This document shows positions 1-64,000 of a stretch of 64,000 nucleotides of DNA, piece by piece. Numbering within the stretch: position 1 is the stretch's first letter; every line of letters starts with the position of its first letter. Source of the DNA: Anaerolineae bacterium (GTDB lineage Bacteria; Chloroflexota; Anaerolineae; Caldilineales; Caldilineaceae); assembly GCA_030432295.1 (NCBI GenBank), contig JAUIHI010000003.1:62001-126000 (forward strand). Reading direction: 5' to 3'. A program made the translations under genes and the position numbers. The notes beneath the pieces are model-generated. The model had not been told where the DNA came from, ran no database searches, and worked only from the letters and a program-made list of their open reading frames with translations.

Positions 1-105
1 GGCCTGCTGGCCCAACGGCGTATGGACACCCTCACCGGCAATCTGCGCCGCTATCTGGCCGGGGAACCGTTGCACAATGTGGTGGACAAAAAGATGCTCT
101 TTTGA
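1..105 (+). CDS. D-2-hydroxyacid dehydrogenase, C-terminal end only (partial)
   Basis: Frame 1 is open from the first base to TGA at 103-105 and encodes the last 34 residues of a protein. The tail contains NLRRYLAGEPLHNVVD, the usual C-terminal helix and end of NAD-dependent D-isomer-specific 2-hydroxyacid dehydrogenases (2-Hacid_dh_C family), in which the chain ends soon after a Pro-Leu-x-Asn-x-Val-Asp motif. The catalytic and NAD-binding parts lie upstream of the window, so the substrate cannot be named. The next gene starts 31 bp downstream on the same strand. The identification rests on a short tail. Confidence 0.6.
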   Translation, partial: GLLAQRRMDTLTGNLRRYLAGEPLHNVVDKKMLF

Positions 106-136
106 GGCCATTGGCGAAAGGAACAATCGACACGTT

Positions 137-3100
137 ATGACCAGGCATACAATCCTGCCCGATCTCAATTCACGATTGACACTGGCAAGACGCCGGTTGC
201 TTAGGATGCGGCTGGCTATCCCACTGCTTCTGCTGATTCTGGCCCTGTCGATTGTGCCAGCCCACGCAGACCCAGGCGACCCGGTGTCGCCGTGGATCGG
301 GCCTGCCCCTGAACTGGCCGACGATTACGTGCCCAAGCTATCTCCGGCCGCGGTCGGCGCCTACAATCCGGTGGATGTGCGGGATCGGGCCGCGGTGGTG
401 GCCCATTTCAACGCCAACTACAGCACGACCAATCCAGCCATCGGGTGGACGGGCAACCACGCGGCCTGCGATCAGGGGGATACCTCCGCCGAGTTCAAGA
501 ATGCAGTCATCGACCAGATCAACTTCTATCGACGCATGGCGGGCATTCAGGATGTGGCCCTGGCCGGGGCGCTGGACAATCTGGGCGCGCAGAAGGCGGC
601 TCTGCTGATGAGCGTCAACAATGCCTTGAGCCATAACCCGCCTGCGGGCTGGACCTGCTATTCCGAAATGAACGCGGCTGATCCCAAAGGCAATGATTAC
701 ACCGGGCGATCCAATCTCTACCGAAGTGTGAATGGGGCAGAATCCATCCACGGCTATATCAGGGACCCCGGCGACGTTAACACCGCGGTCGGTCATCGGG
801 GCTGGGTGTTGTGGCCCCAGCGCACGGAGATCGGGACCGGGGATGTGCCCGCGGGGCCCGGGGTTTCTGAGGCCAACGCCCTGTATGTGTTGGGGGCCGA
901 GAGTGCAACCCGCCAGACCCGGGACAGAATCAGCGGTTACGAAGTCGTGGCCTGGCCACCGCCCGGCTATGTCCCCTATCAGATTGCCTTTTCCCGCTGG
1001 TCTCTGGAATATCCAGGGGCCGACTTCTCCGCGGCCACAGTGACGATGACTGAGCTGAGCTGCCCCAACAAGAGGCCTATCACCACCGAGATTCAGAACC
1101 GGGGCAACCGCCTGGTCTGGATTCCCACAGCCATTGCTGGCTATAATTCGAATGGAGAGGGTAGCCATCCCAAACCTGGGGCAGATACCGTCTATCGGGT
1201 GACAATCGACGATGCGACTGTGGACGGCGCAACCGTAGCCTTCCACTACAACGTCATCGTCATCGATCCTGCCACGGACCCCAGCCTGATGAGGGGGGCT
1301 GCCACGGACCCCGGCTCGATGATTTGGGAGGGTAGCAACAGCACCGATTGGAATAGCTGCCAGAACTGGTCCAACCACCGGGCACCCCTGGCTATTGACA
1401 ATGTGACTATCCCCGCAGGTGCGCCCCCGCCTGTGCTGGGGAGCGGGGTGGCCGAGGTTGGTAGCCTGACTGTGGCCGACGGGGCCAGCCTGCACCTGAC
1501 CGGCGGCAGCCTGAATGTCTATGGCAACTGGAGCGAAGAGGGCAGCGCATACACCGCAGCCACGAGCGGCACAATTCACTTTGTCGGCGATGCGGCCCAG
1601 GCTGTGACTCTGGGCGAGCAGACGACCCTCCCCAACCTGACTGTGGGCAGTGGGGCCGCGGTCAGGATCATTGGCAGCGCCAATATCGACGGCGATGTCA
1701 CGATTCTGGAGCGCGGCTCCTTCCAGGCCGACAGTCTGAAAGTCGCGGGCAATTGGGACGACCGCAATGTGGGCAGCGGCTTTATTCCCGGCACTGCCAC
1801 TGTGATTTTTGATGGCACGGCCCAGACAATCGATAAGTTGACCGGGGGGACGGATGTCGACGAGGACTTCAACGACAATACCATCGACTCGTGCAGCTTT
1901 GGACTGCCCCCCGGCTGGACCCGACAGCAGGCCGAGTCTCCTGGCTTCCTCTGGTGTGGCACGGGCAACGCCAACACACCCGGCGTAGCCATGCGCTGGG
2001 CCAGCACGCCGGATGGCTGGCTCTTCACCCCGGCCCTCTCCCTCTCTGCCGGGGTAAGCTACCAGTTGGCCTACAAATATCAGGTCCAGTTTACAGGGGA
2101 TGACAGCTTCGCCGCCCACGTGGCTGCCGCGCCCACAGCCGCGGCTATGCTGGCTACGCCCGCCATCCACGGCCCGGTGAACGGTTCCACCACCCCAGCG
2201 AACGCATCCGTCTCCTTTACCGTGCCCAGCGACGGAACCTATTACATCGGCTTCCGTAGCCAGGGCAGCAACTATGGGATTGTGGATGACGTGCGGGTGA
2301 CCGGTCAGGCTGGGGTCACATTCCACAATCTGACCGCGGCCGCAGGCACTACGACCTTCCTGAAAGATGTGGCTGTGACCGGGGACCTGCGTGTGGATGC
2401 CGGGGCGACTGTCGCGCTGCGGGCCGACAGTATGACAGTCGAGGGCAGTGTCGTCAACAATGGGGGGCTGAAGCAGGAACGCATCGTTGCGGACGGCTCC
2501 GCCACCCGTTTCCTGCATATCCAAAACCGGGCCAAAACCGCCACAAAGTACGCCGGGGTGGACATCACACCCAACGGGGCCGGGCTGGGAGCAACTTGGG
2601 TCAATATTCTGGGCAATCAGACCGCGTGCAACAGCGGGGATGAGATGATACGTCGCTGTTTTGACATCATCCCGACCAGCGCCCAACCGGCCACTGTACG
2701 CTTCTGGTATCTGGACAGCGAAAAGGGAGCGCAGGATTCGGCGGGGATCAACACCTATCACTGGAACGGCACGGCCTGGGATGCGCTGACACCGGCCACA
2801 CCGCCCCGGGGCACAGAGGGAGCGTACGCCTGGGTCGAAGCTGTCAACGTCGCCAGCTACTCGCCCTTTGGACCCAGCGACAGCCTGCCCACCGGCCCAC
2901 CTGTGGCGGAGATGGACCTGATGGGAAACGGTCTGCCCATCATCAGCGGGGACACGACGCCCTCTGCGACCGATGACACGGACTTCGGCCCAGTGCTTCC
3001 CGGCGGCGAGCCGGTGACACGCACATTCACCATCCACAACACCAGTCCGAACGTCCTCTTTCTGATGGGTACAGAGCCGGTCACTGTGAGTGGGTCCGAT

Positions 3101-3310
3101 GCCTTTCAGGTAGTCAGCCAGCCACCGGCGACAATTGCCAGCAACAGCAGTGCTGCCTTCCAACTCCGTTTCGCGCCCAGCGTGGCCGGGTTGCTGACGG
3201 CCCAGATTCTCATCGCCAACAATGACGGAGACGAGAATCCCTACACTTTTCGTGTCCAGGGCGGAAAGGTGGCTCCCAGCTATCTCTATCTGCCCGCAGT
3301 CCAGCGCTGA
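137..3310 (+). CDS. Secreted CAP/SCP-domain surface protein with choice-of-anchor-type C-terminal domain and YLPAVQR end
   Basis: 1057 residues. The ATG at 137 follows an AAAGGAA at 117-123; an in-frame start at 77 would overlap the upstream gene, and an in-frame ATG at 206 begins right at the signal peptide. A hydrophobic stretch ending in Ala-His-Ala gives a clear Sec signal peptide. Residues about 120-240 match the CAP/SCP fold: INFYRR, LSHNPP, a YSEMNAA Cys-linked segment, SNLYR, a D-x-G-x-x-N stretch and VGHRGWVLWP. A repetitive beta-rich region follows (about 400-600), then a jelly-roll-like segment beginning EDFNDN (about 580-720), and residues about 937-1045 resemble ASPM/SPD-2/Hydin-type anchor domains (RTFTIHNTSPN, QLRFAPSVAG). 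The chain ends SYLYLPAVQR, a motif shared with other secreted proteins here. CAP proteins have no single activity, so the role (adhesion, lipid or protein binding) is unknown. Confidence 0.8.
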   Translation: MTRHTILPDLNSRLTLARRRLLRMRLAIPLLLLILALSIVPAHADPGDPVSPWIGPAPELADDYVPKLSPAAVGAYNPVDVRDRAAVVAHFNANYSTTNPAIGWTGNHAACDQGDTSAEFKNAVIDQINFYRRMAGIQDVALAGALDNLGAQKAALLMSVNNALSHNPPAGWTCYSEMNAADPKGNDYTGRSNLYRSVNGAESIHGYIRDPGDVNTAVGHRGWVLWPQRTEIGTGDVPAGPGVSEANALYVLGAESATRQTRDRISGYEVVAWPPPGYVPYQIAFSRWSLEYPGADFSAATVTMTELSCPNKRPITTEIQNRGNRLVWIPTAIAGYNSNGEGSHPKPGADTVYRVTIDDATVDGATVAFHYNVIVIDPATDPSLMRGAATDPGSMIWEGSNSTDWNSCQNWSNHRAPLAIDNVTIPAGAPPPVLGSGVAEVGSLTVADGASLHLTGGSLNVYGNWSEEGSAYTAATSGTIHFVGDAAQAVTLGEQTTLPNLTVGSGAAVRIIGSANIDGDVTILERGSFQADSLKVAGNWDDRNVGSGFIPGTATVIFDGTAQTIDKLTGGTDVDEDFNDNTIDSCSFGLPPGWTRQQAESPGFLWCGTGNANTPGVAMRWASTPDGWLFTPALSLSAGVSYQLAYKYQVQFTGDDSFAAHVAAAPTAAAMLATPAIHGPVNGSTTPANASVSFTVPSDGTYYIGFRSQGSNYGIVDDVRVTGQAGVTFHNLTAAAGTTTFLKDVAVTGDLRVDAGATVALRADSMTVEGSVVNNGGLKQERIVADGSATRFLHIQNRAKTATKYAGVDITPNGAGLGATWVNILGNQTACNSGDEMIRRCFDIIPTSAQPATVRFWYLDSEKGAQDSAGINTYHWNGTAWDALTPATPPRGTEGAYAWVEAVNVASYSPFGPSDSLPTGPPVAEMDLMGNGLPIISGDTTPSATDDTDFGPVLPGGEPVTRTFTIHNTSPNVLFLMGTEPVTVSGSDAFQVVSQPPATIASNSSAAFQLRFAPSVAGLLTAQILIANNDGDENPYTFRVQGGKVAPSYLYLPAVQR

Positions 3311-3341
3311 CCAAACCAGCCTTTTGCAGGTGAATTCAAGC

Positions 3342-3377
3342 AAAGAGGGCCGACTTATCTCAAAGTCGGCCCTCTTT
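3342..3377. terminator. Bidirectional intrinsic terminator between convergent genes
   Basis: A 15-bp perfect stem (3342-3356 with 3363-3377) and a 6-nt loop. The GC-rich core is flanked by A residues on the left and a T5 run on the right, so it can act on both strands. It lies between the CAP protein gene and the convergent aldo/keto reductase gene. Confidence 0.85.
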
Positions 3378-3420
3378 TTGTTTCTTCAGCGCGGCTCGCT
3401 TCGCCGTTGAACGATCTGTA

Positions 3421-4401
3421 TTAAATCCAGCCGGGGGTAGTAATCGTTTCGGCGATGGGCAGGGCTTTGGCAATCTCTTCCGCCGACAAAGATGGAATTT
3501 CGGACGCGGCTGCGTTCTCCTCCATCTGTCGCCGGTTCTTGGCCCCGGCGATGACGCAGGAGACCCCCGGATGGTCCAGCACGAAGCGCAGAGATGCCTG
3601 CACCAGCGACCGCTCAGTTGTGGCCAGGAAGTCCAGTTCGGGCAGCCGGGCCAGACCCGCCACCGTCTCGGCGCGCTGGAAGCGTTCGTAGCGCAGATCG
3701 TTCTCGGCCAGGGATTGGGCATTGGCCCCGGAATACTTGCCGGTCAGCATCCCCTTGGCCAGGGGTACCCGAATCAGTGTGCCAATGTCTTCTGCCTTGG
3801 CCCAATGGAGCAGGTCGTCGGCGCCGCGTTCCAGCAGATTGTAGCCGATTTGCAGGATGTGGATAGGGCCGAAAGTGCGCAGCCGGTCGATGGCGGCCCG
3901 GTTGTTGGTGGAGATGCCATACCAGCGAATTTTGCCCGCCTGGCGCAGATCGGCCAGGGTTTCCATCACCGCGGGCATGGCCCAGTCGTAGGGTATGGCA
4001 TGGAGCTGGTAGAGGTCGATGGCCTCCATCTGCAATCGGCGCAGGCTCTGCTCGCAGGCGTCGGTGATGCGTCGCCGCACAGCCGCCTCGTCGGGTTTCT
4101 CTTTGTCCATTCCCTGGTTGGGCTGGACTTTGGTCGCCACAATCCAGCGCTCCCGCCGCCCCTGCAGTGTTCTGCCCGTCATCACTTCGCTGTGACCGTC
4201 GCCGTAGCCTTCGGCAGTGTCGATGAGATTGACGCCCAGCTCCTCGGCCCGGTGGATCAGAGCAATCGACTCGGCGTCGTCAGTCCCAGTCCAGCCGAAG
4301 CGGGAGCCGTCGCTCCGCTGCCACAGCCCGGCAATGGGGTAGGCCCCCAGCCCGATCTCTGATACTTTCAGTCCTGTCATGCCCAGTGTGCGATAGTTCA
4401 T
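3421..4401 (-). CDS. Aldo/keto reductase
   Basis: 326 residues, the normal length for the family. The AKR catalytic tetrad is visible: Asp61 and Tyr66 in DTAEGYGDG, Lys91 in VATKVQ and His134 in YQLHAI. The protein should be a soluble NADPH-dependent (beta/alpha)8 oxidoreductase acting on an aldehyde, ketone or sugar. The start MNYRTLGMTGLKVSEIGLG is the usual family N-terminus. A longer frame reading up to 4557 would run through the upstream cupin gene and is rejected. Its ATG overlaps the cupin stop codon (ATGA, 4 bp), which implies translational coupling. It is the last gene of a four-gene minus-strand operon. The substrate is not evident. Confidence 0.92.
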   Translation of the reverse strand: MNYRTLGMTGLKVSEIGLGAYPIAGLWQRSDGSRFGWTGTDDAESIALIHRAEELGVNLIDTAEGYGDGHSEVMTGRTLQGRRERWIVATKVQPNQGMDKEKPDEAAVRRRITDACEQSLRRLQMEAIDLYQLHAIPYDWAMPAVMETLADLRQAGKIRWYGISTNNRAAIDRLRTFGPIHILQIGYNLLERGADDLLHWAKAEDIGTLIRVPLAKGMLTGKYSGANAQSLAENDLRYERFQRAETVAGLARLPELDFLATTERSLVQASLRFVLDHPGVSCVIAGAKNRRQMEENAAASEIPSLSAEEIAKALPIAETITTPGWI

Positions 4402-4934
4402 TTGTGTTCCTCCGATTGTGGATGGCTGCGGTTCAGCCACAGTTCTGCCAGTGGCCCTGTTTCGCCGAAGAGTGGGTCTGTCGTTGGCAGGGGGACCCGG
4501 CGAATGTTGGCGAGGGACGTGGCGCGTTCCGCGGCTGTGCCTCGGCAGAGGTCCCAACTCTGTCCCGGCGGGTAGGCTCCCACCACCAGCAAATCTCCAC
4601 TGGCGTCGAGCCGCTTGTGGCCTGTCCCCGCGGGCAGGACGAGCACCGTCCCCGCGCTGGCGGTGAGGGTGATGCCCTGAGGACCGCCCAATTGCACCCG
4701 TGCCCAGCCCTGGACAATCGCCAGCACTTCGTGGGCGGTGCTGTGGTAGTGGTGGAAGGCATAGATGCCGTTGCGCCAGCTTCCACCCCAGCCGTTGCGT
4801 CGGAAAGTTTCCTCGGCGATGGACGCAGGGTCTGGCCCAGCCAGGGACAACCCGTCTTCGTAGATGAGCAGGGGCAGGCTGGGATGATTGGGAATCAGGC
4901 CGTCGTCGGCCAGCAGATAGAGTGTGCAGGACAT
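4398..4934 (-). CDS. Cupin-domain protein, YjlB-like
   Basis: 178 residues. The central region has cupin features: FHHYHSTAHEVLAIVQGWARVQLGG, with the His/Glu metal ligands of motif 1, and VLVLPAGTGHKRL, the Pro-Gly-His of motif 2. An overall layout of a PNHPSLPLLIYED N-terminus, GG.WRNGIYAFHHYH and a C-terminal stretch about pricing out a PPGQSWD/PLPTTDPLFG segment matches the YjlB subfamily, whose function is not established. It is probably a small metal-binding beta-barrel that binds a small molecule or acts on sugar derivatives. It lies 26 bp after the C45-family gene and overlaps the aldo/keto reductase gene by 4 bp. Confidence 0.85.
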   Translation of the reverse strand: MSCTLYLLADDGLIPNHPSLPLLIYEDGLSLAGPDPASIAEETFRRNGWGGSWRNGIYAFHHYHSTAHEVLAIVQGWARVQLGGPQGITLTASAGTVLVLPAGTGHKRLDASGDLLVVGAYPPGQSWDLCRGTAAERATSLANIRRVPLPTTDPLFGETGPLAELWLNRSHPQSEEHK

Positions 4935-4960
4935 CAGTGACTCCTCCGGGTGTTTCTAAC

Positions 4961-5992
4961 TCAGACTTCGTAGGCCGTCCAACTGCCCAGACAGCCGTGC
5001 CCCCGGCGCACGTGCAGCACCCCCGCCTTCGGTTCGGCGATGTAGCCGGAGATGGAGTGCATACCCTCCGCGCCGTGGCGACAGATGGCCGCTGGATGGC
5101 CCTGGTGGTCGGCCAGAATCTCCTTCATCCCATCCACTGTGATGCTGCCCCAGCGCTCTCGCAGCAGAATACGCATGCGGTCCAGCCGGGGGCAGGAATC
5201 GGCCAGGGAATTGGTCTCGTGGCAGGCGAAGTCGTCGCTCAGGTAGTGGTTGGCGTGGACCAGCCAGTCCGGGTGGTCGTCGCGGAAGGGGGCGATGCCT
5301 TCGGGCCGTACCTCCACACTTGCCATCCCGCCCTGAGCGTCGCACAGCACCACATTGGCCGCGGAACAGGTGCGGTGACGGGCCAGTACATCCAGACAGT
5401 CGGCCACATTGGACTGTTCCAGCAGCACCCGTTTCAGCGGATAGTGGGGCAGACCCGGCTGCCAGGGAAAATCGTAGAGGGCGTTGGCGAAGTGGGCCAC
5501 GCCGTGCTGGTTCATCCCCGCATAGCCCAATTGACCGGCAAAGGTGAAGATGAGGGCGCGGGGCCGTCCGTCGTTGGGTTTCAGATGCAGCAGGAGCGCG
5601 ACATCCGCATATTCGGGTTCCAAATCCTGATTCTGACCGGCCAAGGGCTGTCCGTTGGCTGTGGCTTCGCCGGTGACGACAAATGCTGTGCAGCCGCCGT
5701 CGGGCACTTTGCCCGCTTCGGCCCTGGCCTGGCAGAGCACCGCCTCCTCCAGACTGATGCCCGCGCCGTCGGCCAGCCCGCGGATTTCCTCCACATAGGC
5801 CGGGCTGAGACGCTGAATGGCAGGCAGGAATGTCATTGCGTTGCGGCAGAGTAGGTCCCGGCTTTTGCCTGTCAACTGCTCAATCAGCAGCAGATAACGC
5901 TGAATCAGGTAGGCTGCCTGACTGCCGTGCTGGTAGCCCATTCCGTAGGATGAGCCGGAAACTTCGATGAGGGGGAAAGTCTGTACGGGCAT
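4961..5992 (-). CDS. C45-family autoproteolytic acyltransferase/hydrolase (acyl-CoA:6-APA acyltransferase-like)
   Basis: 343 residues. The pattern matches the peptidase C45 / AAT family of Ntn hydrolases: GSSYGMGYQHG near the N-terminus, then DGGCTAFVV, where Cys101 would become the N-terminal nucleophile after self-cleavage between Gly100 and Cys101, then NQDLEPEYADVALLLHL and MNQHGVAHFANAL. Fungal AAT makes penicillins, but most bacterial homologues are uncharacterised amidases or acyltransferases, so no substrate is assigned. No signal peptide is seen, so it is probably cytoplasmic. It lies in an operon with an oxidoreductase (48 bp upstream), a cupin and an aldo/keto reductase, which suggests modification of an amide- or acyl-bearing small molecule. 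Confidence 0.85.
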   Translation of the reverse strand: MPVQTFPLIEVSGSSYGMGYQHGSQAAYLIQRYLLLIEQLTGKSRDLLCRNAMTFLPAIQRLSPAYVEEIRGLADGAGISLEEAVLCQARAEAGKVPDGGCTAFVVTGEATANGQPLAGQNQDLEPEYADVALLLHLKPNDGRPRALIFTFAGQLGYAGMNQHGVAHFANALYDFPWQPGLPHYPLKRVLLEQSNVADCLDVLARHRTCSAANVVLCDAQGGMASVEVRPEGIAPFRDDHPDWLVHANHYLSDDFACHETNSLADSCPRLDRMRILLRERWGSITVDGMKEILADHQGHPAAICRHGAEGMHSISGYIAEPKAGVLHVRRGHGCLGSWTAYEV

Positions 5993-6040
5993 TGACGGTC
6001 TCCGGAAATCTGTGTGTATGCCGGTCTGTTTCCTGAAACG

Positions 6041-7225
6041 TCATCCGGCCACGGCCACATCGGCTGCGGGCATGGCTACCTGACAACTCTGCCGGGTATC
6101 CGCCGACTCCCGCGCCCACAGGCAGGTCAGCGCGCTGAGAATGCCCGCGTCCAGGGGGCTGCGGGAGGGTGTGCCGTCGCGCATGGCCATCAGAAAGTCG
6201 TAGCAGAGTTCCCGGTCCCCGCCGAAGTGGGGCATATTGCCTGAAAAGTCGATGGTATCCACAGTGGGCGACGTGTGGCTGAAAACTTTGACCTGGTTGC
6301 GATACCAGTCGAATTCGATGGTGCCGCGGTAGCCGTAGAGCCGCGCCCCGCGCTGGGCAGCCAGATAGCGGGTGAAGAAGTTCTGTGTGTAGCTGACCTG
6401 CGCGCCGGACGCATATTCGAGCAGGCAACTGCCCATATCCTCAATCTCAAAACCCTCCGAGAAGACGCAGTAGCCGTTGCGGTCGGGGAAGTCAACTTCG
6501 GCGCTTTCATAGCCGTTGCGAAAACGGGTGAATGGACTTTCGGTGCAGCTTTCGCGCAGGTGGCAGTCCTTGCACTGGAGGTCGAAGGGCATATCACCAC
6601 CGAAGACCCGCCGGGCTTTTTGTGCACTGACCCAGACCGGCGGCTGGCCGAGCAGATAGTTGATGTAGTCCAGGTCGTGGGTGGCCTTTTGCAGAAAAAG
6701 GCCGCCGTTCTGGTCGAAGTTGCGATGCCAACTGCGAAAGTAGACAGTGCCGTAGGGCACATTGCACCAGGCCACCACATTCTCCACTGTGCCAATCTGC
6801 CCGGAGTCGATAATCTCCTTGACCCGCTGCACAACCGGACTCAGGCGTAGGGGAAAGGAGACAACCGTCGGCGCGGGATAGTTGCGGAAGGTCTCGTCCA
6901 GAAGGCGTAGCTGCCCGAAGGTGATGGCGACCGGCTTTTCCAGAAAGAGGGGCAGGCCGGTCGCCGCGACTTTGCAGGCCATCTCCGTGTGTAGCTGGCA
7001 GCGCGTCCCGATCATCACCCCGTCCAACTCACCGGCCTGGGACAGCAGTTCGTCGGCAGATTCGTAGAAGGTGGCCGCTGACAGGAAGCCGTCGTCCGCG
7101 GCCTGGATATCCCGCCAGCGGGGGTCGGCCACAGCTGTCACCTGGTAGGGGATGTGGAAGACGCCCAGGGCCCGGGCCATATGGGAGACCCGACCGCCGT
7201 ATCCGATGATTCCAACACGCAACAT
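6041..7225 (-). CDS. Gfo/Idh/MocA family oxidoreductase with a cysteine cluster
   Basis: 394 residues. The N-terminal Rossmann fold starts MLRVGIIGYGGRVSHMA and carries the EKP motif (residues 96-98, LFLEKPVA), and the C-terminal half contains the ATHDLDYINYLLG helix of the family (His/Asp at the active site). The protein should be an NAD(P)-dependent dehydrogenase for a sugar or cyclitol. Residues 218-227 hold a Cys-x2-Cys-x5-Cys cluster (CKDCHLRESC), which is absent from the textbook family members and could bind zinc or an iron-sulfur cluster. It is the first gene of the four-gene minus-strand operon. Its start is the ATG at 7225, which follows a GAGGAATCCCCC-type leader. Confidence 0.88.
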   Translation of the reverse strand: MLRVGIIGYGGRVSHMARALGVFHIPYQVTAVADPRWRDIQAADDGFLSAATFYESADELLSQAGELDGVMIGTRCQLHTEMACKVAATGLPLFLEKPVAITFGQLRLLDETFRNYPAPTVVSFPLRLSPVVQRVKEIIDSGQIGTVENVVAWCNVPYGTVYFRSWHRNFDQNGGLFLQKATHDLDYINYLLGQPPVWVSAQKARRVFGGDMPFDLQCKDCHLRESCTESPFTRFRNGYESAEVDFPDRNGYCVFSEGFEIEDMGSCLLEYASGAQVSYTQNFFTRYLAAQRGARLYGYRGTIEFDWYRNQVKVFSHTSPTVDTIDFSGNMPHFGGDRELCYDFLMAMRDGTPSRSPLDAGILSALTCLWARESADTRQSCQVAMPAADVAVAG

Positions 7226-7255
7226 GGGGGATTCCTCTCTCTATTCTGTGTGTTT

Positions 7256-7357
7256 AAGACTCCACTGCAAAAAGGCTAAAAACCGGGTTTTTGAGACCGA
7301 ATCACTCCTGGAAATCCGGGCGATCTGTACAAAAAACTCGGTTTTTGCAGTAGACTC
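7256..7357. repeat. Inverted-repeat unit, copy 1 (GACTCCACTGCAAAAA ends)
   Basis: The left end is AAGACTCCACTGCAAAAAG (7256-7274). The right end (7342-7357) is its imperfect inverse, TTTTTGCAGTAGACTC, with 14 of 16 bases matching. Inside are two ACCGGGTTTTT / ACTCGGTTTTT stretches that can also fold. The size of about 100 bp and terminal inverted repeats resemble a small non-autonomous element, but no target duplication was identified. Confidence 0.55.
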
Positions 7358-7560
7358 ATGGGTTGTCTGGTTTGAGGTTAGCAATGCTGGCTGTTTGATG
7401 AGTCTGCATACCAGTCTATGATAGGGGAATATGGGATTCTGCGCCAATAGAACGCACGTTCCCGGCTACGCTGTGGGTGACAAACTGAAATGCGGCAGAT
7501 TTTCGCCGAACCGAAGAGAGGGTATACTGAACCGGGCGAGAAATAGGCGGGTTTCAATCA

Positions 7561-7693
7561 AAGACTCCACTGCAAAAAGATCAAATTCTCCCGCAGAGTC
7601 GCAGGGGCGTAGAGAAATTCAGGGTAGAAATCTGCTCTTATCAGAGTTCATCAGCGTTTATCAGTGGCTGAAATGGCTTTTTGCAGCAGAGTC
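7561..7693. repeat. Inverted-repeat unit, copy 2 (GACTCCACTGCAAAAA ends)
   Basis: The left end 7561-7579 is identical over 19 of 19 bases to 7256-7274. The right end 7677-7693 (CTTTTTGCAGCAGAGTC) is its inverse with 15 of 17 bases matching. The interior differs from copy 1, so the conserved parts are the ends. Confidence 0.55.
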
Positions 7694-7713
7694 AATCAAC
7701 GGATCAACCAAAA

Positions 7714-7744
7714 ATCCGTGTTCCTTCCCATCCGTGTATACAAA
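7714..7744. repeat. Single arm of the ATCCGTGTTCC...GTATACAAA palindrome family
   Basis: These 31 bases match the right arm of the palindrome at 24004-24034 in 28 positions. No second arm is present here. It sits 42 bp upstream of the ATG at 7787, so it would be in the 5' untranslated region of that gene. Confidence 0.6.
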
Positions 7745-7786
7745 TCCAAAACATTCATCCATCCTGACGCAAATTAAGGAGTCCAC

Positions 7787-8944
7787 ATGAAAATTGTCGA
7801 TTTGCAGGTCATTCCCTTTTGGGTTCCCCGGCGACCCTTCCGCCACGGCGAGTGGCTGCCCGAAACCCATGTCGTCCAGACTCTGACCAAAATCATCACC
7901 GACGAAGGGGCCGAGGGCTACTATCTGGGCGGCCACGGCCACGGCGATGCCGACGGTCTGCCACCGGACCACCGGGCTATGCTCGAAAATCGGCTCAAGA
8001 ATCTGCTTGTGGGCCAGGACCCCTTCGACCGGGAGAAGTTCTGGCATTGGATGTGGGTGGCGAACCTGCCCGAAAATATCCTCAGTGTGGTGGATATGGC
8101 TCTGTGGGATTTGCAGGCGCGCTATTTTGGCATTCCCCTCTACAAACTGCTGGGCGGCTGCCGGGAGAAAGTCCCCGCCTACGCCAGCACCTTCCCCAAT
8201 ATGGGCACTGTCCAGGAGTACGCGGATCACGCCCTGGCCTGCAAGAACGAAGGCTACACCCACTACAAAATCCACCCCTACTACTTCTACGACCCGGTCA
8301 CCAAAGAATCGGACCCAGGCCGCCCCTCCCACATCGAGCAGGACATCGAAGCCTGCTACGCCATCCGCGAGGCAGTGGGCGACGAGATGGTTCTCAGCTT
8401 TGACCCCTGGGGCACTTACCGCACCTACGACGATGCGCTCAAAGTGGGGCGTGTGCTGGAAGAACTCAACTTCTACTGGTACGAGCACCCGATGAACGAA
8501 TATCTGGTGGGGCTGTACGAAAAACTGAGCGACGAACTGGACATTCCTATTCTGGGGCCGGAGATTGCCTCGGGCAGCATCTACACCCGGGCCGAATGGA
8601 TTCGTCGGGGCGCATCGGACCGCACCCGCATCGACGTTCTGCGCGGGGGCATCACCGGCGTCAAAAAGATGGCCGGTCTGTGCGAAGCCTTTGGCGTGCG
8701 CTGCGAGATTCACATGAGCGGCTTCGCCAATCTTCAGATTCTCGGCTCCACCAGCGCGGATGTCTGCGAATACTACGAGCGGGGTCTGGTCGCGCCTGGC
8801 ATCGACTACGACACGCCGCCGCCCTACCTGGCCGCCATCGCCGATCCGATGGACGCTGAAGGCTTCGTCCATCTCTCCCAGGAGCCGGGGATGGGCTATC
8901 AGTTTGTGTGGGAGTACATCGAGGAAAACCGAATCAGCGATTGA
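7787..8944 (+). CDS. Enolase-superfamily enzyme (mandelate racemase/muconate lactonizing type)
   Basis: 385 residues. The ATG at 7787 follows AAGGAG (7776-7781). The barrel shows the superfamily layout: ENILSVVDMALWDLQARYFGIPLYKLLGG, a catalytic-strand motif YKIHP (Lys161, His163, in place of the common Lys-x-Lys), metal ligands probably Asp206 (LSFDPWG), Glu233 (WYEHPM) and Glu259 (GPEIASG), then Asp283 and His309 (CEIHMSG) as a possible acid/base dyad. It is likely a Mg-dependent sugar-acid dehydratase. The Lys-x-His motif prevents a confident substrate call. It is a single plus-strand gene facing away from the operon at 3421-7225. A second, different family member is at 16844-17992. Confidence 0.85.
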   Translation: MKIVDLQVIPFWVPRRPFRHGEWLPETHVVQTLTKIITDEGAEGYYLGGHGHGDADGLPPDHRAMLENRLKNLLVGQDPFDREKFWHWMWVANLPENILSVVDMALWDLQARYFGIPLYKLLGGCREKVPAYASTFPNMGTVQEYADHALACKNEGYTHYKIHPYYFYDPVTKESDPGRPSHIEQDIEACYAIREAVGDEMVLSFDPWGTYRTYDDALKVGRVLEELNFYWYEHPMNEYLVGLYEKLSDELDIPILGPEIASGSIYTRAEWIRRGASDRTRIDVLRGGITGVKKMAGLCEAFGVRCEIHMSGFANLQILGSTSADVCEYYERGLVAPGIDYDTPPPYLAAIADPMDAEGFVHLSQEPGMGYQFVWEYIEENRISD

Positions 8945-8996
8945 CGACTTTCCGAGACAACGGCTGCTGTGGGGTATAGTTCACTTTTGTCGGGGA

Positions 8997-9123
8997 CCAG
9001 CGCCGGTTGAGTAGGCGGCTGCTGTTTGCCGCCGTATCGAAACCCAGCGTGTCATCGAACCAGCAAATAGTAGACCCGCTCCTCGATTTCGATACGCCTC
9101 GAAGACTCGGCACTCAATCAGCG
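8997..9123 (+). repeat. 130-bp palindromic element (GGTTGAGTAG...GTATCGAAACC), copy 1
   Basis: Two arms face each other. Arm A (8997-9049) reads CCAGCGCCGGTTGAGTAGG at its start and GTATCGAAACCCAGCG at its end. Arm B (9085-9123, inverted) is a related but distinct version containing GCCGAGTCTTCGAGGCG. A second copy at 55378-55507 has the same two arms in the opposite orientation: arm A matches in 48 of 53 bases and arm B in 33 of 36. This indicates a mobile or dispersed palindromic unit rather than a local hairpin. Confidence 0.75.
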
Positions 9124-9212
9124 TCGCTGAGCTGACGCGTTCCGCTACCTTTCCGACGATTCTGAGCTATACCCGCCCGCTATCGCGCCGCTACCACAAA
9201 ATGCCGCTGATG

Positions 9213-9221
9213 TGCTAGAAT
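9213..9221 (+). promoter_or_regulatory. Possible extended -10 promoter of the MalT-like regulator gene
   Basis: TGCTAGAAT at 9213-9221 fits a TGn-extended -10 box, about 36 bp upstream of the ATG at 9258. No good -35 hexamer lies 17 bp upstream. The call is weak. Confidence 0.3.
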
Positions 9222-9257
9222 GCGGCGTAACCGTTCCCTGCCAGCCAATTCAGCCGC

Positions 9258-11999
9258 ATGACTTTTCCAATCCTCGCTACGAAACTCTATATCCCGCCGC
9301 CTCGACCGACGATTGTCTCTCGCTCCCGTCTCATCAACCGCATGAACGCCGGGCTATCTGGCCGTCTGGTTCTGATCTCAGCGCCAGCGGGCTTTGGTAA
9401 GACCACACTGGTCAGCGAGTGGCTTGCCCAAACTGGCCGGGATGCCGCCTGGCTTTCCCTGGAGGAAGAGGACAGCGACCCGGCCCGTTTTCTGGCCTAT
9501 CTGATCGGGGCTATGCAGACTATCGATGAGGCGTGCGGCGCTGGGCTGTCGGCTCTGCTGGATACGCCCCAACCGCCTCCCGTCGAAATGCTGCTGACTT
9601 CTCTGCTCAACCAGATTGCTGGATTTCCCCAGCCGGTGATTCTCGTCCTGGACGACTATCACGCGGTGGATTCCGCTGCGGTAGATAGCGCCCTCGCCTT
9701 CCTCGTTCAGCACCTGCCACCCCAGATGCGTCTGGTCATCACCACCCGGGAAGACCCCCAACTGCCCCTCTCCCGTCTGCGCGCCCGGGGCCAACTGACC
9801 GAAGTGCGCGCCGCGGATTTGCGCTTCACGCCGGACGAGGCCACGGCTTTTTTGAGTCAGACAATGGGTCTGGCCCTTTCAAACCAGCAAGTGGCCGCCC
9901 TGGAAGGCCGCACCGAAGGCTGGGCAGCCGGTCTGCAATTGGCCGCTCTCTCTATGCAGGGGCGGCAGAAGCAGGCCGAATTTGTGCGGGCCTTTGCCGG
10001 GGACAATCGTTATATCGTCGATTATCTGGTCGATGAGGTGTTGGACCAGCAGCCGGACGACGTGCGCAGCTTCCTGCTCCAGACGGCCATTCTCAGCCGC
10101 TTGACCGGCCCCCTCTGCGATGCCGTCACCGGACAGAGCCGCGGCGACGCAATGCTGGAGAGCTTGGAACGGGCCAATCTCTTCGTCGTCCCTCTGGACG
10201 ATAGCCGCCGCTGGTATCGCTATCACCACCTCTTCGGCGATGTGCTGCGCTCCCATCTGCACAAGGAGCAGCCGGAGGAGTTCCCCGTCCTCCACCGCCG
10301 GGCCAGCCACTGGTACTGGGAGAACGATCTGCCCGCGGAGGCGGTTCACCACGCGCTGGCCGCCCCGGATTACGAACTGGCCGCGCAATTTTTGGAGCTG
10401 GCCTGGCCCCAAATGGACCGGAGCCGCCAGTCGCCCAGATGGCTGGCCTGGGCCAGTGTCCTGCCCCCAGAGATTGTCCGTGCCAGACCCGTACTCTGTG
10501 TGGCGTATGGCTGGGCTTTGCTGGATCGGGGCGAATTGGAGGGCAGCACCGGCTGGCTGGATACGGCCGAGCGCTGGCTGACAGAGACCGGCGACGGGCA
10601 GGCAGGCCCGGCCTCTGTGCCTGTCGGGGCGGTAGTGGTGGATAAGGTCCAATATGGCACATTGACCGCCAACCTGGCCTCGGCCCGCGCTTATGCAGCC
10701 CTGGCCTTTGGCGATCTGGCCGGGACAGTCGAGCAGGCCCAACGCGCGCTGGCCCTGCTGCCGGCGGATGCCTATTTCCTGCGGGGAAGCCCGGCCGCGC
10801 TGCTGGGGCTGGCCTTCTGGGCCACCGGCAAGCTGGACGAGGCCGACCGCTCGCTGACCGAGGCGTTGGATAGCTTTGAGCGGATCGGCAATATCCTCTT
10901 CGCCATCACCGGCGTCTATGGGCTGGCCGACATCCGCACAACCCAGGGCCGCCGTGGTGCCGCGCTGGCCGCCTACGAACACGCCTTGCAGATTGCCCAG
11001 GGCGGAACCCAGCCTGTGTTGTGGGGCACAGCCGACATCTACACCGGGCTGGGCGAATTCTACTGTGAGGCCAACGAACTGGCGCAGGCGGCGGAGCACT
11101 TGCAGCGCAGCAAAGCCTTGGGAGAAGAGGCCAACTACCCGCGCTGGCGTTTTCGCTGGTGTGTGGCCCAGGCCCGGCTCACCGCGGCCCAGGGCGATCT
11201 GGACGCCGCGCTCGATCTGCTGGACGAGGCCGAGCGCCACTACGTGCGGGGGCCAGTGCCCGATGTGCGCCCCATTCCCGCGCGCAAAGCCCGGCTGTGG
11301 CTGGCCCAGGGACGTCTCGCCGATGCCCAGCAATGGGCAGACGACGCGGGCCTCTCGGCGGACGATCCGCTCTCCTTTCTGCGGGAGTATGAGCACATCA
11401 CCCTGGCCCGCCTCCTGCTGGCCCAACACCGTCGGGAGCCTACCGGCACTTCCATCCAGCCCGCGTTGGATCTGTTGGAGCGCCTGCTGCACGCCGCGGA
11501 GTTTGGCGCACGCACAGCCAGTGTCATCGAAATTTTGGCCCTGCTGGCTCTGGCCCGCTCCGCCCAGGGGGATACCCCCGCTGCCCTTCCCTTTCTCCAA
11601 CGCGCCCTTTCCCTGGCCCAGCCCGAAGGCTATGTGCGCATCTTTGTGGATGAGGGCGCACCGATGGCTGCTCTGCTGAGTGAAGTCGCGTCCCGCGGGG
11701 TGCTGCCCGACTATACGGGCCGACTGCTGGCCGCATCGGGAGCCACCACCGCCACTTCCCCGGAACAGGTGAAAGTGATTCCCCCGTCCGCGCCACAGCC
11801 ACTGATTGAGCCACTGAGCGACCGGGAGATTGAGGTGCTGCAACTCATCGCCCAGGGACTCTCCAACCAGGAAATCTGCAACCGGCTCTACCTGGCCTTG
11901 AGTACAGTGAAGGGGCACAATCGCAATATATTTGGCAAGCTACAGGTCCAGCGGCGCACCGAAGCCGTGGCCAGGGCCAGAGAATTGGGCCTGCTTTAG
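9258..11999 (+). CDS. MalT-like LuxR-family transcriptional activator (STAND ATPase)
   Basis: 913 residues, close to E. coli MalT (901). Domains in order: an N-terminal NTPase with Walker A in APAGFGKTT (residues 42-50) and Walker B VILVLDDYHAVD, a winged-helix/STAND segment, an alpha-helical TPR-like sensor region of about 450 residues, and a C-terminal LuxR HTH (PLSDREIEVLQLIAQGLSNQEICNRL... STVKGHNRNIFGKL). Known family members oligomerise on ATP and inducer and activate transcription. The inducer is not evident. Two plus-strand promoters downstream share a motif with fixed spacing to a -10 box and are candidate targets. The second ATG upstream (9212) has no better ribosome site. Confidence 0.93.
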   Translation: MTFPILATKLYIPPPRPTIVSRSRLINRMNAGLSGRLVLISAPAGFGKTTLVSEWLAQTGRDAAWLSLEEEDSDPARFLAYLIGAMQTIDEACGAGLSALLDTPQPPPVEMLLTSLLNQIAGFPQPVILVLDDYHAVDSAAVDSALAFLVQHLPPQMRLVITTREDPQLPLSRLRARGQLTEVRAADLRFTPDEATAFLSQTMGLALSNQQVAALEGRTEGWAAGLQLAALSMQGRQKQAEFVRAFAGDNRYIVDYLVDEVLDQQPDDVRSFLLQTAILSRLTGPLCDAVTGQSRGDAMLESLERANLFVVPLDDSRRWYRYHHLFGDVLRSHLHKEQPEEFPVLHRRASHWYWENDLPAEAVHHALAAPDYELAAQFLELAWPQMDRSRQSPRWLAWASVLPPEIVRARPVLCVAYGWALLDRGELEGSTGWLDTAERWLTETGDGQAGPASVPVGAVVVDKVQYGTLTANLASARAYAALAFGDLAGTVEQAQRALALLPADAYFLRGSPAALLGLAFWATGKLDEADRSLTEALDSFERIGNILFAITGVYGLADIRTTQGRRGAALAAYEHALQIAQGGTQPVLWGTADIYTGLGEFYCEANELAQAAEHLQRSKALGEEANYPRWRFRWCVAQARLTAAQGDLDAALDLLDEAERHYVRGPVPDVRPIPARKARLWLAQGRLADAQQWADDAGLSADDPLSFLREYEHITLARLLLAQHRREPTGTSIQPALDLLERLLHAAEFGARTASVIEILALLALARSAQGDTPAALPFLQRALSLAQPEGYVRIFVDEGAPMAALLSEVASRGVLPDYTGRLLAASGATTATSPEQVKVIPPSAPQPLIEPLSDREIEVLQLIAQGLSNQEICNRLYLALSTVKGHNRNIFGKLQVQRRTEAVARARELGLL

Positions 12000-12047
12000 C
12001 ATCTGTTGTCGCACCGCTACTCCTCCCTCCGTTCGTCCATTGCAGGC

Positions 12048-12131
12048 AAAACAATACCCTCCCCACATTTTGGCCCATACCTTGGCCCATACTTTGGTAT
12101 CTGTACGCCCCTCCCGCTTTCACGCTATGCT
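12048..12131 (+). promoter_or_regulatory. Candidate activator-dependent promoter of the alpha/beta hydrolase gene
   Basis: Contains AAAACAATACCC (12048-12059), two tandem TTGGCCCATAC repeats, TACTTTGGTATCTG (12090-12103), and a -10-like TATGCT (12126-12131), with no -35 hexamer at the right place. The TACTTTGGTATCTG box and the TATGCT box recur at 13727-13768 with exactly the same distance. The gene starts at 12192. A bound activator next to the -35 position is the simplest reading; the MalT-like regulator just upstream is the obvious candidate. Confidence 0.5.
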
Positions 12132-12191
12132 GCACTCGTATCGACCTGATGCAACCAGCAATTCCAACAGTGAAGGAAACGGGAGACAAAA

Positions 12192-13445
12192 ATGTCAAAT
12201 CGAAAACAGGCCATATCGGTGCCAATTCTTCTGGCTGCCCTTGTAATTATCTTCGCGGGTGGCCGGGCGCAACGGGGCCAGGCGGAGAATGCCCCCATTC
12301 TGTCGTCAACTGATGCCCCGTACAGCGTGCCCGGTCCCTATGCGGTGGGGATGCAGGAAGTGACGACCGGTGATGCAGACTCCCTGGCAATCGCCGTCTG
12401 GTATCCGGCGCTGGCCGGGGAGCCATCCCAGGAGACTGTCACCTATCCCTATCAAATCAAAGTTACCAAACCGCTGGGGACTGTCAGTGTGGCCAACTAC
12501 ACCGGTCAGGCGTGGCCAGATGTCCAGGCCAATCGGTCAGCCGGACCGTATCCAGCGGTGATTCTCTCGCCGGGCTTTTCTATCGGGGCCACCACCTATG
12601 GCTGGCTGGCCGAGCACATTGCCAGCTATGGCTTTGTGGTGATCGCCCCGGAACACCCGGAATCGATGGACGCGGAGCTGAGCGGGCTTTGGCAATCTGT
12701 GCCCACCCGTCCCCAGGACATTCTGGCTGTGCTGGCCTATGTGGATGCCCAGACCGCTACGGAAGGGGCGTTTGACGGGCTGATCGACGCTGAGCAGGTG
12801 GCTGTGGTCGGTCATTCCTATGGCGGGTATACTGCCCTGGCCGCGGCGGGCGCACGCATGGACACAGAAAGTTTCACTGCCCATTGCAAATGGGTGAATG
12901 CCACGGAGCATCCCACTGCCTGGCTCTGTGACAAACTGTTACCCCACCTGCCTGAGATGGCAGCCGGTGCCGGTCTGGATGCGGTTCCCGATGGGCTGTG
13001 GCCGGCCTGGGCCGATCCCCGGGTGGATGCGATTGTGTCGCTGGCAGGGGATGCCTACTTCTTCGGACAGGAGGGGCTGGCAGAGATCGATGTACCCGTG
13101 CTGGCGGTGGGTGGAACCCACGATCAGGACACGCCCTATCTGTGGGGGACCCAGCCGACATACGAGTACGTTTCCAGCCCGGCGAAAGTGCGGGTGGGCC
13201 TGGAAGGCGCGGAGCATATGATTTTCACCGGCCCGTGCGAGAAGATTCCCTTCTATCTGCGCCTGATCTCCAATGAGTTCTGTGCTGATCCGGGCTGGGA
13301 CAGGCTGTATGCCCACGATCTGGTCAACCACTTTGCCACCGCGTTTCTGCTGGCGGAACTGAAGGGGGATGCCCAGGCCGCCGCTGTCTTGGCTCCGGCT
13401 GCGGTCGCTTTCCCTTCTGTGGATTACACGGCCCAGGGCTATTGA
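12192..13445 (+). CDS. Secreted alpha/beta hydrolase, PAF-acetylhydrolase/dienelactone-hydrolase-like
   Basis: 417 residues. A signal peptide (residues 8-30, hydrophobic, then an Ala-rich cleavage region) indicates export. Ser209 in VVGHSYGGYTA is the nucleophile; GTHDQDTPY and GAEHMIF supply the probable acid and His. A long insert after the nucleophile elbow and an SPGFSIGATTYGWLAEHIASYGFVV oxyanion region (GFS) resemble plasma platelet-activating factor acetylhydrolase-like bacterial lipases/esterases. The start codon is preceded by AAGGAAACGGGAGACAAAA. Substrate unknown; likely a short-chain ester. A promoter with a putative activator site lies upstream and a strong terminator follows at 13606. 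Confidence 0.85.
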   Translation: MSNRKQAISVPILLAALVIIFAGGRAQRGQAENAPILSSTDAPYSVPGPYAVGMQEVTTGDADSLAIAVWYPALAGEPSQETVTYPYQIKVTKPLGTVSVANYTGQAWPDVQANRSAGPYPAVILSPGFSIGATTYGWLAEHIASYGFVVIAPEHPESMDAELSGLWQSVPTRPQDILAVLAYVDAQTATEGAFDGLIDAEQVAVVGHSYGGYTALAAAGARMDTESFTAHCKWVNATEHPTAWLCDKLLPHLPEMAAGAGLDAVPDGLWPAWADPRVDAIVSLAGDAYFFGQEGLAEIDVPVLAVGGTHDQDTPYLWGTQPTYEYVSSPAKVRVGLEGAEHMIFTGPCEKIPFYLRLISNEFCADPGWDRLYAHDLVNHFATAFLLAELKGDAQAAAVLAPAAVAFPSVDYTAQGY

Positions 13446-13509
13446 ACCGAGCCGTCTGCGCCTGGGTACTTGCCTCCGAATGGCCTGCTCAGGCCATTGC
13501 AACGATTGA

Positions 13510-13585
13510 AGTCCCCGGCACTTTCTATCCAACTGAGCCTGTACGCCGAGAATCAGGCGGCGAAGTTCGGGAAGTGCCGGGGACT
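13510..13585. repeat. Inverted repeat with 14-bp perfect arms
   Basis: AGTCCCCGGCACTT (13510-13523) pairs perfectly with 13572-13585 across a 48-nt loop. The loop itself has partial self-complementarity. It is probably part of the transcript end of the hydrolase gene or a dispersed repeat. Confidence 0.5.
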
Positions 13586-13605
13586 GGCCAGGATTCATTC
13601 TACGC

Positions 13606-13646
13606 AACAACACCCCCACCTGTTCAGGTGGGGGTGTTGTTTTATT
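13606..13646 (+). terminator. Strong intrinsic terminator
   Basis: A 17-bp perfect stem (13606-13622 with 13625-13641), a TT loop and a trailing T-rich run (TTTTATTT). It follows the hydrolase gene by about 160 bp. Confidence 0.85.
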
Positions 13647-13706
13647 TGCCAATGGTACAACCGTCCCGCCACCCCGCCACACCTGCCCAATACCACCCGT
13701 CCGACT

Positions 13707-13768
13707 AAAACAATACCCCCAAACAATACTTTGGTATCTGCCCAACCATACCCCAGCGGCGGTATGCT
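13707..13768 (+). promoter_or_regulatory. Candidate activator-dependent promoter of the 89-residue protein gene
   Basis: AAAACAATACCC (13707-13718), TACTTTGGTATCTG (13727-13740) and TATGCT (13763-13768). The same three boxes occur at 12048-12131. The interval between the last two boxes is identical in both (22 bp). The first box is 22 bp nearer here, close to two helical turns, as expected of a factor that must bind on one face of the DNA. Confidence 0.5.
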
Positions 13769-13805
13769 ATGGGCACAGCAAATCAGTAGCAAGAGGCAGA
13801 AGGGA

Positions 13806-14075
13806 ATGTCCAACACATCCAAAACCGGCAGCCAAACCCCACGCCTGTCGGTCTACCAAATCAGAGTGCAGGGGCAGTTGGGAAGTGAATGGGCCGAACG
13901 TTTTGACGGCATGACCATTGCTCCCCAGGAAAACGGCGACACCCTATTGACTGGCCCTGTGACCGACCAGGCCGCGCTGTACGGACTGTTGCGCACCGTG
14001 CGTGATCTGGGCCTACCGCTTATCTTCGTCCGGCGGCTTCCCCCGGACGAGGCCGACGGACCCGACATCAGCTAA
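13806..14075 (+). CDS. Small conserved protein of unknown function
   Basis: 89 residues, starting at the ATG at 13806 after AGAAGGGA. The core reads YQIRVQGQLGSEWAERFDGMTI, then a GDTLLTGPVTDQAALYGLLRTVRDLGLPLIFVRRL segment. This pattern is common as a short stand-alone protein in Chloroflexota and Actinomycetota, often beside regulators or oxidoreductases, but I know of no established function. It has no signal peptide or membrane segment. A dedicated promoter with the shared activator motif lies upstream, so it may be part of the MalT-like regulon. Confidence 0.75.
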   Translation: MSNTSKTGSQTPRLSVYQIRVQGQLGSEWAERFDGMTIAPQENGDTLLTGPVTDQAALYGLLRTVRDLGLPLIFVRRLPPDEADGPDIS

Positions 14076-14189
14076 TAATCTGGCACAGCGTCCAGAGAAA
14101 GGAGATGAACCAACCACTGAAAACAGCCCGGCAGTGATATCTGGTCTTTGTCTATATCAATCCAACCGTTCAATCTCAGGAGTAGCGTT

Positions 14190-14933
14190 ATGAATGCCAA
14201 CAACAAAACAGCCCGAATCGCTGGTCTTTTCTATCTCGCCATCATCGCCGCGGGTATCTTCGCCCAATTTGCGGTCCGTGACAGCCTGACTGTGGCGGGA
14301 GATGCAGCGGCCACAGCACAAAACATTCTGGCCGCCCGGTCGTTTTTTCAGTGGGGCATCGCCGGTGATCTGGTGATGATCATCTCCGATATTGCCGTGG
14401 CCCTGCTCTTGTATGTGCTTGTGAAACCGGTAAACAGTGGCCTATCCCTGCTAGCCGCCTTCTTCCGTCTGATCCAGGCGGCCATTCTGGGCGTCAATCT
14501 GCTCAACCTCTTCGCGGTGCTGCAACTGCTCAGCGGCGCCGACTATCTGAACGTTTTGGGCACAGAAACGCTCTATGCCCAGGCATTCTTCCATCTTCAG
14601 GCCCACGCCATCGGCTATTCGCTGGGGCTGATCTTCTTTGGGCTGAATTGCCTGGTCTTCGGTTATCTGGTCTTCCGGTCGGGCTATCTGCCCCGTATCC
14701 TGGGCGCTCTGCTGATCTTTGCCGGCGCTGGCTATCTCACTGACAGCTTTGCCAGCTTCTTTCTGCCCACCTATGCCAACTATGCCGACATCTTTGCCCT
14801 GGTCGTCTTCTTGCCAGCCATTGTCGGCGAGTTGTCCCTGGCTCTCTGGCTGATTGTGAAGGGTGTGGGCGGAGAGGCCCAGACCCATACCAGTCCACTG
14901 CGCCGGGTACAGGTCGAAGGGGCCAGTGTTTAG
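14190..14933 (+). CDS. DUF4386 family membrane protein
   Basis: 247 residues with about seven hydrophobic segments. The start MNANNKTARIAGLFYLAIIAAGIFAQF and the SFFQWGIAGDLVMIISDIAVALLLYVLVKPV segment match the DUF4386 family, a group of multi-pass inner-membrane proteins of unknown role. The ATG at 14190 has GGAG seven bases upstream; an upstream in-frame start at 14148 lacks one. It lies 114 bp after the 89-residue gene. Regulation is not visible. Confidence 0.85.
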   Translation: MNANNKTARIAGLFYLAIIAAGIFAQFAVRDSLTVAGDAAATAQNILAARSFFQWGIAGDLVMIISDIAVALLLYVLVKPVNSGLSLLAAFFRLIQAAILGVNLLNLFAVLQLLSGADYLNVLGTETLYAQAFFHLQAHAIGYSLGLIFFGLNCLVFGYLVFRSGYLPRILGALLIFAGAGYLTDSFASFFLPTYANYADIFALVVFLPAIVGELSLALWLIVKGVGGEAQTHTSPLRRVQVEGASV

Positions 14934-15053
14934 TTTGTTATGTGGCTAAAACAGCCTTTTACCGCTGTTTGACCGCAAAGGAATCCAGCTAGATGTAAGC
15001 TTTCAAAACTCGTGTATCCGCCAAAATTCGCCAAAACAAAGGAGAAGAAGAAA

Positions 15054-15539
15054 ATGAAACCAGCCATCGTAAATTCCCCGTCTGACACCCAAGTTGAGGT
15101 CGTGAGAAGCTTCGACGCGCCAGTTAGCTCGGTTTGGAAACCTTTCACCGACGCGGACTTGGTTCGTCACTGGATGATCGGACCGCCGGGCTGGTCGATG
15201 CCTATCTCCGAGATGGACTTTCGAGTCGGCGGCACGTACAAAAACGTATTTCGCAATGAAGCAAACGGTTTTGAGATTACAATTGTCGGCGACTTTCGCG
15301 AAATCGAAACGCATAGCAAGATCGTTCAAGACGAAAGGCATCTGATAGGCGATTCAGCCGACGACACAAGCCAGGAAACGGTCGTCACCATCACTTTTCA
15401 GGAGACGGATCTGGGAACGACGGTCACTACGTTGATTGAGTATGCGTCAATAGAGGCACGTGATGAGGCCCTGGCAACTGGAATGGGATCTGCAATGGAA
15501 ATGGGGTACGGTCGCATCGATGAGTTGTTAGTGGGCTGA
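15054..15539 (+). CDS. SRPBCC/AHSA1-domain protein, possibly a captured cassette gene
   Basis: 161 residues. The ATG at 15054 follows AAAGGAG. Features of the AHSA1 branch of the START-like superfamily: VEVVRSFDAPVSSVWKPFTDADLVRHWMIGP, MDFRVGGTYKNVF, and a C-terminal MGSAMEMGYGRIDELL. These proteins form a helix-grip cavity for a hydrophobic ligand; the role here is unknown. Base composition is visibly lower in GC than the flanking genes and codon use differs. About 90 bp downstream lies an imperfectly palindromic stretch resembling an integron attC site. Both features fit acquisition by transfer. Confidence 0.82.
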   Translation: MKPAIVNSPSDTQVEVVRSFDAPVSSVWKPFTDADLVRHWMIGPPGWSMPISEMDFRVGGTYKNVFRNEANGFEITIVGDFREIETHSKIVQDERHLIGDSADDTSQETVVTITFQETDLGTTVTTLIEYASIEARDEALATGMGSAMEMGYGRIDELLVG

Positions 15540-15628
15540 CCACATTCCAGTTTTACAGTCGATTGGACCGACCACAGCGAATAGTGCGCGGGCATAGAGC
15601 GCATGTTTGGGCCTCAACCCGCAGCACC

Positions 15629-15718
15629 ATATAACCATGCAATGCACCGGAGCCGCGAAGCCAGGCGTTTTCAAATGGACAATCACCTGTTGCGGCCCGA
15701 TGATTGCGGGTGTTGATG
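15629..15718 (+). other. attC-like imperfect palindrome after the AHSA1 gene
   Basis: ATATAAC at 15629-15635 and GTTGATG at 15712-15718 frame two partly complementary arms: GCAAT...CCGG.GCCGC...CAGG on the left, CCTG..GCGGC.CG...ATTGC on the right. The bulged arms and the short AAC/GTT core-like ends are the general design of integron attC sites. The core sequences do not match the consensus (RYYYAAC / GTTRRRY) exactly, and no integrase gene is in the window. Confidence 0.3.
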
Positions 15719-15727
15719 TCGCACAAT

Positions 15728-15761
15728 CAGGAGTTCGGCTTTCCGATAGGTCGAACTCCTG
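15728..15761. repeat. GAGTTCG hairpin family, copy upstream of the MDR gene
   Basis: CAGGAGTTCG (15728-15737) pairs perfectly with CGAACTCCTG (15752-15761). It belongs to the same family as the hairpins near 31374, 50015, 53800 and 59258, though its loop is more degenerate. It ends 27 bp before the start codon at 15789. Confidence 0.65.
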
Positions 15762-15788
15762 TCTTACACACAAAGGATGAAATTACCC

Positions 15789-16799
15789 ATGCAAGCGCTC
15801 GTCTATACCCAATACGGCTCGCCAGATGTTCTTCAGTTGCAGGAAGTAGAGAAGCCAACGCCCAAAGCCAAGGAAGTGCTCGTCAAAGTCCAGGCGGTCT
15901 CCGTCAACCAGGCCGACCTGCACCTTCTGCGTGGACAGCCCGTCTTCTTGCGCCTGACTCTGGGACTGTTCAAACCCCGCAACCCAATTCTGGGGTCTGA
16001 CATCGCCGGGCGGGTGGAAGCCGTGGGCAGAGAAGTGACCCGCTTTCAGCCCGGCGACACTGTTTTTGGCGATCTCTCTGGGGTGGGGCGGGGTGGCTTT
16101 GCCGAATATGTGGCGGCACCAGCCGATGATCTATCGCTGAAACCGGCCAGCGTCCCCTTCGAGACCGCCGCGTCTGTGCCCATGGCCGGGGTGACGGCCC
16201 TGCAAGGGCTACGCGACTACGGCCATATCCAGTCCGGCGAGCGGGTGTTGATCAACGGCGCATCTGGCGGGGTGGGCAGCCTGGCGGTGCAGATTGCCAA
16301 AATCTTTGGTGCGGAAGTTACGGCGGTGTGCAGCACCCGCAAAGTGGAGATGGTTCGCAAGCTGGGCGCAGACCGGGTCATCGACTACACCCGGCAGGAT
16401 TTCACCCAGACCGGCCAGCCCTACGATCTGATCTTTGATACGGTAGCCAACCGGTCGATTGCCGACTATCGGCAGGCTCTGACGCCTGTGGGGCGTTTCG
16501 TCACCACTGGTTTTCTCCCGGCCCTCTACTTTCAGGGGCTGCGTTTGGGCAAGGCCGACCAGCGGCGGATGGAAAATATGCTGGCCAAGCCCAACACAAA
16601 AGACCTGACTTTTCTTGGCGAACTGCTGGAAGCCGGTCAACTCACCCCGACGATTGATCGCCACTACCCGTTGGGTGAGGCTGCCAATGCCCTCCGCTAT
16701 GTGGGCGAAGGGCACGCGGCCGGGAAGGTGCTCATTTCCATACCGGAGCGAGACAAACCCACAATTCATCAACGCTCTTCGCTGGCCGTTCCCGCATAG
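15789..16799 (+). CDS. NAD(P)-dependent MDR oxidoreductase, quinone-oxidoreductase type
   Basis: 336 residues. The ATG at 15789 is chosen because AAAGGATG lies nine bases upstream and the chain then starts MQALVYTQYGSPDVLQLQEVEKP, as in most homologues; an ATG at 15777 has no room for a ribosome site. Domains: GroES-like fold with PGDTVFGDLSGVGRGGFAEYV, Rossmann fold with INGASGGVGSLAVQIAK, then CSTRKVEMVRKLGADRVIDY. The structural-zinc cysteines are missing, as in the zinc-free quinone reductase branch. It probably reduces enones or quinones with NADPH. The stop codon lies inside the terminator that follows. Confidence 0.9.
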   Translation: MQALVYTQYGSPDVLQLQEVEKPTPKAKEVLVKVQAVSVNQADLHLLRGQPVFLRLTLGLFKPRNPILGSDIAGRVEAVGREVTRFQPGDTVFGDLSGVGRGGFAEYVAAPADDLSLKPASVPFETAASVPMAGVTALQGLRDYGHIQSGERVLINGASGGVGSLAVQIAKIFGAEVTAVCSTRKVEMVRKLGADRVIDYTRQDFTQTGQPYDLIFDTVANRSIADYRQALTPVGRFVTTGFLPALYFQGLRLGKADQRRMENMLAKPNTKDLTFLGELLEAGQLTPTIDRHYPLGEAANALRYVGEGHAAGKVLISIPERDKPTIHQRSSLAVPA

Positions 16800-16840
16800 C
16801 CCCACACACAAGACAGGCGTAGCGTGTGGGGCTATGCGGG
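16791..16840. terminator. Bidirectional terminator with 17-bp perfect stem
   Basis: 16791-16807 pairs perfectly with 16824-16840 across a 16-nt loop. It overlaps the last codons of the MDR gene and lies between it and the convergent rhamnonate-dehydratase-like gene. There is no T run, so it may work as a roadblock hairpin rather than a classical terminator. Confidence 0.6.
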
Positions 16841-16843
16841 CAA

Positions 16844-17992
16844 CTACGCGGCTGCGGCTTCGATCCACTCGTGGGTGATCTCCAGCCCGAAGCCCGGCGC
16901 GTCGCTGGGGACGAGATAGCCGTCCTCGATGGCGGGCGTGCCGGGCAGTCGGGTCATCTCGGCCAGGGGCACGCCCGGGGCCGAGACCCCTTCCGAGCGT
17001 TCGCCCCAGATGATGGCGGGCATGGCGTAGGCCAGGTGCTGGCCGTAGGGGTAGTTCATCCCCGCGTGGGTGATGACGGGGATGCCCGCAGCTTCGGCGA
17101 TGTGACAGATCTTCACCGCGGCGGTGATGCCCCCACACCAGAGCACATCCGGTTGCAGCAGATCGACCAGACGGCGGCTGGCCGCGGTGAAGAAACGGTC
17201 CGGCAGATACCAGTGCTCCCCAGAGGCCAACGTCTGCCAGGGGACCCGGCGGCGGATGGATTCGTAGGCTTCCAGATTGTCGGCGGGGGCATACTCCTCC
17301 ACCCATTTCAGCCGGTAGGGACGCACGGCCTCGATCAGCCGCACCGCATACTCCTCGTCCGGGGACATCCAACAGTCCAGCATCAGTTCGGTCCCGTCGC
17401 CCACCGCTTCCCGGGTGCGGGCCACAAATTCCTCGTTGCGCTGAATGCCTTCCAGCCCGAATTCCGGTCCCCAGGGGGTGAAGACCTTCACCGCGCCGAA
17501 GCCCAGCTCCCGATACCATTCGGTGTCAAAGCCCGTGGCATAGCAGAAAATCTTTTCCTTTTGGGGGCCGCCCAGCAGTTCGTAGACTGGGCGTTGCAGG
17601 AGTTTGCCCTTCAAATCCCACAGGGCAGTGTCGATGGCGCTGATGGCGTAGCTGGCCAGTCCGCTGCCGCCGTAGGGTGCGGTCATCCGGGCCATCATAT
17701 CCCACAATTTTTCAATCGCCATACAGTTCTGGCCCACCAGCGCAGGGGCGAAATGTTCGTTGATCACCCGCACCACCGGCCCGCCGTGGACGGTCAGCCC
17801 GAAACCCCAGGTCCCATCTTCGGCTGTGACCACACAGGCGGCCCGTTTCCACTCCGCGTTGCCATCCACCTCCGGGTAGCGGCTGATGGGCCGGGCCATC
17901 TGAAGCGTCCCGGCCCGGCTGGGGCTGCGGGGGGCTGTCTTTGGATGGGGGGTAACATCGATTTCGATGGCGCGAATCTCTTTGATTTTCAT
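16844..17992 (-). CDS. L-rhamnonate dehydratase-like enolase-superfamily enzyme
   Basis: 382 residues. It follows the RhmD pattern: ISAIDTALWDLKGK, Lys169 in GAVKVFTPWGPEFG (RhmD has the equivalent GGKMPTHWG), LMLDCWMS (Asp206), LKWVEEY (Glu232), ASGEHW (Glu259), LLQPDVLWCGG and HAGMNYPYG (His309). These are the expected Mg ligands and catalytic His of L-rhamnonate dehydratase, which makes 2-keto-3-deoxy-L-rhamnonate. Related acid-sugar dehydratases share the motif, so the substrate is probable rather than certain. It is the last gene of the long minus-strand cluster; a 25-bp-arm palindrome separates it from the dehydrogenase gene upstream. No KDR aldolase or rhamnose kinase is present. Confidence 0.8.
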   Translation of the reverse strand: MKIKEIRAIEIDVTPHPKTAPRSPSRAGTLQMARPISRYPEVDGNAEWKRAACVVTAEDGTWGFGLTVHGGPVVRVINEHFAPALVGQNCMAIEKLWDMMARMTAPYGGSGLASYAISAIDTALWDLKGKLLQRPVYELLGGPQKEKIFCYATGFDTEWYRELGFGAVKVFTPWGPEFGLEGIQRNEEFVARTREAVGDGTELMLDCWMSPDEEYAVRLIEAVRPYRLKWVEEYAPADNLEAYESIRRRVPWQTLASGEHWYLPDRFFTAASRRLVDLLQPDVLWCGGITAAVKICHIAEAAGIPVITHAGMNYPYGQHLAYAMPAIIWGERSEGVSAPGVPLAEMTRLPGTPAIEDGYLVPSDAPGFGLEITHEWIEAAAA

Positions 17993-18034
17993 GGGGGTTA
18001 TCCTTTTCTGGTGGATTCGTTTTTCGCGTTGAAT

Positions 18035-18097
18035 CTGTAGGGGCGGTTTGTAACCGCACGACTACCGAAAAAGTGCGGTTACAAACCGCCCCTACAG
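18035..18097. repeat. Palindrome with 25-bp perfect arms (GTAGGGGCGGTTTGTAACC)
   Basis: 18035-18059 is the exact inverse of 18073-18097, with a 13-nt loop. It occupies the 117-bp gap between two co-oriented genes. It could attenuate or partly terminate transcription between them, or be an inserted repeat. Confidence 0.75.
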
Positions 18098-18109
18098 CCA
18101 ATCATCTGA

Positions 18110-19090
18110 CTACATTCCCCGCCAATCAAACATCGGCGCCAGGCTGGTCAGACGGCGGTGGCGGATGTCCTGATAGGCTTGCTGGGCCTGCTGGGGATTC
18201 ATCAGATCGTACAGCCCATCGACTTTGACCCGTCCCTCGTGGAGCCATTGGAGACCCGCCGCGTAGTTCTCAAAAATGCTGCCCCGGCGGAAGGGGGTGG
18301 GGTGGTTAGGCAGTTGCCATTCCCAGCCGCTGCGCACGGTGAGATATTTGAAGAAGATCAGCCGCAGCAGTTCGTGAGCCGTGGCTTCGTTGCGCTGTGC
18401 CCAGGGCGCGCCGATCTGACTCAATTCGCCGTAGGGTTGCAGTACCTGACAGCCGTCCACTGCGGCCTGCTCGTGGCCGGAACATTCGAGTTGGAGCGCC
18501 ACCTGTTTGGCAATGGCCGGGTCATCCACGGGCACGCTGGCGTAGACCCGATTCAATCCCACGTGCTGGGCCAACTCCTGGCGGGTTGGGTCGGGATCGA
18601 CCACAAATACTTCATAGCCGCAGGATTGGAATATCTGCGCGCCCAGATTGCCCACCGGCCCCAGTCCCGTGACCATCACCAGCCCAGGCGGACGGACCGC
18701 TGTGGTACTCAGCGTTGCCATTGTGACGCCCATCAGCCGGGTGAAGACGGCCCGCTCCGGGGCCAGCCCAGCCGGGACCGCCACTGTCTCCGCCACCGGG
18801 AAGCACTGGTAGGAGCGATGCTTGCCCATACAGAAGCGCAGTTCGCCCAGCTCCACCCCTTCCACTTCCGCGCCCACCCGTTCCACAGCAAAGATGGCCG
18901 CATAGCCGGGGTAGCGGGGAAAGTTCTGGCCCAGATAGGCCCCATTCAATTCTGTGCCGGGGCTGGCCAATGTCACCAGTGTGCGACCGGCGATTTCGTT
19001 GGGTTCCGGTTCCAGCGTCTGCTCCGGGGCGGGCAGCAGTTCGGCCTGCTCACGGGCGGTAAAGGTGATCGCGTAGATCGTCTCACTCAT
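18110..19090 (-). CDS. Zinc-type MDR dehydrogenase, probably for a sugar or polyol
   Basis: 326 residues. The Rossmann motif is VTGLGPVGNLGAQIFQ, and a catalytic-domain PGTELNGAYLG is near the N-terminus, where related inositol- and sugar-dehydrogenase-like MDRs have SPGTE. The zinc-binding Cys/His pattern of classical alcohol dehydrogenases is not obvious (a Cys/His pair appears at FCMGKHRSYQCF). Its ATG overlaps the stop of the upstream TIM-barrel gene by 4 bp, so the two are coupled. It may oxidise the product of that isomerase or its precursor. The substrate is unknown. Confidence 0.78.
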   Translation of the reverse strand: MSETIYAITFTAREQAELLPAPEQTLEPEPNEIAGRTLVTLASPGTELNGAYLGQNFPRYPGYAAIFAVERVGAEVEGVELGELRFCMGKHRSYQCFPVAETVAVPAGLAPERAVFTRLMGVTMATLSTTAVRPPGLVMVTGLGPVGNLGAQIFQSCGYEVFVVDPDPTRQELAQHVGLNRVYASVPVDDPAIAKQVALQLECSGHEQAAVDGCQVLQPYGELSQIGAPWAQRNEATAHELLRLIFFKYLTVRSGWEWQLPNHPTPFRRGSIFENYAAGLQWLHEGRVKVDGLYDLMNPQQAQQAYQDIRHRRLTSLAPMFDWRGM

Positions 19091-19920
19091 AGGGGGATTC
19101 CTTCGGATTGGGCGACGCCGCGTACGTGGGCCGCGGCCAGGTCGTATTCGGTTTCATTGGGCAGATGTTCCAACATCACCGGCAGGTCCGGGGCCAGTTG
19201 GTTGAGTTCACCCAGCAGCACGGGAATATCCAGATTGCCCAGGCCGGGGCGCACTTCGTCCAGATGGACGGTCAGCCGCTGGTCCAGGCGGGTGTCTTTG
19301 AGATGGACGCTGCGGATGGCCGGGCCAAGTTTCGCCACAAATTCCTGGATGAGGGCGGCATTTTGGAAATAGCGCTGGGGGCTGTTGACTAGATTGACCG
19401 GGTCAAAGTGGACGCCAAAGCTGGGGCGGTCGATGGCGTCGATCAGCCGCTGGTAGCTTTCCACGGAATCCGGGTACATCCAGGGCATTGCTTCCAGGGA
19501 ATAGACCGTCTGCTGGGGTTGCACAGCGTCGATAATCTCCTGTGCCGTCGCCACAATCAGGGCAAAGGTCGCTTCGCTCAGGTCCGCGGGATGGGGGCCG
19601 TCCCACTTGGCTCCCCTGGAACCGGCAATGTTGACGCAACAGCGGGCGCCAATGCGATCCGCCAGGCGGAGGGACGCCTTGCACTTTTCCAGCGCCGCGG
19701 CCCGCTCCGTCGGGTCCGGGCTGAGTGGATTGCTCCACGCGCCCACTTCGGCAATCACAATGTCGGCCTCCTGCGCGGCCTGGCCATAGGCTGCGATCAG
19801 CGCGGGGTCGGCATCAGTCTTCACCGGGCAATAGGCGGCGGTATATCCTTTGGCCTTCACCGCGGCCACCCACGCGGCAGGTTCGGTATACGGTTGAAAA
19901 ATCGGCGCACCAAAACGCAT
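19087..19920 (-). CDS. Sugar phosphate isomerase/epimerase (xylose isomerase-like TIM barrel)
   Basis: 277 residues. The chain shows the AP endonuclease 2 / xylose-isomerase-like barrel: ADIVIAEVGAWSNPLSPDP, NIAGSRGAKWDGPHP, YSLEAMPWMYPDS (Glu metal ligand), VHFDPVNLVN (His/Asp), and RSVHLKDTRLDQ. The acidic and His residues suit a divalent-metal site for an isomerase or epimerase of a sugar, keto-sugar or inositol derivative. It is coupled to the dehydrogenase gene by a 4-bp overlap. A second, different barrel protein of the family lies at 24068-24835. Confidence 0.82.
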   Translation of the reverse strand: MRFGAPIFQPYTEPAAWVAAVKAKGYTAAYCPVKTDADPALIAAYGQAAQEADIVIAEVGAWSNPLSPDPTERAAALEKCKASLRLADRIGARCCVNIAGSRGAKWDGPHPADLSEATFALIVATAQEIIDAVQPQQTVYSLEAMPWMYPDSVESYQRLIDAIDRPSFGVHFDPVNLVNSPQRYFQNAALIQEFVAKLGPAIRSVHLKDTRLDQRLTVHLDEVRPGLGNLDIPVLLGELNQLAPDLPVMLEHLPNETEYDLAAAHVRGVAQSEGIPL

Positions 19921-19967
19921 AGATAAATTTCCTGTGGTTGGGGGATGGAAGATGGGGGGATGGGCTG

Positions 19968-20876
19968 CTATAGGTATCCGGCGTGGCCCAGCGCCAGCCA
20001 GAAAAGATAGCGCCAGGGGATGACGCCGGGTATGCGCTCGGCGCTGGGACCGGTCTGCTGCGCGCCGACACCGGGACCCTCTTTCAGCGTCCGTTGCAGA
20101 AATGTCAGCAGTTGCTGCCAGGCCTCCTGCTGGGGGCCGCCCTGGGCGATCTCTTCCGCGCTGTGGATAAAGGCGTGGGGCTGTCCTTCATAGACTGTGA
20201 TCTCGTGGGGGATGCCCGCCTCTTCCAGTCCCCGGCCCAGGGCGTCCACCTCTTCCAGGGGGATCGACTGATCCGCGCCGCCGAAGATGCCCAGCACCTG
20301 CCCGGAGAGTGTGGCCAATTGGGCCGGGTCACTGATGATCTGGCCGTAGAATATGGCTGTGGCGGCCAGCCGGGGATTGCTCAAACTGTAGCGCAATGCA
20401 GTCCCTCCGCCAAAACAGAAGCCCATCACCCCAATCCGGTCTGCCTCCACATCGGGCTGGGCCGCCAGCCACCGATAGACCGCCTCCACATCCCCGTCGA
20501 TCTGGGCCGTGTCCGCTGTAATGACGTTATAAATAGCCCGGGGAATCCAGCCAGTCGTGCCGTTGCGGAAGACATTGGGCGCAATCACCACATAGCCTTC
20601 CTGGGCCAGCGCCTCGGCTTTGCTGATCAAATCCGGGCGCAGACCGTAGAATTCGTGGATCATCACCACCGCGGGGAAGGGGCCTGGGCCATCTGGTTTG
20701 GCCAGATAGGCCCGGATTTCCGTGCCGTCGTCTGCGGTCACAGAAAGATTTGTCAGCCTGTCCAACCGTCCGGGAGCAAAAAAGCCATCCACCCAAATCG
20801 AACCGAAGAGCAGCACAACGGCCAGCACTAATGTGATGAGAAGGGTCAATCCGGTCCGTTTGAGTAGTCGGCTCAT
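19968..20876 (-). CDS. Membrane-anchored dienelactone hydrolase family protein
   Basis: 302 residues. The N-terminus (RTGLTLLITLVLAVVLLFGSIWVDGFF) is an uncleaved signal anchor or signal peptide. The DLH pattern is clear: VVMIHEFYGLRPDLISKAEALAQEGYVVIAPN, then GVMGFCFGGGTALRYS with a Cys nucleophile in GFCFGG as in classical dienelactone hydrolase, IFGGADQSIP (Asp) and GQPHAFI (His). It is likely an ester or lactone hydrolase on the outer face of the membrane. In a sugar-acid cluster a lactonase role is possible. It lies 44 bp from the unknown gene upstream and 47 bp from the isomerase gene downstream. Confidence 0.85.
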   Translation of the reverse strand: MSRLLKRTGLTLLITLVLAVVLLFGSIWVDGFFAPGRLDRLTNLSVTADDGTEIRAYLAKPDGPGPFPAVVMIHEFYGLRPDLISKAEALAQEGYVVIAPNVFRNGTTGWIPRAIYNVITADTAQIDGDVEAVYRWLAAQPDVEADRIGVMGFCFGGGTALRYSLSNPRLAATAIFYGQIISDPAQLATLSGQVLGIFGGADQSIPLEEVDALGRGLEEAGIPHEITVYEGQPHAFIHSAEEIAQGGPQQEAWQQLLTFLQRTLKEGPGVGAQQTGPSAERIPGVIPWRYLFWLALGHAGYL

Positions 20877-20920
20877 TGAAAGGCGTTCTCCAGTGAAATA
20901 TTCGGAATCACAAATTGTCT

Positions 20921-21322
20921 TTATTCAGCAGACGGATCGGAGGTGAGGGCAGCGCCCCAGACTTCCATATCCACCTCCACCTCTGCCCGGTTGAGAATAT
21001 CGTCCAGCACGAGATGGGCGTCGGGAAGGTCGTCCACCTGCTCAGCCACCAGCACCAGATCGTCCAAAGTGGCGTCGGTCACGTAGATTTTGTCGAAAGC
21101 CCGTTTGGGATTGAGCCAATAGCCGCCCGCGCCCAGCTTGCCCCAACGGGTGAGCAGGTAGAGAATCACATACGACCGCCCGTCCTTCGTCTCGTCCGCC
21201 ACCCTCGAGCCGTCCAGGCTGATGGGGTAGAGAAAATCGATGCCGGAGCGGGTGCGTGCGGCCCGATAGTAGCGGATGTTGCGGGAGCGGTTGAAGCGAT
21301 AGATGGCGTCTGGGATGAGCAT
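20921..21322 (-). CDS. Hypothetical protein, 133 residues
   Basis: Not recognised. The protein is soluble, acidic toward the C-terminus (DDLVLVAEQVDDLPDAHLVLDDILNRAEVEVDMEV), and has an N-terminal half rich in Arg and Tyr (FNRSRNIRYYRAARTRSG, YVILYLLTRWGKLGAGGYWLNP). No signal peptide, membrane segment or motif was seen. It lies 20 bp after the epimerase gene and 44 bp before the DLH-family gene on the same strand, so it is part of the operon. The coding potential is supported by tight gene packing and clean start context (ATG at 21322). Confidence 0.6.
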   Translation of the reverse strand: MLIPDAIYRFNRSRNIRYYRAARTRSGIDFLYPISLDGSRVADETKDGRSYVILYLLTRWGKLGAGGYWLNPKRAFDKIYVTDATLDDLVLVAEQVDDLPDAHLVLDDILNRAEVEVDMEVWGAALTSDPSAE

Positions 21323-21342
21323 AGGCCTATTCTACAATCCGG

Positions 21343-22191
21343 TCATTCCAAATGATAGTTGCCTTCGCCCCAAACGTACTGGGGGCGGTAGCCAAAGGCT
21401 GCCTCGGCGGTGGCACAGGAGAGGGGCGAGGTCTGGCCGGGCAGACCGCCGCGGATTTCTGTGTGCTCGCCAAAGTATTCTTCGATCAGCGAGCGGGTGG
21501 TACGATTGATCACCACCTCTGCGCCAGTGATATTGTAGGGGCCACTGGGCGGGTTGGCCGCTTCCAGGGCCAGACGGCAGGCCAGGGCCGCGTCCCGTGC
21601 GTCCGTGCGGGTCCACAGCAGCCACGCACCGGAGGCAGGATTGGCCGCCATCTGCTCGATTTCTGCTGGAATTTGGTCCGGCGTGCGCACGCCCATCAGC
21701 CGGAAGGAGAGAATCGTCATCCCGTAGTTGGTGGTGAAGTAGACGGCTGCCTGCTCGCCTGCGATTTTGGAGAGGGCATAGCAGTTGACCGGGCGCAGGG
21801 GGTGACTTTCGTCCACCGGCGCGTAGAGCGGCGGCGCACCGGCGAAGCCGTAAATCTGATTGGTGGAAGCGGAGATCACCCGGCGGATGCCCAAATCCGC
21901 GCAGGCTTGAAATACATTGTATGTGCCGCTCACATTGTCGGCGTAGGTGCGGGTGTCCGCGGTCATCCCCGCGTTGGGCCACGCGCCCAGATGGACCACT
22001 GCCTCAGTTTTCGAACGGGCCAGCCCGTTGTAGACTTCGCCCGCCTGGGTCAGGTCAAGTTGCAGGGTAGGGCAGGGCGCGGCTGGCTGGGGTGCAATAT
22101 CTACGCTCGTGACTTCGTGGCCGTGGGCCAGCAACTCCTGGACGACGTAGCGGCCCACCCGCCCCGCGCCGCCGGTGACGAGAATATTCAT
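21343..22191 (-). CDS. NAD-dependent epimerase/dehydratase family protein (extended SDR)
   Basis: 282 residues. The ATG at 22191 follows AAAGGAAAA. The start MNILVTGGAGRVGRYVVQELL is an extended-SDR Rossmann motif (Gly-x2-Gly-x2-Gly), VVHLGAWPNAG and SASTNQIYG contain the Ser, and YALSKIAGE has the catalytic Tyr-x3-Lys. The C-terminal part is short, as in uronate dehydrogenases or sugar epimerases acting on free rather than nucleotide sugars. The neighbourhood of sugar-acid enzymes favours oxidation or epimerisation of a monosaccharide. A longer open frame upstream runs through the repeat region and is not used. Confidence 0.85.
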   Translation of the reverse strand: MNILVTGGAGRVGRYVVQELLAHGHEVTSVDIAPQPAAPCPTLQLDLTQAGEVYNGLARSKTEAVVHLGAWPNAGMTADTRTYADNVSGTYNVFQACADLGIRRVISASTNQIYGFAGAPPLYAPVDESHPLRPVNCYALSKIAGEQAAVYFTTNYGMTILSFRLMGVRTPDQIPAEIEQMAANPASGAWLLWTRTDARDAALACRLALEAANPPSGPYNITGAEVVINRTTRSLIEEYFGEHTEIRGGLPGQTSPLSCATAEAAFGYRPQYVWGEGNYHLE

Positions 22192-22223
22192 TCGGTGTTT
22201 TCCTTTGCAAATCAGTAAGGTGG

Positions 22224-22309
22224 AGAGGACGCAGATATGCGCAGAAACAACTGATTGACGCTGATAAAATCTGCGCAGATCAGTTGTTTCCGCGGCATCA
22301 GCGTCCTCT
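22224..22309. repeat. Imperfect palindrome (AGAGGACGC ... GAAACAACTGAT)
   Basis: Outer arms AGAGGACGC (22224-22232) and GCGTCCTCT (22301-22309) are exact inverses, as are the inner arms GAAACAACTGAT (22244-22255) and ATCAGTTGTTTC (22279-22290). It lies in the 106-bp gap between two co-oriented genes and overlaps the last codons of the upstream one. Confidence 0.65.
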
Positions 22310-23341
22310 TTGTAGACCTGCGTTGTCATAGACAGCCAGCACTGCGGCCAGACTGCGCCGCCCTTCCCGCCCGTCGATGGCCGGGTCCTTGCCGCTGTGG
22401 ATGGCATCGATAAAGTCGCCGAGAATGGCGATGTGTCCGCTGGCGGCAATGCCCCGGGGGTCACCCGCCATCCCCGCATCCACCTGCTCAGTGGCCAGGG
22501 GCCAGGGTTCGACGGTCGCCAACGAGGGGTCGTTCAGCGTCCAGCGCAGGACAGACTCGCCTTCGATCTGAATACCCCCATTTGTCCCGTAGATTTCCAG
22601 CCGGTGGGGGAAGCCCGGCGCGGCGGTGATTGTCCCGGTCAGGCTCGCCATCGCGCCGCTGTCAAAGCGGAGGACAGCCGCGGCGGTGTTCTCCACTTCA
22701 ACTGTGCGTCGCCCGGTAGAGGCAAAGGAATGGACTTCCACCGGGTCGCCCAGAAACCAGACCAGCAGGTCGATGATGTGGATGCCCTGGTTCATCAGCA
22801 CGCCGCCGCCGTCCAGCGCCCAGGTGCCCCGCCAGTCGGCCTGGGCGTAATAGGCTTCGCCCCGCACGTAGGGCATCGTCAACGCGGCCAGAGTAATCTC
22901 GCCCAGATCGCCGCCGTGGATGGCGTCGTGAACCCGGCGGAAGAGGGGTTCCACCCGGCGTTGCAGGGTGACGCCCAGCCGCACGCCATTTTCCTGGCAG
23001 GCGGCGATAATCGCGTCTGCATCGGCCAGGGTGACGGCCATTGGCTTTTCCACCAGCACGTGCTTGCCCGCGTTGGCCGCGGCGATGGCCTGAGCCGGGT
23101 GTTCGCCGCTGGGAGTGGCAATGCAGACCGCATCGACCGCCGGGTCGGCCAGTACCTCTGCGACGCTGGCGCAGGGGACGCCAAAGCGCCCGGCAATTTC
23201 ATCGTAGCGGGTTGGGTTGTAGTGGCCGATGGCGACCAGCCGCGCACCCTTTTCGGCGTTGGCTTTGATGGCCTGTCTGTAATAGTCGGCGATCATTCCC
23301 GCGCCGAGGATGGCAAAGCCGGTGGTTTGGTTCGATGGCAT
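22298..23341 (-). CDS. Gfo/Idh/MocA family oxidoreductase
   Basis: 347 residues. The ATG at 23341 is preceded by AAGGAATT, and the chain then starts MPSNQTTGFAILGAGMIADYYRQAI. The NAD(P)-binding Gly-x-Gly-x2-Ala motif, the EKP motif in HVLVEKPMAVTLADADAII, and the GGGVLMNQGIHIIDLLVWFLG helix with the active-site His/Asp are all present. It is an NAD(P)-dependent sugar or cyclitol dehydrogenase. It shares the operon with another member of the family (24957-26063), with which it is only distantly similar. Confidence 0.9.
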   Translation of the reverse strand: MPSNQTTGFAILGAGMIADYYRQAIKANAEKGARLVAIGHYNPTRYDEIAGRFGVPCASVAEVLADPAVDAVCIATPSGEHPAQAIAAANAGKHVLVEKPMAVTLADADAIIAACQENGVRLGVTLQRRVEPLFRRVHDAIHGGDLGEITLAALTMPYVRGEAYYAQADWRGTWALDGGGVLMNQGIHIIDLLVWFLGDPVEVHSFASTGRRTVEVENTAAAVLRFDSGAMASLTGTITAAPGFPHRLEIYGTNGGIQIEGESVLRWTLNDPSLATVEPWPLATEQVDAGMAGDPRGIAASGHIAILGDFIDAIHSGKDPAIDGREGRRSLAAVLAVYDNAGLQRGR

Positions 23342-23402
23342 AGAGAATTCCTTGAAAAGTGGGAACGCAGATTTCACAGAGGACGCAGATTGCGCAGATT
23401 TT

Positions 23403-23435
23403 ATCCGCCCGATCCGCGTCGTCCGCGTTCTATTC
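23403..23435. repeat. 33-bp dispersed repeat ATCCGCCC..TCCGCGTTC, copy 1
   Basis: Matches 53972-54004 in 31 of 33 bases. Together with the preceding GAACGCAGATT / GGACGCAGATT stretch (from about 23363) it can form an imperfect hairpin in the gap between the DinB gene and the oxidoreductase gene. Confidence 0.65.
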
Positions 23436-23440
23436 TTTCG

Positions 23441-23911
23441 TCAATCATAGGAGAGTGCCCATTCATTCTGCCAGGAGGCGGGGATGGGCAGGCGTTGGCA
23501 GTAGAGAAAGTTGATCAGCTGGCCGTGGTGGTGCATTTCGTGTTTGATCATCTGCATCACTACTTCGTAGGCGGGCTGGCCGTTGGCGAGGGGTCGGTCC
23601 AGGTCCATCCCGGCCAGCAGTCCCGCCATACGTTCGTCTCCCGCCCGCATCCGATCTTCGATTAGGCCGGGCGTCAGCTCACCTGCGCCGTCCAGACTGC
23701 ACGCAAAGCCCTGCCACGCGCCCGTCTCCAACTTGGCCAGATAGCTTTCGTGCGCGCCGGTCATACACCAGAACTGATAGCCCAAGGTTTGGGAAGTCTC
23801 GAAGGGCAGGCGCAGCGCCAACTGATCGGTTGACAACTGGGCCAGATAGTCATAGGTCAGAGCGCGGATGCCCTGCCACTGGGCGAAAAGGATGTGGGAA
23901 AGTGTGGACAT
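23441..23911 (-). CDS. DinB-family protein
   Basis: 156 residues, a four-helix-bundle length. His in MTGAHESYL and the C-terminal IKHEMHHHGQLINFLYCQRL supply the three-His metal site of the DinB/YfiT superfamily. Members range from thiol S-transferases (bacillithiol or mycothiol) to uncharacterised stress proteins, so the activity is open. The start ATG at 23911 follows a GAGGAGAAATT site. Long palindromes lie on both sides. Confidence 0.85.
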   Translation of the reverse strand: MSTLSHILFAQWQGIRALTYDYLAQLSTDQLALRLPFETSQTLGYQFWCMTGAHESYLAKLETGAWQGFACSLDGAGELTPGLIEDRMRAGDERMAGLLAGMDLDRPLANGQPAYEVVMQMIKHEMHHHGQLINFLYCQRLPIPASWQNEWALSYD

Positions 23912-23959
23912 CTCAATTTCTCCTCAGGTCCTGACCGGTGAAATTCTTGGGGTAATACT

Positions 23960-24034
23960 TTTGTATACACGGATGAAAGGGAACACGGATAGTTTTGTAT
24001 CCCATCCGTGTTCCCTTTCATCCGTGTATACAAA
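23960..24034. repeat. Palindrome with 31-bp perfect arms (TTTGTATACACGGATG)
   Basis: 23960-23990 is the exact inverse of 24004-24034; the loop is 13 nt. It lies between the DinB gene and the isomerase gene. One arm recurs at 7714-7744 (28 of 31 bases), so it is a dispersed family. Confidence 0.8.
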
Positions 24035-24067
24035 TGCTTCTCTGATTCTGGCTACGCCAGCATCTCA

Positions 24068-24835
24068 TCATCCCGCGGCCTCGTCCCACATTTTGTGGAG
24101 ATAGGCCACGGCTGCGCCCGCCTCTTCCTCAAAATCCTGCCACTTGCATTCGACGGCGATTCGCCCGTTGTAGCCGGTGCTTTTCAGATAGCCGAAGAAG
24201 GCGGCGTAGGGATAGCTGCCTGTGCCAGGGGCCAGCCTTCCGCTGTCGGCCACGTGGACGTGGGTGAGCCAGGCCGCATTTGCCACGACCGTATCCGTCG
24301 GCTCCGCGTCTTCTTCCATGTGGTAGAGATCGGCCAGGACACGAATCGATGGGCGATCCACCGCCTTCGCCAGCGCCACCCCCTCGGCCACACTGTTAAT
24401 GACGTTGCTCTCCTTGCGGTTGAGGGGTTCGATGGCGATGGAGACGCCGGTCTGGTCGCACTCGTCTGCTGTCATGTGCAGAAAGTCAATGAGTTGCTGC
24501 CAGGCCGCGTCCTGGCTGAAACCGTCGGGGATGTTGCGTGCGCCGCCGCTGCCAAAGACGACCAATTCCCCGCCCACCGACTTCACTCGGCGCAGAGATT
24601 CCGCCACATACGCCTGCAACTTCGCCAGGTCTACCGTCGGCCCGGTGATCTTCAGTTCGCCAGGCACAAAGACGTTGAAAGTGGGGGTGGGCAGTCCGGC
24701 CGCTGCGTGGCTGGCCTGGATCACCGAGAAATCTTTGCCGCTGTGGAGCGAACGCACAGTCGGCTCGACAAATTCAAAGCCCGCCGACCGGGCGATTTCC
24801 GCGTTTTCTATGCCAGTACAGACGCCGAATTGCAT
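24068..24835 (-). CDS. Sugar phosphate isomerase/epimerase (xylose isomerase-like TIM barrel)
   Basis: 255 residues. Typical features: MQFGVCTGIENAEIARSAGFEFVEPTV, VVFGSGGARNIPDGFS, IAIEPLNRKESNVINSV (Glu ligand), RVLADLYHMEEDAEP (Asp/His), WLTHVHVADSGRLAPG (His), and AVECKWQDFEEE (final Glu). The LNRKE/YHMEE combination resembles D-tagatose 3-epimerase-like and hydroxypyruvate-isomerase-like proteins. It is likely an Mn-dependent ketose epimerase. Gaps of 121-156 bp with palindromes separate it from both neighbours. Confidence 0.86.
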   Translation of the reverse strand: MQFGVCTGIENAEIARSAGFEFVEPTVRSLHSGKDFSVIQASHAAAGLPTPTFNVFVPGELKITGPTVDLAKLQAYVAESLRRVKSVGGELVVFGSGGARNIPDGFSQDAAWQQLIDFLHMTADECDQTGVSIAIEPLNRKESNVINSVAEGVALAKAVDRPSIRVLADLYHMEEDAEPTDTVVANAAWLTHVHVADSGRLAPGTGSYPYAAFFGYLKSTGYNGRIAVECKWQDFEEEAGAAVAYLHKMWDEAAG

Positions 24836-24868
24836 AGGATACCTTTCATTTCAAGTGGAGGAAATCAA

Positions 24869-24948
24869 AACGCAAAGATGCAGAGATGCAAAGAAGAGTT
24901 GCCTGGCCAATATCACTTGGCGTCTTTGCCACTTTGCATCTTTGCGTT
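24869..24948. repeat. Inverted repeat AACGCAAAGATGCA ... TGCATCTTTGCGTT
   Basis: 14-bp perfect arms (24869-24882 and 24935-24948); additional complementarity between CAAAG / CTTTG stretches inside. It fills the gap between two co-oriented genes. Confidence 0.65.
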
Positions 24949-24956
24949 GAACAGTT

Positions 24957-26063
24957 CTACTGATTACTGGCAATCAGCCCCGCCAACATCGCCCCGTATG
25001 CCTCTCGATCCAGCGGCAAATCCACCGGCTGGCCCGTCTGCCCGCTGTAGATGATGGCATTGGCGAGTTCCAGTGATTGGCGGCTGGCGCGACCGCTTGC
25101 CAACGGCGTGCCCCCTTCGCGTATGGCCCGGTGCAGGTCTTTGTAGACAGCCAGGTGGCCCTGCTCTACCGCTTCCGGCAGGGGCAGTTCGCCGCTCTCG
25201 CTCTGGGGGCGGGCAAAGGGACCGGGGTTTTCGGCCATGTGGGTCAGCAGGTCCGGGGTGAAGCGTTCCAGCACTGGCGCTCCTTCTCCCAGCTTGACAG
25301 TCCCTCCGGTTCCAGAGATTTCCAGAGTGCGGGGGCCGTATTCCGTCGTGCTGAAATAGAGCGAGCCTTGCCCGCCGTCGGGCCATTCCATCAGGGCCGT
25401 GACTGTATCTTCCGTTTCAATGGCGTGGAAACGGGTGCTGGCAAGGGCAAAGAGACGGCTGGGCAACCCGACAAGATAGCAGAGCAGGTCCAGGTCGTGG
25501 GGGGCCTGGTTCATCAGCACACCGCCGCCCTCGCCTTTCCACGTGCCTCGCCAACCGGCCTGGCGGAAATAGGCCGCGGTGCGCAGCCAGGGCTGCACGC
25601 CCGTCACCCGCTGGATTTTGCCCAGCCCGCCGCTGCTGATTAGCTCTTTGATGGCCTGCACATCGGTCCGGAAGCGGTGCTGAAAGTTGACCGCCAGCAG
25701 CCGGTTGTTAGCCTCCGCCGCGGCGATCATCGCATCGGCCTCGGCCACCTGGACGGCAATCGGCTTCTCCACCAGCACGTGGCTGCCCGCGTTGAGCGCG
25801 TCGATGGCCAGGGCCGCGTGGAAGGGATGGGGGGTGATGATGACCGTCACATCCGGCTTTGTTTCGGCCAGCATTTTGCGGTGATCCAAATAGAAGGGGA
25901 CGTCCAGTTCGTCGGCCCGCTCCTGGCCCGGATTGGGAACCACATCCGAGACGCCGACGACCTGCACGTCATCCAGTGTCAGTCCAGCCCGATGCAGATT
26001 GAAGATGCCCGCGCCCACACCGATGACCGCGTGGCGCAAAGGAGAAGAAGTAGTAGAAGTCAT
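24957..26063 (-). CDS. Gfo/Idh/MocA family oxidoreductase
   Basis: 368 residues from the ATG at 26063 (MTSTTSSPLRHAVIGVGAGIFNLHRAGL). The frame stays open upstream to 26861, but that extension covers the Ldh2 gene on the same strand in another frame and is rejected. NAD(P)-binding VGVGAGIF, EKP in HVLVEKPIAVQVAEADAMI, and GGGVLMNQAPHDLDLLCYLVG are present. It is likely a sugar or cyclitol dehydrogenase. Confidence 0.9.
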   Translation of the reverse strand: MTSTTSSPLRHAVIGVGAGIFNLHRAGLTLDDVQVVGVSDVVPNPGQERADELDVPFYLDHRKMLAETKPDVTVIITPHPFHAALAIDALNAGSHVLVEKPIAVQVAEADAMIAAAEANNRLLAVNFQHRFRTDVQAIKELISSGGLGKIQRVTGVQPWLRTAAYFRQAGWRGTWKGEGGGVLMNQAPHDLDLLCYLVGLPSRLFALASTRFHAIETEDTVTALMEWPDGGQGSLYFSTTEYGPRTLEISGTGGTVKLGEGAPVLERFTPDLLTHMAENPGPFARPQSESGELPLPEAVEQGHLAVYKDLHRAIREGGTPLASGRASRQSLELANAIIYSGQTGQPVDLPLDREAYGAMLAGLIASNQ

Positions 26064-26158
26064 TGAATTTGTCCTGAGATGGGCGATTAGAAATTCGATT
26101 GTGTCGCGGAAGGTAAGTGGAAAACTGTTGCAGGGATACACCAAAGATTCCCCACGAC

Positions 26159-26187
26159 TTTTGCCTTCCTCTTTTGCCTTTTGCCTT
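26159..26187. repeat. Direct repeats of TTTTGCC
   Basis: Three copies of TTTTGCC (26159, 26172, 26179) lie just after the Ldh2-like gene. The same gap has no clear hairpin. It is a short, simple repeat of unknown role. Confidence 0.5.
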
Positions 26188-26191
26188 GCGG

Positions 26192-27229
26192 TTAGGCGGG
26201 AACTGCCACCCCCAGCCGCTCGGCCTCGGCCACCATCTGCGCCCAGGTTCCGTCGTCCAGGGGGACGCCGTTGGCTCGGCGCTGGGCCGCAGTCTGCTGC
26301 TCTGGCTCGCCGGGGAGGAGGATGGCGTTGAAACCGGGCGCGGTCGGCGTGGCTTTGATGCGATCGACCATTACCTGGGCTTCCTCGGCAAACTCTTCTG
26401 GCGTGCGGAAGGCAGAGACCGCCAGCACAATAAAGAGGACGCCGTTGCTCTGCATTGTGCTTCCCGCCACAGGGGCAGAGCCGCCGCCGGTCAGCATCCC
26501 GCCCAGCAGGTCCACGAGTAGGGCCAGGGAATAGCCTTTGTGGCCCGCGGCGGGGACGAGCATTCCCCCCTCGTAGAGGTCCGCCGGATTGGTGGTGGGG
26601 TTGCCCTCTTTGTCCAGCACCCAGCCCGTGGGAATCTCTTTGCCGCTGTTGCGGGCCACCCGGACTTTGCCCTCGGCCACCGCGCTGGTGGCAAAGTCCA
26701 GCACAAAGGGCGGGCGGTCGCCCAGCGGCACAGCCGCGGCCATCGGGTTTGTGCCGATGCGCCGGGCCGCGCCGCCGAAGGGGGCTACAATCCCGCCGGA
26801 ACGTCCGCCGTTGCAGAAGGCCAGGCCGATCATTCCTTCCGCGGCGGCCATCTCCACCCATTCGCCCAGCCGCCCCACATGGGAGCTGTTGTGCAGGGCG
26901 ACGGCAGCAATGCCAGCAGTCCGGGCTTTGTCGATGGCCATTTGCATGGCAAAGGAGCCGGCCACCTGTCCAAAGGCGCGGCGGGCGTCAACTGTCGCCA
27001 TCACCGCTGTCTCGTGGGTGACGGCAGGGGTGGCGTCGCCAATCGTTTCGCCCCGTTCCACCGCGCCCAGATATTGCATTGTGCGGACGACGCCGTGGGA
27101 GTCGTGACCGGCCAGATTGGAGGCGACGAGGGAAGCGGCGACGGTCTCGGCCACGTCGGCGGAGACGCCCGCGGCCTGAAAGATGCGGCCTACAAAATCC
27201 GTAAGGACGGAAATCGGGATCGTTTTCAT
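26192..27229 (-). CDS. Ldh2-family (malate/L-lactate/ureidoglycolate type) dehydrogenase
   Basis: 345 residues. The family-defining NLAGHDSHGVVRTMQYLG (His in GHDSHG), HNSSHVGRLGEWVEMAA, TNPMAAAVPLGDRPPFVLDFATS and AAGHKGYSLALLVDLLGG are all present. These NAD(P)-dependent enzymes reduce or oxidise 2-hydroxy acids and include 2,3-diketo-L-gulonate, malate and sulfolactate dehydrogenases. It is the first gene of the minus-strand cluster and fits a role in 2-keto or 2-hydroxy sugar-acid metabolism. The start ATG at 27229 follows GGAGCACGAACA. Confidence 0.9.
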   Translation of the reverse strand: MKTIPISVLTDFVGRIFQAAGVSADVAETVAASLVASNLAGHDSHGVVRTMQYLGAVERGETIGDATPAVTHETAVMATVDARRAFGQVAGSFAMQMAIDKARTAGIAAVALHNSSHVGRLGEWVEMAAAEGMIGLAFCNGGRSGGIVAPFGGAARRIGTNPMAAAVPLGDRPPFVLDFATSAVAEGKVRVARNSGKEIPTGWVLDKEGNPTTNPADLYEGGMLVPAAGHKGYSLALLVDLLGGMLTGGGSAPVAGSTMQSNGVLFIVLAVSAFRTPEEFAEEAQVMVDRIKATPTAPGFNAILLPGEPEQQTAAQRRANGVPLDDGTWAQMVAEAERLGVAVPA

Positions 27230-27372
27230 TGTTCGTGCTCCTGGGCTGGGGTGGTGAAGTTTGTGTTTTGCAGAAGGCGCAGGGAAGCCGGGTGGATTCT
27301 CTGGGGTTTATTATAGCGAGGAAGGGAGAAGAGGGCAATTGAACCGCATTAGAGCAATAGGAGGGACAGGAG

Positions 27373-27424
27373 GAAGGGATGACAGGAGGACACGAATGCA
27401 TTCGTGTCCTCCTGTCATCCCTTC
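27373..27424. terminator. 52-bp perfect palindrome, probable terminator
   Basis: 26-bp arms (27373-27398 and 27399-27424) are exact inverses with no loop; the centre is GAATGCATTC. It is 5 bp downstream of the stop of the FN3-rich gene, and upstream of the Ldh2 gene. Function as a terminator is plausible, but there is no U run on the minus-strand side, and such a long perfect palindrome is unusual. Confidence 0.6.
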
Positions 27425-27429
27425 TCTTT

Positions 27430-30400
27430 TTACCGCTGCACGCTCGGCAGGTAGATCGTCCCACCGCCGATTGTCACCCGGCCCAGGAAGAACGGACCGA
27501 CATTGCGGTCTTTGTCTATCATTTGCACCCGCCAGTAATACTCGCTGTTGCCCAGCTTGCCCGTTGGGGCATAGGCCGTGTGATCAGTCGTGGCGGAGAT
27601 CGCTTTGTTGAATAACTCATTGTCCGCAATTTCGATTTTGTAGGAGGCCGCGCCGTCCAGGGCCTGCCAACGAAAACTGGGGATGGCTGTCGCCCGGCTG
27701 CCCTGGGCAGGTTGCAGGGGCGTGGGCGGCAGATATTCTTTGTAGAACTGCTGGATGGGGCTGTATGCCCATACCTGTTTGTTGGTGTCATAGACAGCGA
27801 CCCGCCAATACCAGTTGCCATCGGCCAGGCTCTCCCGATAGACGAGGGTGTAGGCGGTGGATGCCGTTGTAAATTCTTCGGGATCGCTGAAATTGGGGTC
27901 CTTGGAGACTTGCAGCCGATAGCGGGGCGCGGCCAGGATGGGCGTCTCGGTCGGCGTCAAGACCCGGCTCCATTGGAAGGTCGGCTGCTGGTTGACCACT
28001 GCGTCGTTGATGGGAGCGAGGGGTGTGGGAGCCAGTGAACTTTTGGTGAAGGTGAGAGGCGCAGTCCAGCGCCCCTGGATTTTGCTGGAACGGCGGATGG
28101 CGACACGCCAGTAATACTGACCGTCCTTCAGGCCGTTTGGCGGTGTATAGGCGGTCCCGGCCAGGGTTTCGTTGACCAGAGGGCTGCTGAAGTTGGCGTC
28201 GTCGTCCACCTGTAGCTGGTAGGCCGATGCCCCATCCACCCGATCCCAGACGAAGCGGGGCGTCTTCTGGCTGATAGGGCTGGCCGCGATCTGGGGATTG
28301 CCGGGCAGGCGGCTCTCCAGTTTGATGCGCACAGCCGGAGACCAGGGGCCGCAATCGAAGAAGTCGGGCTTGTAGGATTCCCGGTAACGTTCGTGGCGGA
28401 TGCGCACCCGCAGATAGTAACTTTCGTTGTCTTCAAATGCATTCTGAGAGCGGAAAGCCGACGGCAGCAGAGAAAAGAAGGAACCTCTCTGGGATTCGTA
28501 TGTCTCCCAACTCTCCACCCTGTCCGTGAATTTCGAGTCCCGGGCTATTTCCACCTGATAGCCATCCACCGAATCGAAATAGGGCATACGCCAATGGAAA
28601 GCGGGCATATCGTTGTAAACGATTGGATTCGAAAGGGGGGTGTCGAAGGGGTAGAGCGGCATGAGCATATCGGAGACAAAGGCCGGGTTGTCCAAGCTGC
28701 TGCCCTGGGCAGGCACACTGTCTAGCATACCCGTGGCCGCCTGGCCGTCTGTGCTGAAGACCGCCAGGGCCACACTGCCTACAAAATCATCCGCGCTGAC
28801 GCCGATGGCGGTATAGGGAATGAGCACCTGCACAGCGGAAGGATCGGGCGCGTACCAGCCGTTGCCTCCCAGCCCGGCCAGGGATTGGGCCGGCCCCCAG
28901 CCGTCTCCTTCCCAGGCGAAGAATTGGGTGGCTTGGGGTGTGACGCTATTGCCCGTGCGGGTGATGTAGAGCACGAACTCCGGGCGGAAGAGGCTGTCTG
29001 TCGGAATCGCCCTGCCCAGCGGATCGGTGGGTGCTCCCGAATCCGGCTGGTGGTCGATGTCGAAATAGATGCCATAGGTCACGCTGTCCGCTACCTGGGC
29101 TGCCGCGCCAAAGGCGATCACCCAATTGTAGTTGGCCTGGGAGAAGTCTGGCGGATTTGTGGGAATCCCGTCGGCATAGACAAACATTGCTCTGTCCTGC
29201 AGGACGTGAAGATCGCCAATTTCGTAGTCGCCCAGTCCATCATCCGGGTCGCTGGCAATGGCGGTCAGGGCCGGATCGTAGAAGGCTGTCGTGCTGAGAA
29301 TGGAAGTGCTGGGTGGGGGTGGGACCAGATCGTAGGCATTGCCCGTCACCAAATCCAGCGAGAGGTGGAAGCGGCGGGTTTCGCTCCAATCCCCCAGGGC
29401 CGCGCCTTGGCTGTCCTGCGCCCGCACCCGCCAATAATAGACGCCAAAGGGCATAACTTCTCTGCGTCCCTGCCAGGGCACGTAGTTGACGAACTGGGCC
29501 TGGGCCGTGTCTACGGTGGTGGCGAAGTCCTCGCTTCGACTGATGTCCACCAGATAGGACGCCGCGCCATTGACCGGCTGCCAGCCCAACACCGGGGGAA
29601 CCGCCACCGCCTCTGCACCATCAGCTGGAAAGATGGGGATTGTTGTATCGCTCCACGCCAGTTGATTGGCCCCACTGCTGTAGCGGGTGCGCCAGGTGAT
29701 GTCTGCGCCCATTTGTCCACCCCCGGTGTCAAAGGCCCGCACCCGCCAGAAGTAGAGTCTGCCCTCTGCCAGGTTCTGAAAAGGATTGTCTGCGGTCGGC
29801 GCAGCAGCCAGACCCGCCGTCTCGATCTGGAAATTTATCTGCTGGAAGGAAGAATCGTCGGTCACGGCCAGTTCGTACCAGGCGGGGGATTGGGTGAAAC
29901 CGCTGGCCAGCTCGGCGATGTGGGCCGTATCCCAGAGGAAGAGGGGCCAGGCAATCGATTCGTCCCGATAGACGGGCAGGGTGGCGCTGTCTGGGGTGTA
30001 GTAGTAGGGCGGGTAGATCGGATTGGGCGATGTGCGGTTGGAGACTCGGAAGGAAAAGACAGTGCTCCACGGGCTATAGTTGCCCTGTCCATCCCGTCCC
30101 CGCACTCGCCAAAAGTAGTCCTGATCGAGCAGCACAGTCTTCCATTCGGGCTGGGTGTAGGATGTCACATTGTAGATTTCCTCATCCCCGATCGGCGAAT
30201 CGAAGGAAGTGCTTTTGTCGATCTGAATCTGGTAGCGCTCTGCGCCGGGGATGGGGGACCAACTGAAATAGGGATAGGCGAGCAGAATCTGGTTGTTGCT
30301 GGGTGTGAGCAGTTTGGCCTGAAAGTTCCAGCGCACCCGATAACGGCGTACTTCACTCCAGGCCGTATTGTTGTTCTGGTAGTCGATGGCCTTCACCCGC

Positions 30401-31344
30401 CAGTAGTAGTCCTGATCGTTGCTAAAGGCATCCTCCGGTGTGAATTCTGTGTTGGGGGTGACGAAAGCGCTGGCCGAGCCAAAATCCTGTTGGGTGCTGA
30501 TCTCCAGCCGATAGGTGGCCGCGGCTTCCAGGGCTGTCCACGAGAAGGTGGGGACAAAGGGCGTCTCCACATTGGCCGCGGGTTCGAGCAGGGTGGGTGG
30601 TGTGGACCAGCTAAAGATGAAGCCTTGCACGGGGCCAGGCTGGCCGAAGTTTCCGTTGGTGTCCGCCGGGGTGACCCGCCAATAGTATTGGTTGGCGCTG
30701 AGGCGCTCAGTCGGTGTGTGACGGGGAGCCAGAGTTGTGGCGCTGTAGACAACATTGCCAATCGTCGGATCTGTGGCGATTTCAAAGCGGTAGGTGGCCG
30801 CGCCAGGCACAGGCATCCAGGCGAAATCGTCGCTGGCAAAGGCACTGCGGGTGGCATCGGCTTCCGGCGAGAGTGGCTGGGGCAGCAGTGTGCCGTTGTC
30901 GCTCCAATCTTTGCGGAAGGAGCGAACTTCTGAATAGGGACCCCATTGGTTGTCGATGAGTGCCCGCACCCGCCAGTAGTAGACGCCATCGGGCTTGGCA
31001 TCGTCGATTGTGTGGGAGGTGGCGTAGGTCGGGGTGCTTACCAGCGGATTGGCAAAGCCCGCGGAGGTGCTCAGTTCTACCTGATAGCGGGTCGCTTCCT
31101 CCACAGCTTCCCACTCCAGAGAGGGCATTCCATAGGGGGGATCGCTGACGCCGGTGGTGACGGCCCCATCGACTGGCAGGCTGAGGGTGGGCACGGCCAG
31201 GGCGTCGTTGACTTCCGGCGTCTCTGCCTGAGAGAGGCCAGCCGCGTGGCTACTTCCTCCGCTGCGCAGCAGTAGCAGCAGGCAGAAGATTGTTGCTGAA
31301 ATCAGGAAACGCTTCCGGGGGGACAGGTGCAGGATAGAATTCAC
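27430..31344 (-). CDS. Large secreted protein with tandem FN3-like modules, YLPSVQR C-terminus
   Basis: 1304 residues from the GTG at 31344, preferred because CTCCTT (revcomp AAGGAG, 31353-31358) sits eight bases upstream; an ATG at 31371 abuts a hairpin. A signal peptide (RKRFLISATIFCLLLLLRSGGSSHAAG) is followed by roughly a dozen FN3-like modules of about 95 residues marked by YYWRVRAxDxxG and WSxVRxF. Residues about 710-885 differ: YNWVIAFGAAAQVADSVTYGIYFDIDHQPDSG looks like a DOMON/carbohydrate-binding type beta-sandwich. The chain ends GTIYLPSVQR. It is likely an extracellular scaffold or adhesion protein. It is separated from the sensor kinases by a hairpin-bearing gap. Confidence 0.82.
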   Translation of the reverse strand: MNSILHLSPRKRFLISATIFCLLLLLRSGGSSHAAGLSQAETPEVNDALAVPTLSLPVDGAVTTGVSDPPYGMPSLEWEAVEEATRYQVELSTSAGFANPLVSTPTYATSHTIDDAKPDGVYYWRVRALIDNQWGPYSEVRSFRKDWSDNGTLLPQPLSPEADATRSAFASDDFAWMPVPGAATYRFEIATDPTIGNVVYSATTLAPRHTPTERLSANQYYWRVTPADTNGNFGQPGPVQGFIFSWSTPPTLLEPAANVETPFVPTFSWTALEAAATYRLEISTQQDFGSASAFVTPNTEFTPEDAFSNDQDYYWRVKAIDYQNNNTAWSEVRRYRVRWNFQAKLLTPSNNQILLAYPYFSWSPIPGAERYQIQIDKSTSFDSPIGDEEIYNVTSYTQPEWKTVLLDQDYFWRVRGRDGQGNYSPWSTVFSFRVSNRTSPNPIYPPYYYTPDSATLPVYRDESIAWPLFLWDTAHIAELASGFTQSPAWYELAVTDDSSFQQINFQIETAGLAAAPTADNPFQNLAEGRLYFWRVRAFDTGGGQMGADITWRTRYSSGANQLAWSDTTIPIFPADGAEAVAVPPVLGWQPVNGAASYLVDISRSEDFATTVDTAQAQFVNYVPWQGRREVMPFGVYYWRVRAQDSQGAALGDWSETRRFHLSLDLVTGNAYDLVPPPPSTSILSTTAFYDPALTAIASDPDDGLGDYEIGDLHVLQDRAMFVYADGIPTNPPDFSQANYNWVIAFGAAAQVADSVTYGIYFDIDHQPDSGAPTDPLGRAIPTDSLFRPEFVLYITRTGNSVTPQATQFFAWEGDGWGPAQSLAGLGGNGWYAPDPSAVQVLIPYTAIGVSADDFVGSVALAVFSTDGQAATGMLDSVPAQGSSLDNPAFVSDMLMPLYPFDTPLSNPIVYNDMPAFHWRMPYFDSVDGYQVEIARDSKFTDRVESWETYESQRGSFFSLLPSAFRSQNAFEDNESYYLRVRIRHERYRESYKPDFFDCGPWSPAVRIKLESRLPGNPQIAASPISQKTPRFVWDRVDGASAYQLQVDDDANFSSPLVNETLAGTAYTPPNGLKDGQYYWRVAIRRSSKIQGRWTAPLTFTKSSLAPTPLAPINDAVVNQQPTFQWSRVLTPTETPILAAPRYRLQVSKDPNFSDPEEFTTASTAYTLVYRESLADGNWYWRVAVYDTNKQVWAYSPIQQFYKEYLPPTPLQPAQGSRATAIPSFRWQALDGAASYKIEIADNELFNKAISATTDHTAYAPTGKLGNSEYYWRVQMIDKDRNVGPFFLGRVTIGGGTIYLPSVQR

Positions 31345-31373
31345 AACCACTTCTCCTTGAATTTCTTTCATTG

Positions 31374-31408
31374 AGCAGTTCGACTTCTTCCAAAAATGTC
31401 GAACTGCT
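31374..31408. repeat. AGTTCGAC hairpin family, upstream of the FN3-rich gene
   Basis: AGCAGTTCGAC (31374-31384) pairs with GTCGAACTGCT (31398-31408). It is 29 bp upstream of the GTG start used for the minus-strand gene. Same family as the copies at 50015, 53800 and 59258. Confidence 0.7.
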
Positions 31409-31566
31409 GATTCCGCGCAGCGCTCACTCTGGCGCGGTCGTGCCGGTTTCTATCCAGTATAGGTTGCCTTCTAATCGAGCGGATCGGGGATTCGGACGAG
31501 ATGAAACGGGGGGGATATAGGAGATTGGAGCTATTCACAAAGACAATTTGACACTGTATGCAGCCT

Positions 31567-32847
31567 TCACCCGCAATTGCCCTCCATCGTCAGCCGGATG
31601 GTGGTTCCTTCCCCCGGACGGCTGTGGATGTGGAAATGTGCGCCCAATTGCTCGCCGCGGCTCTGCATATTTTTCAGACCCCAGCCCGCGCCTATGACAG
31701 CGTTTGCATCGAAGCCCTGGCCGTTGTCGCTGACTTCTACCACAATTCTTCTCATGCGTCCTGCCTGGGGTTCACACTGTAGGGTAACGCGGATTTTGCT
31801 GGCGTTGCTGTGGCGGCAGCTATTGGTGAGCGCTTCCTGGACAATGCGCAGCATATTCGTCTCCTGTGCTGGTGTCAGCAGACCCGCTTCGTAGGCCAAT
31901 TGTGACTGAATCAGAATTGCGGAGATGCGCTGCTGGCGCTCGATGACCCGGCGCAGGGCGACGAGCAGGCCGTTGTCCAGAATGTCTGCATTGAGATCGT
32001 TGATCAGATTGCGCAGCTCCTGGGCGGCCAGGGTGACTTCCCCTGCCAGTTCGCTCATCTCGGCCTCGATGTGGGGGGATGTCTGTTGGCTGAGATATTT
32101 GCCCCGATTCAGACGGATACGCACGCCCAGTAAAGTCTGGAGCAGGCCATCGTGGCTTTCCCGGGCGATGCGCGCCCGCTCTTCCTGGATGGCCTGGTGC
32201 AATTCCAGGTTCTTGCGCGATTCGATCTCCCGTCCCAGTTCTTGGGTGCGCTGCTCCACAAGCTCTTGCAGATGGGTCTGGTATGCGTATACTTCCTGGC
32301 TGGACTCTTCGAGGGAGTGGGCCATCTGATTGAAGGAGACACCGATCTGGCTGAATTCGTCTTGCCAGGTGCTGCCGGGAATGCGATAGGCCAGGTTGCC
32401 CTGCTGCACCTGTCCAAAGCTGTTGATGATCTGGGCCAACGAGCTTTGCAGGGTGCGGCGGTAATAGGTGGTGTAGAGCAGTACATAGAAAAGAGTACCA
32501 CCCACAGCAAACCAGAGCAGGGGCGACAGAAGGTTGCTGAGCATCCTGGCCTGGGGGCGGTAGAGCGCTGCTGTCACGAATTGCACCTGCATTTGGGTGC
32601 CAAAAATCTGGATTGGATCGATCTCCGGTGCCTGGTATCGTAAGAAAGTCAGGGTGACGATCCAACCCAGGACGGAAATCAGACCCAGGAATATCGTCAA
32701 TCCTGCCCCCATCACCCGAATCTCCAGCCCGGTGGGAGCCTGAGGCGAGCTGAGATAGGCAAATAGGGCAACCAGAATGGCGGTTGTCACCAGGATATCC
32801 GCCGCGATCAGCATCCAAATGGGCAGGGTAACGATGACAATTGCCAT
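31567..32847 (-). CDS. Sensor histidine kinase, NarL/DesK-like; C-terminal part of a frameshifted gene
   Basis: 426 residues. It holds two hydrophobic segments, a HAMP domain (SFGQVQQGNLAYRIPGSTWQDEFSQIGVSFNQMAHSLEE), a coiled coil, a HisKA_3 dimerisation domain with the phospho-acceptor His in RIARESHDGLLQTL, and a HATPase with NxxxCRHSNA, SDNGQGFD and GWGLKNMQSRGEQL. It aligns along its full length with the paralogue at 33548-35569, whose extra N-terminal membrane domain corresponds to 32808-33473. The two frames overlap by 40 bp, and a shift of one base would rejoin them. The ATG at 32847 has no good ribosome site, so it is read as half of a broken or frameshifted gene. Confidence 0.8.
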   Translation of the reverse strand: MAIVIVTLPIWMLIAADILVTTAILVALFAYLSSPQAPTGLEIRVMGAGLTIFLGLISVLGWIVTLTFLRYQAPEIDPIQIFGTQMQVQFVTAALYRPQARMLSNLLSPLLWFAVGGTLFYVLLYTTYYRRTLQSSLAQIINSFGQVQQGNLAYRIPGSTWQDEFSQIGVSFNQMAHSLEESSQEVYAYQTHLQELVEQRTQELGREIESRKNLELHQAIQEERARIARESHDGLLQTLLGVRIRLNRGKYLSQQTSPHIEAEMSELAGEVTLAAQELRNLINDLNADILDNGLLVALRRVIERQQRISAILIQSQLAYEAGLLTPAQETNMLRIVQEALTNSCRHSNASKIRVTLQCEPQAGRMRRIVVEVSDNGQGFDANAVIGAGWGLKNMQSRGEQLGAHFHIHSRPGEGTTIRLTMEGNCG

Positions 32848-33473
32848 GAAAATGAAGAGATAATGACTAACATACCGAACACTGCCAGCAAAAGGCCCCG
32901 ATAGAAGCGGCTCACCTCACCGCGGGGCGCAAGCAGTGCCCGGTGCAGATGTTGCCCAAGGGAAAGATCGGGCGCGGTTTCAGCCATCCACAGTTTGCGC
33001 ATGACCAACCACAGCACCCACGTGCTCACAATGAGGGAGGGCAATGCCATAGGCCAGACCAGGGGTTGAGCCAGGCCAGTCTGGGAAAAATGCCACAGAC
33101 GCAGGCAGAAGTAGCAGACTTCCAGGCCCAGAAATCCCGCAATCGTCCAGGAGGTGAAGCGGGCTTCCTGGCGGCGGGCGAATGGCTCGAAGGGGGGCAG
33201 GGCATAGATGGCCCTGGCGACTGCGTGCCAGGCCAGCATTCCAAGGCCAATACGGGCATAGGCGAGAAAATCGACGCTTCGATCTTCCGAAACACCGATG
33301 AATAGGGATAGGAGAAGGGTGGTCCAAAGCCAGCCAATGGCCTGAATCATCCACCGGGTGTGGAGATTCTTCATCCCAGGCGTGCGCCTGACCGCGACCT
33401 GCAAGTAGACCAACAGAAACCCTGCCAGTAGCAGCATTGCTGCCTGCGACAGGGTGTAGGGACGAATCAACAT
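32808..33473 (-). CDS. Membrane sensor half of a frameshifted histidine kinase
   Basis: 221 residues, with several transmembrane segments, starting MLIRPYTLSQAAMLLLAGFLLVYLQ. It matches the N-terminal region of the paralogous kinase (IYIRPYTVSQVALLLLIVLILFFLYQ; FARFLYALPP; LLLRKLWSAE). After GLLLAVFGMLVIIS the frame loses similarity and stops, while the next frame continues with YLFIFMAIVIVTLPIW as in the paralogue. The switch lies near 32855-32875 and needs a -1 shift. No slippery heptamer is seen there, so a one-base loss (real or assembly error) is the likeliest cause. Confidence 0.7.
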   Translation of the reverse strand: MLIRPYTLSQAAMLLLAGFLLVYLQVAVRRTPGMKNLHTRWMIQAIGWLWTTLLLSLFIGVSEDRSVDFLAYARIGLGMLAWHAVARAIYALPPFEPFARRQEARFTSWTIAGFLGLEVCYFCLRLWHFSQTGLAQPLVWPMALPSLIVSTWVLWLVMRKLWMAETAPDLSLGQHLHRALLAPRGEVSRFYRGLLLAVFGMLVIISSFSWQLSSLPCPFGC

Positions 33474-33547
33474 AACGGTAGCGCCTGGAACGGGCCATTG
33501 AAACTTTCAGCACGCTGCTGATGTGCCCAGTATACTACATCAGATGT

Positions 33548-35569
33548 TCAATCGTCTGTTCTTTTTTGCCTGCTTTCCATCGTCAACCGCACAAACGTTC
33601 CTTCCCCCGGACGGCTGTGAATGTGGAAATATGCGCCCAATTGTTGGCTGCGACTCTGCATATTTTTCAGACCCCAGCCTGCTCCCTCCACCGCAGTCGT
33701 CTGGAAACCGTCGCCGTTGTCAGCGATTTCCAGTTCGATTTTTGCCCCACATCCTGCCTGGGATTCACACTGCATAGCTACCCCGATTTCGCTGGCGTTG
33801 CTGTGGCGGCAGCTATTGCTGATGGCCTCCTGCACAATTCGCAGCACATTGAGCTCCTGGGCTGGAGTCAGCAGCCCAGGTTGATAGCCGATCTGCGCCC
33901 GGATGGGGATGCCGAAGCTACGCTGCTGGCGCTTGATGATCCGGTCCAGGGCGGTAGGCAGACCTTCGGTCAGAATATCTGCGTTGAGATCGTTGATCAG
34001 ATTACGCAGTTCTTGAGCAGCCAGACCAACCTCACCCGCCAGATCGAGCATTTCAGACTGAATACGCGATGGCGCCATCTGGCTGAGACGCTTGCCCCGA
34101 TTCAGACGAATGCGTACCCCCAGCAAAGTCTGGAGCAGACCGTCGTGGCTGTCTCGGGCGATGCGTGCCCGCTCTGCCTGGATCGATTGGTGCAGTTCCA
34201 GATTCTTGCGCGCTTCGATCTCCTGGCCCAGTTCTGTTGTACGCTGATCCACAAGCTCTTTCAGATGGTTCTGGTAGCCGTATACATCCTGGCTGGTCTT
34301 TTCCAGCGCCTGGGCCATCTGGTTGAAAGAGTTGGCAATCTGTCCAAATTCATCGTTCCAGGGCAGGGAGGGTATCCGATAGGCCAGATTGCCAGTTTCT
34401 ACCTGCCCAAAACCGGCGGTGATTTTTTGCAGTGCGACAGCCAGTGTACCTCGATAGTAATAGGAGAAACTGAGAATAAAAGCCAGGCTGCCCGCGGTCT
34501 GAAACCAGATTACTGTCCATAACAGATGGCTGATGGAGGATGCCAGCTCGGGAAAATGTGGGGGTGACAGAAAGAGGGGACGCATTTGGGAACCAATCAC
34601 ATCGGCGATGGGAATCCCCGGCCCCTGGAAATTGAGAGCGGTCATTGTGAGCAGCCAGCCCAGGCTGCTGACCAATCCCAGAAAGATCACCAGCCCGGCC
34701 CCGATCACCCGGACGATGAGCGGGACCGGCACGTGATGATAGCGCAGGTAGATAAAAGCAAGCGTTACTGTACTGCTCATGACCAGCAGATCGCTGACCA
34801 GTGTGGCCCATACCGGCACATGGGAATGTTGGAAAGTCACATAGAGCAGATTCAGACCGATAAGACTGGCTATGATCAGCAGAAACCAGCGGTAGAGCGT
34901 GCCCACATTGGTCAAAGGCACGCTCAGAATTCGGCGCAAAGTCTCTCCCGGTCCGGCAGTCCCGCTCTTTTCAGCGCTCCACAGTTTGCGCAGGAGCAGC
35001 AGCAAAGCCCAGAGGCCGACCAGCATCAGCGGCATTTCCAACACCAAAGGCCGCTGATGTGTATCCCCCGTTTGCCAGAAAATCCCAATGCGAGCGGCTG
35101 AATAGAGAAGCTCCAGCCCGGCCAAGAGGAGCATAATTCGGGAGAAATACCATTCTTCCCGGCGGAAGCCGAAGCCCTGCACCGGTGGTAGGGCGTACAG
35201 AAAGCGGGCGAAGGCGTGATAGAGAAGCAGCGCCGACAGGTTGCGTATGTAGTAGAGCGAAGCAACCAGTGGGCTGTCTACACTACCGGAGATCAGCGTG
35301 ACAAAGATAGCCACGCCGCCCCAGGCGACAGCTTGCATAATCCAGAGTGTGTCAACCCTTTCTCTGTCTGGGCGCTGTCGAAAGGACTGGTAGAGAAAAA
35401 AGAGGATTAGTACAATCAGCAGAAGTAGTGCCACTTGGGAGACTGTATAGGGACGAATATAGATGTTCGACTCTGATCCGCTCAGCCAGAAGGGATTGAA
35501 CACTGGGTTTCTCACGAGGGTGGCTTCGGTATAACGGAAGGGAATTAGGTGTGTGGTCCAGTATATCAT
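33548..35569 (-). CDS. Membrane sensor histidine kinase, NarL/DesK-like
   Basis: 673 residues from the ATG at 35569, though the exact start is uncertain (no strong ribosome site). Domain order: about seven or more hydrophobic segments in the first 330 residues, two more bracketing a short extracytoplasmic loop (about 340-390), a HAMP domain (GFGQVETGNLAYRIPSLPWNDEFGQIANSFNQMAQALEK), a coiled coil, HisKA_3 with His in RIARDSHDGLLQTL, and HATPase (SNSCRHSNAS, IADNGDGF, GWGLKNMQSRSQQLG). It is divergent from the response-regulator gene at 35681, its likely partner. The ligand of the membrane domain is unknown. Confidence 0.88.
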   Translation of the reverse strand: MIYWTTHLIPFRYTEATLVRNPVFNPFWLSGSESNIYIRPYTVSQVALLLLIVLILFFLYQSFRQRPDRERVDTLWIMQAVAWGGVAIFVTLISGSVDSPLVASLYYIRNLSALLLYHAFARFLYALPPVQGFGFRREEWYFSRIMLLLAGLELLYSAARIGIFWQTGDTHQRPLVLEMPLMLVGLWALLLLLRKLWSAEKSGTAGPGETLRRILSVPLTNVGTLYRWFLLIIASLIGLNLLYVTFQHSHVPVWATLVSDLLVMSSTVTLAFIYLRYHHVPVPLIVRVIGAGLVIFLGLVSSLGWLLTMTALNFQGPGIPIADVIGSQMRPLFLSPPHFPELASSISHLLWTVIWFQTAGSLAFILSFSYYYRGTLAVALQKITAGFGQVETGNLAYRIPSLPWNDEFGQIANSFNQMAQALEKTSQDVYGYQNHLKELVDQRTTELGQEIEARKNLELHQSIQAERARIARDSHDGLLQTLLGVRIRLNRGKRLSQMAPSRIQSEMLDLAGEVGLAAQELRNLINDLNADILTEGLPTALDRIIKRQQRSFGIPIRAQIGYQPGLLTPAQELNVLRIVQEAISNSCRHSNASEIGVAMQCESQAGCGAKIELEIADNGDGFQTTAVEGAGWGLKNMQSRSQQLGAYFHIHSRPGEGTFVRLTMESRQKRTDD

Positions 35570-35680
35570 GGTAAAATGGCCTGGGGCAATGCATGTCCCA
35601 CACGCCTCCCAACCGGATACATCCCAGCTTGCGGGTAGGCGTCTCATTCAGTGCATTCGTGCCATTCAGAGAGATTTACT

Positions 35681-36352
35681 GTGGCTATAACAAAAATACT
35701 CATTGTGGATGATCACGACTTCTTCCGCCGTTCTCTGCTCTTCCCGCTGGAAATGGAAAATCGCATCGAAATCGTCGGCACGGCTACCTCTGGGGATCAG
35801 GCCATCGGCCTGGTGCGCAGCGCGCGGCCCGATGTGGTATTGATGGACCTGAATATGCCCTACCTCTCCGGTCTGGCCGCGATGGAGCGCATTACGCCGG
35901 ATGAGACCGCTCCAGCCGTTCTGGTGCTGACGGGCGTGGACGATGCCGACAGCATTCTGCGCGCCTTTGCCGCCGGTGCGGTGGGCTATCTGCGCAAGGA
36001 TATGATCACCGACGAGATGCTGGTCAGCGCCATCTTCACAGTTGCCAACGGCGGCATCTTTCTGGACCCCAAAACTTTTGCCCTGCTGCGCGCGGTGCTG
36101 CCGACCAGCCAGCCCCGGCTGGTCGAGGAACGGCTGCGCCTCTCTCAACTATCACCCGACCAAGCGGAGCTGCTCCGTTTGGTGGCCCTGGGCTATGAAA
36201 ATGAGCAGATCGGCCTGGAACTCCAGGTCGCCTCCAAGACGATCTCCAATCGTTTGAGCCAGATATACCTGCTGCTGCGCGTCAGCAACCGGGTGCAGGC
36301 TTCCAACTTTGCTCTGCGCAACGGCTTGGTGGACATCAGCGACACCCTCTGA
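35681..36352 (+). CDS. NarL/FixJ-type response regulator
   Basis: 223 residues from the GTG at 35681, chosen because the receiver domain begins there (VAITKILIVDDHDFFRR); upstream in-frame starts add 10 residues without a better ribosome site. Receiver: acidic pair DD, phospho-acceptor Asp56 in VVLMDLNMP, Thr in LVLTG and Lys in GYLRKDM. C-terminal HTH of LuxR type: LSPDQAELLRLVALGYENEQIGLELQVASKTISNRLSQIYLLL. Divergently transcribed from the kinase at 33548-35569, so the pair probably forms a two-component system. Targets are unknown, but a repeated promoter module lies upstream of the next two genes. Confidence 0.92.
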   Translation: MAITKILIVDDHDFFRRSLLFPLEMENRIEIVGTATSGDQAIGLVRSARPDVVLMDLNMPYLSGLAAMERITPDETAPAVLVLTGVDDADSILRAFAAGAVGYLRKDMITDEMLVSAIFTVANGGIFLDPKTFALLRAVLPTSQPRLVEERLRLSQLSPDQAELLRLVALGYENEQIGLELQVASKTISNRLSQIYLLLRVSNRVQASNFALRNGLVDISDTL

Positions 36353-36386
36353 TCTCTGCGGTCAATGATTCCTTCACAACCCCTCT

Positions 36387-36450
36387 GGGAACAGTTCCCA
36401 CAATCCTTCTCCTTTTTCCCGATACAGATCTGCCATTCATCGCGTATGCT
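36387..36450 (+). promoter_or_regulatory. Regulatory module copy 1: dyad + TTTTTCCCG + -10, upstream of the receiver gene
   Basis: GGGAACAGTTCCC (36387-36399, GGGAA-N3-TTCCC), 13 bp, TTTTTCCCG (36413-36421), 23 bp, TATGCT (36445-36450). The identical arrangement, with all three intervals equal, recurs at 36914-36977. The -10 ends 6 bp before the ATG at 36457, so the transcript would be nearly leaderless. Confidence 0.6.
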
Positions 36451-36456
36451 TTGGGA

Positions 36457-36891
36457 ATGGCAACCATTCGACTTCTGATAGTGGAAGATCACGACTTCTT
36501 TCGGCGCACCATCGCGCTTCTATTGGAGATGGAAACGCGGATCGAAATCGTCGGCGCGGTCGCGTCCGGCGAGCAGGCCATTGGGCTGGTGGATAGCCTG
36601 CGACCGGATGTGGTGCTGATGGACCTAAATCTGCCCGGTCTGTCCGGTCTGGCAACAATCGAGCAGATTGGGGCCAGTGCCAACGCGCCCGCCATCCTCG
36701 TTCTGACAGGTGCAGAGGATGTGGAGAGTGTCCGGCGTGCCTTTGCCGCGGGCGCGGCGGGCTATCTGCGCAAAGAGATGGTTGGCGATGAACTTTTGAT
36801 CAGCGCCATTTTTACAGTTGCCCGCGGTGGCATCTTTCTGGATGCCACGACTTTTGCCCTGCTGCAAAGCGCATTCTCTGCTTCCGGCTAA
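36457..36891 (+). CDS. Stand-alone response-regulator receiver domain protein
   Basis: 144 residues, receiver only; it ends 20 residues after the last receiver strand, with no HTH. The sequence is a close paralogue of the neighbouring response regulator over the receiver domain (RLLIVEDHDFFRRTIALLLEMETRIEIVGAVASGEQAIGLV; Asp56 in VVLMDLNLP; GYLRKEM). It may be a phosphate sink, a competitor of the full-length regulator, or a truncated duplicate. The ATG at 36457 is used; a TTG at 36451 would add two residues. The promoter spacing suggests leaderless translation. Confidence 0.85.
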   Translation: MATIRLLIVEDHDFFRRTIALLLEMETRIEIVGAVASGEQAIGLVDSLRPDVVLMDLNLPGLSGLATIEQIGASANAPAILVLTGAEDVESVRRAFAAGAAGYLRKEMVGDELLISAIFTVARGGIFLDATTFALLQSAFSASG

Positions 36892-36913
36892 CAGCCTTGC
36901 CTTCACCGTCGCC

Positions 36914-36977
36914 GGGAACTATTCCCGGAAAGACGCTCTTTTTTCCCGCACCAAAACATCTCTGTGTAAATGATAAT
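36914..36977 (+). promoter_or_regulatory. Regulatory module copy 2: dyad + TTTTTCCCG + -10, upstream of the giant protein gene
   Basis: GGGAACTATTCCC (36914-36926; CCGGGAACTATTCCCGG if extended), 13 bp, TTTTTCCCG (36940-36948), 23 bp, GATAAT (36972-36977). Spacing is identical to copy 1. A start of transcription near 36984 would give a leader of about 65 nt before the ATG at 37050. Confidence 0.6.
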
Positions 36978-37049
36978 AGTGGATGATACCAATCCTACGA
37001 TTTCACCGCCGAACAGCACCGATTGTCACCCATTCCTGTGGAGGTACCG

Positions 37050-40000
37050 ATGGACCGCCCCAAGCGTCTGCTCGCTTCTTTCGTTCGCATTCTCATCATC
37101 GCCGGACTGCTATTTCAGCAGATCGCCATCCCCCTAGACGCTCTGGCTGCTGCGGGTCGGGTATCGTCTCCCACCGAAATCAGCCTCCTGCGCGGCCAAA
37201 ATGAGGAGGTGAACGCCTATCTGGAACGCGTTGCCCTGGCTCAGCCGGACCTCTTTCAGCAGGCGGCTCTGGCCGCGGTCCAGGATGCCTTCAACGGCAA
37301 TATCCCCGAGGTAGCGGGGGATCAGGCTATGGAGGAGCAGATCGCCTACTATCTCAACAACGCCGTCGCCCAGAGCGAGGATACACCTCCGCCACCCCTG
37401 GGGACCAATGGATCGAGCATCGACGGCGACACCTATCGCTGGAATTCGTCCCAGTTGGACCCAAGCGGATTGGGTGGCAGCGACTGGCAGATGACCGCCC
37501 GCCCCGGCGGTGATCCCGAACTCTTTGCCCAATATTTTGAAGAGATGGTGGCGAATGAACCGTTGCCATCCAGCTTGCCTTTCCCTGAGGATTTGCAGGC
37601 GCAGGCGGCAGCACCAGCATTCAGTCAGATCGCGTGGGCTGGTCCACCTGTCGATGCAATTGTGCGAGAGGTCGAGAAGGCTACTACAAAGAGTGCCGAA
37701 AAAACCACTGAGAAAACCATCGAAAAACCGGTTGAAAAGCGTCACAAAGTCATCGCCTACACCGGCAAACAGGAGCGGGTCGATCTGTGGGCTGCCGAGG
37801 CATCCCTGCCTTTGATTCCTGACCCGGCGCTATCCACCCAGACCGCTTCTCTGGCTGATCAGAGCAACGAGTCGGCCAAAGTGGAATCTGTGTTTGTCGT
37901 AATGGCAGAGGTGCTTCAGGCCGATCTGGCCGCGACCATCACCGCGCCCACCACAGCCACTTTTGGCTCGGTCATCACCTACACCGTTACAGTCACCAAC
38001 CACGGCCCCAACCCGGCCAGCGCGGTGCAGTTGACCCAGACTCTGCCCGCCAACGGAATCTACACAGGTACTGTGTCCGGTTGTACTGGCAGCAGCGATA
38101 GTGTAGCCTGTGGCTTGGGCGCGCTGGCGGTCAACGAAAGCCGCAATCTCAATCTGGCCGTGCAGATGAAAGGCAACGGTGTGGTCACCGCGACTGTCAC
38201 CGCAAAGGATAGCGGCACAGTCGATCCCGGCGGCCAGGCAGCCACGGCCAGTGCAGCGGTCACAGTCACATCGACTAGCCGCCAGCAGATGACTGTTGGC
38301 AACGTAGTCATTGCCGCCAACAGCTTCGTCACTGTGACGAATCAGGTGGAAGCCTCGGGCGCAGTGGAAATTGGTGCCAAGCAGGCGGACGACAGCATCG
38401 CCTTCCATCTCAAACTCGGCCCGGACGATGCAGTTAGCTGGCTGGCCGGTCAAGAGAAGCTGGACGGGGACGGAACCCTCTATCAGGTACTCAAGAATTT
38501 CAAACTCCTGGTTGGCCCCTTCAGCGTGGATGCTTCCGAAGATAACCCGTTGATTGTGCCCGGCGAGGAGAGCAAATCCGCCATCAAAGAGTTGGGCGGC
38601 TTCAGTGTGATTGGCAAGCCGTCGATTACCCAAGTCGCGGTGATCAGCGGAACCGCTTCCGTCTCGGCCACCATCGAATTCAATCTGCCTGGCCTGCCGG
38701 TTACCCGGACCGTAGCCATTACCTCCACCCCTGGCGTCACCACGACTCAGGTCGTTACAATCAGTGAGAAATCTCTGGTCGCCCTCATCAAACCCGGCGG
38801 CAAAGTGGAAGGAAACCTCGGTAAATTTTCGATGGTTCTCGCTGGCCTGGATATTGAGATCGCCAAGGCCACAATGTCCGATGAGGCGATCAAAGTCAAA
38901 GAGGCGGAATTGACCCTGCCTGATACTTTTGGCGGTCTCAGTGCTGTCATTTCCGATATCGTCATCAAAGCCGATAGTATCAGTTTCGGCGGCGCGGGGG
39001 TCAAAATCCCCTTCCCGGATATTTACCCCGTGGGCAAACCGGTGACGACAACCACCGCGGCACTGGCGACGACGGTACTGGCCGCCAGCACATCTGTGAC
39101 CGAAACCGGCACAGTGACGCCGACGATAGCGATTGTCAAGAATTCGGCAACAGTCGGCTATTTTGACGGCAAATACAGCCTGCAACTGGAGGGGACCCTT
39201 CAATTGTGGCTGCCCAACAATCAGCGCAATATCCCCATCGAATTCAAGATCGACGATTCGGGCGAGTTAGAGGCCACCGTCAAAGAGATTACCCTCAGCG
39301 TGGCAGGCCAGGACCTGCTAATGAAAAATGTTGTGCTGAGCAACGACGGCCTGAAGGTCGAAGAAGCGACTCTGACCATCCAGAGCCAGGTGGAGAAGAG
39401 CAAGGAGAAGGCGGCCAAGGCCCGGCTCATGCGTCTGGAACCCGACGCCAACCCCCGAGCCGACGAGAAGAAGCCGGACAAAAAGCTCTCGGTTATTGTA
39501 AAGAAAGTCGCCATTGGCAAGGACGGAATTTCCATTGGCGGCGCTGGGATCACCAACTATCTGCCAGACAGAAAGATTGGCAAGACAGCCACCTTTAGCA
39601 AGCTCGAATTCACGGTAGTGGTAAACGATCCGACCGGCGACGCCTCCCTGGAGTTGGCGTTGAAGGGCGTCCTTAAAATTCATATCGAAGGCAATGAGCA
39701 GGAGACGAAGTTCTCCGCCAAGATGGACAAGAAGGGCAAGTTCTCGGGCAAGATCGCAGAATTGAGCCTGACCATCGCCAAGTCCAAATTGGAGTTGAGT
39801 GAGATTGAGTTTGACTCCAGCGGACTCAGCACAAAATCGGCGACCCTGACCCTGCCGGCAGCCCTGAACAACATCAAGGCAACTATCAATCAGGTCAAAA
39901 TCGACGAGAATGGCCTCTCCTTTGGGGATGCCAGTGTAGCCATTCCGGTGGAATTCACCATCGGCAAGAAAGATGCCACCAACAGTCTGGCGGTGAAGGG

Positions 40001-43000
40001 CAACCTCACGCTCGTGCTGGCCCAGGATCGCACCTACGGCTTCGCCATTGAGGGCACAGTCACCATCAAACTGGCCTCCCAGACCGCGGAAGCAAGCGGT
40101 TCATTGCGCATGGACACCTCCGGTGCGGTGCGTGGCTCGGTCGATAGCTTCAAACTGGTCATCGCCGGTATGGAACTGGCCATCAAATCGGCCACCATCG
40201 AAGATGGCGGCTTGCAGGCCAGCGAAGCCACCCTTTCCATCCCCAAGGCTTGGGGCGGTCTTTCGGCCACGGTCTATCAGATCAAAGTTTCGGAAGATGG
40301 CTTCTCTATGGGGGGCGGCTCCTTCAAGCTGCCGGAGGTAAAGGTGGGCGGAATGTCGCTCACCCTGGAAGGCACGCTCAAGAAGGAAGGCGACGGCTAT
40401 ATCATCGGCGCGGGCGGCAGCCTGAAGATGCCCAATGTGGGCGGCGCTGGTTGTAGCGGCCTGGGTGTAGCGGTAGAAATCTCTACCGGCAGCAGCCAGG
40501 AAATGGTCATGCGCATCGAACCCCTGACAGAAGATCAGGTGGACGGCTTCCAACTGCGCAAAGTGAGCGTCTCACTCCAATGCACGATTCCTCTGGGACC
40601 CAGCGGCTTCGACCTGACCTCTGTCAGCGGCACAGTCACCCTCTCGGAGAATGTGACCAAAATCGAAATCAAAGTCACAATGGAGAGCAAATTGCGGGTT
40701 GGTGGCTTCAATGCCCTGACCGCCGATGGCGACATGACCATCGAATCGGTCAAGGACCCCAAGAAGTTTGAAATCGGCATTGGCGCTTCCATGAAGCTCT
40801 TCTCGATGTTCGAGGCGGCCCGGGCCAAGGCCCTCATGCGCTTCACCGACGGCGATGTGCCCTTCCTCTTCAAGGCCGAGTTGAATATCAACGCGGTGAT
40901 TGCCAAGGGTGAAATCAAGCTCAACGCCTGGACCAAGAATGGCGACTTCCACATGACTGGCCGTATCTACGGCGAGGTGGGTGTGCGCCGGGGCGCGCTG
41001 GCGAACAGTTGTTGGACCATCCGGGTTCCCTACATCGAGCGCTGGTCCTGGGGATTCCCGATATTCGGTCTGCGGGATACCCAACTCTGCGCGGTCATCC
41101 CCCCGTCGGACTGGTTCATCAGCGCCACTATGGAGTTTGGTGAATTCCAGAAGAGCGGCAGCACAGCTTGGGGCTTCAAGGCCGGTGTCAGCGTCCTCGG
41201 CAAGAATTACGGTATCTACGTAGACTCAGACGGCAAGTTCAGTGTAGGCAATGTGGACCAATACAGACTGGTCGATGCGCCCACCCTGCGCCGGGCACGC
41301 CTGATCCACGAGAAGGTGGCCGCGGGTGCTCTGGCCCGTGCCTCTCTAAGTGCCGAGGAACTGGACCTGTTCGAGAGCTACCACTTCGTGGATGATCAGA
41401 TATTCATCGACGTGGTGACCATCACAAAGCCCGGCGATCTGGGCGTCACCGTCCTGCGTTCGTCCGAGGACGCCGATGTGGTTGTCACTCTGGTGCGTCC
41501 GGATGGCCTGTACATCACCGGCGTCAATCCGCCCGACAATGTGACCTTCCGCGAGGAAGTTCTGGCAGCCGAAAACATCACCGATCCGACAACCCGTGAG
41601 CAGATTCCGGTCGGTGAACTTGTGCCCACCATCCAGACGATTATGAACGTCACCAACGTGGGGATGGGCAAATGGCAGGTGATGCTGAACCGGGAGCCGA
41701 CCTACGACTTCATCATCAATGTGGACGGTACGGTCTACGGCCCGCCGGTGGAGAAGCTCGCCATCGGAGGCCAGGACACCCTGGACAATCAGGTCGATCT
41801 GACCTGGACCCAGACCGCGCAGATCACCAGCACCGTCTCGATCTACGCCACCACCGACACCATCACCACCACCGCCAGCTACACCGGGACCCAGACGGTC
41901 ACCGACGCCAGCGGTATCCAGGCCACCCAGGTGGTCACGACCGACCTGGGCACAGTGACCCAATTCGGCGGTCAATATGTCACATCCTTCACCTATCTGC
42001 CCGGCAAGCAGACGCCGACCGAGACCCTCGATCTCTCGTCCCTGCGCAGTGGAACCTACAGTCTCTGGCTGGAGGTGGACGACAGTCTGAACCCGCCTAC
42101 CCGCCGCTACTTCCCCGGCACGGCCACTGTCTGGCACGACTGGGAAGAGAGCTGGCAGGCTAATCTGACGGTGGACCCGAAGCTGGGCAGCCTGACCATC
42201 GCCTGGGACGAACACCCCAACCCGGATATAGACGGGTATGAGGTGCAGTTGACGGCCAACGGTGCCAACGCGGACGAAGACACCTTCGCCCTGGATGCAG
42301 GCCAGACCTTCTCCCAGACCCTCACCGGTCTGTCGGCCCGGCAAGCCTATTCGGTAACTGTGGCCGCCTATGACACAGGCACAGGCCGCTTCTCCGATTC
42401 CGAAAGCCTGCGCGCCCAGCCCCTCAGCGCACCCTTCACCCTGGCGGCAAACCCCGCTGGCGTGACGGTCAACGGCGGCAACGGGGTCAGCCTGGCCTTG
42501 CAGATCGCTTCGGCGGTCAACCCCTACCCGGATTCGGTCTTCCTGGACCTGGTGGACATGCCCGACGGCATGGATATGGCCCTGACCACCGACATCCTGA
42601 CACCGACGGTGGCGGGCGCCCAGGCCGGGCTGATCATCACCCCGGCGGACACCCTGCCCGGCGGCGTCTATACTGTCACAGTGGAAGCAGCCGCCAACGG
42701 CGATGTGAAACAGGTGCAGATTCCTGTGACCGTGCAGGAGCCTGCCTTCAGCCTGCAAGCCAGCAGCAACGGCCTTACAATCTTCGACGGCGGCAGCGCC
42801 AGCGTGGAGATCAGCGCCGCCTACCAGTTCGGCGAAATGGACGAGATCGACGTTGACCTGGAAACATTGCCCCCTGGCCTCGACTGGGATTTCGACAATC
42901 TCAGCTTTGCACCGGGCGGCAAGGCCACTCTGACCCTGACCGACACGGGCTATCTGGCCTTCGGAACCTACGAAGTGACGATCTACGGCACGGACTACGA

Positions 43001-45368
43001 ACACGAACGGACCCTTTCCCTGCCTCTGACCGTCGCCGGTTTCGAGATATACACGGACTGGGATAGTTGGGCTGCTCTGAATGAGGAAGAGGTAGCGTTC
43101 GATGTGACGCTGGAAGGCGCGGCCTGGCCGGATGCTGTGACATTCGGCTTCGATCCCGCCTCTCTGGGCGACCGCTTCATCGCTGAGCTATCGAGCAACA
43201 CCGCCACTGTCCCGGCTACAATCACGGCACGGGTGACAGCCCTGGCCGACACGCCACCGGGAGTCTACGAACTACTGCTCCACGCCACCAGCGGGAGCGT
43301 TGCCAAGATGCTGCCACTCTATCTAACAGTGACGGACGACGAGACCGCCACCGACCTGCAAATGAGCTACAGCGCCACCCCGGAGGATAACGTCGTCATC
43401 GCTGGTGAGAGCTACAGCTACGCCCTGGCCCCCCGCAACATCAGTGCGGTCGCCGCGGTGGATGTATCCGTGGCGGAGACGACCTTCGGGGGCGACTATC
43501 TGAGCCTGGTGGACGGCGTTGGCTGTGCCGAGGACGACTTTGGCGACCAGATGGACCTGACCTGTGACCTGAGTGACATCTCTGCCGGCAGCCACGGCGA
43601 GGAAACTGTCATCACCTGGCAGGTGGACGCGGACGCCCCCGACGGCGAACTGATCACCCACCAGAGCGATGTGCTGGCCGACGAAACGACCAATACAGAG
43701 ACGTCCACCCTGGACAATCTGGCCGAACTCACACTCACGGTGGCGCGGCTGGCCGACCTGACCCTGCAAGCCCAGGCAAGCCCGGCGCTGGCCGGGGAAT
43801 CCATGACCTACACGGCCACAGTCAGCAACGACGGGCCATCCTACGCCGACGACGTAACGGTGGAGTTCTACCTGCCCACAGGGGTCAGCCTGGAATCCAC
43901 AGGGCCTGGCTGTGTGCAGGACGCCGAACTCGTCGTCTGCGAGGCTGGCGAACTGGCTCCCAGCGAGAGCGCTGTAGCCACCATCACCGTCGCCATCGAA
44001 CCCGACCAGCAGGAAGGGCTGGAGACGCTCATCTTCGCCAGCAGTGCGTCGGACGATCCCTTCTTCGACAATAACTACGACTTCGTATTCTCCAATGTGG
44101 GCGCTTTCGCCGAGTTGCTGGTGAGCATCACACCGGAGCGTACCAACGCCACCGAGGGCGATACGGTCAAGTACACTGTTGTGGTGACCAACACTGGGCC
44201 ATCCCAGGCCACAGATGTGGATGTGGCACTGATCATCCCGGATATTCTGGACGTTGTGGAGTTCCGGGTGGGGGATGTGGAGAGCAGCGCCGACGAACTG
44301 GTCATCGCTCCCCAGAAGAGTGTGACCCTGACTGTCTCGGCCCTCTTCCTGCAGGACAGCGCCGGTGGGCCTGTGCAGATTGACGTGGAGACCGACGCGG
44401 TGGAAGCAGACTTTGCCCAGAGCAGCGATCAGAGTCTGACCGTCGCCAATGCCAATCCCACCGCCGTACTCAGTGGTACGCTGACTGTCAACGAAGGCGA
44501 GTGGGGTATTCTGACCGTCGCGGCGGATGATCCCGGAGTAAACGATCCTCTCACTGTGGCGTGGGACCTGGACAACGACGGCCAGTTTGACGACGGCAGC
44601 GAGGCCATCGTTCTCTTCGATGCCCGTGCCATCAACGGCCCGGCCACCCGGCCCATCGCAGTGCGAGTGCAGGATGGCGATGGCGGCCAGGCGATTGCCA
44701 ACGGGACGGTCACTATCCAGAATGTGGCCCCGGTGGTGGATGTAGGCCCCGACCAGTTCCAGCAGTTCGACGGCGCCTTCGTCCTCGACTACGAGTTTGT
44801 GGATACATCGCCCAGCGATTCGCCCACAACCCGGGTCGATTGGGGGGATGGCACAGTAGAAAACCTGCCTCTGACCGCCCGTAGCGGCACGGCCCAGGTC
44901 AGCCACACCTACAACAAAGTGGGCAAGTTCACCGTCAATCTCTGTGTCAACGACAACAGCGGCGGCGAAGGCTGTGACCAGCTCATCGCCCAGGCCGCCT
45001 GTCGTGAAAACGGGCTGGCTGCACAGATCAGCACCGCAGGCGACGACATTCGCATCGACCTGAAGAATGCCAGCGGCACTGTGACGATTCCCGCAGGTTT
45101 GCCGCTTACCCTCTACAACGGGGCAAGCGTCCTGCAAACCTTCAGTCTGGCCCAGGAGATGCCCGTGGGCGCAGCCCAATCGCTCAGCTACACCTGGCCC
45201 AACGGTGCGCCGAATGGCAGCTATACAGCGAAGCTGGCTATCGACGACAACGGTCAGGGGGTCAAGACAACACCCCTCTGCGCCGGGACAGCCGAGAAAA
45301 CTGTGGCCGCCCGGCTGTTGATCTACCTGCCCATCGTTCATCAAAACAGTCTGTCGGCTTCCGAGTAG
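37050..45368 (+). CDS. Giant secreted surface protein with DUF11 modules, four internal repeats and PKD-like domains
   Basis: 2772 residues. The ATG at 37050 has GGAGG six bases upstream and opens a signal peptide (RLLASFVRILIIAGLLFQQIAIPLDALAA). Order: a charged region with Lys/Glu-rich stretch (about 210-235); a DUF11-type module (about 290-410, ITYTVTVTNHGPNPA); a central block about 440-1200 with four repeats of about 130-155 residues whose ends read GxxxxEAxLTLP...GLSAxIxxVxIxxDGxSxGGAG; a beta-rich region to about 1450; an FN3-like module near 1700; further beta-sandwich modules; two DUF11 modules (about 2236, 2353); two PKD-like modules (about 2473-2640, VDWGDGTVE). The C-terminus LLIYLPIVHQNSLSASE contains the YLP-type motif, not quite terminal. 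Function is unknown; a long cell-surface fibre or sheath protein is plausible. Promoter module upstream. Confidence 0.85.
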   Translation: MDRPKRLLASFVRILIIAGLLFQQIAIPLDALAAAGRVSSPTEISLLRGQNEEVNAYLERVALAQPDLFQQAALAAVQDAFNGNIPEVAGDQAMEEQIAYYLNNAVAQSEDTPPPPLGTNGSSIDGDTYRWNSSQLDPSGLGGSDWQMTARPGGDPELFAQYFEEMVANEPLPSSLPFPEDLQAQAAAPAFSQIAWAGPPVDAIVREVEKATTKSAEKTTEKTIEKPVEKRHKVIAYTGKQERVDLWAAEASLPLIPDPALSTQTASLADQSNESAKVESVFVVMAEVLQADLAATITAPTTATFGSVITYTVTVTNHGPNPASAVQLTQTLPANGIYTGTVSGCTGSSDSVACGLGALAVNESRNLNLAVQMKGNGVVTATVTAKDSGTVDPGGQAATASAAVTVTSTSRQQMTVGNVVIAANSFVTVTNQVEASGAVEIGAKQADDSIAFHLKLGPDDAVSWLAGQEKLDGDGTLYQVLKNFKLLVGPFSVDASEDNPLIVPGEESKSAIKELGGFSVIGKPSITQVAVISGTASVSATIEFNLPGLPVTRTVAITSTPGVTTTQVVTISEKSLVALIKPGGKVEGNLGKFSMVLAGLDIEIAKATMSDEAIKVKEAELTLPDTFGGLSAVISDIVIKADSISFGGAGVKIPFPDIYPVGKPVTTTTAALATTVLAASTSVTETGTVTPTIAIVKNSATVGYFDGKYSLQLEGTLQLWLPNNQRNIPIEFKIDDSGELEATVKEITLSVAGQDLLMKNVVLSNDGLKVEEATLTIQSQVEKSKEKAAKARLMRLEPDANPRADEKKPDKKLSVIVKKVAIGKDGISIGGAGITNYLPDRKIGKTATFSKLEFTVVVNDPTGDASLELALKGVLKIHIEGNEQETKFSAKMDKKGKFSGKIAELSLTIAKSKLELSEIEFDSSGLSTKSATLTLPAALNNIKATINQVKIDENGLSFGDASVAIPVEFTIGKKDATNSLAVKGNLTLVLAQDRTYGFAIEGTVTIKLASQTAEASGSLRMDTSGAVRGSVDSFKLVIAGMELAIKSATIEDGGLQASEATLSIPKAWGGLSATVYQIKVSEDGFSMGGGSFKLPEVKVGGMSLTLEGTLKKEGDGYIIGAGGSLKMPNVGGAGCSGLGVAVEISTGSSQEMVMRIEPLTEDQVDGFQLRKVSVSLQCTIPLGPSGFDLTSVSGTVTLSENVTKIEIKVTMESKLRVGGFNALTADGDMTIESVKDPKKFEIGIGASMKLFSMFEAARAKALMRFTDGDVPFLFKAELNINAVIAKGEIKLNAWTKNGDFHMTGRIYGEVGVRRGALANSCWTIRVPYIERWSWGFPIFGLRDTQLCAVIPPSDWFISATMEFGEFQKSGSTAWGFKAGVSVLGKNYGIYVDSDGKFSVGNVDQYRLVDAPTLRRARLIHEKVAAGALARASLSAEELDLFESYHFVDDQIFIDVVTITKPGDLGVTVLRSSEDADVVVTLVRPDGLYITGVNPPDNVTFREEVLAAENITDPTTREQIPVGELVPTIQTIMNVTNVGMGKWQVMLNREPTYDFIINVDGTVYGPPVEKLAIGGQDTLDNQVDLTWTQTAQITSTVSIYATTDTITTTASYTGTQTVTDASGIQATQVVTTDLGTVTQFGGQYVTSFTYLPGKQTPTETLDLSSLRSGTYSLWLEVDDSLNPPTRRYFPGTATVWHDWEESWQANLTVDPKLGSLTIAWDEHPNPDIDGYEVQLTANGANADEDTFALDAGQTFSQTLTGLSARQAYSVTVAAYDTGTGRFSDSESLRAQPLSAPFTLAANPAGVTVNGGNGVSLALQIASAVNPYPDSVFLDLVDMPDGMDMALTTDILTPTVAGAQAGLIITPADTLPGGVYTVTVEAAANGDVKQVQIPVTVQEPAFSLQASSNGLTIFDGGSASVEISAAYQFGEMDEIDVDLETLPPGLDWDFDNLSFAPGGKATLTLTDTGYLAFGTYEVTIYGTDYEHERTLSLPLTVAGFEIYTDWDSWAALNEEEVAFDVTLEGAAWPDAVTFGFDPASLGDRFIAELSSNTATVPATITARVTALADTPPGVYELLLHATSGSVAKMLPLYLTVTDDETATDLQMSYSATPEDNVVIAGESYSYALAPRNISAVAAVDVSVAETTFGGDYLSLVDGVGCAEDDFGDQMDLTCDLSDISAGSHGEETVITWQVDADAPDGELITHQSDVLADETTNTETSTLDNLAELTLTVARLADLTLQAQASPALAGESMTYTATVSNDGPSYADDVTVEFYLPTGVSLESTGPGCVQDAELVVCEAGELAPSESAVATITVAIEPDQQEGLETLIFASSASDDPFFDNNYDFVFSNVGAFAELLVSITPERTNATEGDTVKYTVVVTNTGPSQATDVDVALIIPDILDVVEFRVGDVESSADELVIAPQKSVTLTVSALFLQDSAGGPVQIDVETDAVEADFAQSSDQSLTVANANPTAVLSGTLTVNEGEWGILTVAADDPGVNDPLTVAWDLDNDGQFDDGSEAIVLFDARAINGPATRPIAVRVQDGDGGQAIANGTVTIQNVAPVVDVGPDQFQQFDGAFVLDYEFVDTSPSDSPTTRVDWGDGTVENLPLTARSGTAQVSHTYNKVGKFTVNLCVNDNSGGEGCDQLIAQAACRENGLAAQISTAGDDIRIDLKNASGTVTIPAGLPLTLYNGASVLQTFSLAQEMPVGAAQSLSYTWPNGAPNGSYTAKLAIDDNGQGVKTTPLCAGTAEKTVAARLLIYLPIVHQNSLSASE

Positions 45369-45891
45369 ACCGTTGCGTAAGAAGCAGAAGTGAAAAGAGC
45401 CGTCCGGTTTCGTTACCGGGCGGCTCTTGTTGTGTGGACCCAAAAAGCCACATACGTGCATTCATTTCGTTTGGATTCTTGCGCCCGCTGGTGCTACACT
45501 ACACTTACAAGGTATCCTCCCAGGCCCCCACACCGCACCCCTCCAACACTCCACCGGGTCTGAATTCAAGTCAGCATCTGTTTCGTTCCGATCTTTCCGT
45601 AGCGTCCACTTTGCATTCTGTGGGTGGCACTACCTTGCCCAATAGAACATCGAACTCGGATAGAGCTGCAAAGCCAGATGTTGAGAAGCAAAAATGGGGA
45701 TGTACTCAATGAAAATCTCCTATCGGTTCTTACGGTTTTTGAGTTGTGCCGGAAAAGATATTTTTCTGTACGGAGTCTTAACGATACAATTAGAATCATG
45801 CAGATGTTTAACAGGCATCAAGCTGGACCCCTCATCCTTTGAGGAATTATTCCCAAGGAGTGGAAGCACTCTAGAAAGCTGACAGCCCTCT
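45369..45891. other. 523-bp intergenic region: terminator, then AT-richer sequence
   Basis: After the terminator at 45395-45428 the sequence becomes less GC-rich. Short open frames (for example 45694-45882) have no ribosome site or known motif and are not called. A near-palindrome AGGAATTATTCCC at 45842-45854 resembles the GGGAA-N3-TTCCC dyad but lacks the other two elements of the module. Confidence 0.5.
45395..45428 (+). terminator. Intrinsic terminator of the giant protein gene
   Basis: AAGAGCCGTCCGGT (45395-45408) pairs with 45415-45428 with one G-U pair and a 6-nt loop, followed by a short GTTGTGT tail. 27 bp after the stop codon. Confidence 0.7.
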
Positions 45892-48438
45892 ATGGCGCAG
45901 GTTCTCTCGATTCTGTGTCGGTTTTGTTTGCGTTCAACCCTCGTTTTTTTCCTTCTCACAATCATCTCAACCGGTCTTCAACAGCCATCTATTTTTTCAG
46001 CCGCCTACGCTGCAGATACGGGTAATGCTTCTGAATTTTCCTACAGGACTGTAACAACTAAATCTGGTGTCATAACTGCGGACGAAACCTGGTCTGGTGA
46101 AGTTCTTGTGACTGGGGATGTGGTGGTAGCAAGCGGCGTCACCCTGACGATATTGCCAGGTAGTACCATTCGATTCCTGCCTGGTATTGATGATCAGGCG
46201 AGTGGGGATTATCCAAGTCTGGCCGAAATACGTGTAATTGGTGTTTTGGTAGCCGTAGGAACCGCCCAGCAGCCGATTCAGTTCACATCTTTTGCCGCAA
46301 CACCTATTCCTGGTGATTGGGGACGGATATGGATTGAATCCACAATGGCTGACAGTCAGATAGGTTTTTCCGATGTGTCCTATGCGACGGTAGGGATTAC
46401 AGCAGTCAGTGGCCGTTTACGAGTTCATCATAGCCATCTCCGAGATAATCGAGAAGCAGGTATAATACTTGGTGGCTCAGGAGCAGCACAGATAGAAAAC
46501 AATCAGATTTCCAACAACTGGGGAAGTGGTATTCAGGTAACTTATTACGCCTCGCCACTCGTGTTGGGAAATGTGATTACCAATAATGGCGGTGACGGAA
46601 TATGGCTTAAAGAGTCATGGCAAATCATCCCGGTTTTTCACAACAATCTCATTACAAATAATGGCCGATATGCTCTCAATAATCAGACAAACTCTGATGT
46701 AGATGCCACGAATAATGACTGGGGTACCAGCGAACCGCTTGCTCTCAGCAACCTAATCTACGATTTCAATGACACTGCTGAATCCGGGTTGGTGGCTATC
46801 GCCAGCCCATCGATCCAAGCCGAACGTCATATTACCGGTTTAGAAATCTGGTCGGAAAGCCAAACAGTCACGCAACATATTTGGCTTGACGCCGGAGCAT
46901 ACCTCTTGATTCGTGCTGGGACAGATGTGCGGTTCACAGGACCGTACGGTATCTTTGTGCGGCAAACTGCCACCTTCATTGTCGATGGTGCGGAGACATC
47001 GCCGGTCACGTTCTTACCTGAAAATCTGACGCCCCATCCTGGGGATTGGGGGACGATCAAATTTTTCGTAACTGGTACGCAGGGACGAATAACCCATGCC
47101 GATATTGGCTATGCAACACGCGGGATCATTCTTCATTCGTCTTCCCCACATCTCGAATCTTTCGTGATTCACAATAGCTTGGACACAGGTCTGCACGCTT
47201 CAAACCGCTCGAACCCTCTATTGCGCTTCTGTACCATTACAGATAATGGGATGGACGGTATGTGGCTCAACGCATCCGGCCCAGTGATAACTGGTTGCTC
47301 GATTTCCAGAAACGGACAAGATGGAATTTTCGCTACTTACTATGCATCGCCTCAAATTACAGGCAGCCGGATTGTTCACAATGGCGGAGATGGGATCAAT
47401 CTTTTCGCCCCATACGATGCAAACCCTACTGTTTCTCAAAGTAGTTTTTACGGTAATTCGGGATATAACTTCCGTCACAGTGGAAGTCAGAATATCGAAG
47501 CACGGATGAATTATTGGGGGAGTACCGACTCATACCTGATTGAAGAAGGAATTTTTCATCAGTTTGATGAACCTTCTTTGGGCTATGTGGACTTCAGTGA
47601 ATATCTGATGGTAGAGCCTGGAATCACAATCCCGACACCGACGAACACGCCGACAGTTACACCGACGGTCACACCGACGCCCACCCACACGCCGACGGTC
47701 ACGCCGACGCCAACCCCCACGCCGACGGTCACACCAACGCCGACGAATACGCCAACCGTCACACCGACGCCGACGAATACACCAACCGTCACACCGACGC
47801 CGACGAATACGCCAACCGTCACACCGACACCGACGAACACGCCGACGGTCACTCCGACGCCGACCCACACAGCGTCGGTCACACCGACACCGACCCACAC
47901 GCCGACGGTCACACCGACGTCGACCCACACGTCAACGGTCACGCCGACGCCGACGAATACGCCAACCGTCACACCGACACCGACGAACACGCCGACGGTC
48001 ACGCCGACGCCGACCCATACAGCGTCGGTCACACCGACACCGACCCACACGCCGACGGCCACTCCAACGTCCACCCCGACCCAGCAGACCTCCGGCGGCG
48101 CGGTCAGCGGCATAGTCTACGAAGACCGCAATGGCAATGGAACGCAGGAACCCGACGAACCGGGCGTCGCTGATTCCACCGTCAAATTGCGCGACCCGCA
48201 AATGCGCAGCGCGGCCCAGGAGTGGGAGACCCGCACAGACGCAAACGGAGGCTATCACTTTGCCAGTATCCCTGCCGGCACGTACGAGTTGGGTGTGCAA
48301 TTGCCACCCCAATACAATGTGGATGGCTTCCAGTGGCAGGTGGTGGATGTGTCAGGAACCGGTGGGGAGACACCAACCAAACCGGTGACTGCGCCGAAAG
48401 CCGAATGGCGGCTTTACCTGCCCGCTACCAGTCGGTAA
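45892..48438 (+). CDS. Secreted parallel beta-helix protein with Thr/Pro linker, SdrD B-like domain and LYLPATSR end
   Basis: 848 residues. A signal peptide ([24 protein letters not shown]) precedes two NosD/PbH1-type right-handed beta-helix regions (about 45-320 and 320-570; repeats such as [37 protein letters not shown]). Residues about 580-730 are a Thr/Pro linker of ten-residue repeats. Residues about 735-825 form a Cna/SdrD B-like domain ([25 protein letters not shown]... [20 protein letters not shown]). The end is [10 protein letters not shown]. The helix part is markedly richer in AT than the linker and the tail, with the change near 47620, suggesting a mosaic gene. No good ribosome site precedes the ATG. 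Confidence 0.85.
47632..48084 (+). repeat. 30-bp tandem repeat encoding a [10 protein letters not shown]-type linker
   Basis: About fifteen 30-bp units, each encoding ten residues of the type [10 protein letters not shown] or [10 protein letters not shown], with several near-identical neighbours. It separates the beta-helix from the B-like domain in the protein. It is a candidate for length variation by slippage or recombination. It is GC-rich, unlike the sequence just before it. Confidence 0.85.
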
Positions 48439-48464
48439 TCTGCTGTGTGATTGCGCTGCGGTTT

Positions 48465-48510
48465 ATACGAAAGAGACCCGGAACCGCTCGGTTCCGGGTC
48501 TCTTTCGTAT
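48465..48510. terminator. Bidirectional terminator with 22-bp perfect stem
   Basis: 48465-48486 is the exact inverse of 48489-48510 with a CT loop. It lies between the convergent beta-helix gene and the solute-binding-protein gene. Confidence 0.75.
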
Positions 48511-48549
48511 TCGCGACTCATTGTAATCGCGTCTTCGGCGTTCCACCCC

Positions 48550-49869
48550 CTACGGCTGAGGATACTCCCCATTCCGAATCGCGGCTTGGCGGGCATCCTC
48601 CAGCAGAATCTGCCAATCTGCCACCTCGCCCCGCTGGCTCAACAGCCGATTGAGCACCTGATTCAGCGCGCTGCCCATAGAATTGGGCAGGGAGAGAACC
48701 ATCGGCGGGCCAAAGGCATCCGCATTCGACATCAGCGTCTCGGCCTGGGCGATGCGCTGGCTGTAGAGGGAACGGTCGTACTCTTTGTGGACCGGAACCC
48801 AGGTCAGTTGGGTGGTGGTCTGCTGGGTCAGGGCCTGTGCGCTCTCCGCCGACCCCATAAATCCCGCAAAGGCATTGGCCTGTAGCGGGTTGGGCGCGTT
48901 GGCGGGCACTACAAAGCCAAAGGTGATACCCACCTCGCCCACAGGCAGTTCCGGGTCTATCACAGGGAAAGGGAAGAAGTCCAATTCGTCCAGAAAGACC
49001 TGGGGCACATCACTCACGGCAAAGTTGGACCCCAGGGTCATCACCGCCTTGCGCCGCTCCACCGGATCATCAGAATCCCCCCGGATGATCGACAACACAC
49101 TGCTCAGATCGCTCATTGTGGCGGGACTTTCCACAAAGAAGCCCCGCTCCACCAGATCGCGCATCGTCTCGAAAACGTCTGCCACTTTCGGGTCGGTATA
49201 CGCTTCTTCGCCGTTGAGCAGCCGCCGGTGGAACTCTGGCCCGTTCAGCCGCATGTCCAGATAGTCGAACCAGAGGGTTCCCACAAAAGCGTTGTTGCCC
49301 GCAATGGAAAGAGGCGTCTCCCCGCTGGACCAGAGAATCTCACAAATTGTGAGGAATTCCTGCCAGGTGGTGGGCGGGGTCAGTCCATAGCGCTGGAAGA
49401 CTTCCCGATTGTAATAGACAGCCGTCCAGCCGTGACCGGCGGGGACAAAATAGGGCGCGCCCTGATAGTAGCTCATGGCCTGGATCGGCTCGGAAATGGC
49501 ATCGGTGAAGCCGTTTTCTTCCCAGACATCGGCCAGATTGCCCAGCAGATTCTCGCGCATGGCGGTGTCGAGCAGATAGCCGGTCCACAGGAACATCACA
49601 TCCGGCGGGGTGGCGCTGCCCAGCAGATAGCTCTGGGGGTCCTGATTGTAGGGCGTGCGTGTGACCTGAATCGCCGGGTACTTCTCCTCAAAGCGCCCGA
49701 TGACCAGCTCTTCGGTCTGGGCTTCCGTGGCCTGATTGAAGGTCATATATGTGATCGCAACCGGCGTCAGGGTGAGAGGATCGACTTCATCGCCAGGGCC
49801 ACAGGCCGAAAATGTAAGCAGAAGAATCAGCAGCGGGGGAAGGAGAAGCAGGGGGGCTTTGGGTTTCAT
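48550..49869 (-). CDS. Extracellular solute-binding lipoprotein (sugar ABC type)
   Basis: 439 residues from the ATG at 49869 (AGGAG eight bases upstream). The signal ends LTFSAC, a lipobox with the lipidated Cys at about 23. The mature part follows the carbohydrate ABC-binding fold: YMTFNQATEAQTEELVIGRFEEKYPAIQV, PDVMFLWTGYL, PAGHGWTAVYYNREVFQRYGLTPPTTWQEF, FVVPANAPNPLQANAFAGFMGS, and a C-terminal NQVLNRLLSQRG. No permease or ATPase gene is next to it, so it is an orphan binding protein or the transporter lies elsewhere. The ligand is probably an oligosaccharide. Confidence 0.88.
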   Translation of the reverse strand: MKPKAPLLLLPPLLILLLTFSACGPGDEVDPLTLTPVAITYMTFNQATEAQTEELVIGRFEEKYPAIQVTRTPYNQDPQSYLLGSATPPDVMFLWTGYLLDTAMRENLLGNLADVWEENGFTDAISEPIQAMSYYQGAPYFVPAGHGWTAVYYNREVFQRYGLTPPTTWQEFLTICEILWSSGETPLSIAGNNAFVGTLWFDYLDMRLNGPEFHRRLLNGEEAYTDPKVADVFETMRDLVERGFFVESPATMSDLSSVLSIIRGDSDDPVERRKAVMTLGSNFAVSDVPQVFLDELDFFPFPVIDPELPVGEVGITFGFVVPANAPNPLQANAFAGFMGSAESAQALTQQTTTQLTWVPVHKEYDRSLYSQRIAQAETLMSNADAFGPPMVLSLPNSMGSALNQVLNRLLSQRGEVADWQILLEDARQAAIRNGEYPQP

Positions 49870-49909
49870 CGGAGTCTCCTCAGATAGAGAACGCACCAGA
49901 TTTGCTTCT

Positions 49910-49938
49910 ATTATCGGTGAAACGATAGGGAATGGCAA
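49910..49938 (-). promoter_or_regulatory. Sigma70-type promoter of the solute-binding-protein gene
   Basis: On the minus strand, TTGCCA (49938-49933), a 17-bp spacer, and GATAAT (49915-49910), about 40 bp before the ATG at 49869. Confidence 0.55.
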
Positions 49939-49966
49939 AGTTGGGGCAGAAACCTGTCCACAACAT

Positions 49967-49996
49967 TTCGACCAGAGCGTGCGTCTATACTACAAT
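49967..49996 (+). promoter_or_regulatory. Possible sigma70-type promoter of the multi-propeller protein gene
   Basis: TTCGAC (49967-49972), an 18-bp spacer and TACAAT (49991-49996). Transcription would start near 50003, about 12 nt before the hairpin at 50015-50045, giving a 5'-terminal stem-loop in the mRNA. Confidence 0.4.
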
Positions 49997-50014
49997 CAAA
50001 TGGGTACAGAAACT

Positions 50015-50045
50015 GGAGTTCGACTTTTTCGAAAAGCCGAACTCC
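50015..50045. repeat. AGTTCGACTTTT hairpin family, upstream of the multi-propeller gene
   Basis: GGAGTTCGACTTTT (50015-50028) pairs with AAAAGCCGAACTCC (50032-50045), one mismatch, loop TCG. It ends 47 bp before the ATG at 50093. Confidence 0.75.
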
Positions 50046-50092
50046 TGAATGTGCAGCAAATTTTAGGCAGGCACGGGCCAGAGGAGGCAAGC

Positions 50093-53000
50093 ATGCGACG
50101 CTGGATTTTTGGAACTACCTTGGCGACTGTAGCCGCAGTGGGACTGTTCTTTGTGCTGGCTGGCAACCCTTTGGCTGTTCTTGCCCGTGGGGGATCGGCT
50201 CTCGTTTCTGCCGACGATTTGCCCCAATCTACCCCGGGGACCGATACTGCCTGGCTGCCTTTTATTCAGAAAAGCGAAGACCAAACGCCGACTTCCACGG
50301 CAACCGCTACCCTTTCCGCCACAGCAACCGCTACAGCGACCGCGACCGCCACACCGACTGCCACAACTCCACCCGCAGCCACCTGCTACGCGGGCTTTGC
50401 CAACGGCGGTTTCGAGGACAACACAGCCTGGGAAATTCGCGACAACCCGATGCTGGCCACCTATGTGACGTCACCAGTGCATAGCGGCAGCCGCAGTGTG
50501 CGCACAGGCATTCCAGCCGATGGCTCGAACCTCGCCAGCTATTCGCCCATCCAGCAGACGATCAACTTCCCGGCGGGTCTGGCCTCGGCAGAGCTACGCT
50601 TCTGGCGCTCGAATGTCTGGGGCGACGCCGCGTTGGGCCGGGCCGTCCCGCCGGATGTCCGCCAGTTGCCCCAGCATTTGGACGATCAGCCCGGCGCAAC
50701 CGCAGCCACAGACTATTTCTATGCAGTTGCCATTCTGGAAGACGGCACAATCGACTATCTCTTCACCGAGCGAGCCGACGACCCGAACTGGCGGGAAAAA
50801 GTGGTGGCCCTGGATGTAAGCCGCTACGCCGGTCACAGCGTGCGCTTCCAGTTCGGCACCTACAACAACGGCACAGGTGGCATCAGCCGCACCTTTGTGG
50901 ACGATGCCGCTCTGAACTTCTGTCCACCGGCAGGCGCGCTCCTGCTGCCCGGGGGCTGGGCCGAGCGCATCTTCAGCCAGCCAACTCTCGCTACCCTCTA
51001 TGCCGCCATCGAGACAGCCCTCTACCGCTCGGACGACGCGGGGACAAGCTGGCGGCTATCCGGCACAGCACGGCCAGAACATACGATTCTGAGCGCGGAT
51101 CCGGACCGGCTCTATGCTGGCAGCGGTATTCTCTGCGCGGTGGGCGGCGATCCTTCCCCCTTTCTGCGCTCGCTGGATGGGGGCGCGTCCTGGCAGCAGT
51201 TGGCGGGCGGAACCGGGCTGCGTCCTCTGGCCGCCCATCCCACCGACCCGAACCGGCTCTACGCCGCGGGCTGCGATGGCCCCTATCTCAGCACGGACGG
51301 CGGTGTCACTTTTACCCACCAGCCGGACGCGCTCTTTAACCTCTACGAGGCGCGCTATATTGCCCCGGTGGGCAACGACTGGCAGACCGTCTGGGTGGGT
51401 GGCATCAGCGAAGGCGGCGGCGGCGCGCTGATTGTCAGCCACGACGGCGGCACAAACTGGGCGCGCAGCAACCCGCTGGAATTGGAGATGGGCTGGCTGG
51501 GAGATTTGAAAACAGACCGGGCCAGCGCGGGGAAAATCTATGCGCCCGCGGCCTTTGGCTTCTATTTCACAACAGACGACGGCGCAACCTGGCAATTCTT
51601 CTCGGACGGTCTCTCCGATGTGCTGGAACCCCAGCCAGCCCAACGCAGCGCCGGTCTGCTCGCGCTGGTGCAGGAGCCGGTTGCGCCCTATCGTCTATTT
51701 CTGGGCACAGTCCGGGGGCTTTATAGCCTGACGCCAGGCCACAGCGCCTGGACAAAATTGACCGGTTTTCCCTACGATCAGAGCCAAGTGCATGGCCTGG
51801 ACCTGCTCGACGCCGCGCCGACTACGCTCTACGTGACAACCGGTACAGATGTCTATCGGATGGTCATCGACAAGACTCCTACGCCCATCGCGACTTCAAC
51901 CCCCAGCGCCACACCGACCGCAACAGCGACTGCTACACCTACCGCTACAGCGACCGCTGCCGCATCAGCCACAGTCACACCAACACCGACAGTCACGTCA
52001 ACGCCCACAACAGCGCCGACGCCTGAGACCCAAAGCTGGCCGCTGCCCTACCTACTGACTGAAATCTCCCTGGCCGCGGGCAGCCATCCCCACGGGGTTG
52101 CGGTGAACGGTGCGGGAGATCGGCTCTACGTCACGCTCCACGGGGACGAGCACACAGGCCGTTCCCTGGCGGTGCTGGACGGCCCGGACTGGCAGGTGAC
52201 TGGGACAATCACTCTGGCGAACAGCGCGACAGGCCCCAACGGTGTGGCCCTGCTCAACAACAGCGGGCGGGTGGTGGTTGCCAACCGGCAGACGGCCAAC
52301 GCATCGGTGATTGATGTGGCCCCGGCTGTGGGTAACAGTCAGGTCATCTCGACGGTTGCCGCCAGCCTGCAACCGAACGGGGTGGCGGTTTCGACAGGCT
52401 CAACCGGTGCCGAATACGGCTACATCGCCAACTACGGCAGCGACTTGATTACTGTCTTCGACCCGACGACCCTGGCCGTCATCCGCACCCTGAACAACGC
52501 AGGGCGAGAGCCGTCCCTCTTTGCTGTGGACCCGACCAACGGCGATGTCTACGTCAGTAGTCACGGCTCGGACGAAGTCGCCCTGCTGCGCAACGGTCAC
52601 GTATCTCGAACCTATGCGAATATCGTCGCCCCCTACGGTCTGGCCTTCGACCCGGTGAGCCGCTATCTCTACATCGCAAACCGGGGCAAGGCCCACACTA
52701 TCACAATTCTCGACACCGCCAGCGGCGAGGTCATCGGTGCGATTCCGGTGGTGCTGGAACCCTATGTCCTGGCGGTCAATCCGGACAGCGGCCATCTCTT
52801 TGTCACCTTTGGCGATCAGGTGCGGGTGTTGCGCACGCGAGATTGGGGTCTGGTCACTTCCTTCGGCGTGCCCGCTGGCGCAGAGGAGGGCATCGCCCTG
52901 CACGCGGAGGCGGATCGGCTCTTTGTGACCAGTGGCGATGGCGACGCCGTGACGATCCTCCAGGACAGTTGGCCTGCGCAGATCGTCTACGCCAGCGCGG

Positions 53001-53785
53001 GGACACAGACCGAACTCTATGCGATGCTGCCCGACGCCAGCCTCAATACCCGCTTGACAAAGACAACCGGGATTGTCGAAAGTGAGCCGGTCGGTTCTCC
53101 CGATGGCCGCTGGATTGCCTATCTGCGCCGGGAGAGTGACAAGACGCCCGAAATTTGGTTGATGGGGCGCAACGGGCAGAACCAGCAGCCGTTGGTGCAG
53201 AACTTCGGCGAAGTGGCCTCGCCCGCCTGGTCGCCGGATGGAACCCGGCTGGTCTTCGCCTCCCAGAACGACGGGGATTGGGAACTCTACACAATTCCTG
53301 TCAACGGCGGCTCTATCGCCCGGCTGACCGACAACAGCGCGGACGATTTCAGCCCGGACTGGTCCTGGACCAGCGACCGGATTCTCTTCGTCTCGAACCG
53401 GGTGGGACCAAACCCGGAGGTCTATTCGATGTTGTCGGACGGGAGTGACGTGCGCCGGTTGTCGGTCAATCCCAACGGCGACGCCACCCCCCGCTGGTCG
53501 CCGGATGGCACGCAGATCGTCTTTGCCAGCACCCGGGACAGCGTGCAGAGTCTCTTTGTGATGAAGTCGGATGGCAGCGACATCCACCAATTGGTGGATG
53601 CCAGTCTGCGCCCATCCAGCCCGGCCTGGTCTCCCGATGGCAGCGTCATCGCCTTCAGCGGCTACCGTCCGGGCAGCGGCCACGCAGAGCTTTTCCGGGT
53701 CAACCCGGATGGGAGCGGGCTGCTGCTGCTCACCAACAACGAACTGGAATCCGACTTCGGGCCGGGGTGGTTGCCGGGAAAATGA
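50093..53785 (+). CDS. Secreted multi-propeller protein (sialidase-like, YVTN-like and TolB-like repeats)
   Basis: 1230 residues. The ATG at 50093 has GAGGAGG five bases upstream; the open frame upstream (to 49736) crosses a promoter and a hairpin. A signal peptide (LATVAAVGLFFVLAGNPLAVLA) is followed by DTAWLPFIQKSE, a YLP-like motif placed near the N-terminus, then a Thr/Ala/Pro linker. Domains: a jelly-roll segment (about 100-280), a BNR/Ycf48-type propeller (about 280-590; YRSDDAGTSWR, RSLDGGASWQ, STDGGVTF), a second linker, a YVTN/NHL-type propeller (about 650-960), and five TolB-like PD40 blades (about 975-1225; SPDGRWIAYL, WSPDGTRLVFAS). Function unknown; a surface binding or hydrolytic scaffold is plausible. 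It lacks the C-terminal YLP motif, ending WLPGK. Confidence 0.85.
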   Translation: MRRWIFGTTLATVAAVGLFFVLAGNPLAVLARGGSALVSADDLPQSTPGTDTAWLPFIQKSEDQTPTSTATATLSATATATATATATPTATTPPAATCYAGFANGGFEDNTAWEIRDNPMLATYVTSPVHSGSRSVRTGIPADGSNLASYSPIQQTINFPAGLASAELRFWRSNVWGDAALGRAVPPDVRQLPQHLDDQPGATAATDYFYAVAILEDGTIDYLFTERADDPNWREKVVALDVSRYAGHSVRFQFGTYNNGTGGISRTFVDDAALNFCPPAGALLLPGGWAERIFSQPTLATLYAAIETALYRSDDAGTSWRLSGTARPEHTILSADPDRLYAGSGILCAVGGDPSPFLRSLDGGASWQQLAGGTGLRPLAAHPTDPNRLYAAGCDGPYLSTDGGVTFTHQPDALFNLYEARYIAPVGNDWQTVWVGGISEGGGGALIVSHDGGTNWARSNPLELEMGWLGDLKTDRASAGKIYAPAAFGFYFTTDDGATWQFFSDGLSDVLEPQPAQRSAGLLALVQEPVAPYRLFLGTVRGLYSLTPGHSAWTKLTGFPYDQSQVHGLDLLDAAPTTLYVTTGTDVYRMVIDKTPTPIATSTPSATPTATATATPTATATAAASATVTPTPTVTSTPTTAPTPETQSWPLPYLLTEISLAAGSHPHGVAVNGAGDRLYVTLHGDEHTGRSLAVLDGPDWQVTGTITLANSATGPNGVALLNNSGRVVVANRQTANASVIDVAPAVGNSQVISTVAASLQPNGVAVSTGSTGAEYGYIANYGSDLITVFDPTTLAVIRTLNNAGREPSLFAVDPTNGDVYVSSHGSDEVALLRNGHVSRTYANIVAPYGLAFDPVSRYLYIANRGKAHTITILDTASGEVIGAIPVVLEPYVLAVNPDSGHLFVTFGDQVRVLRTRDWGLVTSFGVPAGAEEGIALHAEADRLFVTSGDGDAVTILQDSWPAQIVYASAGTQTELYAMLPDASLNTRLTKTTGIVESEPVGSPDGRWIAYLRRESDKTPEIWLMGRNGQNQQPLVQNFGEVASPAWSPDGTRLVFASQNDGDWELYTIPVNGGSIARLTDNSADDFSPDWSWTSDRILFVSNRVGPNPEVYSMLSDGSDVRRLSVNPNGDATPRWSPDGTQIVFASTRDSVQSLFVMKSDGSDIHQLVDASLRPSSPAWSPDGSVIAFSGYRPGSGHAELFRVNPDGSGLLLLTNNELESDFGPGWLPGK

Positions 53786-53799
53786 AGTATACGGATTTC

Positions 53800-53833
53800 A
53801 GAAGTTCGACTTTTCGGAAAAAGTCGAACTTCT
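53800..53833. repeat. AGTTCGACTTTT hairpin family, after the multi-propeller gene
   Basis: AGAAGTTCGACTTTT (53800-53814) pairs perfectly with 53819-53833. It lies 15 bp after the stop, so it may act as a transcript end here. A second, unrelated hairpin follows directly. Confidence 0.75.
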
Positions 53834-53834
53834 C

Positions 53835-53866
53835 GACCGGCCAGGTTTTCCAAAACCTGGCCGGTC
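53835..53866. repeat. GACCGGCCAGGTTTT hairpin
   Basis: A 15-bp perfect stem (53835-53849 with 53852-53866) and a CC loop, abutting the previous hairpin. Together they form a double stem-loop after the multi-propeller gene. Confidence 0.75.
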
Positions 53867-53971
53867 TACGCGTCTGCTCCATTTGATCTTCCCGCGCTTC
53901 AATCGTATGATTGCCAGAGTCTGAAGATATTCTCTCGCAATGGCGCAGAGACGTAAAGAAAATCCGCTTTC

Positions 53972-54004
53972 ATCCGCCCAATCCGCGTCATCCGCGTTCT
54001 ATTC
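53972..54004. repeat. 33-bp dispersed repeat ATCCGCCC..TCCGCGTTC, copy 2
   Basis: 31 of 33 bases match 23403-23435. It ends 18 bp before the GTG start at 54023, directly next to the ribosome site. Confidence 0.7.
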
Positions 54005-54022
54005 CTCAAAAGGAGCCAATCT

Positions 54023-55354
54023 GTGACCACTCCCATCTACGAGCGCCCGTTGGAGATGCTGCAAACCCTCGTGCGTATGGACACCACCAACCCGCCGGGC
54101 AATGAAATCCTCTGCATTCAATATATGGACAGTCTGCTGCAGGAAGCTGGGCTGCAAACGACAATTCTGGCCAAGGACCCCAACCGGCCCAATCTCATCG
54201 CCCGGCTGAAAGGGACAGGAGAAGCGCCCGGCCTCGTTCTCCAGGGCCACGTGGATGTGGTGACAACGGCCAACCAGCAGTGGGATCACGACCCCTTCGG
54301 CGGGGAGATCATCGACGGCTATCTGTGGGGCCGGGGTTCGTTGGATATGAAGGGCGGTGTGGTGATGATGACCTGCGCGGTTCTGCGCGCGTTGGCCGAG
54401 GGCAAGCAGCCCGCGGGCGATATTATCCTCACGATTCTGGCCGACGAGGAGGCAGGCAGCGACTACGGCGCGCGCTTTGTCACCGAGCAGCACCCGGAGC
54501 AGTTCGCGGGCGCGGCCTATGCCATCGGCGAAGGGGGCGGCGGCGCGCAGTATTTGGGCGACAAGCGTTTCTACCCGCTGATGGTGGCGGAGAAGCAGGT
54601 CTGTTGGTTGCGCACCCGCTTCACCGGACCGGGGGGACACGGCTCCTCTCCCCTGCGCGACGGCGCGATGGCCAAGCTGGGCGCGGCGTTGACGACTCTC
54701 AACAGCCGCCGTCTGCCCGTGCATCTGACCGAAGCGATGGAGTTTATGCTGGATGGGCTGGCTGGGATCGCCACGCCGGAAATGAAGAGCGCGGTAGCGG
54801 GTCTGCGCGAGCCGTCTACCGTAGACGCCACGCTGGATTCGCTCTACGCCAGCGGCACACCCCTGGCCCGTGCCCTGGACGCGCTCCTGCACAATACGGT
54901 CAATGCCACAGTCGTCAACGGCGGTTTCAAGACAAATGTCATCCCCAGCCACATCGAACTGGAACTGGACGGTCGGGTCCTGCCCGGTTTCAGCGCCGAC
55001 GACTTTATGGCCGAACTTCACGAACTCCTGGGCGACGACCTGCTCTTTGAGATCATCCGCCACGACCCCGGCTCGGCGGTTGTGGATATGTCCCTCTTTC
55101 CCCTGCTGGCCGGGATTGTGGAGGAGATGGACCCGGAGGCCGCGGTCATCCCGTCGATGGTGGGCGGCTTCACCGACGGGCGAATGTTCACCCGGCTGGG
55201 GATTCAAAACTACGGCTTTCTGCCAGTGAAGATGCCAAAGGGCGTTGATTTGGGCGCGACGGTCCACGGGGCCAACGAGCGGGTCCCGGTGGAGGGGTTG
55301 GAGTTCGGCGTGCGCGCGATTTCGACGCTGCTGGAACGCTATCGGGTCGATTGA
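54023..55354 (+). CDS. M20 family metallopeptidase (ArgE/DapE/carboxypeptidase type)
   Basis: 443 residues with a GTG start and AAAGGAG eight bases upstream. The M20 motif set is complete: GHVDVV (His76, Asp78), GSLDMKGG (Asp108, bridging), ILADEEAGSD (Glu142 catalytic and Glu143 ligand), a central dimerisation domain with FTGPGGHGSSP, and a C-terminal GATVHGANERVP (His ligand). The enzyme would be a di-zinc cytoplasmic amidohydrolase cleaving N-acyl amino acids or small peptides. The gene stands alone, with a repeat on each side. Confidence 0.92.
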   Translation: MTTPIYERPLEMLQTLVRMDTTNPPGNEILCIQYMDSLLQEAGLQTTILAKDPNRPNLIARLKGTGEAPGLVLQGHVDVVTTANQQWDHDPFGGEIIDGYLWGRGSLDMKGGVVMMTCAVLRALAEGKQPAGDIILTILADEEAGSDYGARFVTEQHPEQFAGAAYAIGEGGGGAQYLGDKRFYPLMVAEKQVCWLRTRFTGPGGHGSSPLRDGAMAKLGAALTTLNSRRLPVHLTEAMEFMLDGLAGIATPEMKSAVAGLREPSTVDATLDSLYASGTPLARALDALLHNTVNATVVNGGFKTNVIPSHIELELDGRVLPGFSADDFMAELHELLGDDLLFEIIRHDPGSAVVDMSLFPLLAGIVEEMDPEAAVIPSMVGGFTDGRMFTRLGIQNYGFLPVKMPKGVDLGATVHGANERVPVEGLEFGVRAISTLLERYRVD

Positions 55355-55377
55355 CCGCAGACAGTTACCTCCAGTGA

Positions 55378-55507
55378 GCGCCGGTTGAGTAGCCGAGTCT
55401 TCGAGGCGTATCGAAACCCAGCGAACGGGTTATGCCAAAGTAATCGCGGCCACCCGCTTGGTTTCGATACGGTGGGAAACAGCACCCGCCTACTCAACCA
55501 GCGCTGG
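55378..55507 (-). repeat. 130-bp palindromic element (GGTTGAGTAG...GTATCGAAACC), copy 2
   Basis: The left arm (55378-55423) is the B type, containing GCCGAGTCTTCGAGGCG, and the right arm (55455-55507, inverted) is the A type. This is the same element as 8997-9123 in the opposite orientation. It lies between the M20 gene and the methyltransferase gene, 58 bp before the latter. Confidence 0.75.
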
Positions 55508-55564
55508 TCTAGCGTCGCTAACACTGAAAATCTCAATTCCATATCAGCAACCGGGAATCTACAA

Positions 55565-56317
55565 ATGTCCGACCTGAAAACGTCCGTCCAACAACAATTC
55601 GACCGGGTGGCGGCCAACTACCGCACCAGTGCGGTCCACGCGCTGGGCGAGGACTTGCAACAGATGGTGGCTCTGGCCGACCTGCGCGGGGACGAGCGGG
55701 TGCTGGACGCTGGCTGCGGTGCGGGCCACACAGCTGCGGCCTTTGCGCCCCGCACCGCGGAGGTAGTCGCCGTGGACTTCACCGAATCGATGCTGCGCCA
55801 GGTGGCACTGCTGGCCGCGGAGCGGGGGCTGACCAATCTCACCACCCGCGTGGGGGATGTGGAGAATCTACCCTTTGGCGACAGTGAGTTCGATCTGGTG
55901 GTCAGCCGCTACAGCGCGCATCACTGGCCCCATCCGGCCCAGGCAATTGCTGAGTTTCGCCGGGTGTTGAAACCGGGCGGACGGGTCATCCTCAGTGATG
56001 TGGTGGGCTTCGACGATCCCACCTGTGACACCTATCTGAATGCCATCGAACTGCTGCGGGACCCTTCCCACGTACGGGATTACACCGAACCGGAGTGGCT
56101 GGAATTCTTCGCCAGCGCAGGCTTTTCGGCGGAGATCGGCTTCCATTTTCGCATTGAACTGGAATTCGAGAACTGGACCCAACGGATGGCCACATCTGAG
56201 GTAAACCGGGCGGCCATCCGCTCCCTCTACGCATCCGCACCGGCGGAGGTAAAGACGGCGATGGGCATCAGCCAGGCAGGCCACGAATTCGCCTGCGCGG
56301 TGGTGTGCGCGGGTTAG
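55565..56317 (+). CDS. Class I SAM-dependent methyltransferase (UbiE/MenG-like)
   Basis: 250 residues. The start at 55565 (MSDLKTSVQQQFDRVAANYRTSAVH) is typical of the family; the open frame to 55385 crosses the palindromic element. Motif I VLDAGCGAGHTAAAFA, motif II VVAVDFTESML, motif post-II GDVENLPFGDSEFDLVVSRYSAHHW, and motif III EFRRVLKPGGRVILSDVV place it in the methyltransferase 11 group. The substrate is unknown; quinone, sterol-like and small-molecule methylations are all possible. Confidence 0.9.
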   Translation: MSDLKTSVQQQFDRVAANYRTSAVHALGEDLQQMVALADLRGDERVLDAGCGAGHTAAAFAPRTAEVVAVDFTESMLRQVALLAAERGLTNLTTRVGDVENLPFGDSEFDLVVSRYSAHHWPHPAQAIAEFRRVLKPGGRVILSDVVGFDDPTCDTYLNAIELLRDPSHVRDYTEPEWLEFFASAGFSAEIGFHFRIELEFENWTQRMATSEVNRAAIRSLYASAPAEVKTAMGISQAGHEFACAVVCAG

Positions 56318-56443
56318 CAGGAGCGAAACGGGCTTCTCTTCTCTTTATCCAAAGTGAAGAGACATATCCCGTAACGCCCGCCCACTTGCCAGAAACCCTT
56401 GCTGGTGGTACTTTATCGATAGACAAATCGAGCGCGTTGGAGG

Positions 56444-56475
56444 AAAACTGAGTTTCTCAACAGAAACTCAGTTTT
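56444..56475. repeat. Perfect hairpin (AAAACTGAGTTTCT stem)
   Basis: 14-bp perfect stem (56444-56457 with 56462-56475), loop CAAC. It ends 24 bp before the ATG at 56500. Its sequence differs from the AGTTCGAC family but it has the same position relative to the start codon. The ACTCAGTTTTTG half is similar to ACTCGGTTTTTG at 7335-7348. Confidence 0.75.
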
Positions 56476-56499
56476 TGACAGACAGGACACCCCCACCCT

Positions 56500-58347
56500 A
56501 TGGATCGCACTACACCCGCCGCGGGCAACGAAGAGATCGAACTTTACATCCGCACAATTTATTCCCTTCTGCGCAGCAGCGGCCCCATCCGTCTGCGCAG
56601 CCTGGAAGAGAGCCACGCGGGCATCAATTCCAGCCTGCACCACCGGGCCGAGAGCCTGGAAATCGACGTGGCCGCGCTCACCTACGCAGCATTGCGGCTG
56701 CCCGCCTGCTTCCCCGATGTCTCGCTGGTGGTGATGGGGCAGATGGAGGAGGTCTTCCGGCGCAAGGGCTACCCGGATGTGGAGCGCTGGCGCTCGGTGG
56801 CGGCCCGTGCCCGACGGCGCAAACTATACTTCGACGAGCAGCGGCATATCCTGGCCGCCTTCATTGCCAGCGTCAGCGATATCGACGATATGGTTCCCAC
56901 AATGGTGGCCTATCAGATCGAATGGAACAAACTGCACCAGAAGCTCAACCACAACCACACGCTGCTGGCCGATCTGGGCCAGTTGGCAAGCGCATCCCCT
57001 GCCGATGCGCCCCCCAGCGACAAAGCATTGCTGGCGATTGACGAATTTTTGACCGTCGAGCGCAAGGCGCGCATTCGCACAGCATTGGATCTAAGCGAAT
57101 CTGATTTTGAGATGCTCTACAATCTGTGGCCGGGCTGGGAACTGGTGGAGAATCTGCGCAAAGCCGCCACCCAGCGGATGGACACCCGTGTCAATGTGCT
57201 GGGCAGCGGGCTGAGCGATTACCGGCGCTCTGTGCAGCTCTGGTGGCAGCGCCTGGATGCCCACGACGCCTTTGAACTGGGCGAGCGTCCCGTCTATTTT
57301 GTCAGCAGCAACACCCACAGCCTGACCAATCTCTTTTCTGGCTTTGTCCGGCAAGAGGGCCAGCAGATCATCGATCTGATTGAGCGGGAGCAACCGGAGG
57401 CGCTGCACGAGGAATACCGCCGTTTGCTGGACGAGGCACCGGAGCAGGTGGGCAATCTGCTCTACTACGCCTCCCGTTTCTATCTGAGCCACGGCCAATT
57501 GGGGCGACAGGCCCAGGCCCGTTTTGCCGAGCACGAAGCGGGTGTCGGTCTGCAACGGATGCGGGACCCCCACTGTCTGGATGTGGAAGCCCAGGTCTTG
57601 GAGGTATCCAAACTGCGCACCGAATGGCTGGACCCACGCCTGGGCAGCTTTTCCGCCGAGGAGATCGCCCTGCTCAAGGCCAGCGATGCCCTGATTCTCA
57701 ACATCGACTATCCTTTGGGGATGGCCGCCTATCACGTCTTCAGCCAGGTCAGCACCGCCGTCAGCGATCTGATGGGCGTCTATATTATCGGCAAAGCTGC
57801 CACCCTCAACGGGCGTGTCGGCGATGTGATGATCCCCAACGTCGTCTACGACGAACATTCCCAGAACACCTTTCTCTTCCGCAACTGCTTCACAGCCGTG
57901 GATGTGGCTCCCTATCTGCGCTACGGAACCGTCTTTGACAACCAGAAATCGGTGACAGTGCGGGGCACTTTTCTGCAAAATCGCAACTTTATGCACGTCT
58001 TCTACGAGGAAAGCTACACCGACATCGAGATGGAAGCTGGCCCCTATCTGAGCGCCATCTACGAGGACATCTATCCCAAGCGTCACCCTCTCAATGAGAT
58101 TGTCAACATCTTTATCAACGCACCCTACGACATCGGCGTGCTGCACTACGCCAGCGACACACCCATCAGCCGCCGCCAGACACTCCTGAGCAAGAGCCTG
58201 AGTTATATGGGCGTGGATGCCACCTACGCCACAACGATCCCTGTGGCCCGCCGCATCCTGCGCCAGGAGATCGACCGCCAGTCGGGGCTGGCCAAAGCCC
58301 GGTTGGCCCAGGCCAGCGGCAAAGAGCAGACGGGAGCCGCCCAATGA
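56500..58347 (+). CDS. DUF6909-like protein with a nucleoside-phosphorylase-like C-terminal domain
   Basis: 615 residues. The N-terminal half is helical (EIELYIRTIYSLLRSSGPIRLRSLEES...). The C-terminal third (from about 380) has DALILNIDYPLGMAAYHVF, GVYIIGKAATLNGRVGDVMIPNVVYDEHSQNTF, and FYEESYTDIEMEAGPYLSAIYE, where the EMEAG motif resembles the active-site Met-Glu of purine nucleoside phosphorylases and related hydrolases. It then has HYASDTPISRRQTLLSKSLSYMGVDATYATTI. This resembles a conserved family known as DUF6909 in Bacteroidota and Chloroflexota, whose function I do not know. The stop overlaps the next start by 4 bp (ATGA), so it is coupled to the SirB1-like gene. Confidence 0.7.
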   Translation: MDRTTPAAGNEEIELYIRTIYSLLRSSGPIRLRSLEESHAGINSSLHHRAESLEIDVAALTYAALRLPACFPDVSLVVMGQMEEVFRRKGYPDVERWRSVAARARRRKLYFDEQRHILAAFIASVSDIDDMVPTMVAYQIEWNKLHQKLNHNHTLLADLGQLASASPADAPPSDKALLAIDEFLTVERKARIRTALDLSESDFEMLYNLWPGWELVENLRKAATQRMDTRVNVLGSGLSDYRRSVQLWWQRLDAHDAFELGERPVYFVSSNTHSLTNLFSGFVRQEGQQIIDLIEREQPEALHEEYRRLLDEAPEQVGNLLYYASRFYLSHGQLGRQAQARFAEHEAGVGLQRMRDPHCLDVEAQVLEVSKLRTEWLDPRLGSFSAEEIALLKASDALILNIDYPLGMAAYHVFSQVSTAVSDLMGVYIIGKAATLNGRVGDVMIPNVVYDEHSQNTFLFRNCFTAVDVAPYLRYGTVFDNQKSVTVRGTFLQNRNFMHVFYEESYTDIEMEAGPYLSAIYEDIYPKRHPLNEIVNIFINAPYDIGVLHYASDTPISRRQTLLSKSLSYMGVDATYATTIPVARRILRQEIDRQSGLAKARLAQASGKEQTGAAQ

Positions 58348-59246
58348 CCGATCATCTGCGTGATTTCGAGCGGGAATTGGATTCCCAGACCGCCCAGCCC
58401 GAACGGCTGGCCCTGCACATCGGCGGCCTGGTCGATGAAAATGTGGACGTGGCCCACTATCTGGCCGCGTTGGATGATCTGGCCGACGAGGCTGAAGAGC
58501 GTCTGTTGCCGGGGCTGCGGGGCGGCGATCTGGTCCACGCCCTGCTGCACGTGCTGGGCGAGCAGATGGGCTTTCAGGGCAATCTGGGCCACTATTACGA
58601 TCCGGGCAACAGCTTCCTCCATCTGGTCATCGAGCGGCGGCGGGGCCTGCCCATCACCCTCAGCCTGCTCTATATGGCCGTGGCCCGCCGCTTGGGCATC
58701 CGGCTGGATGGGATGGGCTTTCCCGCCCACTTTATGCTGCGCTATCAGGACGAAACCGGCAGTTGGCTCATCGATCCCTTCCATCGCTCTGCGGTGCAGG
58801 AAGACGAAGCCGCTGGCTACCTCTCCGGCCTCTTTCATCAGCACGTCCAGCTCCATTCCGCGGTCGTTGACTACACTGTCTCGCCCCGGATGCTCCTCCT
58901 GCGTTTGCTCAATAATCTGCGCAATACCTATCTCTCCGACAACAGTTTTCAGCGGGCGCTGGCCGTGCTGGATTATATGGTGCTGGTGGAGCCGAACGAG
59001 CCAGAGTTGTGGCGAGACAAAGGGCTGCTCAATATCCAGACCGGGCAGATGCTGGCCGCGGAGAGCGATCTGCGCCGCTACTTCACCCGCCGGGATCGGC
59101 TGCACCTCTTCTGGGCAGAAGCGGACGCCTTTCTGCCCGGCTCACCCGGCCTGAGCTGGGAGGGCAATCACTCGCCCACCCAGGAAGAGCGGGAAGTGAT
59201 GGCCGCGCTGGGCCACATCCGCGCCACGATTGGACGCATCAACTGA
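58344..59246 (+). CDS. SirB1-like transglutaminase-fold protein with TPR repeats
   Basis: 300 residues. The pattern LLHVLGEQMGFQGNLGHYYDPGNSFLHLVIERRRGLPITLSLLYMAVARRLGIRLDGMGFPAHFMLRY and WLIDPFHR matches the SirB1 N-terminal (transglut_core2) family, and the C-terminal 100 residues form TPR-like helices (LLRLLNNLRNTYLSDNSFQRALAVLDYMV). A classical Cys-His-Asp triad is not obvious: the Cys position is replaced by Thr/Ser, as in many members, so it may not be catalytic. It is coupled to the upstream gene by a 4-bp overlap. Its role is unknown. Confidence 0.85.
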   Translation: MTDHLRDFERELDSQTAQPERLALHIGGLVDENVDVAHYLAALDDLADEAEERLLPGLRGGDLVHALLHVLGEQMGFQGNLGHYYDPGNSFLHLVIERRRGLPITLSLLYMAVARRLGIRLDGMGFPAHFMLRYQDETGSWLIDPFHRSAVQEDEAAGYLSGLFHQHVQLHSAVVDYTVSPRMLLLRLLNNLRNTYLSDNSFQRALAVLDYMVLVEPNEPELWRDKGLLNIQTGQMLAAESDLRRYFTRRDRLHLFWAEADAFLPGSPGLSWEGNHSPTQEEREVMAALGHIRATIGRIN

Positions 59247-59257
59247 CGCTCCTGAGC

Positions 59258-59285
59258 AGTTCGACTTTTCAGAAAAAGTCGAACT
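59258..59285. repeat. AGTTCGACTTTT hairpin family, upstream of a methyltransferase gene
   Basis: AGTTCGACTTTT (59258-59269) pairs perfectly with AAAAGTCGAACT (59274-59285). It begins 12 bp after the SirB1-like stop and ends 33 bp before the ATG at 59319. Confidence 0.75.
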
Positions 59286-59318
59286 ACTGATCCCCACCCC
59301 TTATCTCTGGAAATTCCT

Positions 59319-60122
59319 ATGCCCCCATCCTCTTCACCCCCCATTGACGTGCGCCGTTACAACAGCCGGGCCTGGGATGTGGCCGTGGAACTGGGCAGCG
59401 AGTGGACTCTGCCCGTAGACGCAGCCACCGTCGCCGCGGCCCGCCGGGGCGACTGGTCAATTGTGTTGACGCCGGTCAAGCCCATCCCCGCTGAGTGGTT
59501 TCCGCCCTTCGACAACGCCCGCATCCTCTGCCTGGCTTCCGGTGGCGGCCAGCAAGGCCCAGTCCTGGCCGCGGCGGGGGAAGCCGCGGGCGCGTCAGTC
59601 GTCGTCTTCGACAACTCACCCCGCCAGTTGGAACGGGACCGGGAGGTGGCCCGCCGGGACAAACTGCCCCTCAAAACCGTCGAAGGGGATATGCGGGACC
59701 TCTCCCGCTTCGCCGACGCCACTTTCGATCTGATCGTCCACCCCTGCTCCAACCTCTTCGTGCCCGATGTGCGCCCGGTCTGGCGGGAAGCAGCGCGAGT
59801 GTTGAAACCGGGCGGCGTCCTCCTCTCTGGCTTCATCAACCCGATCCTCTATCTCTTTGATCAAAAAAAGGCCGACGACGGCGTACTCGAAGTACGCCAC
59901 CGACTGCCCTATTCCGACCTGACCAGCATCGCCGCGGAGGAGCGGAGTGAGTATATGGCCGCGCAGGAAGCGCTGGAGTTCGGCCACACCCTGACCGACC
60001 AGATCGCCGGGCAGATCGAGGCCGGGCTGGCCATCACCGGCTTCTACGAGGACGGCTGGCCAGGGATGGCCCTGCACGAGTATACGGAGATGTTTATTGG
60101 GACGCGGGCGACGAAGATTTGA
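59319..60122 (+). CDS. Class I SAM-dependent methyltransferase
   Basis: 267 residues. Motif [20 protein letters not shown], motif [59 protein letters not shown], and motif [22 protein letters not shown] are clear. A C-terminal [27 protein letters not shown] follows the pattern of a common bacterial methyltransferase 11 subgroup of unknown substrate. It is probably co-transcribed with the two genes upstream (gap 72 bp with a hairpin). Confidence 0.9.
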
Positions 60123-60142
60123 TAACCTTCCAGCGAATAGCA

Positions 60143-60201
60143 AACCACGGAATACACGAAACACACGGAAATTTTCCGTGTGTTTCGTGTATTCCGTGGT
60201 T
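60143..60201. terminator. 59-bp palindrome with 29-bp perfect arms, bidirectional terminator candidate
   Basis: 60143-60171 is the exact inverse of 60173-60201 with a one-base centre. It sits between the convergent methyltransferase and hypE genes. The centre is AT-rich (GGAAATTTTCC). Its length makes it more like an inserted repeat than a minimal terminator. Confidence 0.65.
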
Positions 60202-60215
60202 GTATTTGTTACCCC

Positions 60216-61271
60216 CTAACAAATACGCGGCAACTGCTCCCCGCTGAGCAAATCCACAATCCGGGTGGCGCCGATGGCCGAGCGCATTGTCACCAGCCCG
60301 TCGCCCTGTGCACCGACTTTGCCCACCTGCGCCGCGCCTTGCCCAAGCGGATGCGCCCGTAGAATTTCCAGCGCCCGTTCCCCGTCCTCCGGGGCGACAA
60401 AGGCCACAAAGCGCCCCTCATTCGCCACGTAGAGCGGGTCCAGCCCCAGAATCTCGCACGCGCCGCGAACGTCCTGGCGCACAGGGATGACCGTCTCGTC
60501 GATGTGGACTCGGTGGCCTGATGTCCCGGCGATTTCCACCAGACTGCTCGCCATCCCGCCCCGGGTCATATCCCGCAGGCAGTGGACGTCAATCCCCGCG
60601 TCGAGCAGTTCCCTCACCAGCCCAGCCACACAGGCCGAGTCGCTTTCGATGGCCGTCTCAAATTCCAGCCCCTCGCGCACGGCCATAATCGCAATGCCGT
60701 GACGCCCGATGTCCCCGCTGACCAGCACCACATCCCCCGGCTGCACTTGGGACGGGTCAATCTTGCGCCCGCTCTCCACAAGGCCGATGCCGCTGGTGTT
60801 GATGTACAGCCCGTCGCCCTTGCCCCGGTCTACCACTTTTGTGTCGCCGGTGACGATCTGCACCCCGGCTTCCGCGGCCGCGGCCTGCATCGACTGGACG
60901 ATGCGCCAGAGTTCGTCCATATCCATCCCCTCTTCCAGCACAAAGCCAGCGCTCAGGAAGAGGGGGCGTGCCCCGCACATGGCCAGATCGTTGACAGTGC
61001 CGTGGACGGCCAGGGAGCCGATGTCGCCGCCGGGGAAGAAGCGGGGATGTACGACAAAAGAGTCGGTGGTGAAGGCCAGGCGCGCCCCGCCGATCTCCAA
61101 CAGCGCGCCGTCGTGGCGGGCGTCCAGGGCCGGGTTTTGAAAGGTCGCGCCGAACATCCGCTCGACTAACTGGTTCATCAGCCGACCGCCGCCGCCGTGG
61201 GCCAACTGCACAGTCGGGTAGTCGCTGATGGGGATGGGGCAGGAGAGGGAGAAGGAAGTGGGTATGGACAT
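60216..61271 (-). CDS. hypE: Hydrogenase maturation protein HypE (carbamoyl-dehydratase)
   Basis: 351 residues. The ATG at 61271 is used. Family motifs: [111 protein letters not shown]. The C-terminus is PRIC, the conserved end whose Cys accepts the carbamoyl group from HypF and is dehydrated with ATP to a thiocyanate, the source of the CN ligands of NiFe hydrogenases. It lies downstream of hypD, separated by 118 bp with an imperfect palindrome. Confidence 0.97.
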
Positions 61272-61302
61272 TAGAAGGGAATTCCTCAACTTGTAGGGTT
61301 AG

Positions 61303-61391
61303 TAGTTGATTAGTTCATTGGTTGATTGGGGAAGGCCCGTCGCGTCGAACAAATCAACTAATGAACCAATCAACCAGTTGCCCAATCAACT
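61303..61391. repeat. Imperfect palindrome between hypD and hypE (GTTGATTAGTTCATTGG)
   Basis: The left part (61303-61330) and the right part (61352-61391) are complementary in the GTTGATTAGTTCATTGG / CCAATGAACTAATCAAC sense, with a few mismatches. It overlaps the stop codon of hypD. It could reduce read-through into hypE or fold as an mRNA processing site. Confidence 0.6.
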
Positions 61392-62481
61392 ACACAACCA
61401 CCCGTCTGTACCGATAATACGCCGCGCACGCGCCTTCCGACGAAACCATCGGTGCGCCCAGTGGTTTCTCCGGCGTGCAGCGGGTTCCAAAGGCTGGACA
61501 TTCGTGGGGATATTTGATCCCCTGCATAATCTGGCCGCTGATGCACTCGCCGTCTTCTGCCGCAGTAATGCCGGCCACGCCGAATTTGGCCTCCGCGTCG
61601 TAGGCCGCGTAGGGCGGGGTCAAGCCCAGACCGCTGCTGGGAATCTTACCCAGTCCCCGCCAGCCCCGATGCACCACCCGGAAGACGGTACTCACAATCT
61701 CCTGGGCCGGACGATTGCCGTCACGCGTGACGGCCCGCGCGTACTGGTTTTCGACTTCAGCCCGCCCTTCCTCCAACTGTTTGACGCACAGGTAGACCCC
61801 GTGCAGAATGTCCAGGGGTTCAAAGCCGGTGACGACAATCGGCACATTGTATTTGGCCGCGATGGGTTCGTATTCGGTGTAGCCCATAATGGCGCAGACA
61901 TGGCCCGCGGCCAGAAAGCCCTGCACCTGACAATCGGGCGAAGAAAGCAGGGCTTCCATCGCCGGGGGGACCAGCACGTGGGAGGCCAGAATTGAAAAGT
62001 TACGGATGCCCGCCCGCTCGGCCTGATAGACGGCCATTGCGTTGGCCGGTGCGGTCGTCTCAAAGCCCACGGCAAAGAAGACGACTTCTTTGTCTGGGTT
62101 CTCCCGCGCCAGCTTCACCGCGTCCAGAGGCGAATAGACGATGCGCACATCCCCGCCCCGGGACTTGACCGAAAAGAGATCGCCCTTTGTGCCGGGAACC
62201 CGCAGCATATCCCCAAAGGAGCAGAAGATCACTTCTGGACGGCTGGCAATTTCCAGGGCTTTGTCGATCAGTTCCAGGGAAGTCACACAGACCGGGCAGC
62301 CGGGGCCGTGGACCAGCCGGATTTCGTCGGGCAGGAGTTCGTCGATGCCAAAGCGCACAATCGCGTGGGTCTGGCCGCCGCAGACTTCCATCAGCGTCCA
62401 GGGCCGGGTGGTGATGCGCCGGATGGCCGCGGCGAATTGCTGGGCAGCCGCGGGGTCCCGGTATTCGTCGATGAATTTCAT
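61390..62481 (-). CDS. hypD: Hydrogenase maturation protein HypD
   Basis: 363 residues, normal length. Diagnostic motifs: [11 protein letters not shown] (Cys34), GPGCPVCV (Cys62, Cys65), [42 protein letters not shown], and the C-terminal [30 protein letters not shown] with the 4Fe-4S cysteines. HypD works with HypC to assemble the Fe(CN)2CO unit. Its ATG overlaps the hypC stop by 4 bp. Confidence 0.97.
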
Positions 62482-62813
62482 TGGGACACCCCCTGCGGGG
62501 CGGACGGCGGACCACCGACCGCAGACCGCGACTGTCCCGCCGTCTGCGGTCCGCTGTCTGCCGTCTCGCCAGCGGTCAGTTCGTCTAGCTCATCCATCTG
62601 CCGTAAGTACTCAAAGACAATCCCCGCCTCTTCCTCATCCACCTGGCTGATGGCAAAGCCCACATGGACCACCACATAATCGCCCACAGTGGCGTCGGGC
62701 GTGTAGGCCAGACTGACTTCCTTTACGATACCGCTAAAATTGACTCGACCCATCCGGGTAATCGGGTCGTCGCCTGTAATTGTCAAAATCTGACCGGGAA
62801 CGCCGAGACACAT
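62478..62813 (-). CDS. hypC: Hydrogenase maturation chaperone HypC with an extended C-terminus
   Basis: 111 residues; the usual length is 75-95. The start MCLGVPGQI contains the essential Cys2 that binds the iron in HypC-HypD complexes, and [42 protein letters not shown] is the OB-fold core. The last 30 residues (from about 82: [22 protein letters not shown]...) are low-complexity and not part of the family. They are encoded by a GC-rich stretch of repeated CGGACC/CAGACCGC words (62490-62570) resembling a dispersed repeat. The 4-bp overlap with hypD is normal. Confidence 0.95.
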
Positions 62814-62913
62814 AAGAATACTCCTGTAGGAAATAAAACACGATTTGGGGTGGATTGGGTGGGCGGGAAGGATGATGGGATGACGAGATTATGGGCAGTC
62901 TGCCATCATCCTA

Positions 62914-64000
62914 TCATCTCAGCATCCCTGCTACCACCTGCCCCAGCGCGATGCCGCCGTCGTTGGGCGGGACCTGTTTGTGCCAGATGGGATGGAAACC
63001 CGCGGCCCGCAGGCGGTCAATCGTCGTTTCGCTGAGCAGCCGGTTCTGGAAACAGCCGCCGGTCAGGGCCACATCGGCGACTCCGGTGATTGAGCCTGTC
63101 GAAATCCGCTGAGCCACCGCCACGGCGATCTCCGCCAGTGTGCTGTGGAAGCGGGCGGCGCACAGGCTGACCGGTGTGCGCCGGGAAATGTCTGTGAGCA
63201 GTTCTTCCAGCAGGGGCTGCCAATCGACCACCAGCACATCCCCCTCGCCTGCGCGCAGACTGAACTGATAGGGTTTGCCGCCCTGCCCGTCCGCGGTAAA
63301 CTCCAGGGCCATCGCTGCCTCGCCCTCAAAAGAGGAGCGCTGGCGCAGCCCCAGCAGACTGGCCACGCCGTCGAAAAGCCGCCCCGCGCTGGTCGTCACA
63401 GGTGCATTGACCCCCCGTTCGATCATCTGGCCGAAGAGCCGTTTTTCGTCTGCGCTCAGGGCCGCCACAGAGGGTAGCCAATCCCAATCCAACGCCTTTT
63501 CGCCAAAACATTCGTATAGCAAACCGAAGGCCGAGCGTCGGGGTTCGCGCACAGCCGTCTCGCAACCGGGCAAGCGGAAAGGGCGCAGATGGGCCACCCG
63601 TCGGAATCCGTCGCCGTCCACCAGCAGAAACTCTCCGCCCCAGATTGTACCATCCGTGCCATAGCCTGTCCCATCCCAGGCAATGCCGAGGACTGGCGAG
63701 AAGTCGGACTTTTCCAAAAAGTCTGACTTCTCCAAGAAGTCCAACTTCTGGTTCTCGGCCATACAGGCCAGCACATGTGCGTAGTGGTGTTGGACTTTCA
63801 CCAGTGGCACGCCTTGCTCCTCGGCCAGTTGCGCCGCGAAACGGGTGGACGGATAGTCCGGGTGACTGTCGCAGGCAATCAGCTCTGGTTTGGCTTCGTA
63901 TAGGGTCGTCAGACTGTCGTTCGCCTGTTCAAATGCGGCGAAGGCGTGGGCATTTTCCAGATCGCCCAAATGCTGACTGAGGAAGACATTGCCATCCACG
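62914..64000 (-). CDS. hypF: Carbamoyltransferase HypF, C-terminal part (gene runs off the window)
   Basis: The frame is open to the right edge, so the N-terminal acylphosphatase, zinc-finger and YrdC-like domains are outside. Visible: VDGNVFLSQHLGDLEN, KPELIACDSHPDYPSTRFA, VKVQHHYAHVLACMAEN, PVLGIAWDGTGYGTDGTIWGGEFLL, TSAGRLFDGVASLLGLR, VALTGGCFQNRLLSE, NDGGIALGQ, all typical of the Kae1-like carbamoyltransferase domain. Between AEN and PVLGIAWDG sits KLDFLEKSDFLEKSDFS, about ten residues more than usual, encoded by an in-frame copy of the hairpin repeat family. HypF carbamoylates HypE. The gap to hypC is 100 bp with an imperfect inverted repeat. Confidence 0.96.
   Translation of the reverse strand, partial: VDGNVFLSQHLGDLENAHAFAAFEQANDSLTTLYEAKPELIACDSHPDYPSTRFAAQLAEEQGVPLVKVQHHYAHVLACMAENQKLDFLEKSDFLEKSDFSPVLGIAWDGTGYGTDGTIWGGEFLLVDGDGFRRVAHLRPFRLPGCETAVREPRRSAFGLLYECFGEKALDWDWLPSVAALSADEKRLFGQMIERGVNAPVTTSAGRLFDGVASLLGLRQRSSFEGEAAMALEFTADGQGGKPYQFSLRAGEGDVLVVDWQPLLEELLTDISRRTPVSLCAARFHSTLAEIAVAVAQRISTGSITGVADVALTGGCFQNRLLSETTIDRLRAAGFHPIWHKQVPPNDGGIALGQVVAGMLR
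63698..63732 (-). repeat. Hairpin repeat inside the hypF coding sequence
   Basis: GAGAAGTCGGACTTTT (63698-63713) pairs with 63717-63732 in 15 of 16 positions. Sequence and length match the AGAAGTTCGACTTTT family with two substitutions per arm. A shortened AGAAGTCCAACTTCT palindrome follows. On the minus strand the insert is in frame and encodes the LDFLEKSDFLEKSDF stretch. Confidence 0.75.

Follow-up and report, generated by a model that had tools for sequence, protein, structure and literature searches.

The window, a stretch of 64,000 nucleotides from a genome that belongs with the Caldilineaceae, contains a locus in which the gene of a histidine kinase (HK1) is divergent from that of a response regulator (RR1), which is followed by genes for a receiver-only protein and a giant surface protein (Table 1). 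The true start of HK1 probably lies downstream of the start of its longest open reading frame. RR1 is assigned to the NarL/FixJ type by its receiver domain (PF00072, 2.3e-23) and its C-terminal helix-turn-helix (HTH) domain (PF00196, 1.1e-08), and its nearest solved structures are those of VraR, NarL, and DevR. The receiver-only protein is 66% identical to RR1 and retains the acidic pocket (E10/D11), the phosphorylatable aspartate (D56), the threonine (T84), and the lysine (K106); it ends after 144 amino acids, without an HTH or other output domain, and its counterparts in the related genomes G001 and G020 are receiver-only as well. Two further observations concern neighbouring genes. A second kinase, a paralogue of HK1 (31567-33473, minus strand), is split over two overlapping frames near 32808-32847 as judged by tblastn, owing to a frameshift, a split gene, or an assembly error. 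A common C-terminal pattern, possibly a sorting or anchoring signal, is found in the large secreted open reading frames that end at 3310 (+), 27430 (-), and 48438 (+), less exactly in the one ending at 45368 (+), and also at the related locus L077.

Table 1 Genes and composite promoter elements of the locus (positions in the window; promoter positions relative to the predicted transcription start)
Feature	Sequence	Position	Strand	Remarks and basis
HK1, membrane histidine kinase (HAMP, HisKA_3, HATPase_c)		33548..35647	-	Pfam; divergent from RR1
RR1, NarL/FixJ-type response regulator (receiver, GerE/LuxR HTH)		35681..36352	+	Pfam; structure matches
Composite, copy 1		36387-36450		Between RR1 and receiver gene
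Dyad 1, GGGAA-N3-TTCCC	GGGAACAGTTCCC	36387..36399	+	Direct reading; invariant in 8 sites
Third element, copy 1	TTTTTCCCG	36413-36421		N13 after dyad 1, N23 before -10-like hexamer
Proximal half-site 1, within third element	TTCCCG	36416..36421	+	About -41 to -36; site comparison
-10-like hexamer 1	TATGCT	36445..36450	+	Same TAnnnT-ATG spacing in G001 and G020
Receiver-only response regulator, RR1 paralogue		36457..36891	+	Pfam; alignment
Composite, copy 2		36914-36977		Between receiver gene and surface gene
Dyad 2, GGGAA-N3-TTCCC	GGGAACTATTCCC	36914..36926	+	Direct reading; 8-site comparison
Third element, copy 2	TTTTTCCCG	36940-36948		N13 after dyad 2, N23 before -10-like hexamer
Proximal half-site 2	TTCCCG	36943..36948	+	Site comparison
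-10-like hexamer 2	GATAAT	36972..36977	+	Predicted start about 36984, leader about 66 nt; direct reading
Shine-Dalgarno sequence of surface gene	GGAGG	37040..37044	+	Read directly
Giant secreted/surface protein (apparent signal peptide, DUF11, CARDB, PKD, fn3)		37050..45368	+	Pfam

Both the receiver gene and the surface gene are preceded by a composite motif consisting of GGGAA-N3-TTCCC, N13, TTTTTCCCG, N23, and a -10-like hexamer, with a dyad that begins 23-35 nt past the stop codon of the preceding gene. A preliminary description had claimed two copies with identical intervals between these elements and a receiver gene almost without a leader; direct reading bears out the former, and the latter agrees with the promoter geometry. 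When the transcription start is predicted seven bases after the -10 element, the dyad is centred near -64 and TTCCCG, at about -41 to -36, borders directly on the -35 position; a recognisable -35 hexamer at the right spacing was not found at either copy. The predicted start of the receiver transcript is the A of the ATG codon at 36457. Since this codon follows the first base of TAnnnT by exactly 12 nt in all three genomes with an intact locus (G000, the source genome, G001, and G020), the receiver gene is probably leaderless; for the surface gene, by contrast, the predicted leader comprises about 66 nt and includes GGAGG. In the spacer of the eight sites compared below, positions 21-25 (36407-36411 and 36934-36938 in the window) show a recurrent, weaker TTCCC-like element, exact in both G020 sites; the resulting arrangement is TTCCC-N7-TTCCC-N4-TTCCC, and the element may be a further half-site.

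Close orthologues of the receiver/RR1 pair are present in three other genomes, namely G001 (two loci), G020, and G017, and a wider orthologue search in 85,000 species gave close relatives in Caldilineaceae loci only. The gene order (divergent kinase, NarL-type regulator, receiver-only gene or its relic, surface gene) recurs at three more loci of two relatives, the whole arrangement being repeated in G001 C234, G001 C116, and G020 C108; an open reading frame similar in size to HK1 adjoins RR1 divergently in L076, L077, L078, and L079. At all three of the further loci with the full arrangement (L076, L077, and L079), the surface gene and the receiver gene (or what remains of it) are each preceded by the composite. 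In L076 and L079, the gene downstream of this module encodes a homologue of the surface protein. In G020 (L077, minus strand, about 2107-5790), the second promoter precedes an unrelated, repetitive, beta-helix-like surface protein in place of the DUF11/PKD protein of G000 and G001. At the second G001 locus (L079, minus strand, about 6370-6700), only a relic of 62 codons, without the phosphorylatable aspartate, remains of the receiver gene, and GTG occupies the position of the expected leaderless start, while both sites are intact. The swapped surface protein and the decayed receiver gene, each with its sites kept, suggest that the module outlasts its cargo. In G017, the RR1 orthologue lies beside a divergent open reading frame of kinase size; it is not followed by a receiver-only gene in the manner of the other loci, and the composite with 0 mismatches is absent from the whole genome.

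The comparison of the eight sites at these four loci (one in G000, two in G001, one in G020) separates the elements sharply from their surroundings. All ten arm bases of the dyad are invariant in the eight sites. The third element is more precisely TTCCCG with a variable run of T, in which TTCCC departs once by one base and the following G is invariant; in one related site it is preceded by N15 rather than N16. TAnnnT follows TTCCC by 23-24 bases in seven of the eight sites; the relatives refine the spacing between TTCCCG and the -10 element to 22-23, and GATAAT of copy 2 is the sole -10 hexamer that breaks the TAnnnT pattern. Mean pairwise identity reaches 1.0, 1.0, and 0.96 in the three elements, whereas the upstream flank has 0.38, the N3 loop 0.37, the spacer 0.47, and the downstream stretch 0.30. 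With third codon positions of the genes 50-69% identical across the comparison, these stretches had time to diverge, and invariant elements amid diverged flanks and genes are therefore under selection. Purifying selection thus acts on a DNA operator-promoter; since the eight sites share ancestry and all loci belong to one family, they do not count as eight independent events.

These data leave next to no room for the possibility that the two copies arose by chance or that a recent duplication copied both stretches. A duplication did occur here, RR1 and the receiver-only gene being paralogues, but it is old, because their third codon positions are only 51% identical. Moreover, the elements are invariant while the flanks of the sites are near random (26-39% identical), and the region upstream of RR1 carries no copy. 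Conservation at four loci already refutes this explanation.

A further alternative is that the dyads are transcription terminators of the respective upstream genes, as their position shortly after a stop codon would allow. The predicted fold of copy 2 has an energy of -14.8 kcal/mol (z -2.1) and includes an outer stem followed by T6, and this hairpin in the source genome, together with the atypical -10 hexamer of the same copy, is also a counterpoint to the promoter reading. Copy 1, on the other hand, folds no better than shuffled sequences (z -0.3), and a terminator scan reported neither site. Across the eight sites, the stem letters are invariant without compensatory changes, which indicates that a DNA sequence rather than an RNA hairpin is recognised, and the T-run is not kept; the TTCCCG and TAnnnT elements at fixed distance would be left unexplained. 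An intrinsic terminator, defined as a GC-rich stem directly followed by a T-run, was hence dismissed for copy 1 and as an account of the sites in general, and we regard it as very unlikely altogether, only copy 2 being hairpin-like.

The earlier expectation that such a pattern is unlikely by chance was examined by motif searches, in which the pattern written backwards served as control, and no frequent occurrence at random positions was found in the genome, the family, or the class. The full composite has only two matches in the 6.7-Mb genome, both at this locus. With up to three mismatches, the 35-bp composite yielded these two as exact matches and a third, poor site with 3 mismatches (control, three), and with 0 mismatches and loose spacing it gave two (control, none). 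The dyad alone occurs 13 times (control, three), and in the other 11 instances TTCCC does not follow at this distance; almost all of these are covered by longer open reading frames on either strand. Among 46 family genomes searched with loose spacing, the composite was detected in eight and the control pattern in none: two matches in G000, four in G001, one perfect match and one with TTCCT in G020, and scattered single matches elsewhere. Several of the matches elsewhere were rejected, as that in G004 C123 has an unrelated context and lacks TAnnnT at the right place, those in G004 C60 and G015 C72 differ in spacing, and that in G049 C125 was not supported. In 396 genomes of the class, six of 12 matches fell at the loci described here, the rest being scattered singles (control, one). 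Counts of 2-mismatch sites were near control level in G017 and G020 and above the respective controls in G000 and G001. No further regulon members were recognised among those 1-2-mismatch sites of G000, G001, G017, and G020 that were inspected singly, a minority of the 2-mismatch sites in the case of G000 and G001.

The locus therefore contains a real, conserved, and locus-specific operator-promoter pair. Judged from sequence comparison, the two copies probably represent one operator-promoter of a dedicated, locus-specific activator, likely RR1, that drives both the receiver-only and the surface gene, and the paired composites at four loci lend support to the earlier proposal of one regulator for a signalling and a surface gene. 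RR1 as the binder, activation as its effect, the start sites, and the feedback role of the receiver-only protein are what we infer. A dimer would bind the perfect dyad CGGGAA-N3-TTCCCG, and a second protomer or dimer would occupy TTCCCG two helical turns (21 bp) downstream, where the protein could contact RNA polymerase, the promoter having retained no more than a TAnnnT -10 element. The likely binder, phosphorylated RR1 under the control of the divergent kinase, would switch on its leaderless receiver-only paralogue together with the giant surface protein, and the receiver-only product might in turn draw phosphate from the kinase as a sink or pair with RR1, so that the signal would be damped.

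Two other assignments of the operator have to be weighed. It might serve a regulator encoded elsewhere, either another transcription factor or an alternative sigma factor, with RR1 as a mere neighbour. There is no direct tie between RR1 and the site, the promoter of RR1 itself carries no site within the window and hence no autoregulatory signature, and G017 retains RR1 without any perfect site, which is a counterpoint to the assignment to RR1. However, the site is confined to RR1 loci, with two per locus in every genome with the full arrangement, as fits a locally encoded dedicated regulator, and a perfect dyad spanning 13 bp suits a dimeric HTH protein better than a sigma factor; a regulator from elsewhere thus appears unlikely, if not negligibly so. 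Less probable still, with roughly half that weight, is that RR1 binds the site and represses. The sign of control is not readable from sequence alone, and the proximal half-site touches the -35 region, but the missing -35 hexamer at both copies suits an activator-dependent promoter and the distal dyad near -64 is in an activator-like position. As to autoregulation in the relatives, a near-palindromic GGGA/TTCCC cluster between kinase and regulator in G001 (L076, 2219-2275) was rejected as a candidate site, since it apparently lies inside a longer, genome-specific inverted repeat (by eye) and is not common to G000 or G020. The kinase-regulator intergenic region of G001 (L076, 2100-2350) apparently contains a long, imperfect inverted repeat that does not occur in the window and might represent a mobile or repetitive element of small size.

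Returning to RR1 as the dedicated activator, we tentatively consider a more far-reaching possibility, to which we would give somewhat less than even weight: the locus may be a self-contained cassette whose regulon is the locus itself, in which the activator turns on its own truncated, leaderless version as a damper along with an interchangeable giant surface protein, the operator module being kept while the surface gene was swapped in G020 and the damper decayed at the second G001 locus. The mechanism as such is of an ordinary kind and the instance an undescribed one; our literature searches found neither a paper describing this motif nor, in the library searched, one on this bacterial family that mentions response regulators. 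The analysis supplies a testable operator sequence and a candidate regulator for the Caldilineaceae. It also ties exchangeable giant surface proteins to a kinase-regulator pair that is conserved, and it provides a naturally occurring case in which a regulator would control a truncated copy of its own receiver, a potential design for negative feedback.

The closest parallel is provided by the DevR/DosR promoters of Mycobacterium tuberculosis. DevR target promoters contain closely packed sites, in which a weaker proximal site, overlapping the -35 element, adjoins a strong distal one (PMC3029386). The locus described here shares with them a candidate activator of the NarL subfamily and a GGG-rich dyad, and its geometry of a distal and a proximal site, reckoned from the predicted start, would fit theirs. 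It differs in its 13-bp GGGAA-N3-TTCCC dyad, in a proximal element that is a half-site, and in having only two sites, both at its own locus, instead of a large regulon. The DNA-contact residues of DevR are K179, K182, and N183 (PMC5999986); RR1 has K, S, and N at these positions in the alignment, thus sharing two of the three with serine in place of K182, and KTxSN is kept in all RR1 orthologues, and RR1 is therefore an analogue rather than an orthologue of DevR. Regulators of the NarL/VraR/DesR type resemble RR1 in domain order and are its best sequence matches, but the gene of RR1 is divergent from that of its presumed kinase, and the genes of a truncated, receiver-only paralogue and of a giant surface protein come after it. 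In leaderless genes, a TAnnnT signal occurs about 12 bp ahead of the start codon (PMC3160421); the receiver gene repeats this distance, but here, unlike in those genes, the signal is conserved along with an operator upstream of it. Some single-domain response regulators, such as MrrA, act as sinks or hubs (PMC5964349); the receiver-only protein is likewise a free-standing receiver with intact phosphorylation residues, but it is closely paralogous to the HTH regulator encoded next to it, which apparently also controls it.
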